A stretch of DNA of 64,000 nt from Chelativorans multitrophicus (GTDB taxonomy: Bacteria; Pseudomonadota; Alphaproteobacteria; Rhizobiales; Rhizobiaceae), in contig NZ_JAAAPL010000002.1 of assembly GCF_011317445.1 (NCBI RefSeq), positions 310,001-374,000 on the forward strand, in the 5' to 3' direction. Below the pieces are notes generated by a model that saw only the letters and a list, made by a program, of their open reading frames with translations, searched no databases and was not told where the DNA came from. A program made the translations under genes and the position numbers. Positions 1 through 64,000 of this stretch are shown here, one piece after another; positions within the stretch are counted from its first letter, which is position 1; each line of letters begins with the position of its first letter.

Positions 1-788
1 GTATCCTGATACTCATCAACCAGGATGTATTTGAATTTGGCGTGATATTCGCGAAGCACATCCGGGTGTTCGCGGAAGATCCGGATCGGGTGCAGCAGGA
101 GATCGCCGAAATCGGTGGCATTGAGCGTTTTCAGGCGCTGCTGATAGGCGGCATAGAGCGCGCGCCCCTTGCCGTTGCCGAAGGCCCGGGCATCCCCCTC
201 CGGTATATCGGCGGGGCCGAGACCCTTGTTCTTCCACCCGTCGATCATCATGGCCAGCTGCCGCGCCGGCCAGCGCTTGTCGTCCAGCGCCTCGGCCTGG
301 ATGAGCTGCTTTAAAAGCCGGACCTGATCATCCGTATCGAGAATGGTGAAAGAGGAGGTGAGGCCCGCAAGTTCGGCGTGGCGGCGCAGCAGCTTTACCC
401 CGATGGAGTGGAACGTGCCCAGCCACGGCATGCCCTCGATCGCCTGGCCCACGAGAACGCCGATTCGCGTCTTCATTTCGCGCGCGGCCTTGTTGGTGAA
501 GGTGACGGCGAGAATTTGCGACGGGTAGGCGCGTCCCGTCGCGAGGATGTGGGCGATGCGTGTGGTCAGGACGCGGGTCTTGCCGGTGCCCGCGCCCGCG
601 AGCACCAGAACCGGACCCTCTGTGGTTTCCACGGCAAGGCGCTGTTCCGGGTTGAGCCCTTCGAGGTAGCGGGGGGCCTGAGCCTGGCGCGCGGCCATGG
701 CGCGCGCGGCGATGCCGCCCTCGCGCGGAGCGGGGTGGGGTGCTTCGTCATCGCCGAAGAAAGGCAGATCGTCTGGAAAACCTGGCAT
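1..788 (-). CDS. uvrD: ATP-dependent DNA helicase UvrD/PcrA, N-terminal part (cut by window edge)
   Basis: Superfamily 1 3'-5' helicase acting in nucleotide excision repair and mismatch repair. The leftward frame is open from an ATG at 788 to the left edge, so only about 262 N-terminal codons are present. It shows the Walker A motif AGAGTGKT, motif Ia TFTNKAAREM, the Q-motif-like LNPEQRLAV and, at the edge, the Walker B/motif II stretch LVDEYQDT. About 20 residues of acidic, proline-rich leader (MPGFPDDLPFFGDDE) precede the helicase core, as is common in alphaproteobacterial UvrD. No strong ribosome binding site is visible before the ATG. The downstream helicase domains 2A/2B lie outside the window. 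Family assignment is secure; UvrD rather than PcrA or Rep naming is by lineage. Confidence 0.93.
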   Translation of the reverse strand, partial: MPGFPDDLPFFGDDEAPHPAPREGGIAARAMAARQAQAPRYLEGLNPEQRLAVETTEGPVLVLAGAGTGKTRVLTTRIAHILATGRAYPSQILAVTFTNKAAREMKTRIGVLVGQAIEGMPWLGTFHSIGVKLLRRHAELAGLTSSFTILDTDDQVRLLKQLIQAEALDDKRWPARQLAMMIDGWKNKGLGPADIPEGDARAFGNGKGRALYAAYQQRLKTLNATDFGDLLLHPIRIFREHPDVLREYHAKFKYILVDEYQD

Positions 789-860
789 TACCGTCGCATA
801 TGGTGATTCGAGGCCTAGGCCCCAAGCGTTTTCTTTTTGTACCGGTTTGCGGCGCGTGGG

Positions 861-876
861 CCAAGGCCGGCCTTGG
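861..876. repeat. 16-bp perfect palindrome CCAAGGCCGGCCTTGG
   Basis: A perfect 16-base palindrome lies in the 199-base gap between divergent uvrD and the dienelactone hydrolase gene. A second inverted repeat, TCGTTTC (941-947) with GAAACGA (964-970), lies closer to the hydrolase start. Either could bind a dimeric regulator or form an mRNA hairpin. No function is demonstrated. Confidence 0.4.
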
Positions 877-987
877 AGGAAATGAGAGCTTTGCTCCTCA
901 CGCGGGGTTGATTGGACCAGAACTGCCCCCTTCGTCATCTTCGTTTCTTCCGGAAAGGCGAGTGAAACGAAAACGGGAGTGAGCCGG

Positions 988-1863
988 ATGTCCAAACCTC
1001 AAATCACACAAGCGATGATCAAGGCCTATGACGAGTACACGCATCTGACACTCGACCGCCGCGGCTTCATGGAGAAGCTTACAAAGCTTGCGGGATCGAG
1101 CGCAGCCGCGGTGGCTATTGCGCCGCTTCTGGCTGCCAATGCGGCTCGGGCAGCAATCGTGCCGGAGGACGACGCCCGGCTGAATGCGGAGGATGTCACC
1201 TATCCTGGCGCGGAAGGCGAGATGAAGGGGTATTTGGTGCGGCCGGCCGATGCGCAGGGACCTCTCGGGGCTGTGATCGTCATTCATGAAAATCGCGGCC
1301 TCAATCCGCACATCCGCGATGTGGCGCGGCGAGTGGCGTTAGAAGGATTCGTCGCGCTCGCACCGGACTTTCTGTCGCCGCAAGGCGGCACACCGGAAAA
1401 CGAGGACGAGGCGCGGCAGCTTTTCAGCCAGCTCAATCCGGACCAGGCGGTTGCAAACGGCGTTGCCACCATCACCTTCCTTGAAAATCACGACGGCACG
1501 AACGGAAAGGTGGGCGCGGTCGGCTTCTGCTGGGGTGGCGGGACCGTGAACGCACTTGCTGTCAACGCGCCTTCGCTGGATGCCGCCGTGGCCTATTACG
1601 GCTCCCAGCCCGATCCAGAGCAGGTGGAGGAGATCAGTGCACCGCTGCTTCTGCATTATGCGGGGCTGGATGAGCGCATCAATGCGGGTATCGAGACCTT
1701 TCGCAGTGCGCTCGATGCAGCCGGGAAGGAATACACCATCCACATGTATGAAGGCGTGAACCATGCCTTCAACAACGACACCTCGGAAGCGCGGTACAAC
1801 AAGGAGGCAGCCGATCTTGCCTGGGACCGCACAATAGCGTTTTTCAAGGAAAAGCTTGCCTGA
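988..1863 (+). CDS. Dienelactone hydrolase family protein, exported
   Basis: Alpha/beta hydrolase of the dienelactone hydrolase (carboxymethylenebutenolidase) family, 291 residues. The family triad is visible: nucleophile Cys in GFCWGGG, Asp in the segment GLDERINAG, and His in NHAFNND. The N-terminus carries a twin-arginine-like signal, DRRGFMEKLTKLAG, followed by an Ala-rich hydrophobic stretch ending near AANAARAA, so the enzyme is probably exported folded, as in YghX-type members. The ATG at 988 was chosen because GGAG (976-979) sits 8 bases upstream; an in-frame GTG at 979 would overlap that site. The true substrate is unknown; the family hydrolyses ester or lactone bonds. It stands alone, with divergent uvrD on one side and a convergent small gene on the other. 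Confidence 0.85.
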   Translation: MSKPQITQAMIKAYDEYTHLTLDRRGFMEKLTKLAGSSAAAVAIAPLLAANAARAAIVPEDDARLNAEDVTYPGAEGEMKGYLVRPADAQGPLGAVIVIHENRGLNPHIRDVARRVALEGFVALAPDFLSPQGGTPENEDEARQLFSQLNPDQAVANGVATITFLENHDGTNGKVGAVGFCWGGGTVNALAVNAPSLDAAVAYYGSQPDPEQVEEISAPLLLHYAGLDERINAGIETFRSALDAAGKEYTIHMYEGVNHAFNNDTSEARYNKEAADLAWDRTIAFFKEKLA

Positions 1864-1879
1864 AAAAGCGAGGGGCGGG

Positions 1880-2200
<321 letters not shown>

Positions 2201-2304
2201 TTATGGTAAACGAGCGGTTAACAAGCCGCCATTCGGGATGATACTGGACATGGCGGCAAATTGCTGAACACTGAAGGAAGGAGCCTTCGCGGCCGGAGGA
2301 AGAC

Positions 2305-3702
2305 ATGAACACAGCCACCATGTTGCGCAACGAGGCCGGGATTGCGGCTGTGCTGGAACGGCTTGCCGCGCGCTTCGGCCCGAAACTGCAGACGGGGCTC
2401 GCCATCCGCGCTCAGCACGGGCACACAGTCACCTATATTCCCACCCAGGCCCCGGACGGGGTGCTTTACCCGCAGAACCTGCAGGAGGTGCAGGAGGCGG
2501 TCCGGATCTGCGCCGAGTTCCGCGTGCCGATCATTCCCTTCGGGACCGGGACGTCGCTGGAGGGCCATGTCAACGCGCCGGCGGGCGGCATTTCCTTCGA
2601 TATGTCAGAAATGAAGCGCGTGCTCGCGGTGAACCAGGAAGACCTCGATTGCACCGTGGAAGCAGGCCTCACGCGGGAAGAGCTCAACCAATATCTGAGG
2701 GATACCGGGCTTTTCTTTCCCATCGATCCGGGCGCCAATGCGAGCCTTGGCGGAATGGCCGCCACGCGTGCGTCCGGCACCAACGCCGTGCGTTACGGCA
2801 CGATGCGCGAGAATGTGCTTTCGCTAACCGCGGTGCTTGCCGACGGGCGTGCCATCACGACGGCAAGGCGGGCGCGCAAGTCCTCTGCCGGCTACGATCT
2901 TACCCGGCTCCTTGTGGGATCGGAAGGCACGCTCGGCATCATCACCTCGCTGACGGTGAGGCTTTACGGCATCCCGCCGGCGATTTCCGGAGGGGTTTGT
3001 CCCTTCCCGAGCGTGGAGGCGGCATGCAACGCCGTGATCATGACGATCCAGATGGGAATTCCGGTGGCGCGGATCGAACTGGTCAATGCGCTGGGAATGC
3101 GCGCCATCAATGGCTATTCCAATCTCGATTATCCCGAAGGTCCATGTCTCTTCGTGGAGTTCCACGGGACGGAATCCGGTGTCCATGAACAGGCGGAGAT
3201 GTTCGGCGAGATCGCTTCCGAGTTTTCGGGTGGTCCATTCGTCTGGACATCGGCGGCCGAGCAACGGCAAAAGCTTTGGAAGGCCAGGCACGACTTCCAC
3301 TGGGCGAGCTTGAAGCTGCGGCCGGGAAAAAAGGCGCTGACCACCGATGTGTGCGTGCCGATCTCCCGCCTTGCCGAATGCATTGTCGAGACAGAGGCCG
3401 ATATCGCCGAAAACGGATTGGTCGCGCCGATCGTGGGCCATGTGGGTGACGGCAATTTTCATGTATCGATCATTATGGATACGGAAGACCCGGCCGAGAT
3501 CGAGCGCGCGCAGGCGTTTGTCGCCCGGCTCAATGCGCGGGCGCTGGCGATGGATGGCACCTGCACGGGCGAACACGGGATCGGGCAGGGCAAAATGCGT
3601 TATCTGGAACAGGAGCACGGGGCAGGGGTTGAGATCATGCGCTCCATCAAGCAAACGCTTGACCCGCAAGGGATCATGAATCCTGGAAAGATCCTGGCTT
3701 GA
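2305..3702 (+). CDS. FAD-linked D-lactate/glycolate-type dehydrogenase (GlcD family)
   Basis: Flavoprotein of the FAD-binding PCMH/VAO family, 465 residues, matching D-lactate dehydrogenase (cytochrome) and glycolate oxidase subunit GlcD in length. Visible landmarks are the FAD pyrophosphate loop PFGTGTSLEGH near residue 75, the GSEGTLGIITSLT segment near residue 205, the metal/substrate His region GHVGDGNFH and the C-terminal GEHGIGQGKM signature. It should oxidise a D-2-hydroxy acid and pass electrons to a quinone or cytochrome c at the membrane. The start has a clear GGAGGA site. The gene stands alone, so the physiological substrate (D-lactate, glycolate or another 2-hydroxy acid) cannot be fixed from context. 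Confidence 0.88.
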   Translation: MNTATMLRNEAGIAAVLERLAARFGPKLQTGLAIRAQHGHTVTYIPTQAPDGVLYPQNLQEVQEAVRICAEFRVPIIPFGTGTSLEGHVNAPAGGISFDMSEMKRVLAVNQEDLDCTVEAGLTREELNQYLRDTGLFFPIDPGANASLGGMAATRASGTNAVRYGTMRENVLSLTAVLADGRAITTARRARKSSAGYDLTRLLVGSEGTLGIITSLTVRLYGIPPAISGGVCPFPSVEAACNAVIMTIQMGIPVARIELVNALGMRAINGYSNLDYPEGPCLFVEFHGTESGVHEQAEMFGEIASEFSGGPFVWTSAAEQRQKLWKARHDFHWASLKLRPGKKALTTDVCVPISRLAECIVETEADIAENGLVAPIVGHVGDGNFHVSIIMDTEDPAEIERAQAFVARLNARALAMDGTCTGEHGIGQGKMRYLEQEHGAGVEIMRSIKQTLDPQGIMNPGKILA

Positions 3703-3798
3703 GTGGCACATAAGCTGACGGCCTGGTGAAATTGTGGCTATGGCGCTCTCGGCAAGCCCCAAGACAGGGAAGGGGAGGTAGGACTGGCGCGGCTGTTC

Positions 3799-6700
3799 GT
3801 GATCATCGGTGGACTTGTGGTGCTGGTGCTGACCGCAGCTCTGGTAGCGCCCTATTTCATCGACTGGACATCCTATCGCGCCGCCTTCGAGCGGGAGGCC
3901 AGCCGCATCCTCGGCCGTGAAGTTCGTGTGGAGGGCACCGCAAGAGCGCGCCTCCTTCCATTCCCTTCCGTCACCTTCACCGATGTCGTCGTGGCAGGAG
4001 CCGAACCCGGCGATCCGGCGATGACGGTCGATGAATTCTCGATGGATGCGGAACTTGCTCCCTTCCTGCGAGGAGAGCTCCTTATCTTCGACATGCGGCT
4101 GGTGCGGCCGAGCGCGAGCATCGAGATCGCATCCACGGGGCAGGTCGATTGGGCTGTGCGGCCTTCCTCACCTTTTGACCCGAGCCAGATAAGGCTTGAA
4201 GGTGTGACCGTCTCGGCGGGCACAATCACCGTTCTTCAGCACGCAAGCGGACGAACGGTAACGCTCAGCAATATCAACAGCGAAATCTCCGCGCGCAGCC
4301 TCGCCGGGCCCTGGCGGGTAACAGGAACATTGCAGGTAAACGGCCTTCCAGTTACGCTCACGGCTTCCACCGGAACAGCCTCGGACGGGGCCATGCGCGT
4401 CCGGATATCCGCGCAGCCGCGGGATTATCCGGTTTTGATCGAAACGGATGGCGAAGCGCGGCTTGATCAGGAACAAGGGAGATATTCGGGCACATTCCGC
4501 TTTGTTAACGCAAACCCCTCGGAAGAGGCGCAGGAGGCTTCAGCGGCAGCGGTGAACCCAGGCAACCGCGTGGCGGGTCGTTTCAGCCTCGATCATCAGC
4601 GCCTGGCCATCGATGAATTCCGGTTTCAAACCGGGCCAGAGGACGCCCCCTATACGGCAGACGGAACCGCCGCTGTGGATTTCGGCGCCAACCCGTCCTT
4701 CTCGGTGACGGCCGACGGGGCGCAAATCAGGCTGGATGAGTCGCAGGCGGAAGCGGGCGTCATCTCCGGCCTTTCCGCCGACGAACGTTTTGCTGCTCTA
4801 AGGGCATTCATCACAAATCTACCAAAACCGGCCATTCCGGGATCGATCGCCCTGAATCTGCCCGCCATCGTTGCGGGCGACACGACCATCCGGGACATTC
4901 GCATCCGGGCGCAACCCGCCGAGGAGGGCTGGAATATCGCGTCCGCCGCCGCGACGCTGCCCGGCCGCACGCGCTTCGAAGGGGAGGGCCTGCTTACCAC
5001 GGGGGCAGCCCCCTCGTTTTCGGGAAGAATGCTCCTGGCGGTAACTCAGCCTTCGGGCTTTGCTGCCTGGGTGGCGCGCGATGTGGACGAGGCGATCCGA
5101 CACCTTCCCGCGGCCGGTTTCAGCGCGGATGTCTTGTTGAGCAAGGAGCGGCAGCGCTTCGACAATATGGAACTGATCCTCGGCGATGCGCGCTTCCGCG
5201 GCGCTATAAACCGTCAAAGCCCGGAAGATGCGCGCCCGTCTTTGATGCTGAAGCTCGGCGGCAATCGACTTGATTTGGAGGGAATGAGAGCATTTGCATC
5301 GCTTTTCATCAGCGATGCCGGCCGCAACAGGCTGGGCGACCATAATGTCGACCTGGATATCACGGCCGGTCCCGTTTCCGCCCAAGGATTTACAGCCGAA
5401 CGCCTGGATGCGGCGATGCGCCTGCGCGAGGGCACTCTCGAAATCGACCGCTTTACCCTGACCGGATTGGCCGATGCGAATATCAGTGCCACCGGAACCG
5501 TGAGCAATATTGGCGCCGAGCCAACGGGGAAGCTTGACGCATCAGTGATCGCCGTCGATCTTGCGCCGCTTGCCGAACTTCTCGCGCAGCGCTTCCCCGA
5601 CATGCCTTTTATTTCGGCGCTTAGCAGCAATGCCGCCGCATATCCCGGACTTCTTGCGGATAGTGAACTCAATATCATCGCCAACACGGAAGGCGGACTT
5701 TCCGCTGCCATCAAGGGAGTTTCGGGAGGCACGGCGGTGGATCTGTCCGTGTCTGGCCAAGGTGCGCTCACCGATCTTGCCAATGCGGAACTCACGACCC
5801 GCCTAACCGCCCAAAACGAAAACGCATCCGCGCTCTACGCGCTTCTAGGCTTTCCAGCACTGCCTCTGGGCTTCACCGGTGCGGCACAGGTGGAATGGCT
5901 TGCTGAGGGTATTCCAGCGCGGGGTATGGAGACGGAGTTCAGCTTCTCGGGGCAGGGTCTCGACGCGAGCTTCAACGGGCAGGTACGCGCCGGCGAAAGC
6001 TTGGCGATCCAAGGAAATGCCCGGCTTGAAGCCGACGATCTGGAACCGTGGCTTGCCGAAGCGGGCATCTCGTTGCCGGGATTTGGCTATGGTCTTCCAG
6101 CAGTGCTTTCAGCAGGCTTGGACGGCGGCGACGGTCTGCTCGTTATCAGCAATCTGCAAGGGGCGGTCGCGGAGAGAAATGTGAGCGGCGATCTTAATGC
6201 CGAGCTTCGCGAACGCGTGCCGCATCTGACAGGCTCCCTTACCATGGCCGGCTTTGACCTCGGCCTTGCGGCAGAGATGGTGGCAGGCAGCCGGGCCTTC
6301 GAAGCTGGAGAAGGGGCGTGGCCGCAAGCGCCCTTCAGCGGCAATGAGATCTCGCCATTTACGGCCGATGTCGAACTCACCGCACGTGAACTTTGGTTCG
6401 GAAATTCCGCCGCCGCCAATGACGCGCATATGCGGCTGAAGATCGGTCCAGAGGGTTTCGCCGTGTCTGATTTCACCGGGCAGATTTTCGGCGGAACGAT
6501 GGAAGGATTGGCCGAATTCAGAAATGACGCCGGTACGGGACTGTTTTCGGCACAAATGTCGCTGCGCGATGCTCCGCTTGAGGCAGTCCTGCCGGGCAGC
6601 GGAATATCGGGACACTCCGATGTCAGCGCCAGCGTCACTGCAAGCGGCAAGTCCGTTGGCGCAATGGTCTCCGCGCTTTCCGGCTCAGGATCGGCGTCCC

Positions 6701-7620
6701 TAAGGAATCTCATCGTCTCCGGCATAAATCCGGCGGCGATCGCCCCGATCCTCGAAGAGGCTGACAGTCTTGGCGTCGAGATCAACGGGGAGAATGTAAG
6801 AGCCTTCGCGCCGGCACTCGTCAGGCGGGACCGGCTTTCAGCCGGGAACGTGGACCTGGCATTCACCATCGCCAATGGCGTGGCGCGAATGCCGCCGGTG
6901 CAGCTTGAAAGCCGGGGCACGCGCATGAGCGTCGAGGCGGCAGCCGACCTGAGGGACGAGACGGTTTCGGCCTCAGGAACGATCACCTACGATCCCGGCC
7001 TGGAAGCCGTGGCAGGGTCGGAGCCGGCGGTGCGTTTCGCCCTTAACGGGCCGATCGGAGAGGCGCAACTCGAGCTCGATACCGCGCCGCTGGCGCAATT
7101 CCTTACCCAGCGCGCGCTTGAGCGCGAGCAGGCGCGGGTGGAGCACATGCAGGCTGTTCTTTTGGAGCGGCAGCGGCTGCGGCGAGAAGCCAGTTATTTT
7201 AGGGCCTTGGAAGCGCAGCGTCAGGCGGCAGAAGCCGAACGTGTCCGGCTTGAGGCGGAAGCCGAGCGTCAACGGCAGGAGGAAGAGCGCAGAAGAGCCG
7301 AGGAAGCCAGGCTGAGGGAGGAGGAGGCGCGTCGACAGGCGGAGCAGCCTCGCCAAGGGGCAGGGGAGTTGGAGGATTCTCCACCGCTCGGCGCCGAACC
7401 TGGGCCAGTCATTCCACAAGCACCGGTTCAAACGCCGCTTCCCGAAGCGGAGAGAGATTCGCCGGTGGAACGCAGACCGCTGCCCCCTCCGGTACAGGGC
7501 AACGAACCTCGGTCGGATATGAGTCCAGGTGACGCGGCAGAAGAGGGGCTACACCCGCAGCCCGTCTTGCGCGCCGATGAGCTCACCGTGGAAAAGCTGC
7601 TGGAATTGCTGGAGCAATAA
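3799..7620 (+). CDS. AsmA family protein, large, with C-terminal coiled coil
   Basis: A 1273-residue AsmA/TamB-superfamily protein, predicted to be anchored by one N-terminal membrane helix (residues about 2-20) with a long beta-rich bridge-like domain in the periplasm; relatives take part in phospholipid transport or outer membrane assembly. The AsmA entry sequence YFIDWTSYRAAFEREASRIL is typical. After about residue 1090 the character changes to a Glu/Arg/Gln-rich predicted coiled coil (many EAERQRQEEE-type repeats) and then a Pro-rich tail. The GTG at 3799 is only one possible start: the frame is open upstream and the strong site AGGGGAGG (3771-3778) lies 5 bases before a CTG at 3784, giving an N-terminus (M)ARLFVIIGG. 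The gene is monocistronic, ending 1 base before a convergent gene. Confidence 0.85.
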   Translation: MIIGGLVVLVLTAALVAPYFIDWTSYRAAFEREASRILGREVRVEGTARARLLPFPSVTFTDVVVAGAEPGDPAMTVDEFSMDAELAPFLRGELLIFDMRLVRPSASIEIASTGQVDWAVRPSSPFDPSQIRLEGVTVSAGTITVLQHASGRTVTLSNINSEISARSLAGPWRVTGTLQVNGLPVTLTASTGTASDGAMRVRISAQPRDYPVLIETDGEARLDQEQGRYSGTFRFVNANPSEEAQEASAAAVNPGNRVAGRFSLDHQRLAIDEFRFQTGPEDAPYTADGTAAVDFGANPSFSVTADGAQIRLDESQAEAGVISGLSADERFAALRAFITNLPKPAIPGSIALNLPAIVAGDTTIRDIRIRAQPAEEGWNIASAAATLPGRTRFEGEGLLTTGAAPSFSGRMLLAVTQPSGFAAWVARDVDEAIRHLPAAGFSADVLLSKERQRFDNMELILGDARFRGAINRQSPEDARPSLMLKLGGNRLDLEGMRAFASLFISDAGRNRLGDHNVDLDITAGPVSAQGFTAERLDAAMRLREGTLEIDRFTLTGLADANISATGTVSNIGAEPTGKLDASVIAVDLAPLAELLAQRFPDMPFISALSSNAAAYPGLLADSELNIIANTEGGLSAAIKGVSGGTAVDLSVSGQGALTDLANAELTTRLTAQNENASALYALLGFPALPLGFTGAAQVEWLAEGIPARGMETEFSFSGQGLDASFNGQVRAGESLAIQGNARLEADDLEPWLAEAGISLPGFGYGLPAVLSAGLDGGDGLLVISNLQGAVAERNVSGDLNAELRERVPHLTGSLTMAGFDLGLAAEMVAGSRAFEAGEGAWPQAPFSGNEISPFTADVELTARELWFGNSAAANDAHMRLKIGPEGFAVSDFTGQIFGGTMEGLAEFRNDAGTGLFSAQMSLRDAPLEAVLPGSGISGHSDVSASVTASGKSVGAMVSALSGSGSASLRNLIVSGINPAAIAPILEEADSLGVEINGENVRAFAPALVRRDRLSAGNVDLAFTIANGVARMPPVQLESRGTRMSVEAAADLRDETVSASGTITYDPGLEAVAGSEPAVRFALNGPIGEAQLELDTAPLAQFLTQRALEREQARVEHMQAVLLERQRLRREASYFRALEAQRQAAEAERVRLEAEAERQRQEEERRRAEEARLREEEARRQAEQPRQGAGELEDSPPLGAEPGPVIPQAPVQTPLPEAERDSPVERRPLPPPVQGNEPRSDMSPGDAAEEGLHPQPVLRADELTVEKLLELLEQ

Positions 7621-7621
7621 T

Positions 7622-7861
7622 CTAATCCCGGCTCTTATCCTCGCACGCCCTTCGCTTGACCTCGGCCAGCACATAAAGACGCAGCGCAGAAGACAGGTTG
7701 GTGTTCCGCGACTGAGAAGCGTCGATCTCGCCGATCAGAGCGGCCACGGGCTTTCCCTGCGCCGCCGCGATGCGTTCAAGCTCACTGTAGAAGGCATCTT
7801 CGAGCGAAAAGCTCGTCCGATGGCCGCGAATTGTTACGGAGCGCTTTTTGGGCGCGCTCAT
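7622..7861 (-). CDS. Ribbon-helix-helix domain protein
   Basis: A 79-residue protein of the ribbon-helix-helix family seen in many Rhizobiales. The first strand is KKRSVTIRGHRTSFSL and two helices follow (EDAFYSELERIAAAQ and ALRLYVLAEVKRRA). Such proteins bind DNA as dimers, but the target of this subfamily is not known to me. It is the third gene of a leftward set sspB-DUF4169-RHH. Its ATG overlaps the stop of the DUF4169 gene as ATGA (7858-7861), implying translational coupling. Confidence 0.8.
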   Translation of the reverse strand: MSAPKKRSVTIRGHRTSFSLEDAFYSELERIAAAQGKPVAALIGEIDASQSRNTNLSSALRLYVLAEVKRRACEDKSRD

Positions 7862-8052
7862 TTGTCTTCGTCAGGGGAAACTAAGCGGCGGTGTGCTTCC
7901 AGTCTCGCGGCGTCGAGCGCCTCGGCGCGACGATCGGCCTCGCGCTTTGCGCGCGGCTGGCCGAAGCGGGTACGATTTTCCGCAGCGATTTGCTCTTTCT
8001 GCGCCCGGTTTTTCCGTTTTCGAACGAGACGAAGATTTACGAGCTCGCCCAT
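7858..8052 (-). CDS. DUF4169 family protein
   Basis: A 64-residue highly basic protein (MGELVNLRLVRKRKNRAQ, then AENRTRFGQPRAKRE) that matches the small DUF4169 family restricted to alphaproteobacteria. It is mostly Arg, Lys, Ala and Glu and probably helical; it has no membrane segment. Function is unknown. It starts 3 bases after the stop of sspB and overlaps the ribbon-helix-helix gene by 4 bases, so the three genes are probably co-translated. Confidence 0.78.
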   Translation of the reverse strand: MGELVNLRLVRKRKNRAQKEQIAAENRTRFGQPRAKREADRRAEALDAARLEAHRRLVSPDEDK

Positions 8053-8055
8053 CGC

Positions 8056-8589
8056 CTACTTCTTGCGGAATGCATCCAGCGAGACGACTTCCGCACCCTT
8101 GCCTTCGGCTTTTTCTTCCGCGGGGGCCTCATTGCCCTCCGTCTTGCGCTCGGCTGCCGGCTTGCGCTTGGCTGGTTGCTTCGCTTCTTCCTTGAGCAGC
8201 GTCGGTTCTGCAGGTTCAGCGTGCGGCTGCTCCTGCTTCACCTCGAATTCGACTTCGAAGCTCGCCGAGGGATCGTAAAAGCCGCGAACGGCCGAGAAGG
8301 GTATCTCCAGCTTCTCGGGAATGTCGGAGAACGAGAGAACGACCTCAAAGCCTTTCTCGGTCACTTTCAGATCCCAGTACTGGTACTGGATGACGATCGT
8401 CATCTCTTCCGGATAGCGCTCCTTCAGGCGACTGGAGATCCGCACACCCGGCGCATTGGTCACAAAGCGGATGAAAAAATGATGATTGCCGGGCAGCCCA
8501 GCCTGCGCCACCTCCTGAAGCACCTTGCGCACAACACCGCGCAGCGCCTCCTGAACGAGAATGTCGTAGCGAATGCGGTCCTCGGGCAT
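8056..8589 (-). CDS. sspB: ClpXP protease adaptor SspB (alphaproteobacterial type)
   Basis: A 177-residue SspB homologue. In alphaproteobacteria SspB delivers ssrA-tagged proteins to the ClpXP protease in the cytoplasm. The N-terminal two thirds form the conserved fold (IRYDILVQEALRGVVRKVL, HHFFIRFVTNAPGV and YPEEMTIVIQYQYWDL). A charged, Pro/Glu/Lys-rich linker follows, and the far C-terminus VVSLDAFRKK is the usual ClpX-binding tail. It is first in a leftward operon with DUF4169 and ribbon-helix-helix genes. Confidence 0.9.
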   Translation of the reverse strand: MPEDRIRYDILVQEALRGVVRKVLQEVAQAGLPGNHHFFIRFVTNAPGVRISSRLKERYPEEMTIVIQYQYWDLKVTEKGFEVVLSFSDIPEKLEIPFSAVRGFYDPSASFEVEFEVKQEQPHAEPAEPTLLKEEAKQPAKRKPAAERKTEGNEAPAEEKAEGKGAEVVSLDAFRKK

Positions 8590-8795
8590 GGGCAGTCGGA
8601 TATCCTGAATCGATGGCGCTCATCTTAGGTCTAATAAAGCTTGGCGCAGTCGTAAATCCGATAAAAGGGCGAGGGAGCCAAAAAGAGCGGCAATCGCCGG
8701 CAGCATTCGGGGCCGAGCATCCTCGAGAACGCACAAAGACGCCTAATTTGAAAAGCTGCGTACCCGTGCGAACCGGTTCCGGCTTTCCGGGTGTG

Positions 8796-9479
8796 CTAGG
8801 CTTCCTGAGAGGCTGTCGCGCGAACCGGCCTGTCAGCCTTTCGCCCGAAGGCACGAAGGAAAGTGGAAACTGCGCGCCGCGCCGCTGCGAGAAGCTCGTC
8901 ATCCGTAAGGGATTTGCCGAACATGCAAGGCATGTTCAATTCGGCATTGTTAAGTGCCATGAATTGCCGCGCGGCGACATCCGGGTCATCTATGTCGAGG
9001 TAGCCTGCATGCGCGAGACGGGCAAGCCGTGCCGCGAGCGAGGATTCGATCTTTCCCGGCCCTTCCTTGCGCCACACGTCGAACAGCTCGGGATAACGCT
9101 CGCCTTCGGCGATAAGCATCTTGCGCAGAAGCTTTCCTTCCCGGCCCCAGATGCAGTTCTTGTTTAGCCGCAGCGCGAAAGCCACGAGATCCGCTTCGAG
9201 ATCGTCAGGCTGATTGGGAAAGGTGTCGAGAATCGCAAAGGCGCGGGTGTTGATCCGGTCGGTGATCTCCCGCAATGCCGCCGTGAACAACTTATCCTTG
9301 TCGCCGTGATGGTTGTAGATCGTCTGACGGGAAACGCCAGCTTCCGCAGCTATCAGATCGATGTTGGCACCTGCAAAGCCCTCACGGCAGAAAACAGTCG
9401 CCGCGGCGTCAATTATCGACTGGCGCTTTGCAGCGTGTCCGCGCGGAGGGAAAATGCTGGTGCAATTCTCTCTGATCAT
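8796..9479 (-). CDS. TetR/AcrR family transcriptional regulator
   Basis: A 227-residue TetR-family repressor. The N-terminal helix-turn-helix is visible (RQSIIDAAATVFCREGF, NIDLIAAEAGVSRQTIYNHHGDKDKLF); the C-terminal ligand-binding half is of the AcrR/AefR type, with the stretch GREGKLLRKMLIAEGERYPEL typical of the TetR_C_7-like group. AGGAG lies just before the ATG at 9479. No adjacent transporter or enzyme gene is obviously controlled by it; the next upstream gene on the same strand is a DinB-like gene. A strong palindrome 28 bases upstream of the start suggests autorepression. Confidence 0.88.
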   Translation of the reverse strand: MIRENCTSIFPPRGHAAKRQSIIDAAATVFCREGFAGANIDLIAAEAGVSRQTIYNHHGDKDKLFTAALREITDRINTRAFAILDTFPNQPDDLEADLVAFALRLNKNCIWGREGKLLRKMLIAEGERYPELFDVWRKEGPGKIESSLAARLARLAHAGYLDIDDPDVAARQFMALNNAELNMPCMFGKSLTDDELLAAARRAVSTFLRAFGRKADRPVRATASQEA

Positions 9480-9506
9480 AGCTCCTATATAGAGCTGATT
9501 GACGAA

Positions 9507-9524
9507 TTAGACAAGGTTGTCCAA
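9507..9524. promoter_or_regulatory. Candidate TetR operator
   Basis: The 18-base near-palindrome TTAGACAAGGTTGTCCAA contains a perfect GACAA-GG-TTGTC core (9510-9521) with outer TT/AA pairing and a single mismatch pair. It lies directly upstream of the tetR start, the usual place for an autoregulatory TetR operator, and resembles operators of AcrR-like repressors. Binding is inferred, not shown. Confidence 0.6.
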
Positions 9525-9665
9525 AAGAGATAGGGCTTATCTGATCTTCTTTCCGCGCAGGGCTGCCAATACTGGAAAAGCGGAGATCAAGTCCGCCAAT
9601 GTGGCTGCTCAGCCCGCCTCAAACCGGATCCGGGGCTGCAGCAGCCAATCCTGTGAAAATGTTGG

Positions 9666-10178
9666 TCAGGCGTATCTCTTTCCCTCGGCTGTGCGCATGA
9701 AGTAAGCGAGGTCCAGCGATGGGGGATTATGGCCAAGCACCGAAAGAATGCTGTGCGCTTGCCCGCGGTGATGCGTTTGGTGGTTGAAGAAATGCGAGAG
9801 GGCAGGAGCCAGGCGTTGCGATACCGGCTCGGGCTTAACAATCGTCGAGTAAGTGATGTAAGCGCTGAGTGCGGCCTCGTCCAGGGTGCCAAGCCAACTC
9901 AGGATCCGCTCGTCCTCGGCTTCCCGCGCAAGCCTCAACGACGGCAGTGCGGAGTCGATGATGGCGTTGAGCCGGTCCGGAGCGTCGCCACTCCCGGTGA
10001 AGCGCTTCATCCAGATGCGGTCGGCGACCAGGATATGGTTGAGCGTTCCCATCATGGACTTGAAGAAAACGCCTACGTCACGCGCGAACTCTTCGGCGGT
10101 CAGTTCGCCCGCCGCGTCGTAAAGAAGCCGGTTCGCCCAGCGGTTATAATTCGCCATCATCTCGAAGTGTCTTTTCAC
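9666..10178 (-). CDS. DinB family protein
   Basis: A 170-residue four-helix DinB/YfiT-type protein, a fold that binds a metal through three histidines. Visible are the first His in GTLNHILVADRIWM and the C-terminal HQTHHRGQ pair, along with ANYNRWANRLLY near the N-terminus, typical of DUF664/DinB members. Some relatives are thiol-dependent (mycothiol or bacillithiol) transferases; the role here is unknown. I prefer the GTG at 10178, preceded by GGAG at 6 bases, to the upstream in-frame start at 10238. Confidence 0.85.
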   Translation of the reverse strand: MKRHFEMMANYNRWANRLLYDAAGELTAEEFARDVGVFFKSMMGTLNHILVADRIWMKRFTGSGDAPDRLNAIIDSALPSLRLAREAEDERILSWLGTLDEAALSAYITYSTIVKPEPVSQRLAPALSHFFNHQTHHRGQAHSILSVLGHNPPSLDLAYFMRTAEGKRYA

Positions 10179-10392
10179 GGGCTGCTCCACTGTTGCCGAT
10201 CGGGTTATGATTAGCCCGATCCCTGTGCGAGGACACATGAAATCCGCTCATCTTTCCCATGCGCAGAATTGATCGGAGTTGTGGCGGGTGCTTGCTGGCC
10301 GGATGAAGGTTATGGCCCCATCCCCTTCACAGCGGGCGTTGTCGCCGCTATAGACCCGCAATCCCTTATTTCCCTTATGCGAAGGATGTGAA

Positions 10393-10815
10393 ATGGCGAT
10401 CGAACGCACTTTTTCCATGATCAAACCGGATGCCACCAAGCGCAATCTTACCGGCGCAATCACAAAGATGCTGGAGGATGCAGGCCTGAAGGTCGTGGCC
10501 TCCAAGCGCGTCTGGATGAGCCGTCGCCAGGCTGAAGGTTTCTATGCAGTGCATAAGGATCGCCCCTTCTTCGACGAGCTTTGCGAGTTCATGTCTTCAG
10601 GTCCGACGGTGATCCAGGTTCTCGAAGGCGAGAATGCAATTGCCAAGAACCGCGAGGTGATGGGCGCGACAAACCCGGCAAATGCCGCCGAGGGCACTAT
10701 CCGTAAGGTTTTCGCGCTTTCCATCGGCGAAAACTCGGTGCACGGATCTGATGCCCCGGAAACGGCCGAGCAGGAAATTCGTTACTGGTTCTCGGAAACT
10801 GAAATCGTCGGCTGA
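10393..10815 (+). CDS. ndk: Nucleoside diphosphate kinase
   Basis: Cytoplasmic enzyme that transfers the gamma phosphate of ATP to nucleoside diphosphates through a phosphohistidine. It is 140 residues, the family's usual length. The N-terminal [11 protein letters not shown], the middle [11 protein letters not shown] and the active-site segment NSVHGSD with the catalytic His are all present. It is monocistronic, ending 16 bases before a strong terminator shared with convergent moaE. Confidence 0.97.
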
Positions 10816-10831
10816 CTGCCGTAGGTTCAGC

Positions 10832-10864
10832 AGAAAGCCGGGCTCTGCCCGGCTTTCTTATTTC
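10832..10864. terminator. Rho-independent terminator between convergent ndk and moaE
   Basis: A perfect 11-bp stem (AGAAAGCCGGG, 10832-10842, with CCCGGCTTTCT, 10848-10858) and a 5-base loop, followed on the plus strand by a T-rich run (TTATTTCTT). It ends ndk. The stem end abuts the moaE stop at 10858, and its A-rich left arm lets it work leftward too. Confidence 0.85.
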
Positions 10865-11328
10865 TTCCAGCGCTCAAGGGCGTTTTCGTCTTCCGCCTTG
10901 GCTTCCACCCATTGGCCTGGCCCGGCATCCGTCAGATGCTCCTTTTTCCAAAAAGGCGCTCTCGACTTCAGATAATCCATCAGGAAATCCGCAGCCTCTA
11001 ATGCTGCTTTCCTGTGCGACGAGGCGGTTACCACAAGCACGATGTTTTCGCCCGGCCTGATCTTGCCGTAACGGTGGACCACGGTCAGCCCGGAAAGCTG
11101 CCAGCGCTCTGCCGCTTGACGGGCGATGCGGGTCATTTCGGCTTCAGCCATGCCGGGATAGTGTTCAAGCTCCAGTGCTGCCAAGCGACCGCCTTCATCG
11201 CGGCATTTTCCGGTGAAGGTGACGACCGCACCCACATCCCTGCGGCCATCCGTCAGCCGATCGATTTCAACGGCGAGATCGAAATCCTCCGCCTGCACGC
11301 GAATATGGGGCTCGCAGCCCATGCTCAC
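10858..11328 (-). CDS. moaE: Molybdopterin synthase catalytic subunit MoaE
   Basis: Large subunit of molybdopterin synthase, which converts cyclic pyranopterin monophosphate to molybdopterin using sulfur from MoaD thiocarboxylate. It is 156 residues. Family marks include GAVVTFTGKCRD near residue 35, LELEHYPGMAE, the basic HRYGKIRPGE region and the active-site lysine segment RAPFWKKEH. It starts inside the end of moaD (4-base overlap) at the end of a leftward operon SDR-uvrC-pgsA-moaD-moaE. Confidence 0.95.
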   Translation of the reverse strand: MSMGCEPHIRVQAEDFDLAVEIDRLTDGRRDVGAVVTFTGKCRDEGGRLAALELEHYPGMAEAEMTRIARQAAERWQLSGLTVVHRYGKIRPGENIVLVVTASSHRKAALEAADFLMDYLKSRAPFWKKEHLTDAGPGQWVEAKAEDENALERWKK

Positions 11329-11576
11329 CCTCCCGTCATAGGCGGGAACAGCGCCACCTCGCCGTCTAACGGCAATCGCGTTTGATGGTCAGCATGCTCG
11401 TGATCGATGGCCACGCGGATCACCTGCGGGTGTTCGAGCGCTGCCGCATAGCCTGCGCCGCGCGCCCTCAGCCATTGAAGAAGCTCCGCAACCGTCCTCA
11501 CCTCACCTGGCAAGGTAACCTCCTCGGTCTCCTTACCAATGCGCTCCCGGACCCATGCGAAATAGATGAGCTTCAT
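11325..11576 (-). CDS. moaD: Molybdopterin synthase sulfur carrier subunit MoaD
   Basis: Ubiquitin-like sulfur carrier of 83 residues that ends in the required Gly-Gly (PPMTGG), which is adenylated by MoeB and thiocarboxylated. The start is MKLIYFAWVRERIGK, typical of MoaD. It overlaps moaE by 4 bases and follows pgsA by 1 base. The pathway would supply cofactor to the molybdopterin oxidoreductase at 18450. Confidence 0.95.
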   Translation of the reverse strand: MKLIYFAWVRERIGKETEEVTLPGEVRTVAELLQWLRARGAGYAAALEHPQVIRVAIDHEHADHQTRLPLDGEVALFPPMTGG

Positions 11577-11577
11577 G

Positions 11578-12186
11578 CTATTCCTCGATGATATGCTTCA
11601 AGCCGGCGCGGAAATAATCGTAGCCGGTATAGAGCGTCACGAGCGCGGAAAACCACAAAAGCGCGATGCCGGTCTCGGTTATATAGGGGACGATCTTGTC
11701 ACCGGCAGGGCCGGCGAGGAGGAAGCCGATCGCCACCATCTGGATGGCTGTCTTCCATTTGGCAAGCTGTGTTACCGGCACGCTCACCTTCAGCCCGGCA
11801 AGATATTCTCTCAAGCCCGATACCAGGATCTCCCGGCACAGGATGACGATCGCGGCCCAGAGCGTCCAGCCTGCGATCGTGCGATCCGTATCAGCGGCAA
11901 GAAGGAGAAGGCAGGTTGCCACGAGCAGCTTGTCGGCAATCGGGTCCAGCATTCTGCCGATATTGGAGGTTTGCTTCCAGCTTCGCGCGAGATAGCCATC
12001 CAGGTAATCGGTGACGCTTGCGGCGAGAAACAGTCCAAGCGCCGACCAGCGGGCAAAGTCGCTGGATTGCAGCCGCCCTTCAAGAAAGAAGCAAAGCACA
12101 ATCAGCGGCACCGCCATGATGCGCGCATAAGTGAGCAGGTTTGGAAGGTTGAAGGCGCGTTGTTGCGACATGGATTGCTGGCTCAT
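11578..12186 (-). CDS. pgsA: CDP-diacylglycerol-glycerol-3-phosphate 3-phosphatidyltransferase
   Basis: Membrane enzyme of phosphatidylglycerol synthesis, about 202 residues. The CDP-alcohol phosphatidyltransferase signature is intact: DYLDGYLAR...GRMLDPIADKLL, with all four Asp. About five membrane helices follow from residue 15 on. ATG codons at 12201 and 12186 are both in frame; the shorter start was preferred because the N-terminus then reads MSQQSMSQQRAFNLPNLL with no excess leader. It sits between uvrC and moaD, the usual order uvrC-pgsA-moaD-moaE in Rhizobiales. Confidence 0.93.
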   Translation of the reverse strand: MSQQSMSQQRAFNLPNLLTYARIMAVPLIVLCFFLEGRLQSSDFARWSALGLFLAASVTDYLDGYLARSWKQTSNIGRMLDPIADKLLVATCLLLLAADTDRTIAGWTLWAAIVILCREILVSGLREYLAGLKVSVPVTQLAKWKTAIQMVAIGFLLAGPAGDKIVPYITETGIALLWFSALVTLYTGYDYFRAGLKHIIEE

Positions 12187-12237
12187 TGTCGGCCTAGTCA
12201 AATCAGACCAGGTAGACCGCGGTCAAGCGGCTGGTCA

Positions 12238-14226
12238 CTAGCCACTCTCATGAAAGTGATTGTAAATCAGCCGGGCTATGGATTCCGATATGCCGCCCAC
12301 CTCCATCAGGTCTTCGACCGCCGCCCGGCTGACTGCCTTGGCGGTGCCGAAGTGATGAAGAAGAGCCCGCTTTCGGCCAGGGCCGATTCCGGCAATCTCA
12401 TCGAGAGGGTTTTTCACCATCTCCTTCTTGCGGCGCGCGCGGTGCGAACCGATGGCGAAGCGGTGCGCTTCATCCCTTAGCCGCTGCACGAAATAGAGGA
12501 CGGGGTCCCTCGGCGGCAGCGTAAAGGGGGGGCGGCCCTCCATGAAGAAGCGCTCGCGCCCGGCGTCGCGGTCAACGCCTTTTGCGACACCTATGGCGGT
12601 GACGAGATCGGCGATGCCGAGATCGTCCAGTATTTGGCGGACGGCCGACATCTGGCCTTGGCCACCGTCGATCAAAATGAGATCAGGCCAGGCGGGGAAG
12701 GAAGCGTCGGAATCTTCTGCCTCGCTGCCATTGCCCGGCAGACCTTGCTCTTTGATGAGGCGGGCGAAGCGCCGTTGCATCACCTCGCGCATCATGCCGA
12801 AATCGTCGCCCGGCGTGATCTCCGCCGAGCGGATATTGAACTTTCGATACTGGTTCTTCACAAACCCTTCCGGACCCGCCACGATCATCGCGCCCACCGC
12901 GTTGGTGCCCATGATGTGCGAATTGTCGTAGACCTCGATCCGCCGTGGCGCGGCCTCCAGGCCGAAAGTCTCTGCAAGCCCCTCAAGCAGCCGCGCTTGT
13001 GACGATGTTTCCGCAAGGCGCCTTCCCAACGCTTCGCGCGCATTCTGCAGGGCGTGATCGGTCAGGTCCTTCTTCTCCCCCCGCGCCGGAACTGAGACCT
13101 GCACCTTGCGTCCCGCGCGGGCCGAGAGCGCTTCGGCCAAAAGGTCTTGATCCTCGACGGGATGGGAGAGGAGGATCAATCGCGGGCACGGCTTGTCGTC
13201 GTAAAACTGTGCCAGGAAGGAACCCAGCACCTCTCCGTGGCCGAGCGCCGGGTCCGCTTTCGGGAAATAGGCCCGGTTGCCCCAGTTCTGGCCGGTACGG
13301 AAGAAGAAGACCTGGATGCAGGTCTGACCGCCTTCCTGATGGATTGCAAAGACGTCCGCCTCTTCCAATCCCTGCGGATTGATGCCCTGGTGGCTTTGCA
13401 CATGGCTCAGGGCGGCAAGGCGGTCGCGATAGATCGCGGCGCGTTCGAAATCGAGCGCCTGAGAGGCCTCTTGCATCGCGGTGGCGATCTCCGCCTTTAC
13501 CGTGCTCGAGCGGCCAGAAAGAAAGTCCTTCGCCTCCTTCACGAGCGTGGCGTAGTCCTCAACGCTGATCTCTCTCGTGCAGGGGCCGGAGCAGCGCTTG
13601 ATCTGGTAGAGAAGGCAAGGCCGCGTGCGGCTTTCGAAAACCGAATCGGTGCAAGTGCGCAGCAGGAACGCTCTTTGCAGTGAGTTTATCGTCCGTCCTA
13701 CCGCGCCAGCGGACGCAAACGGCCCGAAGTAATCGCCTCTGCGCGACCGCGCACCTCGATGCTTGAAAATGCCTGGAGCCGGATGGTTCCCCGTCAGCAG
13801 GATATACGGAAAGGACTTGTCGTCCCGCATCAGCACGTTAAAGCGCGGACGCAATCGCTTGATGAGATTGGCCTCGAGGAGCAGCGCTTCCGTCTCGGTG
13901 CGCGTGACGACGAACTCCATCGTCGCGGTCTCGCGGATCATCCGCTCGATGCGGTTCGAATGCCCACGTCCCTGGGCATAGTTCGTGACCCGCTTCTTCA
14001 GGCTGCGTGCCTTGCCCACGTAAAGCACATCGCCCTCGGTATTCACCATGCGGTAGACGCCGGGCGCGTTTGGAAGCCGTTTCACGACGGCCTGAATCAC
14101 CTCCACACCTGTGGCGGCCGTTTCCGTGCCGGCGCGGTCCCATTCCAAGGTTGAATCTTCTGCGCTTATGATCGTGTTGCCGAGATCTGCCGCGTTCAAG
14201 ACGCGTCTCCACTTAAGTCGTTCCAT
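12238..14226 (-). CDS. uvrC: Excinuclease ABC subunit C
   Basis: Dual nuclease of UvrABC nucleotide excision repair, about 662 residues. The N-terminal GIY-YIG domain ([18 protein letters not shown]), the UVR region around [15 protein letters not shown], the RNase H-like C-terminal nuclease ([13 protein letters not shown] and [10 protein letters not shown]) and terminal helix-hairpin-helix motifs ([15 protein letters not shown]) are in order. I chose the ATG at 14226 (GGGAAG 8 bases upstream) over the frame start at 14286. It overlaps the upstream SDR gene by about 31 bases, so the two are probably coupled. Confidence 0.95.
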
Positions 14227-14966
14227 GTGAGATGCTTCCCGCCATCGAGGGCAATCATCTGCCCAGTGATGGAGGGTGTCTCCCATAGATAGCGAATCGT
14301 GGCGCCGAATTCAGGTAGTTCAGGCCCGTGACCTAACAGAATCGCTTCGGTTTGGCGGCGGAAGCTTGCATCCGCCTCGCCCTCGTCGGGCAGCGTAGCG
14401 CCCGGACCGATCGCGTTCACCCGAATGCGCGGCGCGAGCGCCTGCGCCATGGTCCGGGTCGCCATCCATAAAGCCGCTTTCGAAAGCGTGTAGCTGAAAT
14501 AGCGCGGCGTGGGCCTCCACACGCGCTGATCGATCATGTTCACTATTAGGCCTTCGCGATCTTCCGGTAATGCCCGGGCGAACTCCTGGGCGAGAATTGC
14601 TGGTGTCTTCACGTGTAGAGCAAAGTGCCGCTCCCAGACCTCGGCGTCAAAGTCGATGACCGAATCCTGTTCGAAGACGGAGGCATTATTGACGAGCAGG
14701 CGGATGGGGCCAAGCGCCTTGGCCGCCTCCTTCATCAAGGCTCTTGCCTGCGTGGGGTCAGCAAGGTCTGCCTGCAGAAGATGCGCCCGGCCGCCTTCAT
14801 CCGACACCTCGGCGGCAAGTCTTTCGGCCTCAGCGCGGGAGTTCCGATAGTGGATGCCGACGGCAAAGCCGTGAGCGGCGAGGTCGAGGACAATTGCGCG
14901 TCCAACTCTCCTGGCACCGCCGGTTATGAGAACGGTCTTTTCTGCCGACTGCTTCCGCGTAGTCAC
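14196..14966 (-). CDS. Short-chain dehydrogenase/reductase, pteridine-reductase-like
   Basis: A 256-residue NADPH-dependent SDR. The cofactor motif is [10 protein letters not shown], the TGxxxRxG form that marks pteridine reductase PTR1/FolM-type enzymes rather than the usual TGxxxGIG. Also visible are NNAS near residue 95, a catalytic Tyr-x3-Lys (YTLSK) and INVNAIGPG-like [12 protein letters not shown]. It may reduce dihydrofolate or dihydromonapterin, but the substrate is not established. It is the first gene of the leftward run into uvrC, pgsA and moaDE; the start appears to be a GTG with GGCGGAA upstream. Confidence 0.82.
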
Positions 14967-15333
14967 TTCGTATTATTTCCGCCGTTGCAAATATATACTT
15001 CTTTCTCTCAAGGCCGCGCTGGCTTCCAGAAGCATGGCAAGCGTGGCTGAAGCCAATATGGTTAGCAGATACTTAATTGATCCGCATGCACTGATCAAAA
15101 TTGTTGCGTTCTGGCCACACTGGGAAGCTCCTTCCAGAGAGGGAATACACGTTCTGCGGTTTAGCCATTTTGCAGCCATCTTGTAGCCATCTTTCGCGCT
15201 TTATCCATCGGGCTGGCGGAACCGGGCGCTCGTGAAAGCATTACAGGCGCACGGTTGGGGTTAAAAGGGCGAGTTGTCTGCTGCGACAAGCGTTCTTTCC
15301 CGAAATATTGCTCATGTGGCTAAGGAGATCACA
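14967..15333. other. Intergenic region between divergent SDR and outer membrane protein genes
   Basis: A 367-base region. It must hold the promoters of the leftward SDR-uvrC operon and of the outer membrane protein gene, and contains a triplicated 11-base repeat (listed separately). A leftward 68-codon frame at 14973-15179, with one hydrophobic stretch and stopping 6 bases before the SDR start, may be a small gene but has no recognisable ribosome site. No RNA gene is recognised. Confidence 0.5.
15163..15194 (+). repeat. Three direct copies of AGCCATYTTG at 11-base spacing
   Basis: AGCCATTTTGC (15163), AGCCATCTTGT (15174) and AGCCATCTTTC (15185) follow head to tail with one helical turn per unit, 140 bases before the outer membrane protein start. 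This phasing would suit a cooperatively bound regulator; it could also be replication slippage. Confidence 0.45.
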
Positions 15334-15984
15334 ATGAAGGTCAACAAGAAATCAATGCTAGGCTTTGCAGCCGCCGCCGCGATCGTCGCCGGTGCGATGC
15401 CAGCATATGCTGCGGACGTTATCATGGAGCAGCCGCCAGCACCGCCTGCCGCTCCGATGGAAGTGGCTCCGGTTGCTACCTGGGCCGGTCCCTATGCCGG
15501 TATCGCGCTTGGATACGGCTTCTCGGGTGAAGTGTCTGCGGACGGGGCTCCCGGCGAAGTGGAAACCGACGGCTTCGTCGGCAACGTCTTCGGCGGCTGG
15601 CAAGGTCAGTCCGGCCAGTTCGTGTACGGTGTCGAAGGCGACATCGGATACAACGGCATGGAAGGGAGTGAAGGCGGCGTGGACGTCGAGCACGGCGTTG
15701 ACGGCTCGCTGCGTGCCCGTCTTGGCTATGCGGCCACTGACAATGTACTGCTCTATGCCACGGGCGGCGGCGCTGCCAGCCGGCTTGAGGCATCCGGCGG
15801 CGGCCTGACCGAATCGGAAACCGCGGTTGGCTGGACGGCCGGTGCGGGCGTGGACGTGAAGCTGACGCCGAAGTCCTTCGCGCGCCTCGAGTACCGCTAC
15901 ACCGATCTCAGCGCCGAGTTCGACAGCGTGGATGTCGACACGACGAGCAACAAGGTCATGCTCGGCGTCGGTATGCAGTTCTAA
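15334..15984 (+). CDS. Outer membrane beta-barrel protein (Omp25/Omp31 type)
   Basis: A 216-residue small outer membrane barrel. Residues 1-26 are a signal peptide ending MPAYAAD. A Pro-rich segment (VIMEQPPAPPAAPM) follows, then WAGPYAGIALGYGF, the classical first strand of the Omp25/31/opacity-like family in Rhizobiales. The mature part alternates Gly/aromatic strands and ends in KVMLGVGMQF with the terminal Phe used by the BAM complex. AAGGAGAT (15322-15329) decides the ATG at 15334 over an upstream in-frame start at 15274. It is monocistronic with its own terminator and probably strongly expressed. Confidence 0.92.
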   Translation: MKVNKKSMLGFAAAAAIVAGAMPAYAADVIMEQPPAPPAAPMEVAPVATWAGPYAGIALGYGFSGEVSADGAPGEVETDGFVGNVFGGWQGQSGQFVYGVEGDIGYNGMEGSEGGVDVEHGVDGSLRARLGYAATDNVLLYATGGGAASRLEASGGGLTESETAVGWTAGAGVDVKLTPKSFARLEYRYTDLSAEFDSVDVDTTSNKVMLGVGMQF

Positions 15985-16011
15985 AAAAAAGGCGGCAAAC
16001 GCCAAACGAAG

Positions 16012-16040
16012 AAGCCGGGCACTGCCCGGCTTTTTCTTTT
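16012..16040 (+). terminator. Rho-independent terminator of the outer membrane protein gene
   Basis: Stem AAGCCGGGC (16012-16020), loop ACT, stem GCCCGGCTT (16024-16032), followed by TTTCTTTT. It lies 28 bases past the stop codon. Confidence 0.88.
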
Positions 16041-16070
16041 CATCTCCTTCGGGAGGGGATGAAACAGGCC

Positions 16071-16721
16071 TTATCGTGCCGGCGGCATGGTTATTTCCGG
16101 TCTTCGGCAGGCATTTTGATCAACTTCGCCGCAAGAGCGGAAGCTTAGATCGTGCGTCAGGCAAATGCGCACCTCCCGCAGATAGCGTCTGTCGCAGGTG
16201 ACCGCGATTCCCGACGGAGGCAAATCCAGATTGGCGGCAAGGAACTGCTGTTCAATGTCGGCGGGTGAAACGGAGCGCGTCTCATCAAGACGGGAAAGCT
16301 CGGCAGGGATATTGATCCGCTGCCGCGCCTGCCGCAACAGAGCGAAATAGTCGCTTTGCCCAAGCCCGCTGCACGAGCCGTGCTTGCGCCATTGATGGCC
16401 CATCAGGCCGGCGGAAGGCACAATGTCGCGATAAGCCTTCACCAGCCGGCCGGGAACGCGCTCGGGCTGGCGTGTTCGGCAGAATTCAGGATATCCCTTC
16501 TCATATTGCGGCCAGAGCCCATGCACGACAAAGGCATAAGGCCGTGTTGAACCACATTGCTCATCATTGGCCTCAGTGCCTTCCGCCGCGCAATAGCTGG
16601 GCGACCAGGAGAGCGAGAGCACGTAGAAATCGAAGATGCCGGGCTCAGAGCCCCGCTCGCCAGCCTCCGCCGATGATGCCATGGCTGCGGCAAAAAAGAG
16701 CGCGGCACCCCATCTTCGCAT
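16071..16721 (-). CDS. Secreted ribonuclease T2 family protein
   Basis: RNase T2, a secreted or periplasmic endoribonuclease that cleaves through a 2',3'-cyclic intermediate. The mature protein shows both catalytic segments, CAS I VHGLWPQ and CAS II HQWRKHGSC with the catalytic histidines, plus several cysteines for disulfides. The N-terminal signal is MRRWGAALFFAAAMASSAEA. I use the ATG at 16721, which has GGAGATAGA immediately upstream, giving 216 residues; an upstream in-frame start exists at 16760. A 37-codon hydrophobic frame ends 1 base before this ATG (next entry). Confidence 0.92.
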   Translation of the reverse strand: MRRWGAALFFAAAMASSAEAGERGSEPGIFDFYVLSLSWSPSYCAAEGTEANDEQCGSTRPYAFVVHGLWPQYEKGYPEFCRTRQPERVPGRLVKAYRDIVPSAGLMGHQWRKHGSCSGLGQSDYFALLRQARQRINIPAELSRLDETRSVSPADIEQQFLAANLDLPPSGIAVTCDRRYLREVRICLTHDLSFRSCGEVDQNACRRPEITMPPAR

Positions 16722-16722
16722 T

Positions 16723-16836
16723 CTATCTCCGCTTTTTCTTGATCCGCACCGGCTGGGCACAGGTCCTCCTGTACCAGAACGGAAGCATCAAAGTGGGGAG
16801 CAGGAGCGGCAGATAAAACAGAACTAAAAGGTCCAT
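16723..16836 (-). CDS. Possible small membrane protein upstream of RNase T2 (37 codons)
   Basis: A short leftward frame from ATG (16836) to TAG (16723-16725). It encodes a hydrophobic N-terminal segment rich in Leu, Pro and Phe (MDLLVLFYLPLLLPTLML, then PFWYRR) followed by a basic tail ending RIKKKRR, which fits a single-pass, positive-inside small membrane protein. Its stop lies 1 base before the RNase T2 ATG, and the RNase T2 ribosome site is inside it, suggesting coupling. Its own ribosome site is weak (GGGA only). It is not a family I recognise. Confidence 0.3.
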   Translation of the reverse strand: MDLLVLFYLPLLLPTLMLPFWYRRTCAQPVRIKKKRR

Positions 16837-16977
16837 AATGAAAATCCCAAACTCATAACGGTCTTCAAGGGCAATAGCCGTGTGTATGGGACAAAAAAAA
16901 GAACACCGGGTTTTTTCCCGAGGGAAAATGAAGCTAAAAGCTTAGCAAAGCCGGCGCCTTTTGGGAACTGGCGGCTC

Positions 16978-17421
16978 TCAGCGCAGAACGCGGCAGGCGC
17001 CGTTATAGACATTCCAGCGGTCGAAGCCGAGCACGCAAAACTCCACATTGTCGCCCAGGCCCGCAAAGCCCTGGCCATATTCGATCAGGTACCAGATGGG
17101 CCGATCCTGCCCATCCGACAGCCGCGCGGTCGCCTGGCAATAACGCCGCTCGATCGGGCTGTTGTAGGTGGCGGGTTCGTAACGCGTCAGGCGCGCGCCG
17201 TAAAAATCGACGATGCCGACATTGGGAAGATTGGGTACATGGGTAACCTGGTGACGGAAGCGGCTCTGAATTGTGCCGCGCACGCTGGTATGGCCGCAGA
17301 TGGCATCCTCCGCGCCGTATACGCCGACTCCGGCGCCGATGAAATCGGCGGCCAGCGCCGTCTGCGTCAAGGCTGAAAACGAGAGCGCGAAACCTGCGGC
17401 AAGGGCCAGTAGGCGTGCCAT
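16978..17421 (-). CDS. Exported protein of unknown function
   Basis: A 147-residue secreted or periplasmic protein. Residues 1-25 form a signal peptide (MARLLALAAGFALSF ... ALAAD). The mature part has four cysteines (in AICGHTS, RRYCQAT, VEFCVLG and GACRVLR), enough for two disulfides, and begins DFIGAGVGVYGAEDAICG. AGGAGA lies upstream of the ATG. Similar small exported proteins occur in Rhizobiales, but I know of no assigned function. The genes on either side, RNase T2 and rlmJ, are on the same strand but well separated. Confidence 0.8.
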   Translation of the reverse strand: MARLLALAAGFALSFSALTQTALAADFIGAGVGVYGAEDAICGHTSVRGTIQSRFRHQVTHVPNLPNVGIVDFYGARLTRYEPATYNSPIERRYCQATARLSDGQDRPIWYLIEYGQGFAGLGDNVEFCVLGFDRWNVYNGACRVLR

Positions 17422-17481
17422 GGACTGTCTCCTGTGATCCCCGAACTCCGGATCTCAGTTTCCGTCAGGCATCAAGTCCGG

Positions 17482-18342
17482 TCAAGATGGCTTGGCTTCG
17501 CTGGCGAGTTGTTTCGTGTAGAACCGTCCCATTCCGCCGTGACCAAGCATTTCCGCCAACGCGGGAAGCAGGATTCCAAGCTCTTCCTTCAGCGCATAAG
17601 GCGGGTTCACCACGATCATACCGGAACCGTGGAGCCTGGGCTCGGAGGAGGGCGGCTGGATTGTGAGCCCGATATCGAGAATGTCCGGCACGCCGCTTTG
17701 CGCCAACGCTTCCCGGAAACGGTCTATCTCGGGAAGGTCCTTAACCGGATACCAGAAGGCGTAGATGCCGCCCGGCCAGCGCCGGTGCGCCTTTTTCAGC
17801 CCCTCGACCATGCGCCCAAACTCGCCCTCCTTCTCAAAGGGTGGATCGACCAGCACCAGCCCGCGCTTTTCCTTGGGTGGAAGATGGGCGCCTAGGGCCA
17901 GCCAGCCGTCGAGCTCGATGACGCGCACCTGGTAATCGCCTGCGAAATTCTCCTTGAGTGCTGCCGCGTCCTGTGAATGCAGCTCCATCGCCGTCAGCCG
18001 ATCCTGCTTGCGCAGGAGGTGCCGGACGATTGTTGGCGAGCCGGGATAGATGGTGATCCCACCGGCTCTGTTCACGGCGCGGACGGCAGCGAGCAAAGGT
18101 TCGAGGAGATGGGCCGCGTTCTCGCCGAGTGGCTGCGCCATGAGCCTGCCGATGCCGTTGAGCCACTCGCCCGTTCTCTGCGCTTCCTCCCCTGAAAGAT
18201 CGTAGAGGCCTACGCCTGCGTGCGTATCGATCACGCGGAAAGGCTTTTCCTTGCGCTTCAGATATTCCACGATGCGGACAAGCACGGCGTGCTTCACGAC
18301 ATCGGCAAAGTTTCCCGCATGGTAGGCGTGGCGGTAGTTCAT
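17482..18342 (-). CDS. rlmJ: 23S rRNA (adenine(2030)-N(6))-methyltransferase RlmJ
   Basis: S-adenosylmethionine-dependent rRNA N6-adenine methyltransferase, 286 residues. The diagnostic N-terminus MNYRHAYHAGNFADVVKH, the SAM-site segment VIDTHAGVGLYDL and the catalytic DPPFE (D/N-P-P-F/Y/W motif of N6-adenine methylases) in VLVDPPFEKEGEF are present. It stands alone, divergent from the molybdopterin oxidoreductase. Confidence 0.93.
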   Translation of the reverse strand: MNYRHAYHAGNFADVVKHAVLVRIVEYLKRKEKPFRVIDTHAGVGLYDLSGEEAQRTGEWLNGIGRLMAQPLGENAAHLLEPLLAAVRAVNRAGGITIYPGSPTIVRHLLRKQDRLTAMELHSQDAAALKENFAGDYQVRVIELDGWLALGAHLPPKEKRGLVLVDPPFEKEGEFGRMVEGLKKAHRRWPGGIYAFWYPVKDLPEIDRFREALAQSGVPDILDIGLTIQPPSSEPRLHGSGMIVVNPPYALKEELGILLPALAEMLGHGGMGRFYTKQLASEAKPS

Positions 18343-18449
18343 CGGTTCCCGTCCGGCTGAAATCCATCATCCTGACTGATGGATCATGTAAGCGCTTTTC
18401 ACGGGTTTGGCCCTACTCCGATGAGGGCAAAACCGCTAGTCTCCAGCGC

Positions 18450-20561
18450 ATGAACACACACTCATCGCTTCATATCGGCCATTCGGCCTGTCCGCATGAC
18501 TGTCCTTCCACCTGCGCGCTCGATGTCGAGGTGATCGCCGGGCGCATCGGCCGCGTCCACGGCGCCAAGGACAACAGCTATACCGCCGGCGTCATCTGCG
18601 CCAAGGTGGCGCGCTATGGCGAGCGCGTGCATCATCCCGACCGCCTTCTGAAGCCTCTGGTGCGCGCGGGCGCCAAAGGGGAGGGTGTGTGGAAGGAGGC
18701 GAGCTGGGAGGCGGCGCTCGACCGCTTGGCGGAAGCTTTTCTGGAGGCTGAAGCGAATTACGGCAGCGAGAGCGTCTGGCCCTATCATTATGCGGGCACG
18801 ATGGGCCTGGTGCAGCGCGATTCCATCCATCGCCTGCGCCACGCCAAGCGTTATTCCGGGCAGTTCGACACGATTTGCACAAACCCCGCCTGGGCGGGCT
18901 ATGTGATGGGCACTGGCGCGCTTCGCGGTGCCGATCCGCGCGAGATGGCCAAGGCCGATTGCGTGGTCATCTGGGGCACCAATGCGGTGGCGACCCAAGT
19001 GAATGTGATGACGCATGCCGTGCGCGCCCGCAAGGAGCGTGGGGCGAAGATCGTCGTCATAGACGTCTATGACAACGCCACCATGAAGCAGGCCGATCTC
19101 GGCATCATCGTCCGGCCGGGCACGGATGGGGCGCTCGCCTGCGCCGTCATGCATGTGCTCTTCCGCGATGGCTTGGTCGACCGGCCGTATCTGGAAAGAT
19201 ATACGGACGATCCCAAAGGGCTGGAACAGCATCTTTCCACGCGCACGCCGGAATGGGCGGAAGCCATCACTGGCGTTCCGGCGGCTGAGATCGAGGCTTT
19301 CGCCCGGCTGGTGGGCGAGACGAAGCGCACCTTTTTCCGCCTGGGTTACGGTTTCACCCGCAACCGGAACGGCGCGGTTAACATGCATGCCGCCCTTTCG
19401 ATCGCCGCCGTTACCGGCGCGTGGCAATATGAAGGCGGCGGCGCCTTCCATTCCAATTCCGGCATTTTCGGCCTCGACAAGTCGCTGATCGAGGGGACAA
19501 CCTTTGCCGATCCGTCGGTGCGCTCGCTCGATCAGTCGCAGATCGGCCGGGTGCTGACCGGCGATGAGGCGGCGCTTCACGGCGGGCCGCCGGTCACGGC
19601 GATGCTCATCCAGAATACCAATCCCGCCAATGTCGCGCCGGAGCAGCGGCTCGTGAAGCGCGGCTTCCTGCGCGAGGATCTCTTCGTGTGCGTGCACGAA
19701 CAGTTCATGACCGACACGGCGAAGCTCGCCGACGTGGTGCTGCCCGCCACGATGTTCGTGGAGCATGACGACATTTATCGCGGCGGCGGCCATCAGCACA
19801 TCCTGCTCGGGCCCAAGCTGATCGACGCGCCCGGTGAAGCGCGCGAGAACATCTTCGTCATCGACGAGCTCGCGAAGCGGCTTGGCGTGGCGCATCTGCC
19901 CGGCTTCGGCCTTTCGGCGCGCGAGCATCTGGACTGGACGCTCGGCCGAAGGGGGCTTGGCACTTTCGACAGTTTCCGCCACGAGCGCTGGGCCGACGTG
20001 CAGCCGGATTTCGAGACGGCGCATTTCCTTACCGGCTTCGGCCATCCCGACGGGAAATACCGCTTCCGCCCGAGCTGGAAGGGGACGCCCGGGCCGAACC
20101 ATCCGCCCGAATCGATCGGCTTCCAAGGACCGCACGAGAGCCTGCCCGAATTCCCCGATCATGTGGATTTCATCGAGGCGGCCGATCCCGAGCATCCCTT
20201 CCGTCTTGCCACATCGCCGGCGCGCAGCTTCCTGAATTCAAGCTTCACGGAAACGCCGGGCTCGAAGAAGCGGGAGGGCAGGCCTGAACTGATGTTGCAT
20301 CCGGAGGATGCGCTGGCGCTCGGGATCGCCGAGGGTGACCGGGTGGAGATCGGCAACGGCCGCGGCGAAGTGGTGCTCCACGCCAAGATCTTTGACGGAG
20401 TTCGCCGGGGCGTGGTTATTGCCGAAGGCATCTGGCCGAACGGCGCGCATGAGCGCGGCGAGGGCATCAATGTTTTGACGGGCGCCGATGCCGTGGCCCC
20501 CTACGGGGGCGCTGCCTTCCACGACACAAAGATCTGGGTGAGGGCGGCTCACGCGGCGTGA
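18450..20561 (+). CDS. Molybdopterin-dependent oxidoreductase (DMSO reductase superfamily)
   Basis: A 703-residue catalytic subunit of the DMSO reductase/formate dehydrogenase superfamily, carrying bis-MGD cofactor. The N-terminal iron-sulfur site is a compact CPHDCPSTC followed by GVICAKV with the last Cys. The mid region holds GTNAVATQ and the pterin-binding segment IQNTNPANVAP; the C-terminal molydop-binding domain follows (RLATSPARSFLNS). No twin-arginine signal is present, so it is cytoplasmic. No partner electron-transfer subunit is adjacent. The reaction is unknown; the group includes many 'biotin sulfoxide reductase-like' and assimilatory proteins. Confidence 0.88.
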   Translation: MNTHSSLHIGHSACPHDCPSTCALDVEVIAGRIGRVHGAKDNSYTAGVICAKVARYGERVHHPDRLLKPLVRAGAKGEGVWKEASWEAALDRLAEAFLEAEANYGSESVWPYHYAGTMGLVQRDSIHRLRHAKRYSGQFDTICTNPAWAGYVMGTGALRGADPREMAKADCVVIWGTNAVATQVNVMTHAVRARKERGAKIVVIDVYDNATMKQADLGIIVRPGTDGALACAVMHVLFRDGLVDRPYLERYTDDPKGLEQHLSTRTPEWAEAITGVPAAEIEAFARLVGETKRTFFRLGYGFTRNRNGAVNMHAALSIAAVTGAWQYEGGGAFHSNSGIFGLDKSLIEGTTFADPSVRSLDQSQIGRVLTGDEAALHGGPPVTAMLIQNTNPANVAPEQRLVKRGFLREDLFVCVHEQFMTDTAKLADVVLPATMFVEHDDIYRGGGHQHILLGPKLIDAPGEARENIFVIDELAKRLGVAHLPGFGLSAREHLDWTLGRRGLGTFDSFRHERWADVQPDFETAHFLTGFGHPDGKYRFRPSWKGTPGPNHPPESIGFQGPHESLPEFPDHVDFIEAADPEHPFRLATSPARSFLNSSFTETPGSKKREGRPELMLHPEDALALGIAEGDRVEIGNGRGEVVLHAKIFDGVRRGVVIAEGIWPNGAHERGEGINVLTGADAVAPYGGAAFHDTKIWVRAAHAA

Positions 20562-20603
20562 TCCGCCCTTATCCGGCCATGCGGATCTAATCTCTGCTTC
20601 TGG

Positions 20604-22139
20604 TTATTGGCCGCTGTAAAGCTGAAATGCGTCTTGCCGCAGGGCGTGGCGCGAATCTGCTCGTGTGTAAAACATGTGGCCGCCTTCGTAGTTTTTCCGC
20701 AGGACCCGGCCCAACGGCTCGAAGGGCCGCAATTGGCGAAGAATCAACTCGGTCCCGAAATAGGGTGTCACGAGATCCGTATAGCCGTGAACGACGAGCA
20801 CCCGGAATTCCGGATCAAGGGCAAGCACATTTCGCAGCGCACTCACCGCTTCCGGCTGCTCTTTGCCTTCTCCCCATTCCCAATCGAGATTGCGGGCGAG
20901 AAGATGATATGGGCGTTGCGGTAACCACTGCAGGTTTTGCCGGTAGTGGTTCAGCATGGCGCTGGTGATCGGCGCAAGCATTGCATCCAGAACCGGTTCC
21001 GGCCCGTTTTCGAGTATCGAGCCATGGTCGGGCGCGTCCGCAACAATCGTCGTGTCGTAAAAGCTGGCGATACGTCCACCGTCCCTCAGAAGTTCACGGG
21101 TAAGAACTTCCATGTCAATTCGCCCTTCGAAATCCCGCAAAGCATCAGGAGAAACGCCCGTCAACTCGGCGACACGGCCGACAATCCGCGCCTTGGCAGC
21201 CTCATCCTGTGTACCGCGGAGCAGATCGGTGACGAAGGGACCTGCGGCATATGCTTCGGCTTCGCGCTGTGCGGCTTCCGAGAAAGCGCCACGGCGCTCC
21301 AGCGCTGCGGCCACGAGGGAAGGCAGATACGACGCCTTAGCCAGAGGGGAATAGTCGGGCTGGTCGAACCAACCGAAATCCAGAACTGGTGATACGAGCG
21401 TCAGGCCTTTGAGCGCGACGCCATATCTCGTTTGCAGCGCCTCGGCCACGCGGGGACCGCGGAACCCTCCATAACTCTCGCCAACAAAATATTTAGGCGA
21501 GACAAGGCGGTCGTTCTCCACCAGCCATTGTCTGATGAACCGGGCGAGCGCGTCGACATCGCCCCTGACCGAGTAATAGCGTTCGCGCAATCTATCGGTC
21601 GGATCTATCAGCCTGCTGAAGCCCGTTCCGGCGGGATCGATGAAAACCAGATCGGTAAATGACAGCCATGTGTCCGGGTTTTCGACCAGAGCGATGGATT
21701 GTGAGGGGACGATCCTCTCGCCACTCATCGGCAAGAGCCACGGGCCGATGGCGCCGAGATGAAGATAGGCGGAGGCAGCTCCCGGGCCACCGTTGATGGC
21801 GAAGGTGACAGGGCGGTTGGCCTTGTCGGCGCCTTCCTTTGTATACGAGACGAAAGCGATCTCGGCTTCGGGGCGATCGTTTGTGCCGGTAAGAGTGATG
21901 GCGCCAGCCGTTGCCTGGAAGGGTAGCTCTTCCCCATCAATTTGCAGCCGATGCAGTGTCCGGCGGGCTTCAGGCAACCGGCTTTGCTTGTTTTCCGAGG
22001 AGGCTTCGGCAGGGCGCTCTTCTTGTTCCGAGGTCTGCTGGCTGGAAGGCTCAGCCTCCTCTTGGGCATGGAGAGACTGCGTGGAAATCAGCAGCACCAG
22101 GGCTGCGGCGGAAAGGAGGCGTTTGAAATCGATGAACAT
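20604..22139 (-). CDS. Exported S10 family serine carboxypeptidase-like peptidase
   Basis: A 511-residue exported serine peptidase of family S10. A signal peptide (FKRLLSAAALVLLISTQSLHA) is followed by a Glu/Ser-rich stretch. The catalytic Ser is in GESYGG, the oxyanion-hole segment is GGPGAAS, and the likely Asp and His are in HGYTDLVTPY and GGHMFY near the C-terminus. These enzymes trim C-terminal residues in the periplasm at acidic pH. The ATG at 22139 is preferred over a TTG two codons upstream. It is convergent with the molybdopterin enzyme. Confidence 0.9.
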   Translation of the reverse strand: MFIDFKRLLSAAALVLLISTQSLHAQEEAEPSSQQTSEQEERPAEASSENKQSRLPEARRTLHRLQIDGEELPFQATAGAITLTGTNDRPEAEIAFVSYTKEGADKANRPVTFAINGGPGAASAYLHLGAIGPWLLPMSGERIVPSQSIALVENPDTWLSFTDLVFIDPAGTGFSRLIDPTDRLRERYYSVRGDVDALARFIRQWLVENDRLVSPKYFVGESYGGFRGPRVAEALQTRYGVALKGLTLVSPVLDFGWFDQPDYSPLAKASYLPSLVAAALERRGAFSEAAQREAEAYAAGPFVTDLLRGTQDEAAKARIVGRVAELTGVSPDALRDFEGRIDMEVLTRELLRDGGRIASFYDTTIVADAPDHGSILENGPEPVLDAMLAPITSAMLNHYRQNLQWLPQRPYHLLARNLDWEWGEGKEQPEAVSALRNVLALDPEFRVLVVHGYTDLVTPYFGTELILRQLRPFEPLGRVLRKNYEGGHMFYTRADSRHALRQDAFQLYSGQ

Positions 22140-22303
22140 TGTCAATGGTGCTCAACTTATGGATCGGGCGCCTAATGGCTCGTCCTAAGTAAGCTATATT
22201 GTCGTTTGTTCTATGGCAGAACGCCTCACGCGCGGATCACAATTCGTGCGGATCCAACGGGTGTGTCTGCGAGCCAGCCGAGCTTCAAGTCAATGATCAC
22301 AGC

Positions 22304-23014
22304 TTAAGGGGTCAGGCGCGCGAGGTCTTCGAGATCGGCCGTCTCCTCCACCGATGAAGGGACCATGAGGCTTGCCTGAGCGCCCCAGCCAATATCCACG
22401 GTGGGGGCAAAGAAAGTCCTGCCTTCTTCCACGCGCGCGCGGCCCGAAGCAACAAGAGAGAGCGCCAGCGGGTACAAACGGTGCTCGGCCTTCAGGACCC
22501 GCTCTGCCAAAGAAGCTTCGTCGTCGCCGGGCAGAACCGGTGTTGCCGCCTGCGCGATAATCGGGCCTGCATCCATTTCATGCGTCACGAAATGCACCGT
22601 GCAGCCATGGATCCGCATGCCGGCGTCCAGCGCCTTCCGGTGTGAATCGAGGCCTTTGAAAAGCGGCAGCAGCGAAGGATGGATGTTGATCATCCGCCCT
22701 TGCCAGCGCTCGACAAACTCAGCGCTCAACATGCGCATGAATCCGGCGAGGCAGATCAGCTCCACGCCATGCTGCCCGAGCGCTTCTTCAATGGCTGCTT
22801 CGTGGGAGGCTTTGTCGGGGAAATCACTCCGCGGCACGGCTATGGCCGGGATTCCGGCCGCCATCGCTGCCGCGAGCCCCGGCGCATCCGACTTGTCGCT
22901 GAGAACACAGGCGATCTCCGCCGGAAAATCGGCTTCGGCCGCGGCGCGGATAAGCGCCGTCATGTTGGAGCCTCGCCCGGAGATAAGGATCGCTGTTTTC
23001 TTCCTCACCCTCAT
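22304..23014 (-). CDS. purN: Phosphoribosylglycinamide formyltransferase
   Basis: Purine synthesis enzyme that transfers formyl from 10-formyl-THF to GAR. It shows [10 protein letters not shown] at the N-terminus, the catalytic [10 protein letters not shown] segment with Asn and His, and [10 protein letters not shown] with the conserved Asp. It is 236 residues, slightly longer than the family norm of about 210, with a C-terminal extension. It overlaps purM by 4 bases (ATGA), so the purM-purN pair is translationally coupled. Confidence 0.96.
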
Positions 23015-24075
23015 AGCTCCAGCGCTCCTTGATAGATCACGCCCTTGTCCCTCCGTGGCACGATGCTGCCCAGGATCTCCACGTGCTCACCTTCCTTTTG
23101 CAGGACGGCCGCAACTTGTGCGGCCTGGCCGGCAGCGACAACCGCGATCATGCCGATTCCGCAGTTGAACGTGCGCAGCATCTCCTGGGCGGCCACGCCA
23201 CCGCGCTCGGCGAGCCAGGAGAAGACCGGGAGGACGTTTACCGCCTCCAGGTCGATCTCGGCCGCATAGGCCGGGGGAAGGACGCGGGGAATGTTTTCTG
23301 GAAATCCGCCGCCGGTGATGTGTGCCAATGCCTTGATGCCATGTGTCCTTGCAATGGCGGAAAGTATGGGCTTGACGTAAATGCGGGTGGGCGTGAGCAG
23401 CGCCTCTGCAAGAGAGCGGTCGGAATCAAATGGGGCGGGATCGTTCCAATCAAGCCCGCTCACCTCTACGATTCTGCGCACCAGGGAGAAGCCGTTGGAG
23501 TGAACGCCCGTGGATGCAAGGCCGAGGATCACGTCGCCTTCAACGATATCATTGGTCGGCAGAAGCCGGCCGCGCTCGGCGGCACCAACGGCAAAGCCTG
23601 CCAGATCGTAGTCGCCGTCGCGGTACATGCCCGGCATCTCGGCGGTCTCGCCGCCTATCAGCGCGCAACCTGCTTGCCGGCATCCCTCGGCGATGCCGGC
23701 GACAATTGCGGCTCCCTGGTCGGGATCGAGTTTTCCGGTCGCGAAATAATCGAGGAAAAAGAGAGGTTCTGCGCCCTGCACCACGAGGTCGTTCACGCAC
23801 ATGGCCACGAGATCGATGCCTACGGTATCGTGCTTTCCCGCCTCGATTGCGACCTTTAGCTTGGTGCCAACCCCGTCATTGGCGGCAATCAGGATGGGAT
23901 CGGTAAAACCGGCAGCCTTCAGATCGAAAAGACCGCCGAACCCGCCAATCTCACCGTCCGCGCCTGGGCGGCGTGTCGCGCGCACCAGCGGCTTGATCTT
24001 TTCCACGAGCGCGTTGCCCGCGTCGATGTCCACGCCGGCATCGGCATAGCTGAGCCCAGTTTTTTTCCTGCTCAT
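23011..24075 (-). CDS. purM: Phosphoribosylformylglycinamidine cyclo-ligase (AIR synthetase)
   Basis: ATP-dependent ring closure of FGAM to AIR in purine synthesis, 354 residues. Typical marks are [19 protein letters not shown] at the N-terminus, GGFGGLFDL, the ATP-site GVGTKLK and [12 protein letters not shown] chose the ATG at 24075 with GGAAAA upstream; a longer in-frame start at 24171 gives an extra leader not seen in the family. First gene of the purM-purN operon. Confidence 0.96.
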
Positions 24076-24266
24076 GGCATTTTCCAGTCGCGCTTTTCGT
24101 TCTCGGGCTATTGGCACGAAGGCCACTCCGCCGCAAGGAGCCCGTCCAGGCGGCACACAGAGTTTGACCAAATCTCACTCTTGCGGTGCCACGCAAGCAC
24201 AGCCATTTATTCCGGCACGCGCTGCGTCGTCGAGGATAATGAAGGGGCTATCAGAGAGGAACCGGA

Positions 24267-24824
24267 TTGACCATTCCCAATTTCATTACGCTGTTGCGCT
24301 TCCTGCTCGTTCCCGCGGTTATCTTCGCACTTCTCACCGGTGAGGTGGAATGGGCGTTTGCCGGGTTTGTTTTTGCGGCTGTTTCAGACGGGGTCGACGG
24401 TTTCATCGCCCGCCAGTTCAACCAGAAGAGCGAGTTGGGCGCCTATCTCGACCCGATGGCGGACAAGCTGTTGCTCGTCAGCGTCTTCGTGGTTCTGGGA
24501 TATATGGGAAACCTGCCGCTTTGGCTGGTTGTGGCCGCTGTCTCCCGTGACGGGCTCATCGTCGGCGGCGTTCTCCTTTCCGCCGTTATGGATCAACCCG
24601 TGGCGATGAAGCCGCTGTTGATCTCGAAAGCCAATACACTGGTGCAACTCCTGCTCGCCGCGGTGGTGCTCGCAGGACTTACCTTTGATTTCTCGCTCGG
24701 GCTCCTCTATCCCGGTCTCGTCTATTTTTCCGGGCTCTTGACCGTGGCCTCAGGCGCGGCCTATCTCGTGAACTGGATCAAGCATATGGGCGGTCATGTC
24801 GATACCGGCACCTCGGGACAGTGA
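24267..24824 (+). CDS. CDP-alcohol phosphatidyltransferase family membrane protein
   Basis: A 185-residue integral membrane phosphatidyltransferase. The family signature reads SDGVDGFIARQF...GAYLDPMADKLL, with all catalytic Asp. It starts on TTG at 24267 with AGAGGA about 7 bases upstream. It is paralogous to pgsA at 11578 but more divergent; it may make cardiolipin or another phospholipid headgroup. It overlaps the following perM-like gene by 29 bases, so the two are coupled; hdaA follows. Confidence 0.88.
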   Translation: MTIPNFITLLRFLLVPAVIFALLTGEVEWAFAGFVFAAVSDGVDGFIARQFNQKSELGAYLDPMADKLLLVSVFVVLGYMGNLPLWLVVAAVSRDGLIVGGVLLSAVMDQPVAMKPLLISKANTLVQLLLAAVVLAGLTFDFSLGLLYPGLVYFSGLLTVASGAAYLVNWIKHMGGHVDTGTSGQ

Positions 24825-25932
24825 GGCGGCGCCGCGCCGGGCGCTCGTTCGGCACGTCAGCTTTTGGCTCATCGCCGCCGCGATCCTGATTCTCTTTCTT
24901 TATGTGTTCAGTTCCATCCTGCTGCCTTTCCTGGCGGGAATGGTGCTTGCATATTTCCTCGATCCGATCGCTGACCGGCTGGAGCGCGTCGGCCTCTCGC
25001 GTTTGGCCGCCACGGTTCTCATACTCTGCGCGTTCATTATCCTGCTGGTGATCGCGTTGATGGTGATCATCCCGGTTCTCGGAAACCAGCTTACGGATTT
25101 CACGATGCGCCTGCCGGATTACCTCACCCGGCTTCAGGCGCTCATCACAAATATCGATCCGGGATGGTTCGAGGAGAGGATCGGCGTCAATCCCCAATCG
25201 CTGCGGGAAGGGTTGAGCACGCTCCTCACGCAGGGCGCCGGTTTCGTGGCCACGCTGTTCAAATCCATCTGGAGTTCAGGCGTGGCGCTCGTCAATCTGG
25301 TGAGCCTTTTTGTCGTCACGCCCGTGGTGGCCTTCTACATGCTGCTCGATTGGGACCATATGGTCTCCAAGGTCGATAGCTGGGTGCCGCGCAAGCAGGT
25401 GGAAACGGTCCGCCAGATCGCGCGCGATATCAATACCGCCACCGCCGGTTTCGTACGGGGGCAGGGGACCATCTGCCTCATTCTCGGCTGCTTCTATGCC
25501 GTCGGGCTGACGCTGGTAGGCCTCAATTTTGGTCTTCTCATCGGTTTCTTCGCGGGCCTGATAAGCTTCATCCCTTTTGTAGGTTCGCTCGTGGGGCTCG
25601 CGCTTTCCATAGGAGTAGCCCTCGTTCAGTTCTGGCCGGAATGGTATTGGGTGCTGGCGGTAGCGGTCATCTTCTTTGCGGGACAGTTCGTTGAAGGAAA
25701 TATTCTCCAGCCCAAGCTCGTGGGCCGGAGCGTCGGCCTGCACCCGGTTTGGCTGATGTTTGCTCTTTACGCCTTCGGTTTTCTCTTCGGCTTTGTCGGC
25801 CTGCTGATTGCCGTGCCGGCATCCGCGGCGATCGCCGTTCTCGTCCGCTTTGCAATTTCCCGCTATCTCGCTTCGCCATTATACGGTGGCCATCCGTCTC
25901 TTCCGGCCGAGCAGAAAGGCCGTGATCTTTGA
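24796..25932 (+). CDS. AI-2E/PerM family membrane transporter
   Basis: A 378-residue AI-2 exporter-like (PerM/TqsA/YhhT) protein with about seven or eight membrane helices, beginning WLIAAAILILFLYVFSSILLPFLAGM and including the signature VVTPVVAFYMLLDWD in the middle. Substrates vary in the family (autoinducer-2, ions), so the function is open. In Rhizobiales it commonly precedes hdaA, as here; its stop TGA overlaps the hdaA ATG (TGATG). Confidence 0.9.
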   Translation: MSIPAPRDSEAAPRRALVRHVSFWLIAAAILILFLYVFSSILLPFLAGMVLAYFLDPIADRLERVGLSRLAATVLILCAFIILLVIALMVIIPVLGNQLTDFTMRLPDYLTRLQALITNIDPGWFEERIGVNPQSLREGLSTLLTQGAGFVATLFKSIWSSGVALVNLVSLFVVTPVVAFYMLLDWDHMVSKVDSWVPRKQVETVRQIARDINTATAGFVRGQGTICLILGCFYAVGLTLVGLNFGLLIGFFAGLISFIPFVGSLVGLALSIGVALVQFWPEWYWVLAVAVIFFAGQFVEGNILQPKLVGRSVGLHPVWLMFALYAFGFLFGFVGLLIAVPASAAIAVLVRFAISRYLASPLYGGHPSLPAEQKGRDL

Positions 25933-26633
25933 TGGCAAGAGGCCTGTCGCCGCGGCAATTGCCACTCGATCTCGCCCATACCGAGGGCCGGTCGCGCGAA
26001 GACCTCGTGGTCACGCCCGCCAACGAGCTTGCAGTCGCATTGGTGGAGAGCTGGCCCGATTGGCCCGCTCCGATCGTGGTACTGGCTGGTCCGGCCGGAT
26101 CCGGCAAGACCCATCTCGCCGACATCTGGTGCGACCAATCGGGCGCCTTTCCCGTCTCAGCCACGGCCATCGAAACGGAGGCAATGGCCGCCGCGGAGCA
26201 TGGGCCGATCCTGATCGACGACGCCGACAGTCCCCTGCTCGACGAGACCGGCCTCTTTCATCTGATCAATATGGTGCGCGGCAGTCATACGCACCTGCTT
26301 CTCACCGCACGGCACTTGCCGTCCGCCTGGGGCGTGAAGCTGCCGGATCTGCTTTCGCGGCTGAAGGCGGCGGCGGCCGTCGAGATCCGTGAGCCGGACG
26401 ACATGCTGCTCACCGGCGTTTTCATCAAGCTTTTCGCGGACCGCCAGGTGGCGGTGGAGCCTCATGTCGTGCAATTCATGCTCCGCCGCATGGAGCGCTC
26501 GCTTTCCGCCGCCCGGCGCATCGTCGAGCGTCTTGATCGGGTGGCGCTTGAACGCAAGATCCGCATCTCCCGGACCCTCGCAGCCGAAATTCTGGAAGGT
26601 ATGGACGAGGGGCAGGGCAGTCTCGACCTCTAA
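25932..26633 (+). CDS. hdaA: DnaA regulatory inactivator HdaA
   Basis: Homologue of Hda, which with the beta sliding clamp stimulates ATP hydrolysis by DnaA after initiation. The N-terminal clamp-binding motif QLPLDL sits at residues 9-14. The AAA+ core follows with Walker A GPAGSGKTHLAD, Walker B ILIDDAD and sensor segments around LLTARHLPS. It is 233 residues. It is the third gene of a CDP-alcohol transferase-perM-hdaA operon. In many relatives ppk and ppx follow; here they do not. Confidence 0.94.
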   Translation: MARGLSPRQLPLDLAHTEGRSREDLVVTPANELAVALVESWPDWPAPIVVLAGPAGSGKTHLADIWCDQSGAFPVSATAIETEAMAAAEHGPILIDDADSPLLDETGLFHLINMVRGSHTHLLLTARHLPSAWGVKLPDLLSRLKAAAAVEIREPDDMLLTGVFIKLFADRQVAVEPHVVQFMLRRMERSLSAARRIVERLDRVALERKIRISRTLAAEILEGMDEGQGSLDL

Positions 26634-26751
26634 CCATGCTTTGCGCTTTGTGAAGACAAATCAGTCGGCATAGGGAACACGGGCGAGTATTCGAGGTTCG
26701 GTTGCCGTGCGTTGAAAGGCACGAAACGAACTTCATCGGGAGAATTAAAAC

Positions 26752-27393
26752 ATGAAAAGGCTTCTTTTGAGCTCCGTGGGCGTTCTGGCGCTTACAGCGG
26801 CAGCAGCCGGCGTCGCCTCGGCACAATCCAGCACGAGTACGACGACTGGAATGGCATCGGCAACAAGCATGACCTGCGATCAGTTCGCTGCACTGGAATC
26901 GGATCAGCAGGAACGCGCCCTTTATTTTATCGCCGGCTACCAGGCAGCTCAGGGAGCGTCGGGAACTTCGGCCAGCGCGGGATCGTCGACGGCCACTCCA
27001 TCGACTGACACGACAGCTTCCGCCGACACCACCACTCCGGGCAGCAGCACGACGGGCAGCAGCACGACCGGTAGCGGCGCGTCTGGATCCTCCGATACGA
27101 CCGCTTCTGCGGATACCGGAAGCACCGTACCTGGCTCAGGCGCGACCACTGGCAGCACTGCGGGCTCGGCCGACACCACCACTTCTGCAGAAGCCACCAC
27201 GCCAGGCTCGGCAGCAGACACCGACACAACGACCACGGCTGGCACTTCCGCCAGCGCTGGCGACTCCAGCTTGAGCGGCATGGGCATTCAGGAAATTCCG
27301 GTAGATACCGTCATGAGCTTCTGCCAGGACAGCCCGGATGCAATGGTCACCGAAGCCATCGACCAGCAATCTGGCACGGGAACAGCGCAGTAA
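26752..27393 (+). CDS. Periplasmic HdeA-like protein with long Ser/Thr/Ala/Gly insert
   Basis: A 213-residue exported protein. Residues 1-25 are a signal peptide ending GVASAQ. Two short flanking segments resemble the halves of an HdeA/HdeB acid chaperone domain: SMTCDQFAALESDQQERAL (about residues 38-57) and VDTVMSFCQDSPDAMVTEAI (about 183-203), each with one Cys that could form the HdeA disulfide. Between them lie about 115 residues composed almost wholly of Ser, Thr, Ala, Gly, Asp and Pro in TTASADT/TTGSS repeats. HdeA-type proteins protect periplasmic proteins at low pH; the insert is unusual. The gene is monocistronic with a strong terminator. Confidence 0.7.
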   Translation: MKRLLLSSVGVLALTAAAAGVASAQSSTSTTTGMASATSMTCDQFAALESDQQERALYFIAGYQAAQGASGTSASAGSSTATPSTDTTASADTTTPGSSTTGSSTTGSGASGSSDTTASADTGSTVPGSGATTGSTAGSADTTTSAEATTPGSAADTDTTTTAGTSASAGDSSLSGMGIQEIPVDTVMSFCQDSPDAMVTEAIDQQSGTGTAQ

Positions 27394-27418
27394 TAAGGGT
27401 ATGTTCCCTGCCACCATC

Positions 27419-27446
27419 AAACCCGCCGCTCCGCGGCGGGTTTTTT
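27419..27446 (+). terminator. Rho-independent terminator of the HdeA-like gene
   Basis: Stem CCCGCCGC (27422-27429), loop TCC, stem GCGGCGGG (27433-27440), flanked by AAA and followed by TTTTTT (27441-27446). It lies 26 bases after the stop. Confidence 0.92.
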
Positions 27447-27493
27447 GTCGGTCCCCGCGCCTTCAGCGCTGAAACGCGGCTTGTCTTTTGTAC

Positions 27494-28603
27494 ATGGCTG
27501 TTTATGACCGATACATGGACTCTTCCGCAGGGCAGCAACAAGCTGAAAAACTGGAAAAGATGACGCCAGCCCGTCAATGGCTGCTGCTGATATTGCTCTC
27601 GGTTGGTTTGGCCTGCGTTCTCAAGCTGCTGCAGTTTCCGGCGGCAGCCTTACTTGGCCCGATGTTTTCAGCCGCGGTTCTCGGGATTAATGGAGCGAGC
27701 ATAAGGGTGCCCTCGCTGCCCTTCGTGGCTTCACAGGGCGTCATCGGTATTCTCATCGCCATGGCGATCGAGCCAGCCGTCCTGGTTGGGTTGGCGGATA
27801 AGTGGCCGCTTGTTTTGGTCGTCGTTGTTTCCACCGTCCTAGCTTCCAGTTTTCTCGGCTGGATGATCAGCCGCTGGGGAATTCTGCCGGGCAGCACAGC
27901 CGTATGGGGGTCGGCGCCTGGGGCTGCTACGGCGATGGTGCTCATGGCCGCAGCCTTCGGAGCCGACCAGAGACTGGTGGCTTTTATGCAATATCTGCGC
28001 GTGATGATGGTTGCGCTCGCCGCGGCCGTGATCGCGAGCATTGTTGCGACAGGCCCCGAAGCCGCGTCGGAGGGCACCATATGGTTTCCTCAGCTTGACT
28101 GGCCGGCGTTTCCGGTCACGGTCTTTGTTGCCGCTATCGGAGCTGTCTTGGGGTGGCTCCTTGGCCTGCCGTCGCCCTTTTTTCTAGGCTCGATGATATT
28201 GGGCGTAGCGCTGCACTTAGGCACCGGGTTCCAATTCCAGCTTCCCCCGTGGCTTCTCGTGGCGGCTTACACTTTCATCGGCTGGACAATTGGTCTCAAT
28301 TTCACCCGGACCATCGCCAGGCACGCGCTGCGGGCATTGCCGCAAATCATTGGATCCATCTTGGCGCTGATGGTCTTTTGCGGCGGGCTTGCACTGCTGC
28401 TCAATCAAATATTGGGAATCGACCTGCTTAGTGCCTATCTTGCGACCAGTCCTGGCGGCATGGATTCCATAGCGATCATCGCAGCCGCATCCAATGACGT
28501 GAACATGTCCTTCATAATGACCATGCAGATGGCACGCTTTCTCTTCGTCCTTCTGTTCGGTCCCGCGATTGCCAGGCTGGTTGCCGGGGCCGTAAAGGAC
28601 TAG
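27494..28603 (+). CDS. AbrB family (duplicated domain) membrane protein
   Basis: An integral membrane protein of about 369 residues belonging to the AbrB family, often misnamed putative ammonia monooxygenase. It has about ten hydrophobic helices and two similar halves, each with the signature LGPMFSAAVLGI or LGSMILGVALHL, and GSAPGAATAMVLMA / TSPGGMDSIAIIA in the second part of each half. The function is unknown; a transporter is likely. The start is uncertain: ATG at 27494 and 27515 are both possible and neither has a clear ribosome site. Confidence 0.82.
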   Translation: MAVYDRYMDSSAGQQQAEKLEKMTPARQWLLLILLSVGLACVLKLLQFPAAALLGPMFSAAVLGINGASIRVPSLPFVASQGVIGILIAMAIEPAVLVGLADKWPLVLVVVVSTVLASSFLGWMISRWGILPGSTAVWGSAPGAATAMVLMAAAFGADQRLVAFMQYLRVMMVALAAAVIASIVATGPEAASEGTIWFPQLDWPAFPVTVFVAAIGAVLGWLLGLPSPFFLGSMILGVALHLGTGFQFQLPPWLLVAAYTFIGWTIGLNFTRTIARHALRALPQIIGSILALMVFCGGLALLLNQILGIDLLSAYLATSPGGMDSIAIIAAASNDVNMSFIMTMQMARFLFVLLFGPAIARLVAGAVKD

Positions 28604-28654
28604 CGTTATTTCTGCGGAGCGAAGCTCAAGCAGCTCCTGCTCATCGCCGCGCCA

Positions 28655-29407
28655 TCAGCCGCGCCCGACAAACGGCATCTTCGTCGCCATAACCGTCATG
28701 AACAATATGTTGGTTTCGAGAGGCAGATTGGCCATGTGAAGCACGGCATCGGCGACATGCTTCGGATCCATCGTGGCCTCGACGGCCATCTCTCCATTGG
28801 CCTGCGGAATGCCTTTGGCCATTGGCATCGCCATATCGGTCAGCGCATTGCCGATGTCGATCTGACCGCAGGCGATGTCGAAAGGACGTCCGTCTAGCGC
28901 CAAGGTCTTGGTCAGACCAGTGATCGCATGCTTCGTGGTCGTATAGGGCACCGAGCCCGGCCGCGGCGCGTGGGCCGAGATCGAGCCGTTGTTGATGATG
29001 CGTCCGCCCATCGGGCGTTGCCGACGCATCAATCCGAATGCGGCGCGCGCGCAGAGGAAAGATCCGGTGAGGTTGACGCCGAGCACTTCGAACCAGGTCT
29101 CGACCGGTATCTCGTCGATGGGGGCGCCCTTGGATCCCATTCCAGCATTGTTGAAAAGCAGGTCGAGCCTTCCGAAGCGTTCCTCGATATTGCCGAATAG
29201 CGCCTCCACCTCGTTGGCCTTTGAAATGTCACAGGGGAGGGCGACCACGCGGGATGGGTCGCAGGTCGAGGCAGCGGCGCTTTCCAGCATCTCCCGGCGC
29301 CGCCCGGTGGTCACCACCATCCATCCGTTTTTCACGAGCGCTGCGGCGGTGACCGCGCCAATACCCGAGCCTGCGCCCGTAACAAGTGCAATGCGTGCTT
29401 CACTCAT
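28655..29407 (-). CDS. SDR family NAD(P)-dependent oxidoreductase
   Basis: A 250-residue classical short-chain dehydrogenase. Visible are the cofactor motif TGAGSGIG, the downstream NNAG, catalytic Ser in NGSISAHAPRPG, and Tyr-x3-Lys in YTTTKHA. GRRRE after the second strand suggests NADP preference. It has the usual family length. The substrate cannot be inferred; there is no operon partner and it is convergent with the AbrB-like gene. Confidence 0.88.
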   Translation of the reverse strand: MSEARIALVTGAGSGIGAVTAAALVKNGWMVVTTGRRREMLESAAASTCDPSRVVALPCDISKANEVEALFGNIEERFGRLDLLFNNAGMGSKGAPIDEIPVETWFEVLGVNLTGSFLCARAAFGLMRRQRPMGGRIINNGSISAHAPRPGSVPYTTTKHAITGLTKTLALDGRPFDIACGQIDIGNALTDMAMPMAKGIPQANGEMAVEATMDPKHVADAVLHMANLPLETNILFMTVMATKMPFVGRG

Positions 29408-29614
29408 GAAACGCCCCTTTTCAGAAAGTCCAGAGTTATGCAGATCGGGACGGGAGGCAAGCCCAGGCGTTCCAACCCCCGTGGCAGCCCGGCTGGCATC
29501 GGCCTAGTGGATGATCGCCTCGCGGACACCAAAAGCGCCCGTCCGCACGCGAAGCGAACACGCCAATCAACCCGCTACACAGCGCTCGCGTCGTGTTGCA
29601 TCGGTCCGGGAGCT

Positions 29615-29630
29615 AGTGCAACACTGCACT
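29615..29630. repeat. Inverted repeat AGTGCA-ACAC-TGCACT before the DUF2277 gene
   Basis: A perfect 6-bp-arm, 4-base-loop repeat 20 bases before the ATG at 29650. A competing repeat GTGTTGCA (29593-29600) / TGCAACAC (29617-29624) overlaps it, so two mutually exclusive hairpins are possible. It could be an operator or a leader RNA structure. Confidence 0.4.
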
Positions 29631-29649
29631 AACAGCGAAGGAGGACACC

Positions 29650-29925
29650 ATGTGCCGAAACATCAAGCCGCTGTTCAACTTCGAACCGCCAGCCACCAAG
29701 GACGAGATACACGACGCGGCCCTGCAGTTCGTGCGCAAGATCACTGGATCCACTCAGCCCTCACAAGCCAATGCAACCGCGTTTAATAATGCGGTGGAGG
29801 AGATCCAACGATCTGTGCACAAGCTCTTGCAGGCTCTGGAAACCAAAGCACCACCCAAAGACCGCGAGGTCGTTGCTTCCAAGGCGCGCGAGCGCGCTAG
29901 GCAGCGTTATATGCGCGCCAGCTGA
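29650..29925 (+). CDS. DUF2277 family protein
   Basis: A 91-residue protein matching DUF2277, beginning with the diagnostic MCRNIKPLFNFEPPAT and ending in a basic KARERARQRYMRAS. GGAGGA is 6 bases upstream of the ATG. Function unknown; members are small, soluble and widespread in bacteria. It is convergent with the aldehyde dehydrogenase that ends the sugar-acid operon and probably belongs to the backbone genome, not to that operon. Confidence 0.87.
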   Translation: MCRNIKPLFNFEPPATKDEIHDAALQFVRKITGSTQPSQANATAFNNAVEEIQRSVHKLLQALETKAPPKDREVVASKARERARQRYMRAS

Positions 29926-30067
29926 GCTATTCGCATTCTGCGCGCAATTGCAGGGTAGACAAAGAAGAGATCGACGTGCGCATGTTTTAGGCGCCGCCGT
30001 CTCAGTGGAGATCCGTCCTTGTGGTCCAGCCCGAGCGTGGCGATCTGCGATGATGGCGGCCCTGCCG

Positions 30068-31507
30068 TCAACCCGCCGCGGTATACGCTGTCTTGACCAC
30101 GGTGAAGAATTCCGCGGCATACGTGCCCTGCTCGCGCGGCCCATAGCTGGAGCCCTTGCGCCCCCCGAACGGCACATGGAAGTCCACCCCCGCCGTCGGC
30201 ACGTTGACCATCACCATCCCCGCTTCGGCATTGCGCTTGAAATGCGTTGCATATTTGAGCGAAGTCGTGACAATACCGGCACTGAGCCCGAACTCCGTGT
30301 CATTCGACGTCGCCAATGCCTCCTCATAGTCCTTGACGCGGATCACACTCGCTACTGGCCCAAAAATCTCTTCGCGGCTGATCCGCATGGAATTTGTTGC
30401 TTCGGTAAACAGGGCTGGCTGTAGGAAATACCCTTCCGTTTCCTTTTGCACCCGCTCGCCCCCAGCTACCAGCTTGGCGCCCTCCTGCTTTCCGATCTCG
30501 ATATAATCGGTGTCCTGCTTGAGCTGGTTGGCATCCACCACCGGACCGATATCGATGCCGGGCTCCAGCGCGTTGCCCACTTTGAGCCCGCGGATGCGTT
30601 CCGCTAGCGCCTCGACGAACCTGTCGTGGATGCCCTCGGTGACGATCACCCGCGAACTGGCCGTGCAGCGCTGCCCGGTCGAGAAGAACGCCGACTGCGT
30701 CACGCTTTCCACCGCCACCTTCAGGTCCGCGTCGTCCAGCACCACCGTGGGGTTCTTGCCCCCCATTTCCAGTTGGAACTTGCGGCCCAGTTCCACCGAG
30801 GCGGCCGCAACGCGCTTGCCCGTCCCCACCGAGCCGGTGAAGGTGATCGCGGTCACGTCACGGCTTTCCAGCATGGTCTGGCCCACCACCGAACCCTTGC
30901 CCATTACGAGGTTCAGCACGCCCTTAGGCAGACCGGCCCGCACCAGGATATCGACAATCGCCCAGGTCGAGCCCGGCACTAGATCCGCCGGCTTGACCAC
31001 CACGGTATTGCCATAGGCCAAAGCCGGGGCGATCTTCCAGCTCGGGATGGCAATGGGGAAGTTCCACGGCGTGATGATCCCGATCACCCCGATCGGCTCG
31101 CGGGTAATCTCGACCCCGATGCCGGGGCGGACTGATGGCAGCACTTCGCCGGCCAGCCGCAGCACTGCTCCAGCGAAAAAGTCAAAGATCTGGCCAGCCC
31201 GGGTCACCTCGCCGATGCCCTCGGGCAGCGTCTTGCCTTCTTCCCGGCTCAGCAGTTCGCCCAGTTCGTCCTTGCGGGCGAGGATCTCGTCGGCGGTCTT
31301 GCGCAGGATGGCATGACGCTCCAGGATCCCCGAGCGCGACCAGGCCGGGAATGCCGCCTTGGCTGCCGCGATTGCCTGTTTGGTCTCCTCGGCGCTGGCC
31401 TGCGCGTAGATACCCACCACGTCCTTGATATTGGACGGGTTGATGTTCTCCTTGCCCTCTCCCCCAACCCAGGCGCCGTCGATCAGGTTCTGGTGCAGTG
31501 TGGTCAT
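30068..31507 (-). CDS. 2,5-dioxovalerate (ketoglutarate semialdehyde)-type aldehyde dehydrogenase
   Basis: A 479-residue NAD(P)-dependent aldehyde dehydrogenase. Catalytic Cys is in GQRCTASS, the general-base Glu in LEMGGKN, the oxyanion Asn in ITPWNFP, and the cofactor site in TFTGSVGTG. In this context the likely reaction is oxidation of 2-oxoglutarate semialdehyde, the product of KdgD, to 2-oxoglutarate. This reading is inferred from the kdgD-gci-gli neighbours; the family covers many aldehydes. The ATG at 31507 overlaps the stop of the preceding 69-codon frame as ATGA. It is the last gene of the leftward operon. Confidence 0.88.
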   Translation of the reverse strand: MTTLHQNLIDGAWVGGEGKENINPSNIKDVVGIYAQASAEETKQAIAAAKAAFPAWSRSGILERHAILRKTADEILARKDELGELLSREEGKTLPEGIGEVTRAGQIFDFFAGAVLRLAGEVLPSVRPGIGVEITREPIGVIGIITPWNFPIAIPSWKIAPALAYGNTVVVKPADLVPGSTWAIVDILVRAGLPKGVLNLVMGKGSVVGQTMLESRDVTAITFTGSVGTGKRVAAASVELGRKFQLEMGGKNPTVVLDDADLKVAVESVTQSAFFSTGQRCTASSRVIVTEGIHDRFVEALAERIRGLKVGNALEPGIDIGPVVDANQLKQDTDYIEIGKQEGAKLVAGGERVQKETEGYFLQPALFTEATNSMRISREEIFGPVASVIRVKDYEEALATSNDTEFGLSAGIVTTSLKYATHFKRNAEAGMVMVNVPTAGVDFHVPFGGRKGSSYGPREQGTYAAEFFTVVKTAYTAAG

Positions 31508-31713
31508 GTCGGAATGCCTTTCAGAAGTGATGAAGCGATGGTCTGTGCCGCCCGGTCCGCCTGCCCGACGATAGCCAATCCGGCGGCAGCCGCCTGACCT
31601 CGTTGATGCAGCGTGATCCGGCCCGCTTCGACATCTGCACCAGGGGCGGCGCTGCGATGACCGAGGCGCGCAGATCGGCGGGTCAATTCGGCCGGGTGCA
31701 GAACAGGGATCAT
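31504..31713 (-). CDS. Small hypothetical ORF with ATGA overlaps at both ends
   Basis: A 69-codon leftward frame fitted exactly between the Gfo/Idh gene and the aldehyde dehydrogenase. Its ATG overlaps the upstream stop (31710-31713) and its TGA overlaps the downstream ATG (31504-31507), both as ATGA. The predicted protein is Ala/Arg/Gly-rich (start MIPVLHPAELTRRSARLGH, end TIASSLLKGIPT) with no recognisable domain, signal peptide or Cys. It may be a translation-coupling peptide, a decayed gene fragment or a real small protein. Confidence 0.4.
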   Translation of the reverse strand: MIPVLHPAELTRRSARLGHRSAAPGADVEAGRITLHQRGQAAAAGLAIVGQADRAAQTIASSLLKGIPT

Positions 31714-32735
31714 TGCACGCCTCGCAACTGGTCGATGGCAACATAAGCGCCGGTGGCAGCCGACTGCCGCAACGCGGCGGTGATATAGACGCCGTCGAGC
31801 GCCCTTTCACCGGCCACCAGCGTATGGGCGGGACGCGCCGAGTCGGCCAGTGTCCAGGCCAGGTCCTGAAACACGTTGAGTGGCGGATGATCGGGGATCG
31901 GCGCTGCCACCACCGCCTCTGGCACCACCCAATCGGCGACAGTGTCGCCCTCGATGGTGGCGCTGCCAAGAGAGCCATGCACCTGCGCGCGCTTCAGCGT
32001 GCCGCCGCCATAGCGCCCGTCGGGCAGATTGCTGCGATAGGTGGTGGTCACGGTCAGCGTGGCGAACGAGCCGTTGGTGAAACGGATCACAGCGCTGGCT
32101 GCGTCCTCGGCCGGAATATCGTGCCCAACTGTCGCCGAAAAGGCGAACACGCCCTCAACCTGTCCCTGATACCATAGCAGATGATCGATCGGGTGTACGC
32201 CCTGGTTCTGCAGGCAGCCGCCGCCCATCGCGGCGATGCCGCGCCAACCCGACCCCTCGTCGTAATAGGCCTGCGAACGCTGGCACTTGTTGACATAATC
32301 GCCCTGGATCAGCGGCCCGAGGCGGCCTTCGGCAATCGCCTTGTAGATGCGATAGGCGCCCGGCACATAGCGCGTGTCGAACTCCACCACCAGTTGAACC
32401 CCGGCCTCGCGCGCCGCCGCCAGCATCGCCTCGCCTTCCGGCACGTCAACGGCGGTGGGCTTGCTGACGATCACATGCTTGCCGGCCCGCAGCGCCGCAA
32501 TGGCGATTTCGCCGTGCATGTCGGTGGAAGTATAGACCCCCACCACATCGATATCCGGCCGGGCGATCAGCGCGCGATAATCCAGGACTGGCACACAGTT
32601 ATGCCGCTCGGCGACCGCCCTGGTCCGCGCCTCGTCGCGGCCGCAGACGGCGATCAACTGCGCCTGCGGCACCGCGGCCAGCATCCGGCAGCGGGATTCG
32701 CCAAAGGCGGTTCCCACGATCCCCACGCGCATCAT
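31710..32735 (-). CDS. Gfo/Idh/MocA family NAD(P)-dependent oxidoreductase
   Basis: A 341-residue sugar-type dehydrogenase. The Rossmann motif MRVGIVGTAFGESR is followed by GKHVIVSKPTAVD (Glu/Ser-Lys-Pro motif of the family) near residue 95 and GGGCLQNQGVHPIDHLLWY with the likely catalytic Asp/His near residue 180. Such enzymes oxidise sugars, inositols or sugar acids at a ring or chain carbon. In this operon it may oxidise a uronate or sugar-acid derivative before or beside the cycloisomerase path. ATG codons at 32735 and 32732 are adjacent; the gap to the upstream gene is about 7 bases. Confidence 0.85.
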   Translation of the reverse strand: MMRVGIVGTAFGESRCRMLAAVPQAQLIAVCGRDEARTRAVAERHNCVPVLDYRALIARPDIDVVGVYTSTDMHGEIAIAALRAGKHVIVSKPTAVDVPEGEAMLAAAREAGVQLVVEFDTRYVPGAYRIYKAIAEGRLGPLIQGDYVNKCQRSQAYYDEGSGWRGIAAMGGGCLQNQGVHPIDHLLWYQGQVEGVFAFSATVGHDIPAEDAASAVIRFTNGSFATLTVTTTYRSNLPDGRYGGGTLKRAQVHGSLGSATIEGDTVADWVVPEAVVAAPIPDHPPLNVFQDLAWTLADSARPAHTLVAGERALDGVYITAALRQSAATGAYVAIDQLRGVQ

Positions 32736-32742
32736 GACCGGC

Positions 32743-33906
32743 TCACTTGATCTCGTTGCCGGCGATGAAGTCCCAGTCGATATCCCAGCCCATGCCCGGC
32801 CCCTTGGGAACATGCACGAAGCCCTCGGCGTCCATCGGGTCGTCGATGGTGGCCAGCCACGGCGTCTTGGATTCGTACTTGATAAGCGGATGCAGCAGGC
32901 CGCGTTCATAGAAACGGCCGGGGATCTGCATGGCACCAAGCGCATGCAGCGTCGCAGCGCCGTTCTGATGGAGCTCGATCGACATGCCATGGGCTTCGGC
33001 CAGATGGATGGTCTTCATCATCGGCGTGATGCCGCCGACATCAAGCACGCCGGTGCGCAGGATATCGCAGGCGCCCGCCAGCACCCATTCGGCCCGGGTC
33101 CAGATCTGCCCCGGCGCAGTTTCGGGACCGCAGATCGGCAGGTCGAGCTCATCGCAGAGCCAGCGATAGGAGCTGATGCTGGCCTCGCGCATCGGCTCTT
33201 CCATCCACAGAAACCCGAGTTCCTCGAGGCCTCGACCGAGCCGCTTGGCCTCCTGCCGGCTATACTGGTGATAAGGGTCGAACATCAGGTGCATCTCGGG
33301 CCCGACAGCCTTGCGCACCGCAGTGGCCATGGCCAGGTCGCGGTCGACGGAGGGGGCGCCGGGTACCGGCGGCATCCAGGGGTGCATCTTGTAGGCGGTA
33401 TAGCCCTCTTCCTTGCACTGGATGGCGAAATCGGCATAGGCCTCGGGGCTGGTCAGCCCGCCCTTGAGGTCGGCATCGCCCACCATGGTGCTGGCATAGG
33501 CCGGGATCTTGTCGCGAAAAGCGCCGAGCAATTGCTGAACTGGCAGCCCTACCGCACGGCCGGCCAGATCCCACAGCGCCACATCGACCAGCGCCATCAT
33601 CGCGTCGCTCAGCGTCGCGCCGTTGCCGCGCTGCAGCTCGGAGAGCTTCTGCCAGATCTTTTCGCGATAGAGCGCATTTTCGCCGATCAGCATCGGCACC
33701 AACACGCGGTCCACCAGTTCGGGCTGCATGCCGAAGGCATAGCCCTTGGCGCCGCCGCGCGTCTCGATTTCGAGCAGCGTCTGCCGGGCGGTATTGGCTG
33801 GTCCGGGATGCGAATGCCCGAAGGCCCGCCGGATCTGCGATGTATAGGAGAACACCCGCACACCGATCCGGGTGATTTCCATGTCCTTGTCGAATTGCAT
33901 AGTCAA
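32743..33906 (-). CDS. Mandelate racemase/muconate lactonizing enzyme family (enolase superfamily)
   Basis: A 387-residue enolase-superfamily enzyme that should abstract a proton alpha to a carboxylate using Mg2+. Likely metal ligands are the Asp in LMFDPYHQYS, Glu in FLWMEEPM and Glu in ICGPETA; the Lys/His in GYTAYKMHPW and the C-terminal IELHQNG supply acid/base groups. KMH in place of the KxK motif sets it apart from the Gci-like paralogue at 43745, so it probably acts on a different sugar acid or stereocentre. Its start overlaps the upstream dehydrogenase stop by 4 bases. Confidence 0.85.
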   Translation of the reverse strand: MTMQFDKDMEITRIGVRVFSYTSQIRRAFGHSHPGPANTARQTLLEIETRGGAKGYAFGMQPELVDRVLVPMLIGENALYREKIWQKLSELQRGNGATLSDAMMALVDVALWDLAGRAVGLPVQQLLGAFRDKIPAYASTMVGDADLKGGLTSPEAYADFAIQCKEEGYTAYKMHPWMPPVPGAPSVDRDLAMATAVRKAVGPEMHLMFDPYHQYSRQEAKRLGRGLEELGFLWMEEPMREASISSYRWLCDELDLPICGPETAPGQIWTRAEWVLAGACDILRTGVLDVGGITPMMKTIHLAEAHGMSIELHQNGAATLHALGAMQIPGRFYERGLLHPLIKYESKTPWLATIDDPMDAEGFVHVPKGPGMGWDIDWDFIAGNEIK

Positions 33907-34907
33907 ACCGCCATTTTCTTGAGGTCGTGGGGGGCCACTTCGTTGATCAGGGGTTCACCCCGCATCAACCGGCCGATATTGTCGCCGATCAGGCGGATCG
34001 CGCGCTGCCGCGTGCCGAAGGTGGTGCCGGAATTGTGGGGCGTCATCAGCATGTTGAACTGGTGCAGCGGCAGGTCGGCCGGATAGCCGTCGCGGCCGGT
34101 CCCGTCCTCTTCCTCGCGCCACCAGCCGTCCATCGCCGCGCCGGCCAGATGGCCCGATTGCAGCGCCTCGTAAAGCGCCCGCTCGACGATCAGCGGACCC
34201 CGGGTGATGCACACCAGGTAGCTGCCGGGCTTCATCGCCGCGAACCGTCCTGCATCCATCAGCCCATTGGTGATCGAGGTCAGCGGCGCGGTGACCAACA
34301 CATAGTCGGACACTGCCAGTGCCTTGTCGATATCGGCATAGGTGTGGGCGAAGGCCAGGTCATGGTCCTCATGACGTTCGGGGTGCAGCGTCACCATGCC
34401 GACCTGCATGCCGAAGGCCCTGGCCCGGACAGCGGTCGCCTTGCCGATGCTGCCGAAGCCGACGATGCAGAGCGTCGAGCCGAACAGCTCCGGGCCCCGC
34501 TGGCTCTCCCATTTGCCGCGGCTGGTAAGCGCGGCATGCGAGCGCAGCACCTGGCGCGACAGCATGACCATGGCCATGATTGCATATTCGGCGATCGGTA
34601 TGTCGCCGGCATGGGCCGTCGCTATCCGGATACCGCGCTGCTGCATCAGGTCGGGGATGCCGTTGCGCATCAGCAGGTCAACGCCATGGCCCGTCATGTG
34701 CACCAGCTTGAGCCGGGTCGCCGCATCGATGAAGGGCCGGTTGATCACCCGCATCAGACCGGTCTGCACGTCGATGCTCGGCGCCAGTTTCAGCTTCTCT
34801 TCGACGGTCAGTTTGCTGCCGCCCTCGATCACTTCGATACCGGCGGGCCAGGCATCGATGACCGTCTGCTCCACCGGCGGAATATCCCAGTCGACCAGCA
34901 CGCGCAT
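33903..34907 (-). CDS. D-isomer-specific 2-hydroxyacid dehydrogenase family protein
   Basis: A 334-residue NAD(P)-dependent 2-hydroxyacid dehydrogenase. The cofactor motif is VGFGSIGKATAVRARAFG; active-site Arg is in CITRGPLI and His in MTPHNSG. The substrate-binding N-terminal domain is present (MTGHGVDLLM). It could interconvert a 2-oxo and 2-hydroxy sugar acid in the pathway. It is coupled by ATGA to the enolase-superfamily gene downstream and follows the transporter ATPase by 2 bases. Confidence 0.86.
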   Translation of the reverse strand: MRVLVDWDIPPVEQTVIDAWPAGIEVIEGGSKLTVEEKLKLAPSIDVQTGLMRVINRPFIDAATRLKLVHMTGHGVDLLMRNGIPDLMQQRGIRIATAHAGDIPIAEYAIMAMVMLSRQVLRSHAALTSRGKWESQRGPELFGSTLCIVGFGSIGKATAVRARAFGMQVGMVTLHPERHEDHDLAFAHTYADIDKALAVSDYVLVTAPLTSITNGLMDAGRFAAMKPGSYLVCITRGPLIVERALYEALQSGHLAGAAMDGWWREEEDGTGRDGYPADLPLHQFNMLMTPHNSGTTFGTRQRAIRLIGDNIGRLMRGEPLINEVAPHDLKKMAV

Positions 34908-34909
34908 AG

Positions 34910-35761
34910 CTAAGACTCCAGTTCAGTGCGGCTCCGGGCCGCGGTCGTAAGGTCGGAGGATCGGCCCGGCGCCGCTGCGACCTCGCCCTCCAGCGAAGGC
35001 GAGGAGTCGAGCAGCAGGCGCGTATAGCCATTGGCCGGAGCGGCAAACAGCTTGGCCGTTTTTTCCAGCTCGACAATTCTGCCCTGGTACATCACCGCCA
35101 CCCGGTCGGCGAGCAGGCGAACCAGCGCCAGATCATGCGAGATGAAGATGCAGGTGAAGCCAAACTCCTGCTGCAGGCTCATCAGCAGCTTGATCACCTG
35201 CGCCTGGATCGACACGTCGAGTGCCGAGACCGGCTCGTCGAGGATCAGCAGGTCCGGCTGCAGCGCCAAAGCGCGGGCGATGGCGACGCGCTGGCGCTCG
35301 CCGCCTGACAGCCGGGCCGGGTGATAGTTTGCGTAGCTTTCCGGCAAGCCGACCTGGCCCAGCAGTTCGCGCACGCGCTCGCCCCACTGGCTGCGCTTGA
35401 GCACGCCCTTGTGCACGCGCCAGGGCTCGGAAATCAGCTCAGCTACCTTGCGTCGCGGGTGCAGCGAGGCATAGGGATCCTGGAAGATCATCTGTAGGTT
35501 CTGTCGCATGCCGCGCATTTCGCGCGCCGACAGCGAGAACAGGTCCTTGCCGCGGTAGCGCACGCTGCCCGACGAGGCCTCGACCAGCCGCAGGATAGTG
35601 CGCGCCAGCGTCGACTTGCCCGAACCGGACTCCCCGACCACGGCCAGGATCTCGCCTTCGGCCAGATCGAAGTCGACATTGTCGAGCGCAGTATATTTGC
35701 CGAAATGCTTGGTCAGCCCGCTGACCTGCAGCAGTGGCGTGGTGTGCCCGTCAGTGCGCAT
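34910..35761 (-). CDS. ABC transporter ATP-binding protein (DppF/OppF type)
   Basis: A 283-residue ATPase of a peptide/nickel-class importer. It shows Walker A GESGSGKST, Q-loop FQDPYASLHPR, signature LSGGERQRVAIARAL, Walker B LLILDEPVSALD and the switch His in FISHD. The GxxxLxP segment DPYASLHPRR is characteristic of OppF-like subunits. The ATG at 35761 overlaps the DppD-like gene by 11 bases; a longer upstream frame is not family-like. It pairs with the adjacent DppD-like ATPase. Confidence 0.92.
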   Translation of the reverse strand: MRTDGHTTPLLQVSGLTKHFGKYTALDNVDFDLAEGEILAVVGESGSGKSTLARTILRLVEASSGSVRYRGKDLFSLSAREMRGMRQNLQMIFQDPYASLHPRRKVAELISEPWRVHKGVLKRSQWGERVRELLGQVGLPESYANYHPARLSGGERQRVAIARALALQPDLLILDEPVSALDVSIQAQVIKLLMSLQQEFGFTCIFISHDLALVRLLADRVAVMYQGRIVELEKTAKLFAAPANGYTRLLLDSSPSLEGEVAAAPGRSSDLTTAARSRTELES

Positions 35762-36761
35762 CGAGCAACTCCTCGGCGAAATGGCAGCGGCTGTCGCGGC
35801 CGGGGGCAACCTGGCGCAGCGCCGGCGCTTCGGCGCGGCAGCGCGACACGGCGCGCGGGCAGCGGTCGGCAAAGGCGCAGCCGGTGAAAACCATGGTCTT
35901 GTCGGGCGGATTACCAGAGATGGGGTGTAACTGTGACCAGTGGCTCACGCTGCCCGGATTGGAGTTGAGCAGCGCCCGGGTATAGGGATGGGCCGGCCGG
36001 GCATAGAGCGCGTCAATCGGGCCGCGCTCGACGATGCGCCCGGCATACATCACCACCAGATAGCTTGCCACCTGCCGCGCCACCGCCAGGTCATGGGTGA
36101 CGAACAGCAGCGCCATGCCGCTCTCGCGCTGCAGCTTGGCAATCAGCTTGAGGATGCCGGCCTGCACGGTGACATCGAGGGCGGTGGTCGGCTCGTCGGC
36201 GATCAGCAGTTGCGGCTTGAGTGCGATGGCCATGGCAATGCAGATGCGCTGACGCATGCCGCCGGAGAACTGATGCGGATAGCTGCTGAGCCGCTTTTCG
36301 GCGCTGTCGATGCCCACCTGCTGCATCAGCGAAATGGCCTCGGCCCGCGATTTCTCCCGCGACCAGCCGAGCCGGACCATCAGGATTTCCATGATCTGCT
36401 CGCCCACCGAGAATACCGGGTTGAGCGCATCAAGAGAATCCTGGAACACCATCGCCAACCCGGGACCGCGCACGTCCTGCAACTCGGTTTCGCTCAGGCC
36501 AACCAGTTCTCGCCCGGCGAAGCGCACCGAGCCGCTCACCTTGCCGGGCGCGTTGATCAGCCCCATTACGGCCTTGCCTGTGACGCTCTTGCCCGAGCCG
36601 GATTCGCCGAGGATGGCGACGCTTTCGCCCGGCCCGATGCTGAGGTCGATGCCGCGGACGGCGTTGATGGCGCGGCCGGCGGTGCGGAACTGCACCGTCA
36701 GGTCGTGGATTTCAATCAGTGCCTCGCCGGGCTGCTGCATGATTTTGGCGGCGGCAGTCAT
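35751..36761 (-). CDS. ABC transporter ATP-binding protein (DppD/OppD type)
   Basis: A 336-residue ATPase with Walker A GESGSGKSV, Q-loop FQDSLDALNPV, signature FSGGMRQRICIAMAI, Walker B LLIADEPTTALD and His in FVTHD. The C-terminal oligopeptide/dipeptide domain is present with Cys-containing CAFADRCPRAVSRC, which in DppD-like proteins can hold an iron-sulfur cluster. It overlaps the DppC-like gene by 4 bases (36758-36761). Confidence 0.92.
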   Translation of the reverse strand: MTAAAKIMQQPGEALIEIHDLTVQFRTAGRAINAVRGIDLSIGPGESVAILGESGSGKSVTGKAVMGLINAPGKVSGSVRFAGRELVGLSETELQDVRGPGLAMVFQDSLDALNPVFSVGEQIMEILMVRLGWSREKSRAEAISLMQQVGIDSAEKRLSSYPHQFSGGMRQRICIAMAIALKPQLLIADEPTTALDVTVQAGILKLIAKLQRESGMALLFVTHDLAVARQVASYLVVMYAGRIVERGPIDALYARPAHPYTRALLNSNPGSVSHWSQLHPISGNPPDKTMVFTGCAFADRCPRAVSRCRAEAPALRQVAPGRDSRCHFAEELLDAH

Positions 36762-37711
36762 TTCAGGGCGTCCTCCTGGCGGGCGGTAGCGGCGGCGAGC
36801 GCGCCGGCCTGTAGGGGATCGCCGCTGGCGCGCAGCCAGTTCGACAGGAAATTGGCGGCCAGCGCAGTGATCACAATTGCCATGCCGGGGAATACCGTGG
36901 CCCACCAGGCCCGGGTCAGGTATTCGCGACCCTCCGAAACGATGGTGCCCCAATCGACATCGGGTCGCTGCAATCCGACGCCTAGAAAGCTCAGGCCCGC
37001 CGCCGCCAGCATGACGCTGGCCAGTTCGAGCATGGAAACGGTCATTACCGTAGGCAGCACCAGCGGGCGGATATCGCGCCAGATGATGCGCAGGTTGGTG
37101 GCGCCGATGGCCCGCGAAGCCTCGACGAATACCCGCTCGCGCAGTTCGAGGGTCTGGGCGCGGGCCACCCGCAAATAGATCGGCAGGCGCGACACCGCCA
37201 GCACGGCCACGAGATTGAAGATGCTGGGTTCGAGCACGAACAGCACCGCGAGGGCCAGAAGCAGGGAGGGCACGGTAACGATGATGTCGCTGACGCGCAT
37301 CAGCGCCGCATCGACCCAGCCGCCAACAAAGCCGCTGATCATGCCGATACTGGTGCCCACCACGGCCGCCAGGCCGACCGCGGCGCCGGCGACGATGAAG
37401 CTGGTGCGCGCGCCGACGATCAATTGCGCCAGCATGCTGCGGCCCAGCCCGTCGGCGCCTAATACGTAAATCCAGCCGTGCTCGAGGCTGAACGGGGGGA
37501 AGAAGCGCAGGCGCAGGCTCTGGAAGTTCGCCGTTTCCAACGCCAGCGGGGCGCCGATCAGCGCGATCAGCACCAGGGCAATCAGCACTAGCGCCGAAAT
37601 CAGCGCGATTGGCGAACGAACCAGAAGGCTGAGCCGTGTCTGGGCGAAATAGGCCTTGATGCGCGCGCCGGTCGAGGCCGGCGATGCAGGAATGGGTTGG
37701 GTCAGATACAT
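36758..37711 (-). CDS. ABC transporter permease (DppC/OppC type)
   Basis: A 317-residue inner membrane permease with one N-terminal helix (ALISALVLIALVLIALIGA) and five more in the BPD_transp_1 domain. The coupling EAA motif is VEASRAIGATNLRIIWRDIRP. LGADGLGRSMLAQLIVGART is the usual first segment of the DppC fold. It pairs with the DppB-like gene one base upstream. Confidence 0.92.
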   Translation of the reverse strand: MYLTQPIPASPASTGARIKAYFAQTRLSLLVRSPIALISALVLIALVLIALIGAPLALETANFQSLRLRFFPPFSLEHGWIYVLGADGLGRSMLAQLIVGARTSFIVAGAAVGLAAVVGTSIGMISGFVGGWVDAALMRVSDIIVTVPSLLLALAVLFVLEPSIFNLVAVLAVSRLPIYLRVARAQTLELRERVFVEASRAIGATNLRIIWRDIRPLVLPTVMTVSMLELASVMLAAAGLSFLGVGLQRPDVDWGTIVSEGREYLTRAWWATVFPGMAIVITALAANFLSNWLRASGDPLQAGALAAATARQEDALK

Positions 37712-37712
37712 G

Positions 37713-38630
37713 TCAGGAAATCCGGATCCTTGGGTCGGCCGCCGCGTAGATCAGGTCCACGAGGAAATTTAGCAGGATGACGGCAATGCCGACGACGAAG
37801 ACCCCGGCCTGGATCACGGCGAAGTCGCGGTTATAGACAGCGTCGACCAACACCTGGCCGATGCCGGGCCAGGCAAACACCGCCGAAACGATGACCGCGC
37901 CATTGACCATGCCGCCGGCCCGGTCGCCGGCCACGGTGATGATCGGCAGCGCGGCGTTGCGCAGCGCATGGCGGAAGGCCAGCCGCTTCCACGAATAGCC
38001 GCGAGCCCGGGCATTTTGCACATATCCGGCATTGAGCGTTTCCAGCATGGCGCCGCGCACCACCTGGGTCAGCACGCCTACCGGATGCAGCATCAGCGTC
38101 GCCACCGGAAGGATCCAGGAGAGCAGGCTCGCCTGCCCGGAAGTCGGCAACAATCCCAGATTGACCGACAGCACCAGGACGCCGACCAGCGCGAACCAGA
38201 AATCGGGGATCGAGGCGGTCAGCAGCGAGAATAGCGTGATCAGCCGGTCCTGCACCGAATGGGGGTGCAGGGCCGCGACGGTTCCGAGGGGAATGGCGGC
38301 GAGCAGGGTCAGCGCCATGGCCACCGCAGCCAGCAGGATGGTCTGCGGCATGGCCGATAGGACCGCCACGGCAGCCGGCCGTTGCTGATACAACGACTGG
38401 CCAAAGTCGAGCCGGAACACATTGCCCACGAATTGCGCGAACTGCTGCGGGATCGGCTGGTCGTAGCCAAACTGCCGGTTGAAGGCCTCCATCATTTCGA
38501 CGGAGGCGTCCGCCGGCAGGTAGAGCGTCGCCGGACTTCCCGTTAGCCGGGCCAAGAAGAAGACAATGACCATCACTCCCGCAAGCGCGATGAGGCTTGT
38601 CGTCAATCTGAGGCTGAGAAACTTCAACAT
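37713..38630 (-). CDS. ABC transporter permease (DppB/OppB type)
   Basis: A 305-residue permease. It begins LKFLSLRLTTSLIALAGVMV, carries the periplasmic segment GSPATLYLPADAS, and the EAA-type loop YVQNARARGYSWKRLAFRHALRNAALP. The length and six-helix pattern are as in DppB. It follows the second solute-binding gene. Confidence 0.92.
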   Translation of the reverse strand: MLKFLSLRLTTSLIALAGVMVIVFFLARLTGSPATLYLPADASVEMMEAFNRQFGYDQPIPQQFAQFVGNVFRLDFGQSLYQQRPAAVAVLSAMPQTILLAAVAMALTLLAAIPLGTVAALHPHSVQDRLITLFSLLTASIPDFWFALVGVLVLSVNLGLLPTSGQASLLSWILPVATLMLHPVGVLTQVVRGAMLETLNAGYVQNARARGYSWKRLAFRHALRNAALPIITVAGDRAGGMVNGAVIVSAVFAWPGIGQVLVDAVYNRDFAVIQAGVFVVGIAVILLNFLVDLIYAAADPRIRIS

Positions 38631-38669
38631 ATCGTGCCTGGAACCCTGTGCCGGCCGGTCGGACCGAGA

Positions 38670-40190
38670 CTACTGCTTGTGCTTGACGTCGGACAGATGC
38701 AGTTCGATGTCGGTAAAGCCATCCGCCTCGTAGGCAATGCGATCCGAGGTCAGCAGCAGCCCCTGCAGGGCCGCAACCGGAATGACCAGTTCCTGGTCAT
38801 AGGCATATTGCGCGATCTCGCGATATGCCGCGGCCCGGTCTTCGCCGCTGGCCTTGGCCGCGGCCGCCAGCTTGGCATCGAGTTCGGCATTGTCGACCAC
38901 GCTCAGCCGGCCGCCGCTGCCCAGGAAGTTCGGGAAGGTCAGCGAACCGTCGCCCGAAATGTTGTTGTGGCTCGAGGTGAGCAGGTTCACCGGCTGGGTA
39001 AGCGAGTCCGGCTTGCGAGCCCAGGGGCTCCAGCCGACGGTATCCACCGATTTCAGCGTGACGGTGAAGCCGGCCTGCTGGATCATCTGCTGGATCGCCT
39101 GCGAGACTTCCTCGGCGCCGCTGAACAGGTCGGTGCGGGCCACCAGCGTGATCGGCGTATCGACGGCGACGCCGGCCGCCTTGGCTTCCGCGAACAGTGC
39201 CTTGGCCTTTTCGAGATCATAGGGCATGCCGGTATAATCGGGCACGTAGCCATTGATCAGCTGTGTGACCAATTGCCCGGTCGGCGTGCCCGAATTGTCC
39301 ATCAGCACTTCGGCCAGCGTGGCCTTGTCTATCGAGGAGGCGATGGCCTGGCGCACGCGCAGATCGTCCAGCGGCGGCTTCTGCAGCATCGGGCGCAGGT
39401 AGAACACGCCGTTGGTCAAATATTGCTGGGCATTGGCCTGGCCTTCGGCCTCATGGGTGGGGATATCATAGGCGATATCGGCTTCGCCGGTCTTGATCAT
39501 GCTGGCGCGGATGGTGGCCTCGGCCCGCCAGACATAGTTGGCTTCGGCGATCTCGGGGGCTTCGCCCCAATAGCCGTCAAACGCCGATAGCGTTATCGAC
39601 TGGCCGATCTCGCGGCCGGCAAACCGGTAGGGACCGGTGCCGATCGGGGTGTCACTTTTGGCGGCTTCCGGAGTCTTGGGGGAGGGCAGATCGATATAGG
39701 CGATGCGTGCCGGCAGGATCGGGTCGGGCTCTTCGGTGGTGATCCGTACCACCATGTCGCTTTCGACGGTCGCGGTGGTCTTGGTGGGGAACAGCGACAG
39801 GGTCTGGCACGTCAGGTCCGGGTTCATCGAGCGGTTGATGCCGAACGCCACCGCGGCCGCATCCAGCGGCGTGCCGTCGTGGAAGGTGACGCCCGGCCGG
39901 ATGGTGAAGAGCCAGCTCTTGTTATCCGGACTAGACCATTCGGTGGCGAGCAGCGGGCCGACCGCGCCCGACTGTGGGTCGAGCCGCGTCAGCGCCTCGA
40001 CGACATTGCCGCGCAGCACCCGGGCATTGGCCCTAGTGCTGTCATCGCAGGCATCGACCGAGGTCGGCTCGGCCGGCATCGCCAGGACGATGGACCCTTC
40101 GGCGGTGAGGGCCGGTGCTGCCGCGAAGGCAAGTCCGGCCTGCGCAGCCAGCAAGGTCCAGGCCAGGCCGGATTTAGACAGGTTGATCAT
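38670..40190 (-). CDS. ABC transporter substrate-binding protein, family 5 (second copy)
   Basis: A 506-residue periplasmic solute-binding protein of the peptide/nickel (SBP_bac_5) class with a signal peptide ending AAPALTAEG. Typical segments are LATEWSSPDNKSWLFTIRPG, VTFHDGTPLDAAAVAFGIN and RQAIASSIDKATLAEVL. It is a close paralogue, of identical length, of the gene at 40253. GGAAGAGGAA precedes its ATG. In this operon it probably binds an acidic sugar or oligosaccharide, not a peptide. Confidence 0.92.
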   Translation of the reverse strand: MINLSKSGLAWTLLAAQAGLAFAAAPALTAEGSIVLAMPAEPTSVDACDDSTRANARVLRGNVVEALTRLDPQSGAVGPLLATEWSSPDNKSWLFTIRPGVTFHDGTPLDAAAVAFGINRSMNPDLTCQTLSLFPTKTTATVESDMVVRITTEEPDPILPARIAYIDLPSPKTPEAAKSDTPIGTGPYRFAGREIGQSITLSAFDGYWGEAPEIAEANYVWRAEATIRASMIKTGEADIAYDIPTHEAEGQANAQQYLTNGVFYLRPMLQKPPLDDLRVRQAIASSIDKATLAEVLMDNSGTPTGQLVTQLINGYVPDYTGMPYDLEKAKALFAEAKAAGVAVDTPITLVARTDLFSGAEEVSQAIQQMIQQAGFTVTLKSVDTVGWSPWARKPDSLTQPVNLLTSSHNNISGDGSLTFPNFLGSGGRLSVVDNAELDAKLAAAAKASGEDRAAAYREIAQYAYDQELVIPVAALQGLLLTSDRIAYEADGFTDIELHLSDVKHKQ

Positions 40191-40214
40191 GCGTAATTCC
40201 TCTTCCTATGGCGC

Positions 40215-40228
40215 CCGACGCGCGTCGG
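40215..40228. repeat. Intercistronic GC-rich palindrome CCGACGCGCGTCGG
   Basis: A perfect 14-base palindrome in the 62-base gap between the two binding-protein genes. As RNA it would form a short GC hairpin, which could stabilise the upstream binding-protein mRNA against 3' decay, or attenuate readthrough. There is no following U-run in the leftward direction. Confidence 0.5.
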
Positions 40229-40252
40229 ATCGATGCAGTGAGCAAGGTTCCG

Positions 40253-41773
40253 CTACTGACGGAGAGTCACCTCGGACAGATGCAGTTCGATGTCGGTGAA
40301 GCCGTTGGACTGATAGTTCACCCTGTCCGACAGCAGCAGCCGGCTTTGCAGCTCGGCGACCGGAATAACGATGTGCTCGGCGTAAGCTTCCCGGGCAATA
40401 TCGCGATAGGCCGCGGTGCGGGCATCGCCCGACAGCACTGCCGCAGCGGCCAGCCTTGCGTCCAGGTCCGCATCGTCGGCCATGCTGAGGCGCCCGCCGC
40501 TGCCGAAATTGTTCGGGAAGGACAGCGATGCGTCGCCCGAAATATTGTCATGCGCCGACATCAGCAGGTTGACCGGCTGGGTCAGCGAATCCGGCTTGCG
40601 CGCCCAGGGGCTCCAGGCCACCGAGTCGACCGCTTCCAACGTCACCGTAAAGCCCGCCTGCTGCAGCATCTGCTGCAACGCCTGGGCGATTTCGGTCGAG
40701 CCGCTGAACAGGTCGGTGCGGGCGATCAGCGCGATCGGGGTCTCCACCGGCACGCCATCGGCCTTGGCCTCGGCCAGCAGCGCCTTGGCCTTTTCCACGT
40801 CATAGGGCACGCCGGCGAAGTCCGGCACATTGCCGTTGATCAGCGGGGTCACCAGTTGGTCGGTCGGCTTGCCCGAACGCTCCATCAGCACTTCCGTCAG
40901 CGTCACCTTGTCGATGGCGGCGGCAACCGCCTGGCGAACCCGCACGTCGTCCAGCGGCGGCTTGCGCAGCATCGGACGCAGGAAGAACACGCTGTTGGTG
41001 GAATATTCCTGGGCGTTGGGCGCGCCTTCGGCTTCATGGAACGGAATGTCGATGGCGATATCGGCTTCGCCGGTTTTGACCATGCTGGCGCGAATGGTCG
41101 GCTCGGACCGCCAGAGATAGGTGGCGGTGGCGATGGCCGGTGCATCGCCCCAATAACCCGCATAAGCATTGAGCACAATCGACTGGCCGATTTCGCGCGA
41201 GCCCAGCTGATAGGGGCCGGTGCCAATCGGGGTGTCGGTCTTGGCGTTTGCCGGGGTGGCCGGCGAGGGCAGGTCGATATAGGCGATGCGCGCCGGCAGG
41301 ATTGGATCGGGCGTCTCGGTGGTGATGCGGACCACCATTTCGCTTTCGACCGAGGCAGTGGTCTTGTTGGCGAACAGCGACAGGGTCTGGCAGACCAGGT
41401 CGGGATTCATCGAACGGTTGATGCCGAACACCACGGCCTCGGCATCGAGCGGGGCGCCATCGTGAAAGGTGACGCCGGGGCGGATGGTAAACAGCCAGTT
41501 ATTGTCGTCGGCGCGGGTCCATTCGGTCGCCAGCAGTGGCTGTACAACCCCGGTCTGCGGATCGAGCCGCGTCAGCCCTTCTACGATATTGCCGCGCAAC
41601 ACGCGGGCATTGGCATTGGTGCTGTCGTCGCAGGCGTCGAGCGACGTCGGCTCGGACGGCAGCGCCAGGGTTATCGAGCCCTCGGCGGCGAAGGCCGGCG
41701 CCATGGCCATAGCCAGTGCGGCCTGCGCCCCCAGAAGCGTCCAGACGATGCGGCGTTTCCCCAGTTTGGTCAT
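40253..41773 (-). CDS. ABC transporter substrate-binding protein, family 5 (first copy)
   Basis: A 506-residue SBP_bac_5 periplasmic binding protein and the first gene of the leftward operon. A signal peptide ends MAPAFAAEG. The body reads LATEWTRADDNNWLFTIRPG, VTFHDGAPLDAEAVVFGIN and VRQAVAAAIDKVTLTEVL, nearly the same as its downstream paralogue. The C-terminus keeps GFTDIELHLSEV. The ATG has a strong GGAGGAGA site. Two similar binding proteins for one permease may widen the range of ligands. Confidence 0.92.
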   Translation of the reverse strand: MTKLGKRRIVWTLLGAQAALAMAMAPAFAAEGSITLALPSEPTSLDACDDSTNANARVLRGNIVEGLTRLDPQTGVVQPLLATEWTRADDNNWLFTIRPGVTFHDGAPLDAEAVVFGINRSMNPDLVCQTLSLFANKTTASVESEMVVRITTETPDPILPARIAYIDLPSPATPANAKTDTPIGTGPYQLGSREIGQSIVLNAYAGYWGDAPAIATATYLWRSEPTIRASMVKTGEADIAIDIPFHEAEGAPNAQEYSTNSVFFLRPMLRKPPLDDVRVRQAVAAAIDKVTLTEVLMERSGKPTDQLVTPLINGNVPDFAGVPYDVEKAKALLAEAKADGVPVETPIALIARTDLFSGSTEIAQALQQMLQQAGFTVTLEAVDSVAWSPWARKPDSLTQPVNLLMSAHDNISGDASLSFPNNFGSGGRLSMADDADLDARLAAAAVLSGDARTAAYRDIAREAYAEHIVIPVAELQSRLLLSDRVNYQSNGFTDIELHLSEVTLRQ

Positions 41774-41908
41774 TTTTTATCTCCTCCCATGCGCATCCGG
41801 CCCGGCCGGAGCAAGATCAGCGCCGCGTTTCAAGCGCGGTGCGGGAATGTGGCGATAGGGGGTCGCGCTCCGCGCAAACCGGCTCCTGCACCTCTTCCTT
41901 GGCGACGG

Positions 41909-41937
41909 AACCTAGTCACCCACGCCGCACTCGTCAA
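41909..41937 (-). promoter_or_regulatory. Candidate sigma70 promoter of the transporter operon
   Basis: Read leftward: -35 TTGACG (41932-41937), a 17-base spacer and -10 TAGGTT (41909-41914). It lies about 135 bases upstream of the first binding-protein ATG and directly beside the CTTATC-TATA element at 41940. Confidence 0.5.
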
Positions 41938-41939
41938 CA

Positions 41940-41960
41940 CTTATCATATATCTTTTGCTA
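41940..41960 (+). promoter_or_regulatory. CTTATC-N-TATA element in the divergent promoter region (copy 1)
   Basis: A 21-base AT-rich element starting CTTATCATATAT and ending TTTTGCTA. Close copies stand at 42758 and 42779 before kdgD. It flanks the -35 box of the leftward operon and lies 70 bases before the FadR-type regulator gene, so it is a likely binding site of that regulator. Confidence 0.55.
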
Positions 41961-42028
41961 AAACACGGTTTCTTGTCTGAGGACTCGGTTTGTGCAATTA
42001 TCTTGCGGCACACGTGAAGGAGAGCGCA

Positions 42029-42757
42029 TTGGTGGAAATGGTTCCCGCAGGCCGCCCCAGCGGCAACCTGGTGAAGCATGTCAGCGAGAATCTGCGCAAC
42101 GAGATCGCTTCCGGCCGATTCGAAGTCGGCGACAAGCTGCCGTCGCAATCGCTGCTGACCGAACGCTTCGAGGTAAGCCGCACCGTGATTCGCGAGGCCA
42201 TTGCCAGCCTGCAAGCCGACGGGCTGCTGGAAGCGCGCCAGGGTGCCGGGGTTTTCGTCGTCGCGCGCGCCGCGCCATCGCCCTTTCCATTCCAGACCGT
42301 CGATCACGCGCGGGTTTCCTCGATCCTCGAAATGCTCGAACTGCGTTCGGCGATCGAGATCGAGGCCGCCGGCCTAGCCGCTCTGCGCCGCTCGCCGGCG
42401 CAGGAAGAGGCCATTTTCCGCGCCCATCAGGCCGTTGCGGCGCTGATCGCCAACGGCGAACGCTCCACGGATGCGGACTTCGCCTTCCATCGCGCCATTG
42501 CCGGGGCCACCAATAATCCCCGCTTTACCGAGTTTCTCGACCTCCTGGGCCCCAGCGCCATTCCGCGCGCCAATCTGCAGGTCGATGGCGGCGAAGGTAT
42601 CCGTGCGCCCTATCTCGAGAAGATTCTCGACGAGCATAAACAGATCGCCCAGGCCATTTCATCCGGCGACGAGAAACTGGCGCGCGAGACGATGCGAACT
42701 CATCTAAAGGGCAGTCAGCATCGCTACCGGGCATTAATTCAGAACGACATGGCGTAA
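42029..42757 (+). CDS. FadR-type GntR family transcriptional regulator
   Basis: A regulator of about 242 residues. The winged helix at the N-terminus reads LVKHVSENLRNEIASGRFEVGDKLPSQ... with recognition region TERFEVSRTVIREAIASL; the C-terminal FCD ligand domain follows with its metal-type residues (ELRSAIEIEAAGLAA, ADFAFHRAIAGATNNPRF, DEHKQIAQAI). FCD regulators respond to small carboxylates such as sugar acids. The start is best placed at a TTG (42029): AAGGAGAG is 5 bases upstream; GTG 42032 and ATG 42038 are alternatives. It lies between the two arms of the sugar-acid island and is probably its repressor. Confidence 0.88.
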   Translation: MVEMVPAGRPSGNLVKHVSENLRNEIASGRFEVGDKLPSQSLLTERFEVSRTVIREAIASLQADGLLEARQGAGVFVVARAAPSPFPFQTVDHARVSSILEMLELRSAIEIEAAGLAALRRSPAQEEAIFRAHQAVAALIANGERSTDADFAFHRAIAGATNNPRFTEFLDLLGPSAIPRANLQVDGGEGIRAPYLEKILDEHKQIAQAISSGDEKLARETMRTHLKGSQHRYRALIQNDMA

Positions 42758-44880
<2,123 letters not shown>

Positions 44881-44881
<1 letters not shown>

Positions 44882-45744
44882 TGCTGCACCGCAAACTGAC
44901 CGGCACTCCCCCACATACAGCGCTGCCCAAGGGCGCGGTCGACACTCAGGTACACCTCTACTTGCCTGGCTACCCGGCGGCCCCTGGCGGCAGCCCTATT
45001 CCCGAGGGCACTCCAGGCCCGGCCGAATATCGCCAGGTTATGAGTTGGCTCGGCATAGAGCGCGTCATCGTCACCCAGGGCAACGCGCATCAGCGCGACA
45101 ATGCCAATCTCTTGGCGAGCCTTGCCGCGATGGGCGATATTGCCCGCGGCGTCGCCGTCATCGCCGGCGATACGAGCGACGCTGAATTGCAACGGCTCCA
45201 GGCTGCGGGCGTTGTCGGCGCCCGGATAATGGACTTGCCGGGCGGCGCCATTGGCCTTGCCGATCTCGAAGCCGTCGATGCCCGCGCAGCAGCTTTCGAC
45301 TGGTGCCTGGCAGTGCAGTTCAACGGCTCCAATATCCTCGAGCACAAGACCCGTCTCGCTGCGATTAGCAGCCGCTGGATTTTCGATCACCACGGCAAGT
45401 TCTTCGCCGGCGTGACGCCCAAGGGGCCGGAGATCGATGCCGTTAAGCGATTGATCGATGGCGGCCGCTGCTGGTTCAAATTCGCCGCCTGCTACGAATC
45501 CTCGCGCACCGGCGGTCCGCTTTACGAAGACATCGCGGCAGTCGCCCGTGAGATCGCCGGCTATGCCCCCGAGCGTATCGTCTGGGGCACCAACTGGCCG
45601 CACAACCAGATGCAGACCACCGCATCCTATCCCGATGACGGCGCCTTGCTCGACCGCGTGCTGGGATGGCTGCCGGACGATCGTGCCCGCCAATTGGCCT
45701 TGGTCGACAATCCGGAGCAGCTGTTCCGCCTCCCTTCCGCATGA
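44881..45744 (+). CDS. gli: D-galactarolactone isomerase (Gli), amidohydrolase superfamily
   Basis: A 287-residue TIM-barrel amidohydrolase resembling Gli, which isomerises galactaro-1,5-lactone, the product of uronate dehydrogenase, to the 1,4-lactone. The N-terminal metal-type motif is reduced to VDTQVHLYLPG, the mid barrel carries IFDHHGKF and the C-terminus WGTNWPHNQ with the conserved Asp missing or shifted, as in PMDC-like amidohydrolases. The ATG overlaps the gci stop (TGATG). No uronate dehydrogenase (Udh) was found in the window, so that step must be elsewhere or taken by the Gfo/Idh enzyme. Confidence 0.88.
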
Positions 45745-46030
45745 TGTACTACCGGGTGCGCTTGAACGAGCCCGGCTTCGGCTGAACGCCAGCAGATTGG
45801 GGTTAGTCACTTCGGCAGGCATGGAAGCGTATAAGGCTCCGCCTGCTAAAGGCCTTCCCAACCTTTGATGGGGGGCCACAGCTGCTATTCCCACGACCTA
45901 ATCGATGTCGGCTTCGGAGACTAGAGAAAGGGCCTGAACATCCAAATGGCGGCGGCTGCCGAACGAGAGTTATTCGCGACCCAGCTGAAGCAGACCGGCT
46001 GGCTGAGGGCTGGCCAGTGCAGTGACATGC
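45745..46030. other. Intergenic junction between sugar-acid island and signalling operon
   Basis: A 286-base gene-free stretch between convergent gli and the HWE kinase. No tRNA, clear terminator or attachment site was recognised. It marks a change from very GC-rich to more mixed sequence. Confidence 0.4.
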
Positions 46031-47554
46031 CTATTCAGCGCTCGTCACAGGCCGTGCTATTTCGCTCTTATCGGAAGATCCGGCATAGGGATGTGGGCTG
46101 CGGCGGATCCTCTCCGGATGAGCTCTGCTTGTTATTGGGGAAGCATACGCGTTGTGATGCGCGAGAGCGAAGGTGAGCTCCCAGGAAATTCCGTCAGGCT
46201 TGTAAGCCATCTGCGCGGTGCCACCCTCCGCGGAGGTGCTGCGTTGAATGAGATTGGAGCCGAAACCTCTTCGCGACGAAGGTGTTTTCGCGAGCGCCAC
46301 CCCGCTCTCCACCCATCTGACACACAAAGCCTTACCCGCAAGATCCCAGCTCAATGCAATGCGACCTTGTGGAGCGGCGAGAGCGCCATGTTTCTGGGCA
46401 TTGGTGGTAAGCTCGTGCAAGATCAGCCCAAGATGCAGCGCCAGCTGCGGAGGAAGATGTACCTCAGGGCCCGAAACCGCAAACTTGTCTTCCTCTATGA
46501 GATTCAGTTGCTGCTGATCTTGAACAAGCTTGGTCAGATAGGCCCCCTCCCAATTCGCCTCGCTAAGCAGCGAATGAGCGCGTGCCAATGACTCCAGACG
46601 GGCCATGAAGCTGGCCTTGAAATCCTCCGGGCTTTCCATGTGGCGCAAGGTTTGGCTGGCGATCGCCTGCACAGTGGAAAGCGTATTTTTCACGCGGTGA
46701 TTAAGCTCACCGATAAGCAGCTGCCGCGTCGCCTCCGCACGGTTGCGTTCTGTCACGTCCAGTATTTGCGCATTGACCGACATTACGGCGCCACCCCGAT
46801 CCGCAAGCACCGATATGAACCACTCGCTGTCGATAACGCTGCCATCGCGGCAGGAAACCCGGCACGCAAAGACGCTTCCCGGCTCGCCTCCCGTCAAGAT
46901 TCCCCCCGTCACGTCCATCAAACGCGCGACGTCTTCCCTCTGTAGCCATCCCAGTTCCACCAATTTCTGCCCGAGCACCTGCTCAGCGCTCCAGCCGAAC
47001 ATGCGCTGCGCGCTCTTCGACCATGAGTTGAAGCGGAAGTTCGGGTCGAATTCGACAACGGCTAAAGGAGAGTTGTCGCTGTGCGCCTGTAATACGCTGA
47101 GGGCTTTCGACAGTTTCTCCGCGCTTCGGCTCAACTCGTCCCGCTGTCGCGCGAGTTCTTGGCGTTGGCGGGCTAGCTCGAAGAAAATGGCCGCCTTGTT
47201 GCGAAGGATCTGCGGATCGACCGGTTTCAGCAGATAATCGACCGCTCCAGCCTCGTAGCCTCGGAAGCGGCGCCTTTCGTCCGTTGCGACGGCGGTCAGG
47301 AATATGATCGGCACATTGCGTGTGCGCTCTGTGCTGCGCATCAGCTCCGCGAGTTCAAACCCGTCCATCTCCGGCATCTGCACGTCGAAAATGGCAAGGG
47401 CGAAGTCATGCACCAGAAGCATTTCCAGCGCCTGCCTACCGGAACGCGCCATGAAAAGTTCGAGCCCATCCCGGCGCAGCAGCCCATCGAGAGCCAAAAG
47501 GTTCTCGTCGACATCGTCCACCAACAGGAACCTGACGTTTTCAGGCGACTGCAT
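46031..47554 (-). CDS. Receiver-PAS-HWE histidine kinase
   Basis: A 507-residue signalling protein. An N-terminal receiver domain (FLLVDDVDENL, phosphoacceptor Asp in AIFDVQMPEMDG, Lys in LLKPVD) occupies about residues 8-125, a short coiled coil follows, then a PAS domain (about 155-280, with NSWSKSAQRMFGW) and an HWE-type kinase. The phospho-His is in GELNHRVKNTLS, the N-box in ELTTNAQKHGAL and the family's W-x-E in VRWVESG. HWE kinases in alphaproteobacteria often feed light, redox or general stress pathways. GGAGGG at 6 bases decides the ATG at 47554. It overlaps cheR by 14 bases. Confidence 0.92.
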   Translation of the reverse strand: MQSPENVRFLLVDDVDENLLALDGLLRRDGLELFMARSGRQALEMLLVHDFALAIFDVQMPEMDGFELAELMRSTERTRNVPIIFLTAVATDERRRFRGYEAGAVDYLLKPVDPQILRNKAAIFFELARQRQELARQRDELSRSAEKLSKALSVLQAHSDNSPLAVVEFDPNFRFNSWSKSAQRMFGWSAEQVLGQKLVELGWLQREDVARLMDVTGGILTGGEPGSVFACRVSCRDGSVIDSEWFISVLADRGGAVMSVNAQILDVTERNRAEATRQLLIGELNHRVKNTLSTVQAIASQTLRHMESPEDFKASFMARLESLARAHSLLSEANWEGAYLTKLVQDQQQLNLIEEDKFAVSGPEVHLPPQLALHLGLILHELTTNAQKHGALAAPQGRIALSWDLAGKALCVRWVESGVALAKTPSSRRGFGSNLIQRSTSAEGGTAQMAYKPDGISWELTFALAHHNAYASPITSRAHPERIRRSPHPYAGSSDKSEIARPVTSAE

Positions 47555-48401
47555 GATCAACCCTCCGGGAAGACGTATCATGCGTCGTCATGCGGTAAAT
47601 CCGCTCCTGCCCGGCGAATTCCTGGAAGGCTGCGCCATGGCTGGAAAATCGCAGGCTTTCCTTCGTACCGAGTCCCAGAAAGCCTCCGTGGGCAAGCGAA
47701 TCCTTGAACAGGCCGATGGCCCGGTCCTGCAATTCCCTGTCGAAATAGATGAGTACGTTGCGGCAGGAGATGAGGTTCACCTCCGCGAAGACAGCATCGG
47801 CGGCAAGATTGTGCTCGGCGAAGACCGTTCTGAAACGCAGCGTCCTATCGAAGACCGCCGCACCATAGGCTGCTGTGTAGTACTCCGATAGTGAGACTTT
47901 GCTTCCTGACAGCCGGTGGTTTTCGGTGAAGAGCGCTATGCGGTCCAATTCGTAGATACCTGCCTCGGCTTTCCGCAGCGCGTCGGGATTTATGTCGGTG
48001 GCGTAGAAAATGGTCCGCTGATCGAGACCCTCTTCGCGAAAGAGTATGGCGAGCGAGTAAAGCTCTTCTCCGGCAGCACATCCTGCTACCCAGACTTTCA
48101 GCGAGGGATAGGTCTTCAGATGGGGTAACACGGTTTCCCGCAGCGCGCGAAAATACGCCGGGTCACGAAACATCTCGCTGACTTGAATCGTGAGGTGGTT
48201 CAGCAGATCTGGAAGGATGGACGAGTCGTGCAGAACCTTATCCTGCAGCATGGAAAGGCTGCGGCAACCGAAATGCTGCTGAGCGCGCTTCAGCCGGCGT
48301 GCGATGGACAATTGAGAGTAGCCTCTGAAATCATAGTGATAGCGCTGGCGGATCGCCTCCAGCAGCAAACCTATCTCGATCTCCTCGGTCGACGTCGTCA
48401 T
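47541..48401 (-). CDS. CheR family protein-glutamate methyltransferase
   Basis: A 286-residue SAM-dependent methyltransferase with the CheR fold: N-terminal helical domain (ARRLKRAQQHFG), then FRDPAYFRALRETVLPHL, the SAM motif VWVAGCAAGEELYSLAI, ATDINPDAL and the NVLIYFDRELQ stretch. It lacks the beta-subdomain partner CheB and no chemoreceptor gene is near. It lies between a hybrid kinase and an HWE kinase, so it may methylate a non-chemotaxis sensor. It starts 12 bases after the hybrid kinase stop. Confidence 0.9.
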   Translation of the reverse strand: MTTSTEEIEIGLLLEAIRQRYHYDFRGYSQLSIARRLKRAQQHFGCRSLSMLQDKVLHDSSILPDLLNHLTIQVSEMFRDPAYFRALRETVLPHLKTYPSLKVWVAGCAAGEELYSLAILFREEGLDQRTIFYATDINPDALRKAEAGIYELDRIALFTENHRLSGSKVSLSEYYTAAYGAAVFDRTLRFRTVFAEHNLAADAVFAEVNLISCRNVLIYFDRELQDRAIGLFKDSLAHGGFLGLGTKESLRFSSHGAAFQEFAGQERIYRMTTHDTSSRRVDHAVA

Positions 48402-48413
48402 GTGCGATGGTCC

Positions 48414-51400
48414 TTAACGGGGCATCCATACGCGGGCAAGCGAGAGCAGCTTATCCACATCGAGTGGTTTTGCCAGATAATCGTTGGCTCCGGCCGCAAG
48501 GCATTGTTCCTGATCCCCCGGCATAGCCTTGGCCGTAAGGACGATGATCGGCAGGTTTTTCCACCTCTCGCGCTTCCTGATCTCGCGCGTGGCCGTCAGC
48601 CCATCCATTTCCGGCATCATTACGTCCATGAGGACCAGATCGATGGCTGGATTGCCCTCATCCGCCATCTTTTCCAGCGCCTGCAGCGCCTCGCGTCCGT
48701 TCCGGGCGATCTGCACGGCAGCACCGTGGCCCTCGAACACACTCATGAGGGCGTAAACGTTCCGGATGTCATCCTCAACGACGAGGATGCGCCGACCTTC
48801 CAGCGCAGCGTCGCGGTTGAGCGAGCGCACCAGCATCTCGCGCTTCCGTTCCGGCAGTTCGGCGACCATCTGATGGAGGAAAAGCGTAACCTCGTCGAGA
48901 AGCCGCTCGGGAGATTTCGCGCCCTTGATGATGATTGACTTCGAAAATTTCCGCAGGCGCAGTTCCTCGTCTGGCGTAAGATCGCGGCCCGTATAGACGA
49001 TTGTTGGAGGGAAGGAGTAAGCGTCTTCGGCGCTGAGTTGCTCGAGGACCTCGAAGCCGGACGCATCCGGCAGGCTCAGGTCGAGCACCATGCAGTCGAA
49101 AGTCTCCGCCTTTAGCTTGCCAAAGCATTCGGCGGCCGATGCCGCGGCGATTGTCTCCACGTCCTGCGACGACAGCAGCAGCTGAAGCGCCTCAAGCTGT
49201 GTCGCATCGTCCTCCACGATCAGAACGCGCCGCACCGTCTGCGCCAGTTGTTTTGCAAGGCCGGTGAGCGCACGTTCCAGTTCCTCCCGCTTTACAGGTT
49301 TCAGCATGTATCCGGCAGCGCCGAACGAGCGGGCGGTACGCGTATAATCGCTCACGGAAACGACATGGACAGGAATATGCCTGGTGCGAACGTCATGCTT
49401 GATCCTATCAAGCACCGACAGGCCGGTGTGATCGGGAAGGCCAATGTCGAGAATGACACCGGCAGGCAGATATCGGCGGGCAAGAAGAACGCCTTCGTCC
49501 GCCGTTTCCGCGACGAGACATTCGAAACCCAGCTCATGCGCGAGGTCCATGAGGATGCGGGCAAAGGCGGGATCATCCTCCACCACCAGGATGACGCGAC
49601 CGCCCGTCAGTTTGTCGCGATCGTCTTCAATGATGCGGGGCCGCGCGGGAACCGTATCGATCTTCTCCGCTTCTGATTCTGCCGCAGCCGGAGCAGCTCT
49701 GGACACAACGGGAGTCCGCCTGCCTGCCCCTGCTGATTTCTGCACGCTGGCGGCATCGTAAATCTTGGGGACGACCAAAATGAACGAACTGCCTTGACCG
49801 ACTGTGCTCTCGACCCGAATCTCCCCACCAAGGACCCGCGTCAGCTCACTGCTGATGGACAGCCCAAGGCCCGTTCCGCCGTACTTTCGGTTGATCGAGC
49901 CGTCCGCCTGGCGGAAGGCCTCAAAGATCGCCTGCTGCTGGTCCTCCGGAATCCCAATCCCGGTGTCGCGGACGGCAAAGGCAATGCGGCCGTCCTCTTC
50001 TTCCGCTACGCTCAGAACGACCTCGCCCTTTTCCGTGAACTTGATGGCGTTGGAAAGGAAGTTCTTAAGCACCTGTTCGATCCGCTGAGGATCGGATTCG
50101 ATCCGATCGGGCGTACCAGGCACCGTCTCGATCCTGAAATTGAGACCCTTTTCTGAAGCGCTCGACTGAAAGGTAGCCCGCAGCTTTTCGAGCATCGGCT
50201 CAACGCGCACGCGCTCAATCTGCAGTTCGATGTGGCCTGCCTCAATCTTGGAGATGTCAAGGATATCATTGATCAGGTTCAGCAGATCGTTTCCCGCCGT
50301 CTCGATCGTCTCGGCGAATTTTACCTGATCGGAGGTGAGATTGCCCTCCCGATTGTCGGCAAGGAGCCGGGCCATGATGAGCAGGGAGTTTAGCGGCGTA
50401 CGTAACTCGTGCGACATGTTGGCCAGGAACTCGGACTTGTAGCGGCTTGCCTCCTCCAGATCGCGTGCCTTGGCCTGCAGGGCACCCTGCGCGCGGCTCA
50501 GCTCATCGCGCTGGACCTCGAGAAGCTGCGTCTGCTCCTCTAGTTGCGCGTTGCTCTGTTCAAGTTCGGCCTGCTGCTCCTCTAGCCGTACCTGCGAGTC
50601 CTGCAGCGAGCGGCTCTGATTCTCCAGTTCTTCATTCGCGCTGCGAAGTTCTTCGCTTTGCGTCTGAAGCTCCTCGGCCTGACGCTGCGTCTCCTCAAGA
50701 AGCTCCTGCAACTGGGCGCGATACCGGGCTGAGCGCAGTGCTATCGCCATTGGTTCGGAGATACGCTCCAGGAGCTCGCCTACCTCCTCGCCCGCTTCCT
50801 TGAGGAAGCCCAGTTCAAGGACAGCGTTAACCTCATCGTCGACGGAAGCCGGTGCAATCAGCAGATGGCGCGGCTTGGCTCGCCCGAGGCCGGAGCCGAA
50901 ATAAAGATAATTCTCGGGCACGTCGCGAAGCACGAAGCTGCGCCGGTCGGCAACGGCTTGACCGAGTAGCCCGTCCCCCGGTTTGAAACGGTCCGGAATC
51001 GGCGCGCCCGCCGGCACGCCGTAAACACCGGATCGCCCAAACGTCGATCCGCGGCGGACGTAAAGCGCACCAGCCTGGGCATCGAGATACTCGGCGAGGA
51101 AGGCTAGGATATTCCCGCTGAGCTCCTCGATCTTCTGATTGCCGCTGACGCTCCGGGCAAGGTGGACTTGCCCGGCCTGTAGCCACTCCTGCTTTTGAAT
51201 CGCCAGCTTGTTTCTGATGAAGAAATACCCGGTCAGCGCAATGATCCAGCTCGTGAGCGCGCCGAGCACACGGTTCGTACGTGCAATATCTGGATCCACG
51301 CCCGCGGGCGCATAGAAGAAGCCTATGACTACAAAGAAAGAGACCACGGTTGCCGCGGCGACTGGCACGACTGGCCTTGAGACGAGGTAACACAGCGCTA

Positions 51401-51530
51401 TCGGAAAAAGATAGATCACCCAAATCGCGGTACCGAGCGGGAAATACAGATCTGCGATGAACGTCAGCGCCATGAGGCCGGCGATGGCACTGTATAGTAG
51501 CAACTCCGTTCTGCTTTCGGCGAATTTCAT
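48414..51530 (-). CDS. Hybrid sensor histidine kinase with GAF domain and three receiver domains
   Basis: A protein of about 1038 residues. Two or more membrane helices lie within residues 15-110. A GAF-like domain follows (about 135-270), then a long coiled coil rich in Glu/Gln (about 275-380), the kinase core with phospho-His in FLANMSHELRTPLNS and G-boxes DTGIGIPE and GGTGLGLSIS, and three receiver domains with phosphoacceptor Asp in VILDIGLPD, MVLDLSLPD and LMDVMMPEMDG. This layout resembles the hybrid kinases with multiple receivers linked to CheR proteins. I use the ATG at 51530 (GTG at 51557 is possible). Confidence 0.9.
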   Translation of the reverse strand: MKFAESRTELLLYSAIAGLMALTFIADLYFPLGTAIWVIYLFPIALCYLVSRPVVPVAAATVVSFFVVIGFFYAPAGVDPDIARTNRVLGALTSWIIALTGYFFIRNKLAIQKQEWLQAGQVHLARSVSGNQKIEELSGNILAFLAEYLDAQAGALYVRRGSTFGRSGVYGVPAGAPIPDRFKPGDGLLGQAVADRRSFVLRDVPENYLYFGSGLGRAKPRHLLIAPASVDDEVNAVLELGFLKEAGEEVGELLERISEPMAIALRSARYRAQLQELLEETQRQAEELQTQSEELRSANEELENQSRSLQDSQVRLEEQQAELEQSNAQLEEQTQLLEVQRDELSRAQGALQAKARDLEEASRYKSEFLANMSHELRTPLNSLLIMARLLADNREGNLTSDQVKFAETIETAGNDLLNLINDILDISKIEAGHIELQIERVRVEPMLEKLRATFQSSASEKGLNFRIETVPGTPDRIESDPQRIEQVLKNFLSNAIKFTEKGEVVLSVAEEEDGRIAFAVRDTGIGIPEDQQQAIFEAFRQADGSINRKYGGTGLGLSISSELTRVLGGEIRVESTVGQGSSFILVVPKIYDAASVQKSAGAGRRTPVVSRAAPAAAESEAEKIDTVPARPRIIEDDRDKLTGGRVILVVEDDPAFARILMDLAHELGFECLVAETADEGVLLARRYLPAGVILDIGLPDHTGLSVLDRIKHDVRTRHIPVHVVSVSDYTRTARSFGAAGYMLKPVKREELERALTGLAKQLAQTVRRVLIVEDDATQLEALQLLLSSQDVETIAAASAAECFGKLKAETFDCMVLDLSLPDASGFEVLEQLSAEDAYSFPPTIVYTGRDLTPDEELRLRKFSKSIIIKGAKSPERLLDEVTLFLHQMVAELPERKREMLVRSLNRDAALEGRRILVVEDDIRNVYALMSVFEGHGAAVQIARNGREALQALEKMADEGNPAIDLVLMDVMMPEMDGLTATREIRKRERWKNLPIIVLTAKAMPGDQEQCLAAGANDYLAKPLDVDKLLSLARVWMPR

Positions 51531-52029
51531 GCGACTACCCGAAATGCTGACCACCACGCGATCACTTATTCTCAGAAGAGAACTGCCGGGGAGAATGGCA
51601 CATCAGCTATGATGCGAGAAATGAACTAGGTCAACAGTATGGCTGCGCCAATAAAGTGGAGGCGCTGGAAAGGAAACTCTTTCAGTTCGGAGTTTAATGG
51701 CCTCACCAATACCGCCTCGCCGCAATGCACGCACCAATGCGCTTCTCGCGGGCACGTCTTATTCGGACAGAAACGGCCAGCATACATGCCACACGCTGCG
51801 GCTTTCAGCTGAAAAAGATGCAATCTCCGCTTCCGGGCGGCCTGGAAGCCAGTGGACCGCTGAGCGCTCGCTGGGGACCTAAATTGACTTGCAGATTGAT
51901 GCCAAGTGATCTTGCGCGATTTGCCAACCGAAATTGTGCGCTGCTTGGGTGGGGCAGGGTGCTTTACGTCCATTCCCGAGCGATGGAACGAGCCGAAGAG
52001 GGTAGCGCGTCACCTAAGCAGCGATCATC
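51531..52029. other. Gene-free stretch upstream of hybrid kinase
   Basis: About 500 bases with no convincing gene. It holds the kinase promoter region and sequence that grades into the decayed recombinase. Several unrelated open frames of 60-130 codons cross it, none with protein-like character. Confidence 0.4.
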
Positions 52030-52410
52030 ACGAAGCATGCGCGGTCCCCCCGCACCACCAATGACGACACTCCCGCCTGTACCCCGCCGGGAGTTTTGTT
52101 TTTCAGCCTTTCTATTGGCTTGCTGATTGGTCCAATCCAAAATGGTGCGCAATTTCGCCGTGCAGCGTGGCGAGAATCGTTCCACGTTTCGATCCCGGCG
52201 TCAGGACGATCTTCTCGATCAACATCCGCAGGGCCTCGCCGCTTACGGCCGCTCGTCCGGCCGAGCGCGCCCGTGTGAACGGCAACCTTCTTCGCATAGA
52301 CGGTGGAAGCGCTCGGCAGCAGGTCAGAGACATCCTCGGGAATGTCAGCGACAAGCTCCGTCAGTTCTTTCTTGCGTGCCTCCAAAAGCAGCCATTGGAC
52401 TGTCGCTCGC
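52030..52410 (-). pseudogene. Frameshifted serine recombinase (large resolvase) C-terminal remnant
   Basis: Three reading frames taken in order give the C-terminal part of a large serine recombinase. The first holds LEARKKELTELVADIPED and LLPSASTVYAKKV; after a shift comes ALRMLIEKIVLTPGSKRG followed by TILATLHGEI; after another shift LRTILDWTNQQANRK and a terminal SVVIGGAGG-like end. These match the usual LxxLIEKIVLTPG...LHGEL...ILDWT pattern. At least two frameshifts and the loss of the catalytic N-terminal domain make it non-functional. It marks an old integration event between the signalling operon and the second catabolic island. Confidence 0.75.
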
Positions 52411-52905
52411 GGGACAGGTCGTTGAGAGATCGTCCCTGGCTGTCTCGCCCTTCGCTTCCCCTGCCTTGTAGGTAGCATGATGCACGCCGTCGGACTTCAG
52501 TATGGACCTAATCTTCGAAAAGATTAAGGGAAGTTCCGCGCGGCACATGCAAAACAACGCATTGGCCAAGGCAGCATGGTACTCGATGCAAGCATTTAAT
52601 TCCTCGAAACACCATAACTTGCACGGGAATCCATAATTATCCTCGGAGCGGCTTGAGTGCCACGGGGATATTTGTGGCTATACGGTTTTCCTGCGAGCTG
52701 CCGCCCTCGACCGTCATGTTCGGAAATCATGATGGTGAAGGTCGAAGGTCACGCCGCGGGTAAGTTAGTGCGCACTAGGCGGCTTTCCGAAAGTCATGGC
52801 AATCCACACGACACATGGGATACTTGGACCTTGTGGTGGAGCTAGCCACGGAAAGCCTGACGCAGTTCGGCCACAGGTTCGGGGCGCCGTCCCCGATCCA
52901 TTCAG
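52411..52905. other. Decayed sequence between recombinase remnant and MaoC gene
   Basis: About 495 bases without an intact gene. A leftward 26-codon fragment from 52717 (including IATNIPVALKPLRG) recalls the small proteins often found beside such recombinases, but it is too short to call. No flanking repeat or tRNA was recognised. Confidence 0.35.
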
Positions 52906-53346
52906 CTATAATCGGCGCTGGCGAGATTGCACGAAGAGGACGGCTTCTCCCGAAAGTACAATGGTGCCGCAACATGTACATGTGGTATCCAGGTAAACGC
53001 GATTGCGCTCGGGCTCGAGCCTCGTGATGCAGACTTGAGCCTTCACCGCGGATCTCGGCGTCACCGGCGCGCGAAACTCGAGTGTCTGTTTGATGTAGAC
53101 ATTGCCTGGCCCGGGGAGGCGGGTGCCCAGCACGGAGGACACGATACCGGCAGTCAGCATTCCGTGTGCAATCCTGCCGCCAAAACGTGTTTGTCGTGCC
53201 CATTCCTCGTTCATATGGATCGGATTGAAGTCGCCCACGGCGGTTGCAAACATCTCTATGTCGTCGGTCGTGATCGTCCTTTCGATGCTTGCTGACATGC
53301 CAACAGTCAGGTCTTCGAAATAAAAGCCCTCGGAAACAGTGCTCAT
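52906..53346 (-). CDS. MaoC family (R)-specific enoyl-CoA hydratase-like protein
   Basis: A 146-residue single hotdog domain. The hydratase-2 motif DFNPIHMNEEWA, with catalytic Asp and His, is followed by RIAHGMLTAGIVSSVLGTRLPG, as in PhaJ/MaoC hydratases. It should hydrate a 2-enoyl-CoA to an (R)-3-hydroxyacyl-CoA. Its start overlaps the thioesterase stop by 4 bases, so the two leftward genes are coupled. They are divergent from the crotonase-led operon and share its promoter region. Confidence 0.88.
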   Translation of the reverse strand: MSTVSEGFYFEDLTVGMSASIERTITTDDIEMFATAVGDFNPIHMNEEWARQTRFGGRIAHGMLTAGIVSSVLGTRLPGPGNVYIKQTLEFRAPVTPRSAVKAQVCITRLEPERNRVYLDTTCTCCGTIVLSGEAVLFVQSRQRRL

Positions 53347-53780
53347 CGTATGAATTCTCCATCGAAATCCGGGGTGTCTGCAAGAAGCCGCTCCAGCCGA
53401 TACCTGACATCTTGAGGAATTGGTGCCGGCTTATCGGCCGCGTAGTCTATATGCACATATGTGCAGCGCCCAACAGAACAGACGGATCCATTCTGAATGA
53501 TCACTTCATTGACCTGGAAACTCGTTCGCCCGATGGCACGGATCCATGTCAAAACACTAACTTCTGAAGCCAAATAGATCTGGCGCTTGTAACGTATCTC
53601 CATCGATATCAGAGCTACCGCCCAACGATCAAACGACAATTCGGGTGTAATGGCGCGAAAGATCTCTCGCCGGCCGGCTTCGAACCATATTGCAGAAGTG
53701 ACATTGTTGATGTGTCCTGCCCCGTCTGTCTCCGATACCCGAGGGACGATTTCTGTTCTTATGGCCTGGTCAGGTATCAC
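53343..53780 (-). CDS. Acyl-CoA thioesterase of the 4HBT hotdog family
   Basis: A 145-residue 4-hydroxybenzoyl-CoA thioesterase-type protein with the motif VSETDGAGHINNVTSAIWFE, where the Asp and the GHINN segment are catalytic, and the second strand region ISMEIRYKRQIYLASEVSVL. It would hydrolyse a CoA ester. It is first of the leftward pair with MaoC and is divergent from the crotonase gene, suggesting the two arms serve one CoA-ester pathway. Confidence 0.86.
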   Translation of the reverse strand: MIPDQAIRTEIVPRVSETDGAGHINNVTSAIWFEAGRREIFRAITPELSFDRWAVALISMEIRYKRQIYLASEVSVLTWIRAIGRTSFQVNEVIIQNGSVCSVGRCTYVHIDYAADKPAPIPQDVRYRLERLLADTPDFDGEFIR

Positions 53781-53797
53781 CGCATCCCCTTTCAGTG

Positions 53798-53903
53798 TTA
53801 TGCATACGATTGCATTTCATTGCCGTCGATTCTCCCTTAGCAGGCCAATGCTCGCGAGAAAACCCCATAAACCTCAAAGTATGGTGCTTGCATCCGTATG
53901 CAT
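53798..53903. promoter_or_regulatory. Inverted pair of TGCAnnCGTATGCAT sites in the divergent promoter
   Basis: Site 1 (minus strand of 53801-53815) reads TGCAATCGTATGCAT and site 2 (53889-53903, plus strand) TGCATCCGTATGCAT; 13 of 15 bases agree and each is itself a near-palindrome with TGCA and TGCA ends. They are about 88 bases apart, facing outward toward the thioesterase and crotonase starts. This is the layout of paired operators for one regulator controlling both arms; no regulator gene is next to them in the window. Confidence 0.6.
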
Positions 53904-53955
53904 TATGTGCAAAGACTAGCCTCACCGCGTTCGACCAACAAGGGAGGAACCTCGA

Positions 53956-54771
53956 TTGTCGTACGAATTGATCAAGGTCGATGTGCAGGCCGGAATTGGT
54001 TATCTGACCTGGAACCGGCCGCGAGTTCATAACGCGATCTCGCCTGAAGTGATGACCGAGACGATGGATGCACTGTCAGTGCTGGGTGAACGGGACGATG
54101 TTCGCGTCATCATTTTGTCAGGTGAAGGTAAATCATTCAGTTCCGGTTGCGATATAAGTGTTAAGGCGGACAGGGGGACGGAAGGCATCGACGAGTGGCG
54201 CATACGCTATCAGAAGAGTCTGCAGTTCATGCTCAGTTTTTGGCGGTGTCCCAAGCCGATCATTGCCTCGATTCATGGCTATTGTCTGGCTGGCGGCTTT
54301 GAAGCGAGCCTTGCCTGCGACATCTCCGTAGCCGCTGAAAGTGCGCGCTTTGGCATGCCGGAAGCTAAGATGGGCTCACCGAGCATTTTGCTGATGTTGC
54401 CGTGGCTTGCTGGGCCCAAAATGGCGAAAGAGATTTTGATATGCGCTGAGGATACCTTCTCCGCGGCCCGCGCGAAGGAAGCGGGTATCGTCAATCACGT
54501 CGTTCCGGATGAAGAGCGAGAAAGTTTTGTCCGAGAGATTGCAAATCATATTGTCGGATCATCGCCCGTAGCCGTTGCCTATTTTAAGCGCGCGATCAAT
54601 CAGACCTTTGAAATTATGGGCTTGATGCCCGCGCTGGAGGCCAACGTCGAGGCTGCCGCAAGCATGAAGGGCATTGTTGACAAAGACCGAGATGAGTTTT
54701 TGCTTATCAGGAAGGAGCAGGGGCTCAAGGCAGCCGTCGCCTGGCGTGCCCAGCGGGTTGGTGCGCAATGA
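53956..54771 (+). CDS. Enoyl-CoA hydratase/isomerase (crotonase) family protein
   Basis: A 271-residue crotonase-fold enzyme. The oxyanion-hole segments are FSSGCDISV and CLAGGFEASLACDISVAAE; the catalytic Glu position is in RFGMPEAKMGSPS. It is the first gene of the rightward operon and starts on TTG (53956) with GGAGG 8 bases upstream. It may hydrate, isomerise or retro-aldol-cleave a CoA thioester made by the downstream CoA ligase. It overlaps the permease gene by 4 bases (ATGA). Confidence 0.86.
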   Translation: MSYELIKVDVQAGIGYLTWNRPRVHNAISPEVMTETMDALSVLGERDDVRVIILSGEGKSFSSGCDISVKADRGTEGIDEWRIRYQKSLQFMLSFWRCPKPIIASIHGYCLAGGFEASLACDISVAAESARFGMPEAKMGSPSILLMLPWLAGPKMAKEILICAEDTFSAARAKEAGIVNHVVPDEERESFVREIANHIVGSSPVAVAYFKRAINQTFEIMGLMPALEANVEAAASMKGIVDKDRDEFLLIRKEQGLKAAVAWRAQRVGAQ

Positions 54772-56588
54772 GCGTTGCTCGCTCGCAGGGGGGGCTAGTT
54801 GCAGGAGTGGGGCGTGGCGAACAGTTGAACCTACGTTCATTTCGCAATCGCCCGGCCCTCTCTCTGCTTCCGCTTGTTCCCGCCTGGGTATTTCTGCTCC
54901 TCTTCTTTGCGCTGCCGCTGATCTTCGTTACCGGCGCCAGCATCTTCGATGAGAGTGGAGCGCTTTCGCTGCAGAACTTTGTCCGGCTTGTGGAAACGCC
55001 GGTCTATTGGCGCATTCTCCTCAACACTCTGGACATTGCGTTCTGGACGGCCTGTATCACGGTCGTAGTCGGTTATCCGCTGGCGCGCATGCTGGCTTCC
55101 GGGGAGCGCAGTGGCACCAGTTTTTTGATGATCGCCATCATGGTTCCGCTCTGGACCAGCTTTCTCGTTCGCGCGCTGGCCTGGATGCTGGTCTTGTCCA
55201 GATATGGTGTCATCAACAGCACGATGCTGTCTCTCGGTTTGCTCGATACGCCGGCGCGGCTGGTTAATAATTACCCAGCGGTGCTGCTGGCGATGGTGCA
55301 CGGCATGCTGCCCCTGGCCGTGCTGACGATGTATTCGGTTATGCAGAACATCGACCCGGCCCTGTCTCGGGCAGCTTCGACGCTTGGTGCCCGCTCTGGC
55401 AATGCGTTCTGGCGAGTCTACTTCCCTCTGTCGCTGCCAGGGGTGGCTTCAGCTTGGCTCGTCGTCTTCGTTTCTGCACTCGGAACCTTCATCGTGCCGG
55501 TCCTGCTTGGTAGTCCGCGTGAAATGATGATCGCCGGCTCCATCGTCGAGCAGATCAACAATAACTTTAATTGGGGCTTTGCGGGCGCCCTGACAGTGAT
55601 GCTGTTAGGGGCAACCCTCCTCGTTTATCTCGTTTTTGAAAGAACCCTAGGTAGCTCAGTTTTATCAGGCGGCGCCGTGAGTGCGGCAACGGGCAGCGGT
55701 CGCAGTGGACGCATCCAGCAAAGGATCAGGCCGCTTGGTGGTCGTATTCTCGCCTTTGTTGGCGCAGTGACGGTCCATTTCGAGAAGATCCTCGATTCGA
55801 TATTGGGTCAGCGACAGGCCGGAAGCGGCTTACTCCTGAAAATCACGGCCTGGCTGCTGGTCGCCTTCCTGATCCTGCCAGTCGTCTTCGTGATCCCGGT
55901 TTCTTTCTCGGAAGATCGCTTCTTCAGTTGGCCGCCAGTCGGATTCACGACGGAATGGTTTGCAACGTATTTCACCTCGACGGTGTGGATGCAAGCAACT
56001 CTCAATTCCGTGCTGTTCGCTTTTGTCTCGGCTATCGCATCGATGGTGATTGGTATTCCTGCCGCGTTGGTGCTGGCACGTAGAAGCGTACCAATGCGGG
56101 CGCTGCTGATGATGCTGGTTCTGATGCCGATCGTGCTGCCGAATGTTATCGTGGCAGTCGGGCTGTTCTATATCTTTGCCTATGTAAACATGGTGGGAAC
56201 CATTTGGGCGATCATCATCGGCCATACAGTTCTCAATCTTCCCTATGTGATCATCACTGTCATGGCGGTGCTCAAGAACTATGACGTCCGTCTAGATCAC
56301 GCCAGCTGGACCCTCGGCGCTGGAAAGCTGCAAACCTTCCGCTTGGTGACGATGCCAATCTTGAGAGCAGGCATCACAGCAGCGTTCCTCTTTGCCTTCG
56401 TACGCTCCTTTGACGATCTCTCGATTGTTCTCTTTCTCGGAGCAGGACAGCTTAGCACGCTACCTTTGCAGCTATGGTCTACTGCCCTGGTCGGTATTGA
56501 TTCAACCCTCGCGGCAGTATCGACGGTCATTTTCGGGGCTGTTTGCATTGTAGTGATTGTGGCAATCCGCATCGGATCAAAAAAATAG
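54768..56588 (+). CDS. Fused two-domain ABC transporter permease (PotB-PotC type)
   Basis: A 606-residue permease in which both permease subunits of a polyamine/opine-class importer are fused. Domain 1 (about 30-295) has the EAA-type loop ASTLGARSGNAFWRVYFPLSLPG; a charged linker (about 296-350) with repeats of Gly/Ser/Arg follows; domain 2 (about 355-600) has LDHASWTLGAGKLQTFRLVTMPI. About six helices lie in each half. Usually the two are separate genes (PotB, PotC). Coupled by ATGA to the crotonase gene. Confidence 0.9.
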   Translation: MSVARSQGGLVAGVGRGEQLNLRSFRNRPALSLLPLVPAWVFLLLFFALPLIFVTGASIFDESGALSLQNFVRLVETPVYWRILLNTLDIAFWTACITVVVGYPLARMLASGERSGTSFLMIAIMVPLWTSFLVRALAWMLVLSRYGVINSTMLSLGLLDTPARLVNNYPAVLLAMVHGMLPLAVLTMYSVMQNIDPALSRAASTLGARSGNAFWRVYFPLSLPGVASAWLVVFVSALGTFIVPVLLGSPREMMIAGSIVEQINNNFNWGFAGALTVMLLGATLLVYLVFERTLGSSVLSGGAVSAATGSGRSGRIQQRIRPLGGRILAFVGAVTVHFEKILDSILGQRQAGSGLLLKITAWLLVAFLILPVVFVIPVSFSEDRFFSWPPVGFTTEWFATYFTSTVWMQATLNSVLFAFVSAIASMVIGIPAALVLARRSVPMRALLMMLVLMPIVLPNVIVAVGLFYIFAYVNMVGTIWAIIIGHTVLNLPYVIITVMAVLKNYDVRLDHASWTLGAGKLQTFRLVTMPILRAGITAAFLFAFVRSFDDLSIVLFLGAGQLSTLPLQLWSTALVGIDSTLAAVSTVIFGAVCIVVIVAIRIGSKK

Positions 56589-56630
56589 CCTGAACGGCTA
56601 ATATGGTTTCTTTAGTGTGGAGGAGAAAAC

Positions 56631-57710
56631 ATGAAGACGATTGAACTATCACGAAGGAATGCTTTGAAGGTGATCGCAGGATCGAGTGCTTTATTAGCCG
56701 CGCCGGCGATACTCTCACGTTCTTATGCGCAAGAAGGCGGCTTTTCCGTCGGTATTCCCGGAGGTTACGAGAAGGCTTTCCAGACTGCGTTCCTCGACCC
56801 CTATGAGCAGGAATTCGGGATTAAGCCGACGCCCATCCTCGCTGGCACCTCGACCGTCGAGATCAAGGCCCAAGTCGAGACGGGCAAGTTCTTCTATGAT
56901 GTCCGCTTTAGCGTGGCGGCGACCGGTAACGAGGTTCTTGCCGAGGCCGGTCTGCTCGAGCGGATAGACGACATCGATTCGGAAGATGTCCAGGCAATCT
57001 ATGGTGCCTTGCCGGAAGCACAGCGTAGGCCGACCTTCCTTCCCCACGGCTTGTCGGCACAGGTCATTGCTTTCCAGGACCATCTGGATTTCAAGGACTA
57101 TGCCGATATTTGGGACGTCGAGAACCTCCCCGGTGCGCGGGCTCTGCGGGGTCAAGGTAAGGATACTATCGAAGCCGCACTGCGTTCCATGGGTAAGCGG
57201 CCGAGCGAGACTGCCTCATTCCTCGCGAACGAGGATGGGTGGAAGCAGGTATTTGCTCGGCTGGACGAGATAAAGGACCACGTGACCAACTGGTGGGAGG
57301 AGGATTCCGACATCACCCGGCTGCTTGGCGCGCGCGAAGTTGATGTAACTGCTTTCCCGCATCACCGAGCAATGGCCGCCGTCCAAAGCGGTGCCAGGAT
57401 CAAGTACAACTATAGCCAGAGCATGACGACCGCGCTTGGCTGGGTGATCCCAAAGAACAGCCCACAGGCCGAGGCGGGACGCAAATTCATCGCATTCTGT
57501 TCGCGCCCCGACCGTATTGCCGACTTCACAATGGACGTGCCGATGGGGCCGATGCACCCCGATGTCATGGCCCTGCTGGATCCGGCTTTTGCGGTAGCTC
57601 TGCCCACCCACCCCAACAACGTCGAAAACATTGAATCCGAGGATGTGGCATTCTGGCACAAGAATCAGGGCCAAGCCAACGAGCGCTTTAAGGAGTGGTT
57701 ACTCGGATAG
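56631..57710 (+). CDS. ABC transporter extracellular solute-binding protein (PotD-like)
   Basis: A 359-residue periplasmic binding protein with an N-terminal twin-arginine-like signal (SRRNALKVIAGSSALLAAPAILSRSYA). The mature part shows the SBP_bac_8/PotD-type fold (FSVGIPGGYEKAFQ, TPILAGTSTVEIKAQVE, LPGARALRGQG). Polyamine, opine or similar amino-compound ligands are typical of this class. It belongs with the fused permease upstream and the ATPase downstream. GGAGGAG precedes the ATG. Confidence 0.88.
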   Translation: MKTIELSRRNALKVIAGSSALLAAPAILSRSYAQEGGFSVGIPGGYEKAFQTAFLDPYEQEFGIKPTPILAGTSTVEIKAQVETGKFFYDVRFSVAATGNEVLAEAGLLERIDDIDSEDVQAIYGALPEAQRRPTFLPHGLSAQVIAFQDHLDFKDYADIWDVENLPGARALRGQGKDTIEAALRSMGKRPSETASFLANEDGWKQVFARLDEIKDHVTNWWEEDSDITRLLGAREVDVTAFPHHRAMAAVQSGARIKYNYSQSMTTALGWVIPKNSPQAEAGRKFIAFCSRPDRIADFTMDVPMGPMHPDVMALLDPAFAVALPTHPNNVENIESEDVAFWHKNQGQANERFKEWLLG

Positions 57711-57855
57711 CACAGGTCTGTCCGAAGCGGCATGCGGCCAGGTCGCCGTATGCCGCCTCAGGACCCGCGACTGACAGACCGTCGCGACGCGATGCGCCGC
57801 GGAAGCTCCCGCAACTTCGGAGCGCTCATAGCGCGAGCCGGTAAGGAATTTTCGA

Positions 57856-58929
57856 ATGGATTTAAAGCTAAAGATCGAGGGAGTGAGAAAATCCTACGGG
57901 TCTGTCAGGGCCCTGAACCCCATCTCAGTGGATGTGCCGGCGGGAGAATTTCTGACGCTGCTCGGTCCGTCTGGGTCGGGTAAGACTACTTTGTTGCAGA
58001 TCTTGTCCGGGCTCGTAGTACCGGATGATGGCGCCATTTGGATTGACGAGAAGCTCGCGACCCATCTGCCGCCCTCTCAGCGCGATATCGGCATGGTATT
58101 CCAAAACTATGCCCTGTTCCCTCATATGACGGTCGCTGAAAACATTGCCTTTCCGCTCCAGATGCGCGGCATGAAGAGCGCTGACATCGCGCCGAAGGTG
58201 CGTAGAATTCTAGAAATCGTTCAACTGCCGCACATGGCCGATCGGTTTCCGAGAGAGCTTTCTGGCGGGCAACAACAGCGTGTAGCGTTGGCTCGCTGCG
58301 CTGTCTACGAACCGCCAATCATACTCATGGACGAGCCCCTGGGCGCTCTCGATAAGAATCTGAGAGACCAAATGCAACTAGAAATAATCCACCTGCACAA
58401 GGCGCTGTCGACCACCATTCTCTACGTCACCCATGACCAGGAGGAGGCGATGGCCATGTCCGACCGCATTTGCCTGATGAAGGATGGGCAAATCGAACAG
58501 ATCGGCACGCCACGTGATCTCTACCGTGCCCCGCGAACGGAATTCGTCGCCAATTTCTTCGGTCGATCGAACGTCTTCAAGTGCACCGTTAAGAACCGGT
58601 TTGAAAACACAGTGCTGCTGGATGCGCCCATCGGACCGATGATTGCTACGAACAGCTCAAGGGAAGAGGAGGCCAGGAAGGGGCAAGACGTATCTGTCGT
58701 CGTCAGGCCGGAAGATGTCCGCTTCCTGAAAGACAACGAAAGCGCTGACAATGAGATCGTTGTCAATCTCAGGCAGAGGGTGATGACAGGGGCGACTACA
58801 CGATATCTGGCGGAAAGCAAGGACAATACACCGATAGAGATATTGTCTTTCAGCTCGACAGGGACCTTAACCGTCGGTGACGAGTGCCGGGTAGGATGGT
58901 CCAAGGAGAACGTTACCATCGTCCGCTGA
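57856..58929 (+). CDS. ABC transporter ATP-binding protein (PotA-like)
   Basis: A 357-residue ATPase with Walker A GPSGSGKTTLLQ, Q-loop QNYALFPHMTV, signature LSGGQQQRVALARC, Walker B ILMDEPLGALD and switch His in YVTHDQ, followed by a C-terminal TOBE domain. It is of the spermidine/putrescine and opine group. It completes a full importer with the preceding two genes, after a 145-base gap without another gene. Confidence 0.93.
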   Translation: MDLKLKIEGVRKSYGSVRALNPISVDVPAGEFLTLLGPSGSGKTTLLQILSGLVVPDDGAIWIDEKLATHLPPSQRDIGMVFQNYALFPHMTVAENIAFPLQMRGMKSADIAPKVRRILEIVQLPHMADRFPRELSGGQQQRVALARCAVYEPPIILMDEPLGALDKNLRDQMQLEIIHLHKALSTTILYVTHDQEEAMAMSDRICLMKDGQIEQIGTPRDLYRAPRTEFVANFFGRSNVFKCTVKNRFENTVLLDAPIGPMIATNSSREEEARKGQDVSVVVRPEDVRFLKDNESADNEIVVNLRQRVMTGATTRYLAESKDNTPIEILSFSSTGTLTVGDECRVGWSKENVTIVR

Positions 58930-58990
58930 GCGCCCGAGTATCGGCAAAGCACTTCACAAACTGAAAATAGCGCCGTTAGAAGGAATAGAT

Positions 58991-61045
58991 ATGTTTAGCA
59001 GTATGTCGAAGCTCTTTTCTCCTAAGAGCGTGGCCGTTATCGGGGCGAGTGAAAGGGCAGGGAACCTGGGGGGCAGGTTGGTTACGGCTCTAAAGAAAGG
59101 TGGATATCAGGGCGAAATCTATGCAGTTCATCCAACCGCGAGGGAAGTCTTTGGAGTACCCGCCTTTCCGCGTATCCGTGATATCGGGAGGACTGTTGAC
59201 TTTGCCGCCTTATCCGTACCGGATAGCCAACTGCTGAACGCTTTCGGCGAGGCTATAGAAGCAGGCGTGAAAGGCTTTCAAATCCCGAACCGTGGATATG
59301 ATGAGGAACGCAAGTCACTGACCTATATTCCTGACACTCTGCGGGAGATGGGCCTTGCAGCCGGCGTCGCGGTATGCGGGCACAACTGCATGGGGTTCAT
59401 GAATGTGCGCGACAGCGTGCGAATGACGCATAACCCACCTCCGGGGCTGGATCTTACACCGGGGGGTGTATGCATCATTTCTCATAGCGGTTCGAGCTGG
59501 TCGGGCATCACCGGCAGCCAGCGCGACCTTGCGCTGGAAATCGCGGTCTCGGCAGGCGCGGAGGTCGTCTCCGGCTTTCCTGAATATATTGAATATTTCC
59601 TCTCTTTGCCGACGACGCGCGTGATCGGGCTGGTTTTCGAGACAATACGGCGCCCTGAAGAATTCCTCGCCGCCGTTGGGCATGCATTTCAGAAAGGCAT
59701 TCCGGTAGTGCTGCTGGCGCTGGGCTCCACCGATATAGGCGCGAAGTTTACCGAGGCCCATTCGGGAGGGCTATCGAGCCCGCGCCAGGTCCTGGATGCA
59801 ATCGGCCGCAAATACGGGGTCATCGTCACAAAGACGCTTGATGAGCTCCTAGATTGTATCGAAGCCTTTCGCACTGAGCGGATTCCCACGGCTCTCGGCG
59901 CCGGCGTCATCAGCGATTCCGGCGGGGAGCGGCAGCTCATTGCCGATGTGTCGAGCTGGACGAATTTGAAACTAGCCGCCTATGAGGACAAGACCAACGA
60001 GCGCCTGACCGAAATTCTGGAAGACGATGTCGTGATCGGCAATCCGCTCGATTCCATGGGGGACGCGCCCATGGCAAATTCCGGAATCGCCATTTCAAAG
60101 GACCCCTCGGTTGGCGCCGTCGTCATCGGCAACAATCTGGTCGATGGCCGTCAATTCATGATCGATGTCTCGAATTCGACAACAAAAATCCACGAGAATA
60201 CCGAGAAGCCGGTCTTCATCTTCGGCAATATCAGTACCTCGGTTTCGCGCCCCGGCGCGCGTAATCTGCGAATGAAGGGCATCCCAGTCCTTATGGGAAC
60301 CGAATCCGCTTGTTACGCCATCGGGTCGTTCCTGGCATGGCACGAGAAGCGTCGAAAGCTGGCTGAGACGGCGGAGAAAACTGCCGGGGAGACCAGGCAC
60401 ACCAAAGTGTTGCCGAGGCTGCCGGATGGCTTCACGCAGGGCAAGAGCTATGCGCTACTTGCCGAATGCCGCCTGCCAATGGCGCCCATTCTAGAATCGG
60501 GCAATCTCCAGGATACGCTGAAAAACGCCCAGACGCTCGGCTATCCTGTGGTGTTGAAGACCGCGAATGCGAATATCGCGCATAAGTCGGATGTCGGAGG
60601 AGTTGTCCTAGGTATTCGCGGCGAAGAGGAACTCACCAGGCATTATATGGAAGTCGCTGAACGGTGTGGGCCACAGGTGTCCCTGCAGCCAGCTCTGTCA
60701 GCCGATTATGAATTGATCGTCGGTATGCATCGCGACCCGCGTTTTGGACCAATCATCACGCTGGGCTTGGGTGGTGTGTTTACTGAAATCCTGCGCGACA
60801 GCGTCAATCTCTTGCCGCCGGTCGCTTATGAAGAGTTCGAAGAGAGCCTTGAGGCCTTGCGCGCCGCACCCGTCCTGCGCGGCGCCAGGGGGCAGAAGGG
60901 GATTTCTCTTCCCGATCTTTATGACGTGGTTCTCAAGATTTCCGAGCTTGCGATCCAGAATCCCCGGATCACCGGCATTGACCTCAATCCAATCATGGTG
61001 CGGCACGGAAAGCTGAACATTGTCGATGCGCTGATCACGGTCTGA
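58991..61045 (+). CDS. ADP-forming acyl-CoA synthetase (acetate-CoA ligase family)
   Basis: A 684-residue NDP-forming acyl-CoA synthetase with CoA-binding (VAVIGASERAGNLGG), ligase CoA and ATP-grasp domains in order. The phosphate-carrying His is at residue 257 in TEAHSGGLSS, the position equivalent to the known alpha His of the family; the ATP-grasp part starts near 470 (FTQGKSYALLAECRLPMAP). Such enzymes activate carboxylic acids, including aromatic acids (for example FerA-type feruloyl-CoA synthetases), at the cost of ATP to ADP. It follows the transporter and precedes the oxidase genes in the same direction. Confidence 0.9.
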   Translation: MFSSMSKLFSPKSVAVIGASERAGNLGGRLVTALKKGGYQGEIYAVHPTAREVFGVPAFPRIRDIGRTVDFAALSVPDSQLLNAFGEAIEAGVKGFQIPNRGYDEERKSLTYIPDTLREMGLAAGVAVCGHNCMGFMNVRDSVRMTHNPPPGLDLTPGGVCIISHSGSSWSGITGSQRDLALEIAVSAGAEVVSGFPEYIEYFLSLPTTRVIGLVFETIRRPEEFLAAVGHAFQKGIPVVLLALGSTDIGAKFTEAHSGGLSSPRQVLDAIGRKYGVIVTKTLDELLDCIEAFRTERIPTALGAGVISDSGGERQLIADVSSWTNLKLAAYEDKTNERLTEILEDDVVIGNPLDSMGDAPMANSGIAISKDPSVGAVVIGNNLVDGRQFMIDVSNSTTKIHENTEKPVFIFGNISTSVSRPGARNLRMKGIPVLMGTESACYAIGSFLAWHEKRRKLAETAEKTAGETRHTKVLPRLPDGFTQGKSYALLAECRLPMAPILESGNLQDTLKNAQTLGYPVVLKTANANIAHKSDVGGVVLGIRGEEELTRHYMEVAERCGPQVSLQPALSADYELIVGMHRDPRFGPIITLGLGGVFTEILRDSVNLLPPVAYEEFEESLEALRAAPVLRGARGQKGISLPDLYDVVLKISELAIQNPRITGIDLNPIMVRHGKLNIVDALITV

Positions 61046-61121
61046 AATCGCACCGGTGGGGGGCATTCGTCTCCCACCCAGCAATTCTGCGAGCGGCGTT
61101 ATTGCGAAAGAAGGCAAGCAA

Positions 61122-62231
61122 ATGCACGGCGAATTCGGCTACGCGGTGATCGGGGGCGGCCTGGTGGGCGCCTCACTCGCCTATGGCTTGGCAAAGCAGG
61201 GACAGAAGGTTGTGATGTTAGATGAGGCCGATATTGCCCGCCGGGCCTCTCGCGGCAACTTCGCCCTGGTCTGGGTGCAAGGAAAGGGTGCCGCGTTCCC
61301 AGTTTATTCGGACTGGACCATATCCTCGGCTTTGGCGTGGAGTGGATTTGCCGATGAGCTCGAAGAATTGACCGGCATTCGCCTTTATCACCGGCGTCCG
61401 GGCGGCTTTGTCCTTTGCCTGAGCGAGGACGAGCTAGCCTTTCGCGCGGAGGAGCTCGGGAAGCTCAAAGCCTATAATGCTGGCTATCCCTTCGAAATCC
61501 TCAGCCGTGAGGAGCTTGTGAACCTTCTGCCCCAGATTGGGCCAGAGGTGGTCGGCGCCTCCTATTGCGCTCTCGACGGCGACGTCAATTCCCTCATGCT
61601 GCTGCGCAGCCTGCATACGGCGTTCGCCTTGGTTGGCGGAACCTCTCTTCCGGGCAGCAAGGTGGTGGATATACAGTGCAACAGCAATGTCTACCGCCTC
61701 AGTACCCTGACGGGCAAAGTGTATGCCAACCGGATTATCCTTGCGGCCGGACTGGGCAATAGAGAACTCGGCAGCATGGTGGGGTTCGATGTTCCGGTCC
61801 GGGCGCAACGGGGCGAGATCATGGTGACGGAGAAGATTGCGTCGTTTCTTCATTACCCAATGCATGTCATTCGGCAGACAAATGAGGGCGGTGTGATGAT
61901 CGGCGACAGTCATGAAGAGGCCGAGGATTATAATTCGGTCAGCATTCCCATCCAGTCCGGTATGGCGAGCCGCGCGGTTCGGATGTTTCCATGCTTGGAG
62001 CCTTTAAACGTTGTGCGCATGTGGTCAGCCTTGCGGGTCCTTAGTTGTGACGGTTATCCGATCTACGCCCATTCAAACACGCACCCGGGAGCGTATCTAG
62101 TAACATGCCACAGCGGCGTGACGCTGGCAGCCGCACACGCACATCGATTGGCGCCATCCATCCATTCCGGGTCCTGGGATCCAATTATCAGTTCCTTCGG
62201 ATTGGAGCGTTTTCATGCTGAGGCGGCTTGA
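61122..62231 (+). CDS. FAD-dependent oxidase, beta (DAO-type) subunit of a three-subunit amine oxidase
   Basis: A protein of about 369 residues of the D-amino acid oxidase fold. The FAD motif is VIGGGLVGASLAYGLAKQGQKVVMLDE; GDVNSLMLLRSL and the C-terminal GAYLVTCHSGVTLAAAHA are typical of HcnC/OoxB/LhpB-like subunits. It should oxidise a C-N bond of an imino or opine compound. ATG at 61122 chosen over the frame start at 61056 because of AAGAAGG upstream. It overlaps the (2Fe-2S) subunit gene by 17 bases. Confidence 0.9.
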   Translation: MHGEFGYAVIGGGLVGASLAYGLAKQGQKVVMLDEADIARRASRGNFALVWVQGKGAAFPVYSDWTISSALAWSGFADELEELTGIRLYHRRPGGFVLCLSEDELAFRAEELGKLKAYNAGYPFEILSREELVNLLPQIGPEVVGASYCALDGDVNSLMLLRSLHTAFALVGGTSLPGSKVVDIQCNSNVYRLSTLTGKVYANRIILAAGLGNRELGSMVGFDVPVRAQRGEIMVTEKIASFLHYPMHVIRQTNEGGVMIGDSHEEAEDYNSVSIPIQSGMASRAVRMFPCLEPLNVVRMWSALRVLSCDGYPIYAHSNTHPGAYLVTCHSGVTLAAAHAHRLAPSIHSGSWDPIISSFGLERFHAEAA

Positions 62232-62514
62232 CGATTTCTCGACCCAAACGGTCCGCATCAGCATCGATGACCGGACAGTCGAGGTTCAGGTCGGTGACTC
62301 TGTCGCGGCGGCTCTGCTTCTCTCTGGCGTGACCACGACTAGGACCACCGTCGTTTCTGGCGCGCCGCGTGCGCCTTATTGCATGATGGGCGTGTGCTTT
62401 GAATGTCTCGTGACAATTGACGGGGTGGCCAACCGACAGGCCTGCATGGTCAAAGTGGAAAAGGGTATGAACGTTCGAACCCAAATCGACCGGCATCCGG
62501 GGAGGACGACCTAG
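62215..62514 (+). CDS. (2Fe-2S)-binding small subunit (HcnA-like)
   Basis: A 99-residue ferredoxin-like subunit. Four cysteines at residues 56, 61, 64 and 77 (C-x4-C-x2-C-x12-C) hold the 2Fe-2S cluster, in the segment PYCMMGVCFECLVTIDG. It is the gamma subunit between the FAD subunits in HcnABC/OoxAB-like complexes. Overlaps the beta-subunit gene by 17 bases and the alpha-subunit start (GTG 62514) by 1 base (TAGTG), so the three are co-translated. Confidence 0.93.
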   Translation: MLRRLDDFSTQTVRISIDDRTVEVQVGDSVAAALLLSGVTTTRTTVVSGAPRAPYCMMGVCFECLVTIDGVANRQACMVKVEKGMNVRTQIDRHPGRTT

Positions 62515-63947
62515 TGATCAGCTTGCAGTCCTTAATGAATCTCGACGATCGTTATGAGCTGATCGTGATCGGTGCCGGGCCAGCCGGAATGGCTGCGGCG
62601 ATAGAGGCGACGCGGAATGGCGTCAAGACGCTGGTTTTAGACGAGAATGGCGCGATTGGAGGGCAGATTTACCGCTCGATCACCACCGCGACACCGAAGC
62701 GCCTAGCAGTTCTCGGAAAGGACTATGCAGGGGGCGCAGAGCTCGCCCGGACCTTTACTGAATCGGGTGCTGCTTACCTGGCAAAAGCTACCGTCTGGCG
62801 GCTGACTGCCGACCGCGAACTTGGAGTTTCGCATGATGGCATGGCCAAGCTGATAACGGGAGAGCGGGTCCTGGTGGCCACTGGTGCCCTGGAGCGGCCA
62901 TTTCCAATTGCTGGATGGACATTGCCCGGCGTCATGACCGCCGGCGCTGCGCAGATACTGCTCAAGGCGAGTGGCGCCGTTATGGGGCCAAAGATGGTTC
63001 TGGCAGGAAGTGGTCCGCTTCTCTGGTTGCTAGCCAGCCAGTATCTTGCTGCCGATGTTCCCCTTCTCGCTATCCTTGACACGACTCCCCGGAAAAATGT
63101 CCTTAGAGCCATTCCGCATCTGCCTGGTTTCATGGCCTCGCCTTATTTCAGAAAGGGCTTAGGCTTGGTCACTAAGGTCCGGCGGGCCGTACGAGTCTAC
63201 AAGAATGTCGATAAACTGAGAGCAGAAGGGAGCGAACGGGTCGAGCGCGTGCGGTTTAGCGCTTCCGGGAAAGAGCACTCTTTGGAACTCGATCACCTCC
63301 TGCTGCATCATGGAGTCGTGCCCGAGATGAACCTTCTTCGTTCCGTTGGCTGCGAAATGGCGTGGGACGAGGAGCAGATATGCTGGCATCCGATCGCCAG
63401 TGCTGGCGGCGAGACATCTATTCCCGGGATCTATGTCGCTGGCGACGGACGGGCGATCTACGGCGCTGAACTGGCGCGATTTGGCGGAAGACGTGCCGCT
63501 CTGGAGATCTCGAAGTCCCTGGGAGCAATCGACGGCGCGGCCTTCGAGCATCTTTGCGCCCAGCTTGAGCAGGAGAGCCGGCCCTTTATCCGGGGGCGTT
63601 TTTTCCTCGACCGGATGTTCAGACCGCGACGAGAGCATCTCACACCTGCCCACGATGCCCTTGTATGTCGTTGCGAGGAAGTCTTGGGCTCGACCCTCCA
63701 CGATACAATTTTCCGTCTGAAAGTTCTCGGCCCCAATCAGCTAAAGGCCTTTCTGCGGAGTGGAATGGGCCCATGCCAAGGACGTCAATGCAGCCTAAGC
63801 GTCACGCAAACGATAGCAAAATTGCGCGGTGTTTCACCCGAAGATGTTGGCGCCTATCGTATCCGGCCACCTGTCAAGCCCATCACTGTTGGGCAGATAG
63901 CCAATTTGCAAACGAGGCACAAACGCGGCCTTGAGTGTCTCCAATGA
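62514..63947 (+). CDS. FAD/NAD(P)-binding oxidoreductase, alpha subunit with BFD-like Fe-S domain
   Basis: A 477-residue pyridine nucleotide-disulfide oxidoreductase-type subunit (HcnB/OoxA/LhpF-like). An N-terminal FAD motif reads VIGAGPAGMAAAIEATRNG, and a second GSGPLLWLLASQ lies near residue 163. The C-terminal domain has CRCEEV and GPCQGRQCS, a C-x-C...C-x4-C arrangement of a bacterioferritin-associated ferredoxin-type 2Fe-2S site. GTG at 62514 is the likely start; ATG at 62535 is possible. Last complete gene of the window. Confidence 0.92.
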   Translation: MISLQSLMNLDDRYELIVIGAGPAGMAAAIEATRNGVKTLVLDENGAIGGQIYRSITTATPKRLAVLGKDYAGGAELARTFTESGAAYLAKATVWRLTADRELGVSHDGMAKLITGERVLVATGALERPFPIAGWTLPGVMTAGAAQILLKASGAVMGPKMVLAGSGPLLWLLASQYLAADVPLLAILDTTPRKNVLRAIPHLPGFMASPYFRKGLGLVTKVRRAVRVYKNVDKLRAEGSERVERVRFSASGKEHSLELDHLLLHHGVVPEMNLLRSVGCEMAWDEEQICWHPIASAGGETSIPGIYVAGDGRAIYGAELARFGGRRAALEISKSLGAIDGAAFEHLCAQLEQESRPFIRGRFFLDRMFRPRREHLTPAHDALVCRCEEVLGSTLHDTIFRLKVLGPNQLKAFLRSGMGPCQGRQCSLSVTQTIAKLRGVSPEDVGAYRIRPPVKPITVGQIANLQTRHKRGLECLQ

Positions 63948-63970
63948 AAAGTATCAGGAAAGGAAATACG

Positions 63971-64000
63971 TTGATCAATAGACGATACAGAACGCCCATT
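63971..64000 (+). CDS. Possible next gene start (cut by window edge)
   Basis: A TTG at 63971 with AGGAAAGGAAA about 5 bases upstream opens a frame of ten codons (first residues (M)INRRYRTPI) to the right edge. It may be the next gene of the operon. Nothing else can be said. Confidence 0.3.
   Translation, partial: MINRRYRTPI

Follow-up and report, generated by a model that had tools for sequence, protein, structure and literature searches.

The window, a 64-kb stretch of Chelativorans multitrophicus DNA, carries near its right end a cluster in which genes for CoA-ester enzymes lie beside those for an ABC importer and a three-subunit oxidase. All ten of the genes previously named are present, on the strands first given, and the gene calls of the preliminary description (MaoC, 4HBT, crotonase, importer, synthetase and beta-gamma-alpha oxidase) were confirmed down to their coordinates. 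All ten proteins score above the curated cut-off of one or more Pfam models, and every motif that was sought was found; the ten-gene cluster is real and not a product of chance. The cluster continues past the end of the window at position 64000: a RidA gene straddles this boundary, and behind it, likewise rightward, come genes for a LacI regulator and a HisD-like dehydrogenase, for a total of 13. The tight overlaps reported earlier exist at five junctions, namely MaoC/4HBT (4 bases), crotonase/permease (4), beta/gamma (17), gamma/alpha (1) and, given the listed RidA start, alpha/RidA (13), whereas the remaining junctions are gaps, the largest being that between PotD and PotA, at 145 bases. Consensus scans of positions 52700-64000 gave 5 promoter-like sites against 5.5 expected, and 15 terminator-like sites against 9.5 expected (sd 3.0), which is uninformative. 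Some of the terminator-like sites lie on the plus strand within the operon, and read-through is therefore assumed.

Two of the CoA-ester genes run leftward. The first (52906..53346, minus strand) encodes a MaoC-type (R)-enoyl-CoA hydratase (Pfam PF01575, 80 bits) whose best solved relative is the (R)-specific enoyl-CoA hydratase 5cpg, and which has a D-x4-H sequence (DFNPIH) that we take to be the motif of hydratase 2. The second (53343..53780, minus strand) encodes a 4HBT/hot-dog acyl-CoA thioesterase (PF13279, 56 bits), with a putative 4-hydroxybenzoyl-CoA thioesterase, 2oiw, as best solved relative (141 bits). On the plus strand, a crotonase-type enoyl-CoA hydratase (53956..54771; PF00378, 160 bits) has 4k29 as its best solved relative, and presumably retains both catalytic Glu residues, whose positions we took from rat ECH. 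An alpha-beta fusion (58991..61045, plus strand) has the CoA-binding (CoA_binding_2), Succ_CoA_lig and ATP-grasp (ATP-grasp_5) domains together with the phosphohistidine of an ADP-forming acyl-CoA synthetase. Four NCBIfam models matched this synthetase, all far under cut-off, and its best structural match is 8wzu (216 bits), followed by DddX (7cm9, 195 bits). DddX, an ADP-forming-type DMSP lyase (PMC8163506), shares with the synthetase its superfamily and its phosphohistidine, the His of the loop TEAHSGGL being aligned with DddX His292, and Phe435 of DddX is also kept as Phe. In contrast, Trp391 of DddX is replaced by Met, and Glu432 stands opposite Gln in a gapped stretch, so that it is probably not conserved (hand-counted). 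These differences led to rejection of the synthetase as a DddX DMSP lyase, and the evidence is thus against the hint of DMSP in the preliminary description.

Between the crotonase and the synthetase lie the importer genes, all on the plus strand. The PotABCD-type importer called earlier is sound as regards the PotA-type ATPase (57856..58929; TIGR01187 potA, 361 bits against a cut-off of 355.6) and the PotD-type solute-binding protein (56631..57710; SBP_bac_8), whose solved relatives are 4i1d, the agropine permease 6hly and MotA 5l9g. PotB and PotC, rather than being separate, are halves of one fused permease (54768..56588) with two BPD_transp_1 stretches, residues 41-290 being PotB-like and 359-603 PotC-like, and the halves score under the PotB and PotC equivalog cut-offs. 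The components of a PotABCD-type importer (ATPase, two permease halves and binding protein) are thus all present.

The three oxidase subunits are encoded on the plus strand in the order beta (61056..62231, with an alternative ATG at 61122; PF01266), gamma (62215..62514; PF13510) and alpha (62514..63947; Pyr_redox_2 and SO_alpha_A3), beta being an FAD subunit of opine-dehydrogenase type in the DAO superfamily and gamma a 2Fe-2S ferredoxin with C-x4-C-x2-C-x12-C. The motifs of type 1 heteromeric opine dehydrogenases are GxGxxG in alpha and beta, a 2Fe-2S site in gamma and Arg-X-Trp in beta (PMC4575208). All of these are found here along with the beta-gamma-alpha order, the last motif as RMW at residue 321. 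The alpha motif was printed as C-X-C-X15~20-C-X4-C (PMC4575208); the four cysteines are present in this alpha subunit (C-x-C...C-x4-C), with a middle spacing of 33 as against 27 in OoxA, both beyond the printed range. The alpha subunit is 47% identical to OoxA, and the beta subunit shares 45% of its residues with OoxB and 53% with an Azospirillum subunit. Beta falls with OoxB in an eight-row clade with support of 100/99, near which the tool warned of long branches, in a tree that was built without the characterised NoxB and OdhB and that two of five intended further genome rows entered, one of which (G803) grouped with the second-type subunits. This clade supports the assignment of the oxidase as a probable opine-type enzyme, and upholds the label given to it earlier. 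The heteromeric opine dehydrogenases, such as OoxBA/NoxBA and the OdhBCA enzymes of P. putida and B. japonicum (PMC4575208), have in common with the cluster the beta-gamma-alpha order, the cofactor motifs and an adjoining ABC importer, and the opine dehydrogenase locus of pTi also has RidA next door. What sets the cluster apart is its fused permease and its further genes for LacI, a HisD-like enzyme and CoA-ester enzymes (synthetase, crotonase, MaoC and thioesterase). In nine other oxidase loci (L040, L047-L054), a search at E 1e-10 gave no relatives of the synthetase or crotonase, and no CoA ligase or crotonase was annotated in five annotated OoxB-type loci that were inspected.

The RidA imine deaminase gene (63935..64315, L002:1936-2316; plus strand; PF01042, 63 bits), of which the window holds 63935..64000, encodes a protein 49% identical to the RidA that adjoins ooxA in pTi. 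Beyond the window, also on the plus strand, are the genes for the LacI regulator (64334..65377, L002:2335-3378; PF00356 and PF13377) and the HisD-like dehydrogenase (65463..66788, L002:3464-4789; PF00815). The latter protein scores 433 bits with NCBIfam TIGR00069 (cut-off 243.8), and the neighbouring genes include no further recognised his gene. Its best match is to structures of HpsN (367 bits), the DHPS 3-dehydrogenase, a member of the HisD fold family (PMC11382572), and Glu318, His319, Asp352 and Lys353 of HpsN are identical in it. However, the signature His126 of HpsN (residues 122-126, GRYAH) is replaced by Leu in the HisD-like protein (GKYPL), an alignment that involves a one-residue offset in the HpsN chain numbering which also fits Glu318, His319 and Asp352. 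None of 12 subfamily members has His at this position, 11 having GKYPL and one (from Mesorhizobium ciceri) GKYPM. The HisD-like enzyme was rejected as an HpsN for DHPS because this signature is missing. The subfamily spans plasmids from Rhizobium to Salmonella, and no paper on a regulon of LacI and the HisD-like gene was found among the titles and abstract openings of the open-licence papers listed.

A candidate operator for the LacI protein was recognised solely in a three-genome alignment of the divergent 4HBT/crotonase promoter. The predicted operator, TGCATCCGTATGCA (53889..53902, unstranded), is conserved in Aminobacter and in genome G016, and a second, weaker predicted copy with one mismatch, TGCATACGATTGCA (53801..53814, unstranded), has a matching one-mismatch site in both. 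The palindrome TGCATNCGNATGCA occurs exactly once in the 4.82-Mb genome, at this divergent promoter, which ties LacI to the CoA genes and, via the rightward operon, to the oxidase. Furthermore, of five plasmid loci with LacI annotated nearby, four have an exact match to TGCATNCGNATGCA upstream of their HisD-like gene, as against 0 of 4 without, and no match is found in 1.635 Mb of other loci fetched. With up to two mismatches allowed, the window is no richer in matches than shuffled sequence, and a generic scan for 18-bp palindromes did not pick up the operator. LacI would presumably bind at the predicted operator.

The cluster segment is accessory, with a low GC content, 66-bp direct repeats on both sides and an adjacent tRNA-Glu gene. 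The left repeat (51950..52015, plus strand) and the right copy (67787-67852, beyond the window) are identical at 64 of 66 bases, with no further copies in a search of the cluster's own genome. The tRNA-Glu gene (L002:5922-5997, beyond the window, minus strand) adjoins the segment; a search of the 80-kb stretch for att-like copies of its end gave none above 12 bases. Open reading frames at 52.0-52.5 kb, which may be a decayed site-specific recombinase, have no Pfam match.

A search for the gene order in other genomes, as proposed in the preliminary description, found the identical 13 genes in the same order in Aminobacter sp. AP02, with 71-93% identity. Ka/Ks was 0.014-0.15 across the 12 genes with unsaturated Ks, which indicates purifying selection, and the oxidase genes have diverged faster (71-79% identical) than most other cluster genes (78-93%). 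A contig scan of genomes with exact short peptides found one locus. The locus of a second relative, G016, retains hdh, lacI, maoC, 4hbt, acd and ech plus a PotABCD, and a monomeric DAO-type flavin oxidase adjoins hdh. No three-subunit oxidase was found there, but the contig stops 294 bases beyond the last gene; on another contig, G016 has an OoxB-clade three-subunit oxidase set without CoA genes.

An oxidase, a crotonase, a fused-permease importer and a CoA ligase also co-occur in genome G901, which is of the same class as the host and 70% complete, and in four plasmid clusters. Contig 21 of G901 (19 kb) carries alpha, gamma, beta, crotonase, PotD-PotA-PotBC, a DAO and an ADP-forming synthetase. 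The proteins that it shares with the cluster are 25-54% identical to those of the window, and G901 differs in having the extra DAO and DapA-like genes; no relative of the HisD-like protein, LacI, MaoC or 4HBT was found on this contig. The plasmid clusters, from Bosea, Salipiger, Sagittula and Chelatococcus, consist of a gamma-alpha-beta oxidase, IclR, crotonase, PotD-PotA-PotBC and an AMP-forming ligase. They have a similar functional set and the importer family in common with the cluster (permease 39-45%), but differ in having an AMP-forming rather than ADP-forming ligase, a beta subunit of another clade and IclR instead of LacI, and no MaoC, 4HBT or HisD-like relatives were found in these stretches. 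Their parts are non-orthologous (beta 23-26%, crotonase 28%, alpha 34%, ligase of another superfamily), and their substrate may therefore differ.

A census of fused-PotBC importers covered 19 places in the order, the cluster's own excluded. A crotonase was near 13 of the 19 (1 of 19 controls) and missing at the other 6; oxidase alpha plus gamma was near 5 (0 of 19 controls). An AMP-forming ligase was near 11 of 19, as against 1 of 19 controls, a count that leans on a pre-chosen family since the queries included the Bosea cluster, itself found via the same importer. A DAO was near 8 of 19 importers and 3 of 19 controls, which is not significant (p 0.15). The synthetase was at none of the 19 loci within the 12-19 kb fetched; that of G350 is some 12 kb farther along. 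The synthetase searches took six overlapping draws of 297, 397, 385, 35, 10 and 398 genomes with strict cut-offs and scored the best few candidates per genome, so that a missing match is not proof of absence. An importer relative in Microvirga (L080) has no cluster partners nearby, which counts against a single pathway, as do the importer loci that lack a crotonase or the synthetase.

The reading that we favour, with moderate confidence, is that the 13 genes were gained together by horizontal transfer and work, under LacI control, in one pathway that breaks down an opine-like amine through CoA-linked steps. We infer the substrate class, the direction and order of all steps, and co-transcription as follows. 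LacI would hold the divergent 4HBT/crotonase promoter until an inducer is present. The importer (PotA, PotD and fused PotBC) would take up an opine-like compound, perhaps an amino acid or amino alcohol bearing an N-carboxyalkyl group, and the flavin/2Fe-2S dehydrogenase would oxidise its C-N bond, with the electrons going to the respiratory chain or some other acceptor. RidA would hydrolyse the imine to a 2-oxo acid and an amine, and the HisD-like enzyme could oxidise one of the fragments at a primary alcohol (or aldehyde) to give the carboxylate. The ADP-forming synthetase would then produce a CoA ester, the crotonase and MaoC enzymes would hydrate or dehydrate it, and release of the acid or rescue of CoA may fall to the 4HBT enzyme.

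The single-pathway idea of the preliminary description is thus the likelier one. Its author had argued that the idea would fail if clusters elsewhere always lacked one arm; both arms are together in AP02, in G901 and in the plasmids of Bosea, Salipiger, Sagittula and Chelatococcus. The statement that no described pathway has this exact set also agrees with the titles and abstract openings of the limited set of open-licence papers listed. A broader proposal, which we put forward tentatively and think somewhat more likely to be wrong than right, is that these clusters represent an undescribed, widespread class of pathway for the CoA-linked breakdown of imported opine-like secondary amines. This class would have arisen on two or more occasions, each time by the grouping of non-orthologous oxidases, crotonases and ligases about one importer family, with an ADP-forming ligase in the host and G901 and an AMP-forming one in the Bosea-type clusters, and would include a LacI-repressed HisD-like subfamily with its own conserved operator.

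The main alternative, unlikely but deserving of some weight, is that one accessory island holds two neighbouring units that function independently. The MaoC, 4HBT, crotonase, importer, synthetase, HisD-like and LacI genes would make up a CoA-ester pathway, into whose operon an opine dehydrogenase and its RidA, acting on another substrate, would have been inserted. The faster divergence of the oxidase genes would fit such an insertion, as would the CoA core of G016 with its three-subunit enzyme elsewhere, the existence of opine dehydrogenase plus RidA as a self-standing module in other places, and the nine oxidase loci that lack synthetase and crotonase relatives. However, the oxidase sits, with overlaps, between the synthetase and the RidA, LacI and HisD-like genes, and the exact operator site is single. 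In addition, an amine oxidase of some kind adjoins these genes in both AP02 and G016, and the combination recurs in G901 and the four plasmids. It is improbable that the cluster is an ordinary octopine/nopaline-type opine operon whose CoA genes merely process a common downstream acid. The OoxB-clade beta subunit, the RidA adjacent as in pTi and a binding protein related to the agropine and MotA binding proteins are in keeping with this model, but the ornithine cyclodeaminase present in the occ region is not seen among the 13 genes, and the five OoxB-type loci inspected have no annotated CoA ligase. Least credible by far is a sulfonate (DHPS-like) or DMSP-like pathway with HpsN, DddX and AcuH as the HisD-like enzyme, synthetase and crotonase: HpsN and DddX are the best and second-best matches of the first two proteins, but His126 and Trp391 are not kept and Glu432 is opposite Gln in a gapped stretch.

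On the single-unit reading, a set of orphan enzymes becomes a testable unit with a regulator and its predicted operator, an importer whose binding protein lends itself to screening, and enzymes whose combination recurs in several Alphaproteobacteria. Its solution would provide a function for the HisD-like subfamily and would reveal how amine oxidation joins CoA chemistry in the turnover of soil carbon and nitrogen. In further support of the single-unit reading, the closest plasmid relative of the importer, from Aminobacter aminovorans, adjoins genes for RidA, an FAD oxidoreductase and the bhcABCD glyoxylate genes.

The amine oxidase, CoA-ester and PotABCD-type importer genes that the preliminary description joined into one cluster and a single pathway are all present, in the places and on the strands it assigned to them, and the cluster runs past the end of the window: in the adjoining stretch of the contig (L002, whose positions plus 61999 give window coordinates), genes for RidA, for a regulator of the LacI family and for a HisD-like dehydrogenase follow in the rightward orientation. 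The layout is divergent: maoC-4hbt (MaoC hydratase/thioesterase) run leftward and ech-potBC-potD-potA-acd-beta-gamma-alpha-ridA-lacI-hdh rightward, where ech encodes a crotonase, acd an ADP-forming acyl-CoA synthetase, beta-gamma-alpha a three-subunit FAD/2Fe-2S opine-type oxidase and hdh the HisD-like enzyme. Motif checks found the phosphohistidine loop in the synthetase, D-x4-H in MaoC, Arg-X-Trp in the beta subunit and the 2Fe-2S motif in the gamma subunit, while the alpha subunit has two cysteine pairs at a spacing of 33, compared with 27 in its Ti-plasmid counterpart OoxA. Our best reading, which we regard as fairly probable, is that the genes would encode a single acquired pathway under LacI control, which would take an imported opine-like amine through CoA-linked processing. 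Among opine-type catabolic operons the cluster stands as a new variant; a search of the open-licence literature found no description of such a cluster.

The 13 cluster genes have a GC content of 0.51-0.59, versus 0.60-0.66 for the six flanking genes measured. Two copies of a 66-bp direct repeat (64/66 identical), the only ones in the genome, flank the cluster at 51950-52015 and 67787-67852 (L002:5788-5853). Downstream of hdh, the one ORF tested in the next ~1.1 kb had no Pfam support; a tRNA-Glu gene follows at 67921, from which a conserved backbone extends rightward in four same-genus genomes; on the other side of the tRNA-Glu, the 9-13 kb fetched from four same-genus genomes gave one distant match (35%) to window ORFs at 28000-67900. 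The cluster segment is accessory. The interval between the histidine kinase gene and maoC (51558-52906) holds overlapping ORFs, two of which were tested and had no Pfam match; by eye, they look like a possible decayed site-specific recombinase. A second catabolic block, of higher GC, lies at 37713-45744 and, as read from translations, contains two near-duplicate dipeptide-type binding proteins, a GntR regulator and DapA-like, enolase-type and amidohydrolase-type proteins.

The same 13 genes occur in identical order in Aminobacter sp. AP02, at 71-93% identity and with Ka/Ks of 0.014-0.15 for the twelve genes with computable Ks. A same-family relative (G016) retains the HisD-like gene, LacI, MaoC, 4HBT, synthetase and crotonase at 50-72% identity; the PotABCD importer at that locus comes from a different lineage (26-41%), a monomeric oxidase of the DAO flavin oxidase superfamily adjoins the HisD-like gene, and the contig of the locus stops shortly after a second LacI, 77% identical to the cluster LacI. 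G016 also has a three-subunit oxidase of the OoxB clade (38-43%), on another contig without CoA genes. The close synthetase clade is rare: in overlapping draws of 297, 397, 385, 35, 10 and 398 genomes, the relatives found above 50% identity were confined to the own genome, G016 and G051, the last of which is probably the AP02 genome itself, the locus coordinates being identical. After the cluster in AP02 (L003:14121-17685) stand a protein resembling a transporter, read by eye as MFS and matching no NCBIfam model, and an acetolactate synthase-related TPP enzyme; TPP enzymes also adjoin the HisD-like gene on Rhizobium, Thalassospira and Paracoccus plasmids.

Close plasmid relatives of the fused-permease importer adjoin amine-oxidase-type genes. 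The importer's neighbours on an Aminobacter aminovorans plasmid are RidA, an FAD oxidoreductase and bhcABCD, and all four loci from Ensifer, Shinella, Variovorax and Paracoccus have FAD oxidoreductase, dapA-like and alpha-hydroxy acid oxidase genes; FAD oxidoreductases lie farther away in Bradyrhizobium guangxiense, and no partner was found in the fetched, unannotated Microvirga stretch. Plasmids of Bosea, Salipiger, Sagittula and Chelatococcus carry a three-subunit oxidase, IclR, crotonase, PotD, PotA, fused PotBC and an AMP-forming ligase, a set that Azospirillum TSH58 has without the oxidase in the fetched stretch; the Bosea-type oxidases, crotonases and ligases differ from those of the window in being non-orthologous to them. 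Loci L076, L081, L083 and L085 share a plasmid arrangement that is conserved: oxidase gamma-alpha-beta, IclR, crotonase, PotD-PotA-PotBC, AMP-forming ligase. In the first three the ligase is followed by a protein of ~360 aa; the one in Bosea (L076) matches nothing in Pfam or NCBIfam.

Across 397 genomes drawn from the order, with the own genome excluded, there were 19 fused-permease places (16 genomes), for which 19 stretches from eight of the same genomes served as control. Of the 19 places, 13 had a crotonase nearby (control 1/19; p = 0.0001), 11 an AMP-forming ligase (control 1; p = 0.001), five the alpha and gamma subunits of the oxidase (control 0; p = 0.046) and eight a DAO of any kind (control three; p = 0.15). 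The ADP-forming synthetase, RidA and the HisD-like gene were near none of the 19 in the fetched stretches; in G350, the synthetase is ~12 kb from the fused permease. Contig 21 of G901, a same-class genome that is 70% complete, carries the originally described set including the ADP-forming synthetase, at 25-54% identity. From this locus and the plasmid and survey sets, it follows that homologous clusters do not consistently lack one arm of the proposed pathway, the members outside Aminobacter being functional equivalents only. The cluster may be one example of a hitherto undescribed class.

Two palindromic sites in the divergent promoter region are conserved in an alignment of three genomes. 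One, TGCATNCGNATGCA at 53889-53902, is the single exact occurrence in the 4.82-Mb genome (the matches on the two strands belong to one palindrome, and the reversed-pattern control gave 0); the copy at 53801-53814 differs from it by one mismatch. Allowing up to two mismatches yields no excess of sites in the window (4 found versus 4.6 expected), so the case for an operator depends on the exact site and its conservation. Among nine plasmid loci carrying the HisD-like gene, the exact site lies upstream of that gene in four of the five with a LacI annotated nearby (Roseomonas haemaphysalidis, Salmonella, Klebsiella michiganensis and Roseomonas OT10), is absent from the fifth (Mesorhizobium ciceri), and occurs in none of the four without an annotated LacI, nor in 1.635 Mb of other fetched, partly overlapping loci. 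Of the LacI proteins of these five loci, the three compared are 40-41% identical to that of the cluster. The exact site, its conservation and the LacI-linked plasmid loci argue that the cluster LacI most likely controls the CoA-gene promoter and, via the predicted rightward operon, the oxidase genes too.

The synthetase is a member of the ADP-forming superfamily, and its best solved relatives are a 4-hydroxybutyrate-CoA ligase and DddX; the four NCBIfam models that it matched scored far below cut-off. Of the DddX residues compared, as named in its description (PMC8163506), the phosphohistidine is common to both proteins, Trp391 gives way to Met, and Glu432 faces a Gln where the alignment is gapped. 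Twelve synthetase loci were compared, G016 and eleven more distant, and a synthetase-crotonase pair (37-39% and 40-45% identity) was found in six distant ones (L008, L018-L022). PotABCD-type genes are near three of these six pairs, in full in L019 and L022 and as PotD- and PotA-type matches only in L021, and L019 and L022 also have a DAO-type match nearby. A less similar pair (30 and 35%) on a Caballeronia plasmid adjoins a gene annotated as an MDR family oxidoreductase.

The beta subunit shares 53% identity with an Azospirillum subunit and 45% with Ti-plasmid OoxB, and it groups with OoxB in one clade (support 100/99, in a tree with a long-branch warning); alpha is 47% identical to OoxA, and RidA 49% to the RidA adjacent to OoxA. 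According to PMC4575208, three-subunit enzymes of the OoxB kind are dehydrogenases for nopaline or octopine, and beta subunits have been exchanged. Clade membership and identities do not reveal the substrate of the oxidase. Nine other oxidase loci that were compared (L040, L047-L054) showed nothing related to the synthetase or the crotonase of the window. One of these (L049, G000:C8:466612-467961), ~94 kb rightward in the own genome, is another OpnDH-type beta-gamma-alpha set; it has a RidA of its own, and its alpha subunit is 46% identical.

The HisD-like protein scores above the NCBIfam hisD cut-off, and matches HpsN structures at 367 bits versus 247 bits for HisD structures. Identity as an HpsN/DHPS dehydrogenase was rejected: the marker residue of those enzymes is His126, according to PMC11382572, and position 126 is Leu in 11 and Met in one of the 12 members checked. 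The protein is taken as a putative separate subfamily, and by analogy with its family would oxidise an alcohol to an acid in a four-electron reaction. Plasmids commonly carry this subfamily (188 records at E 1e-80, of which 122 share 60-80% identity), and its neighbours there vary among sugar importers, SDR, GMC and TPP enzymes; at one Caballeronia locus they are a thiolase, an acyl-CoA dehydrogenase and a thioesterase.
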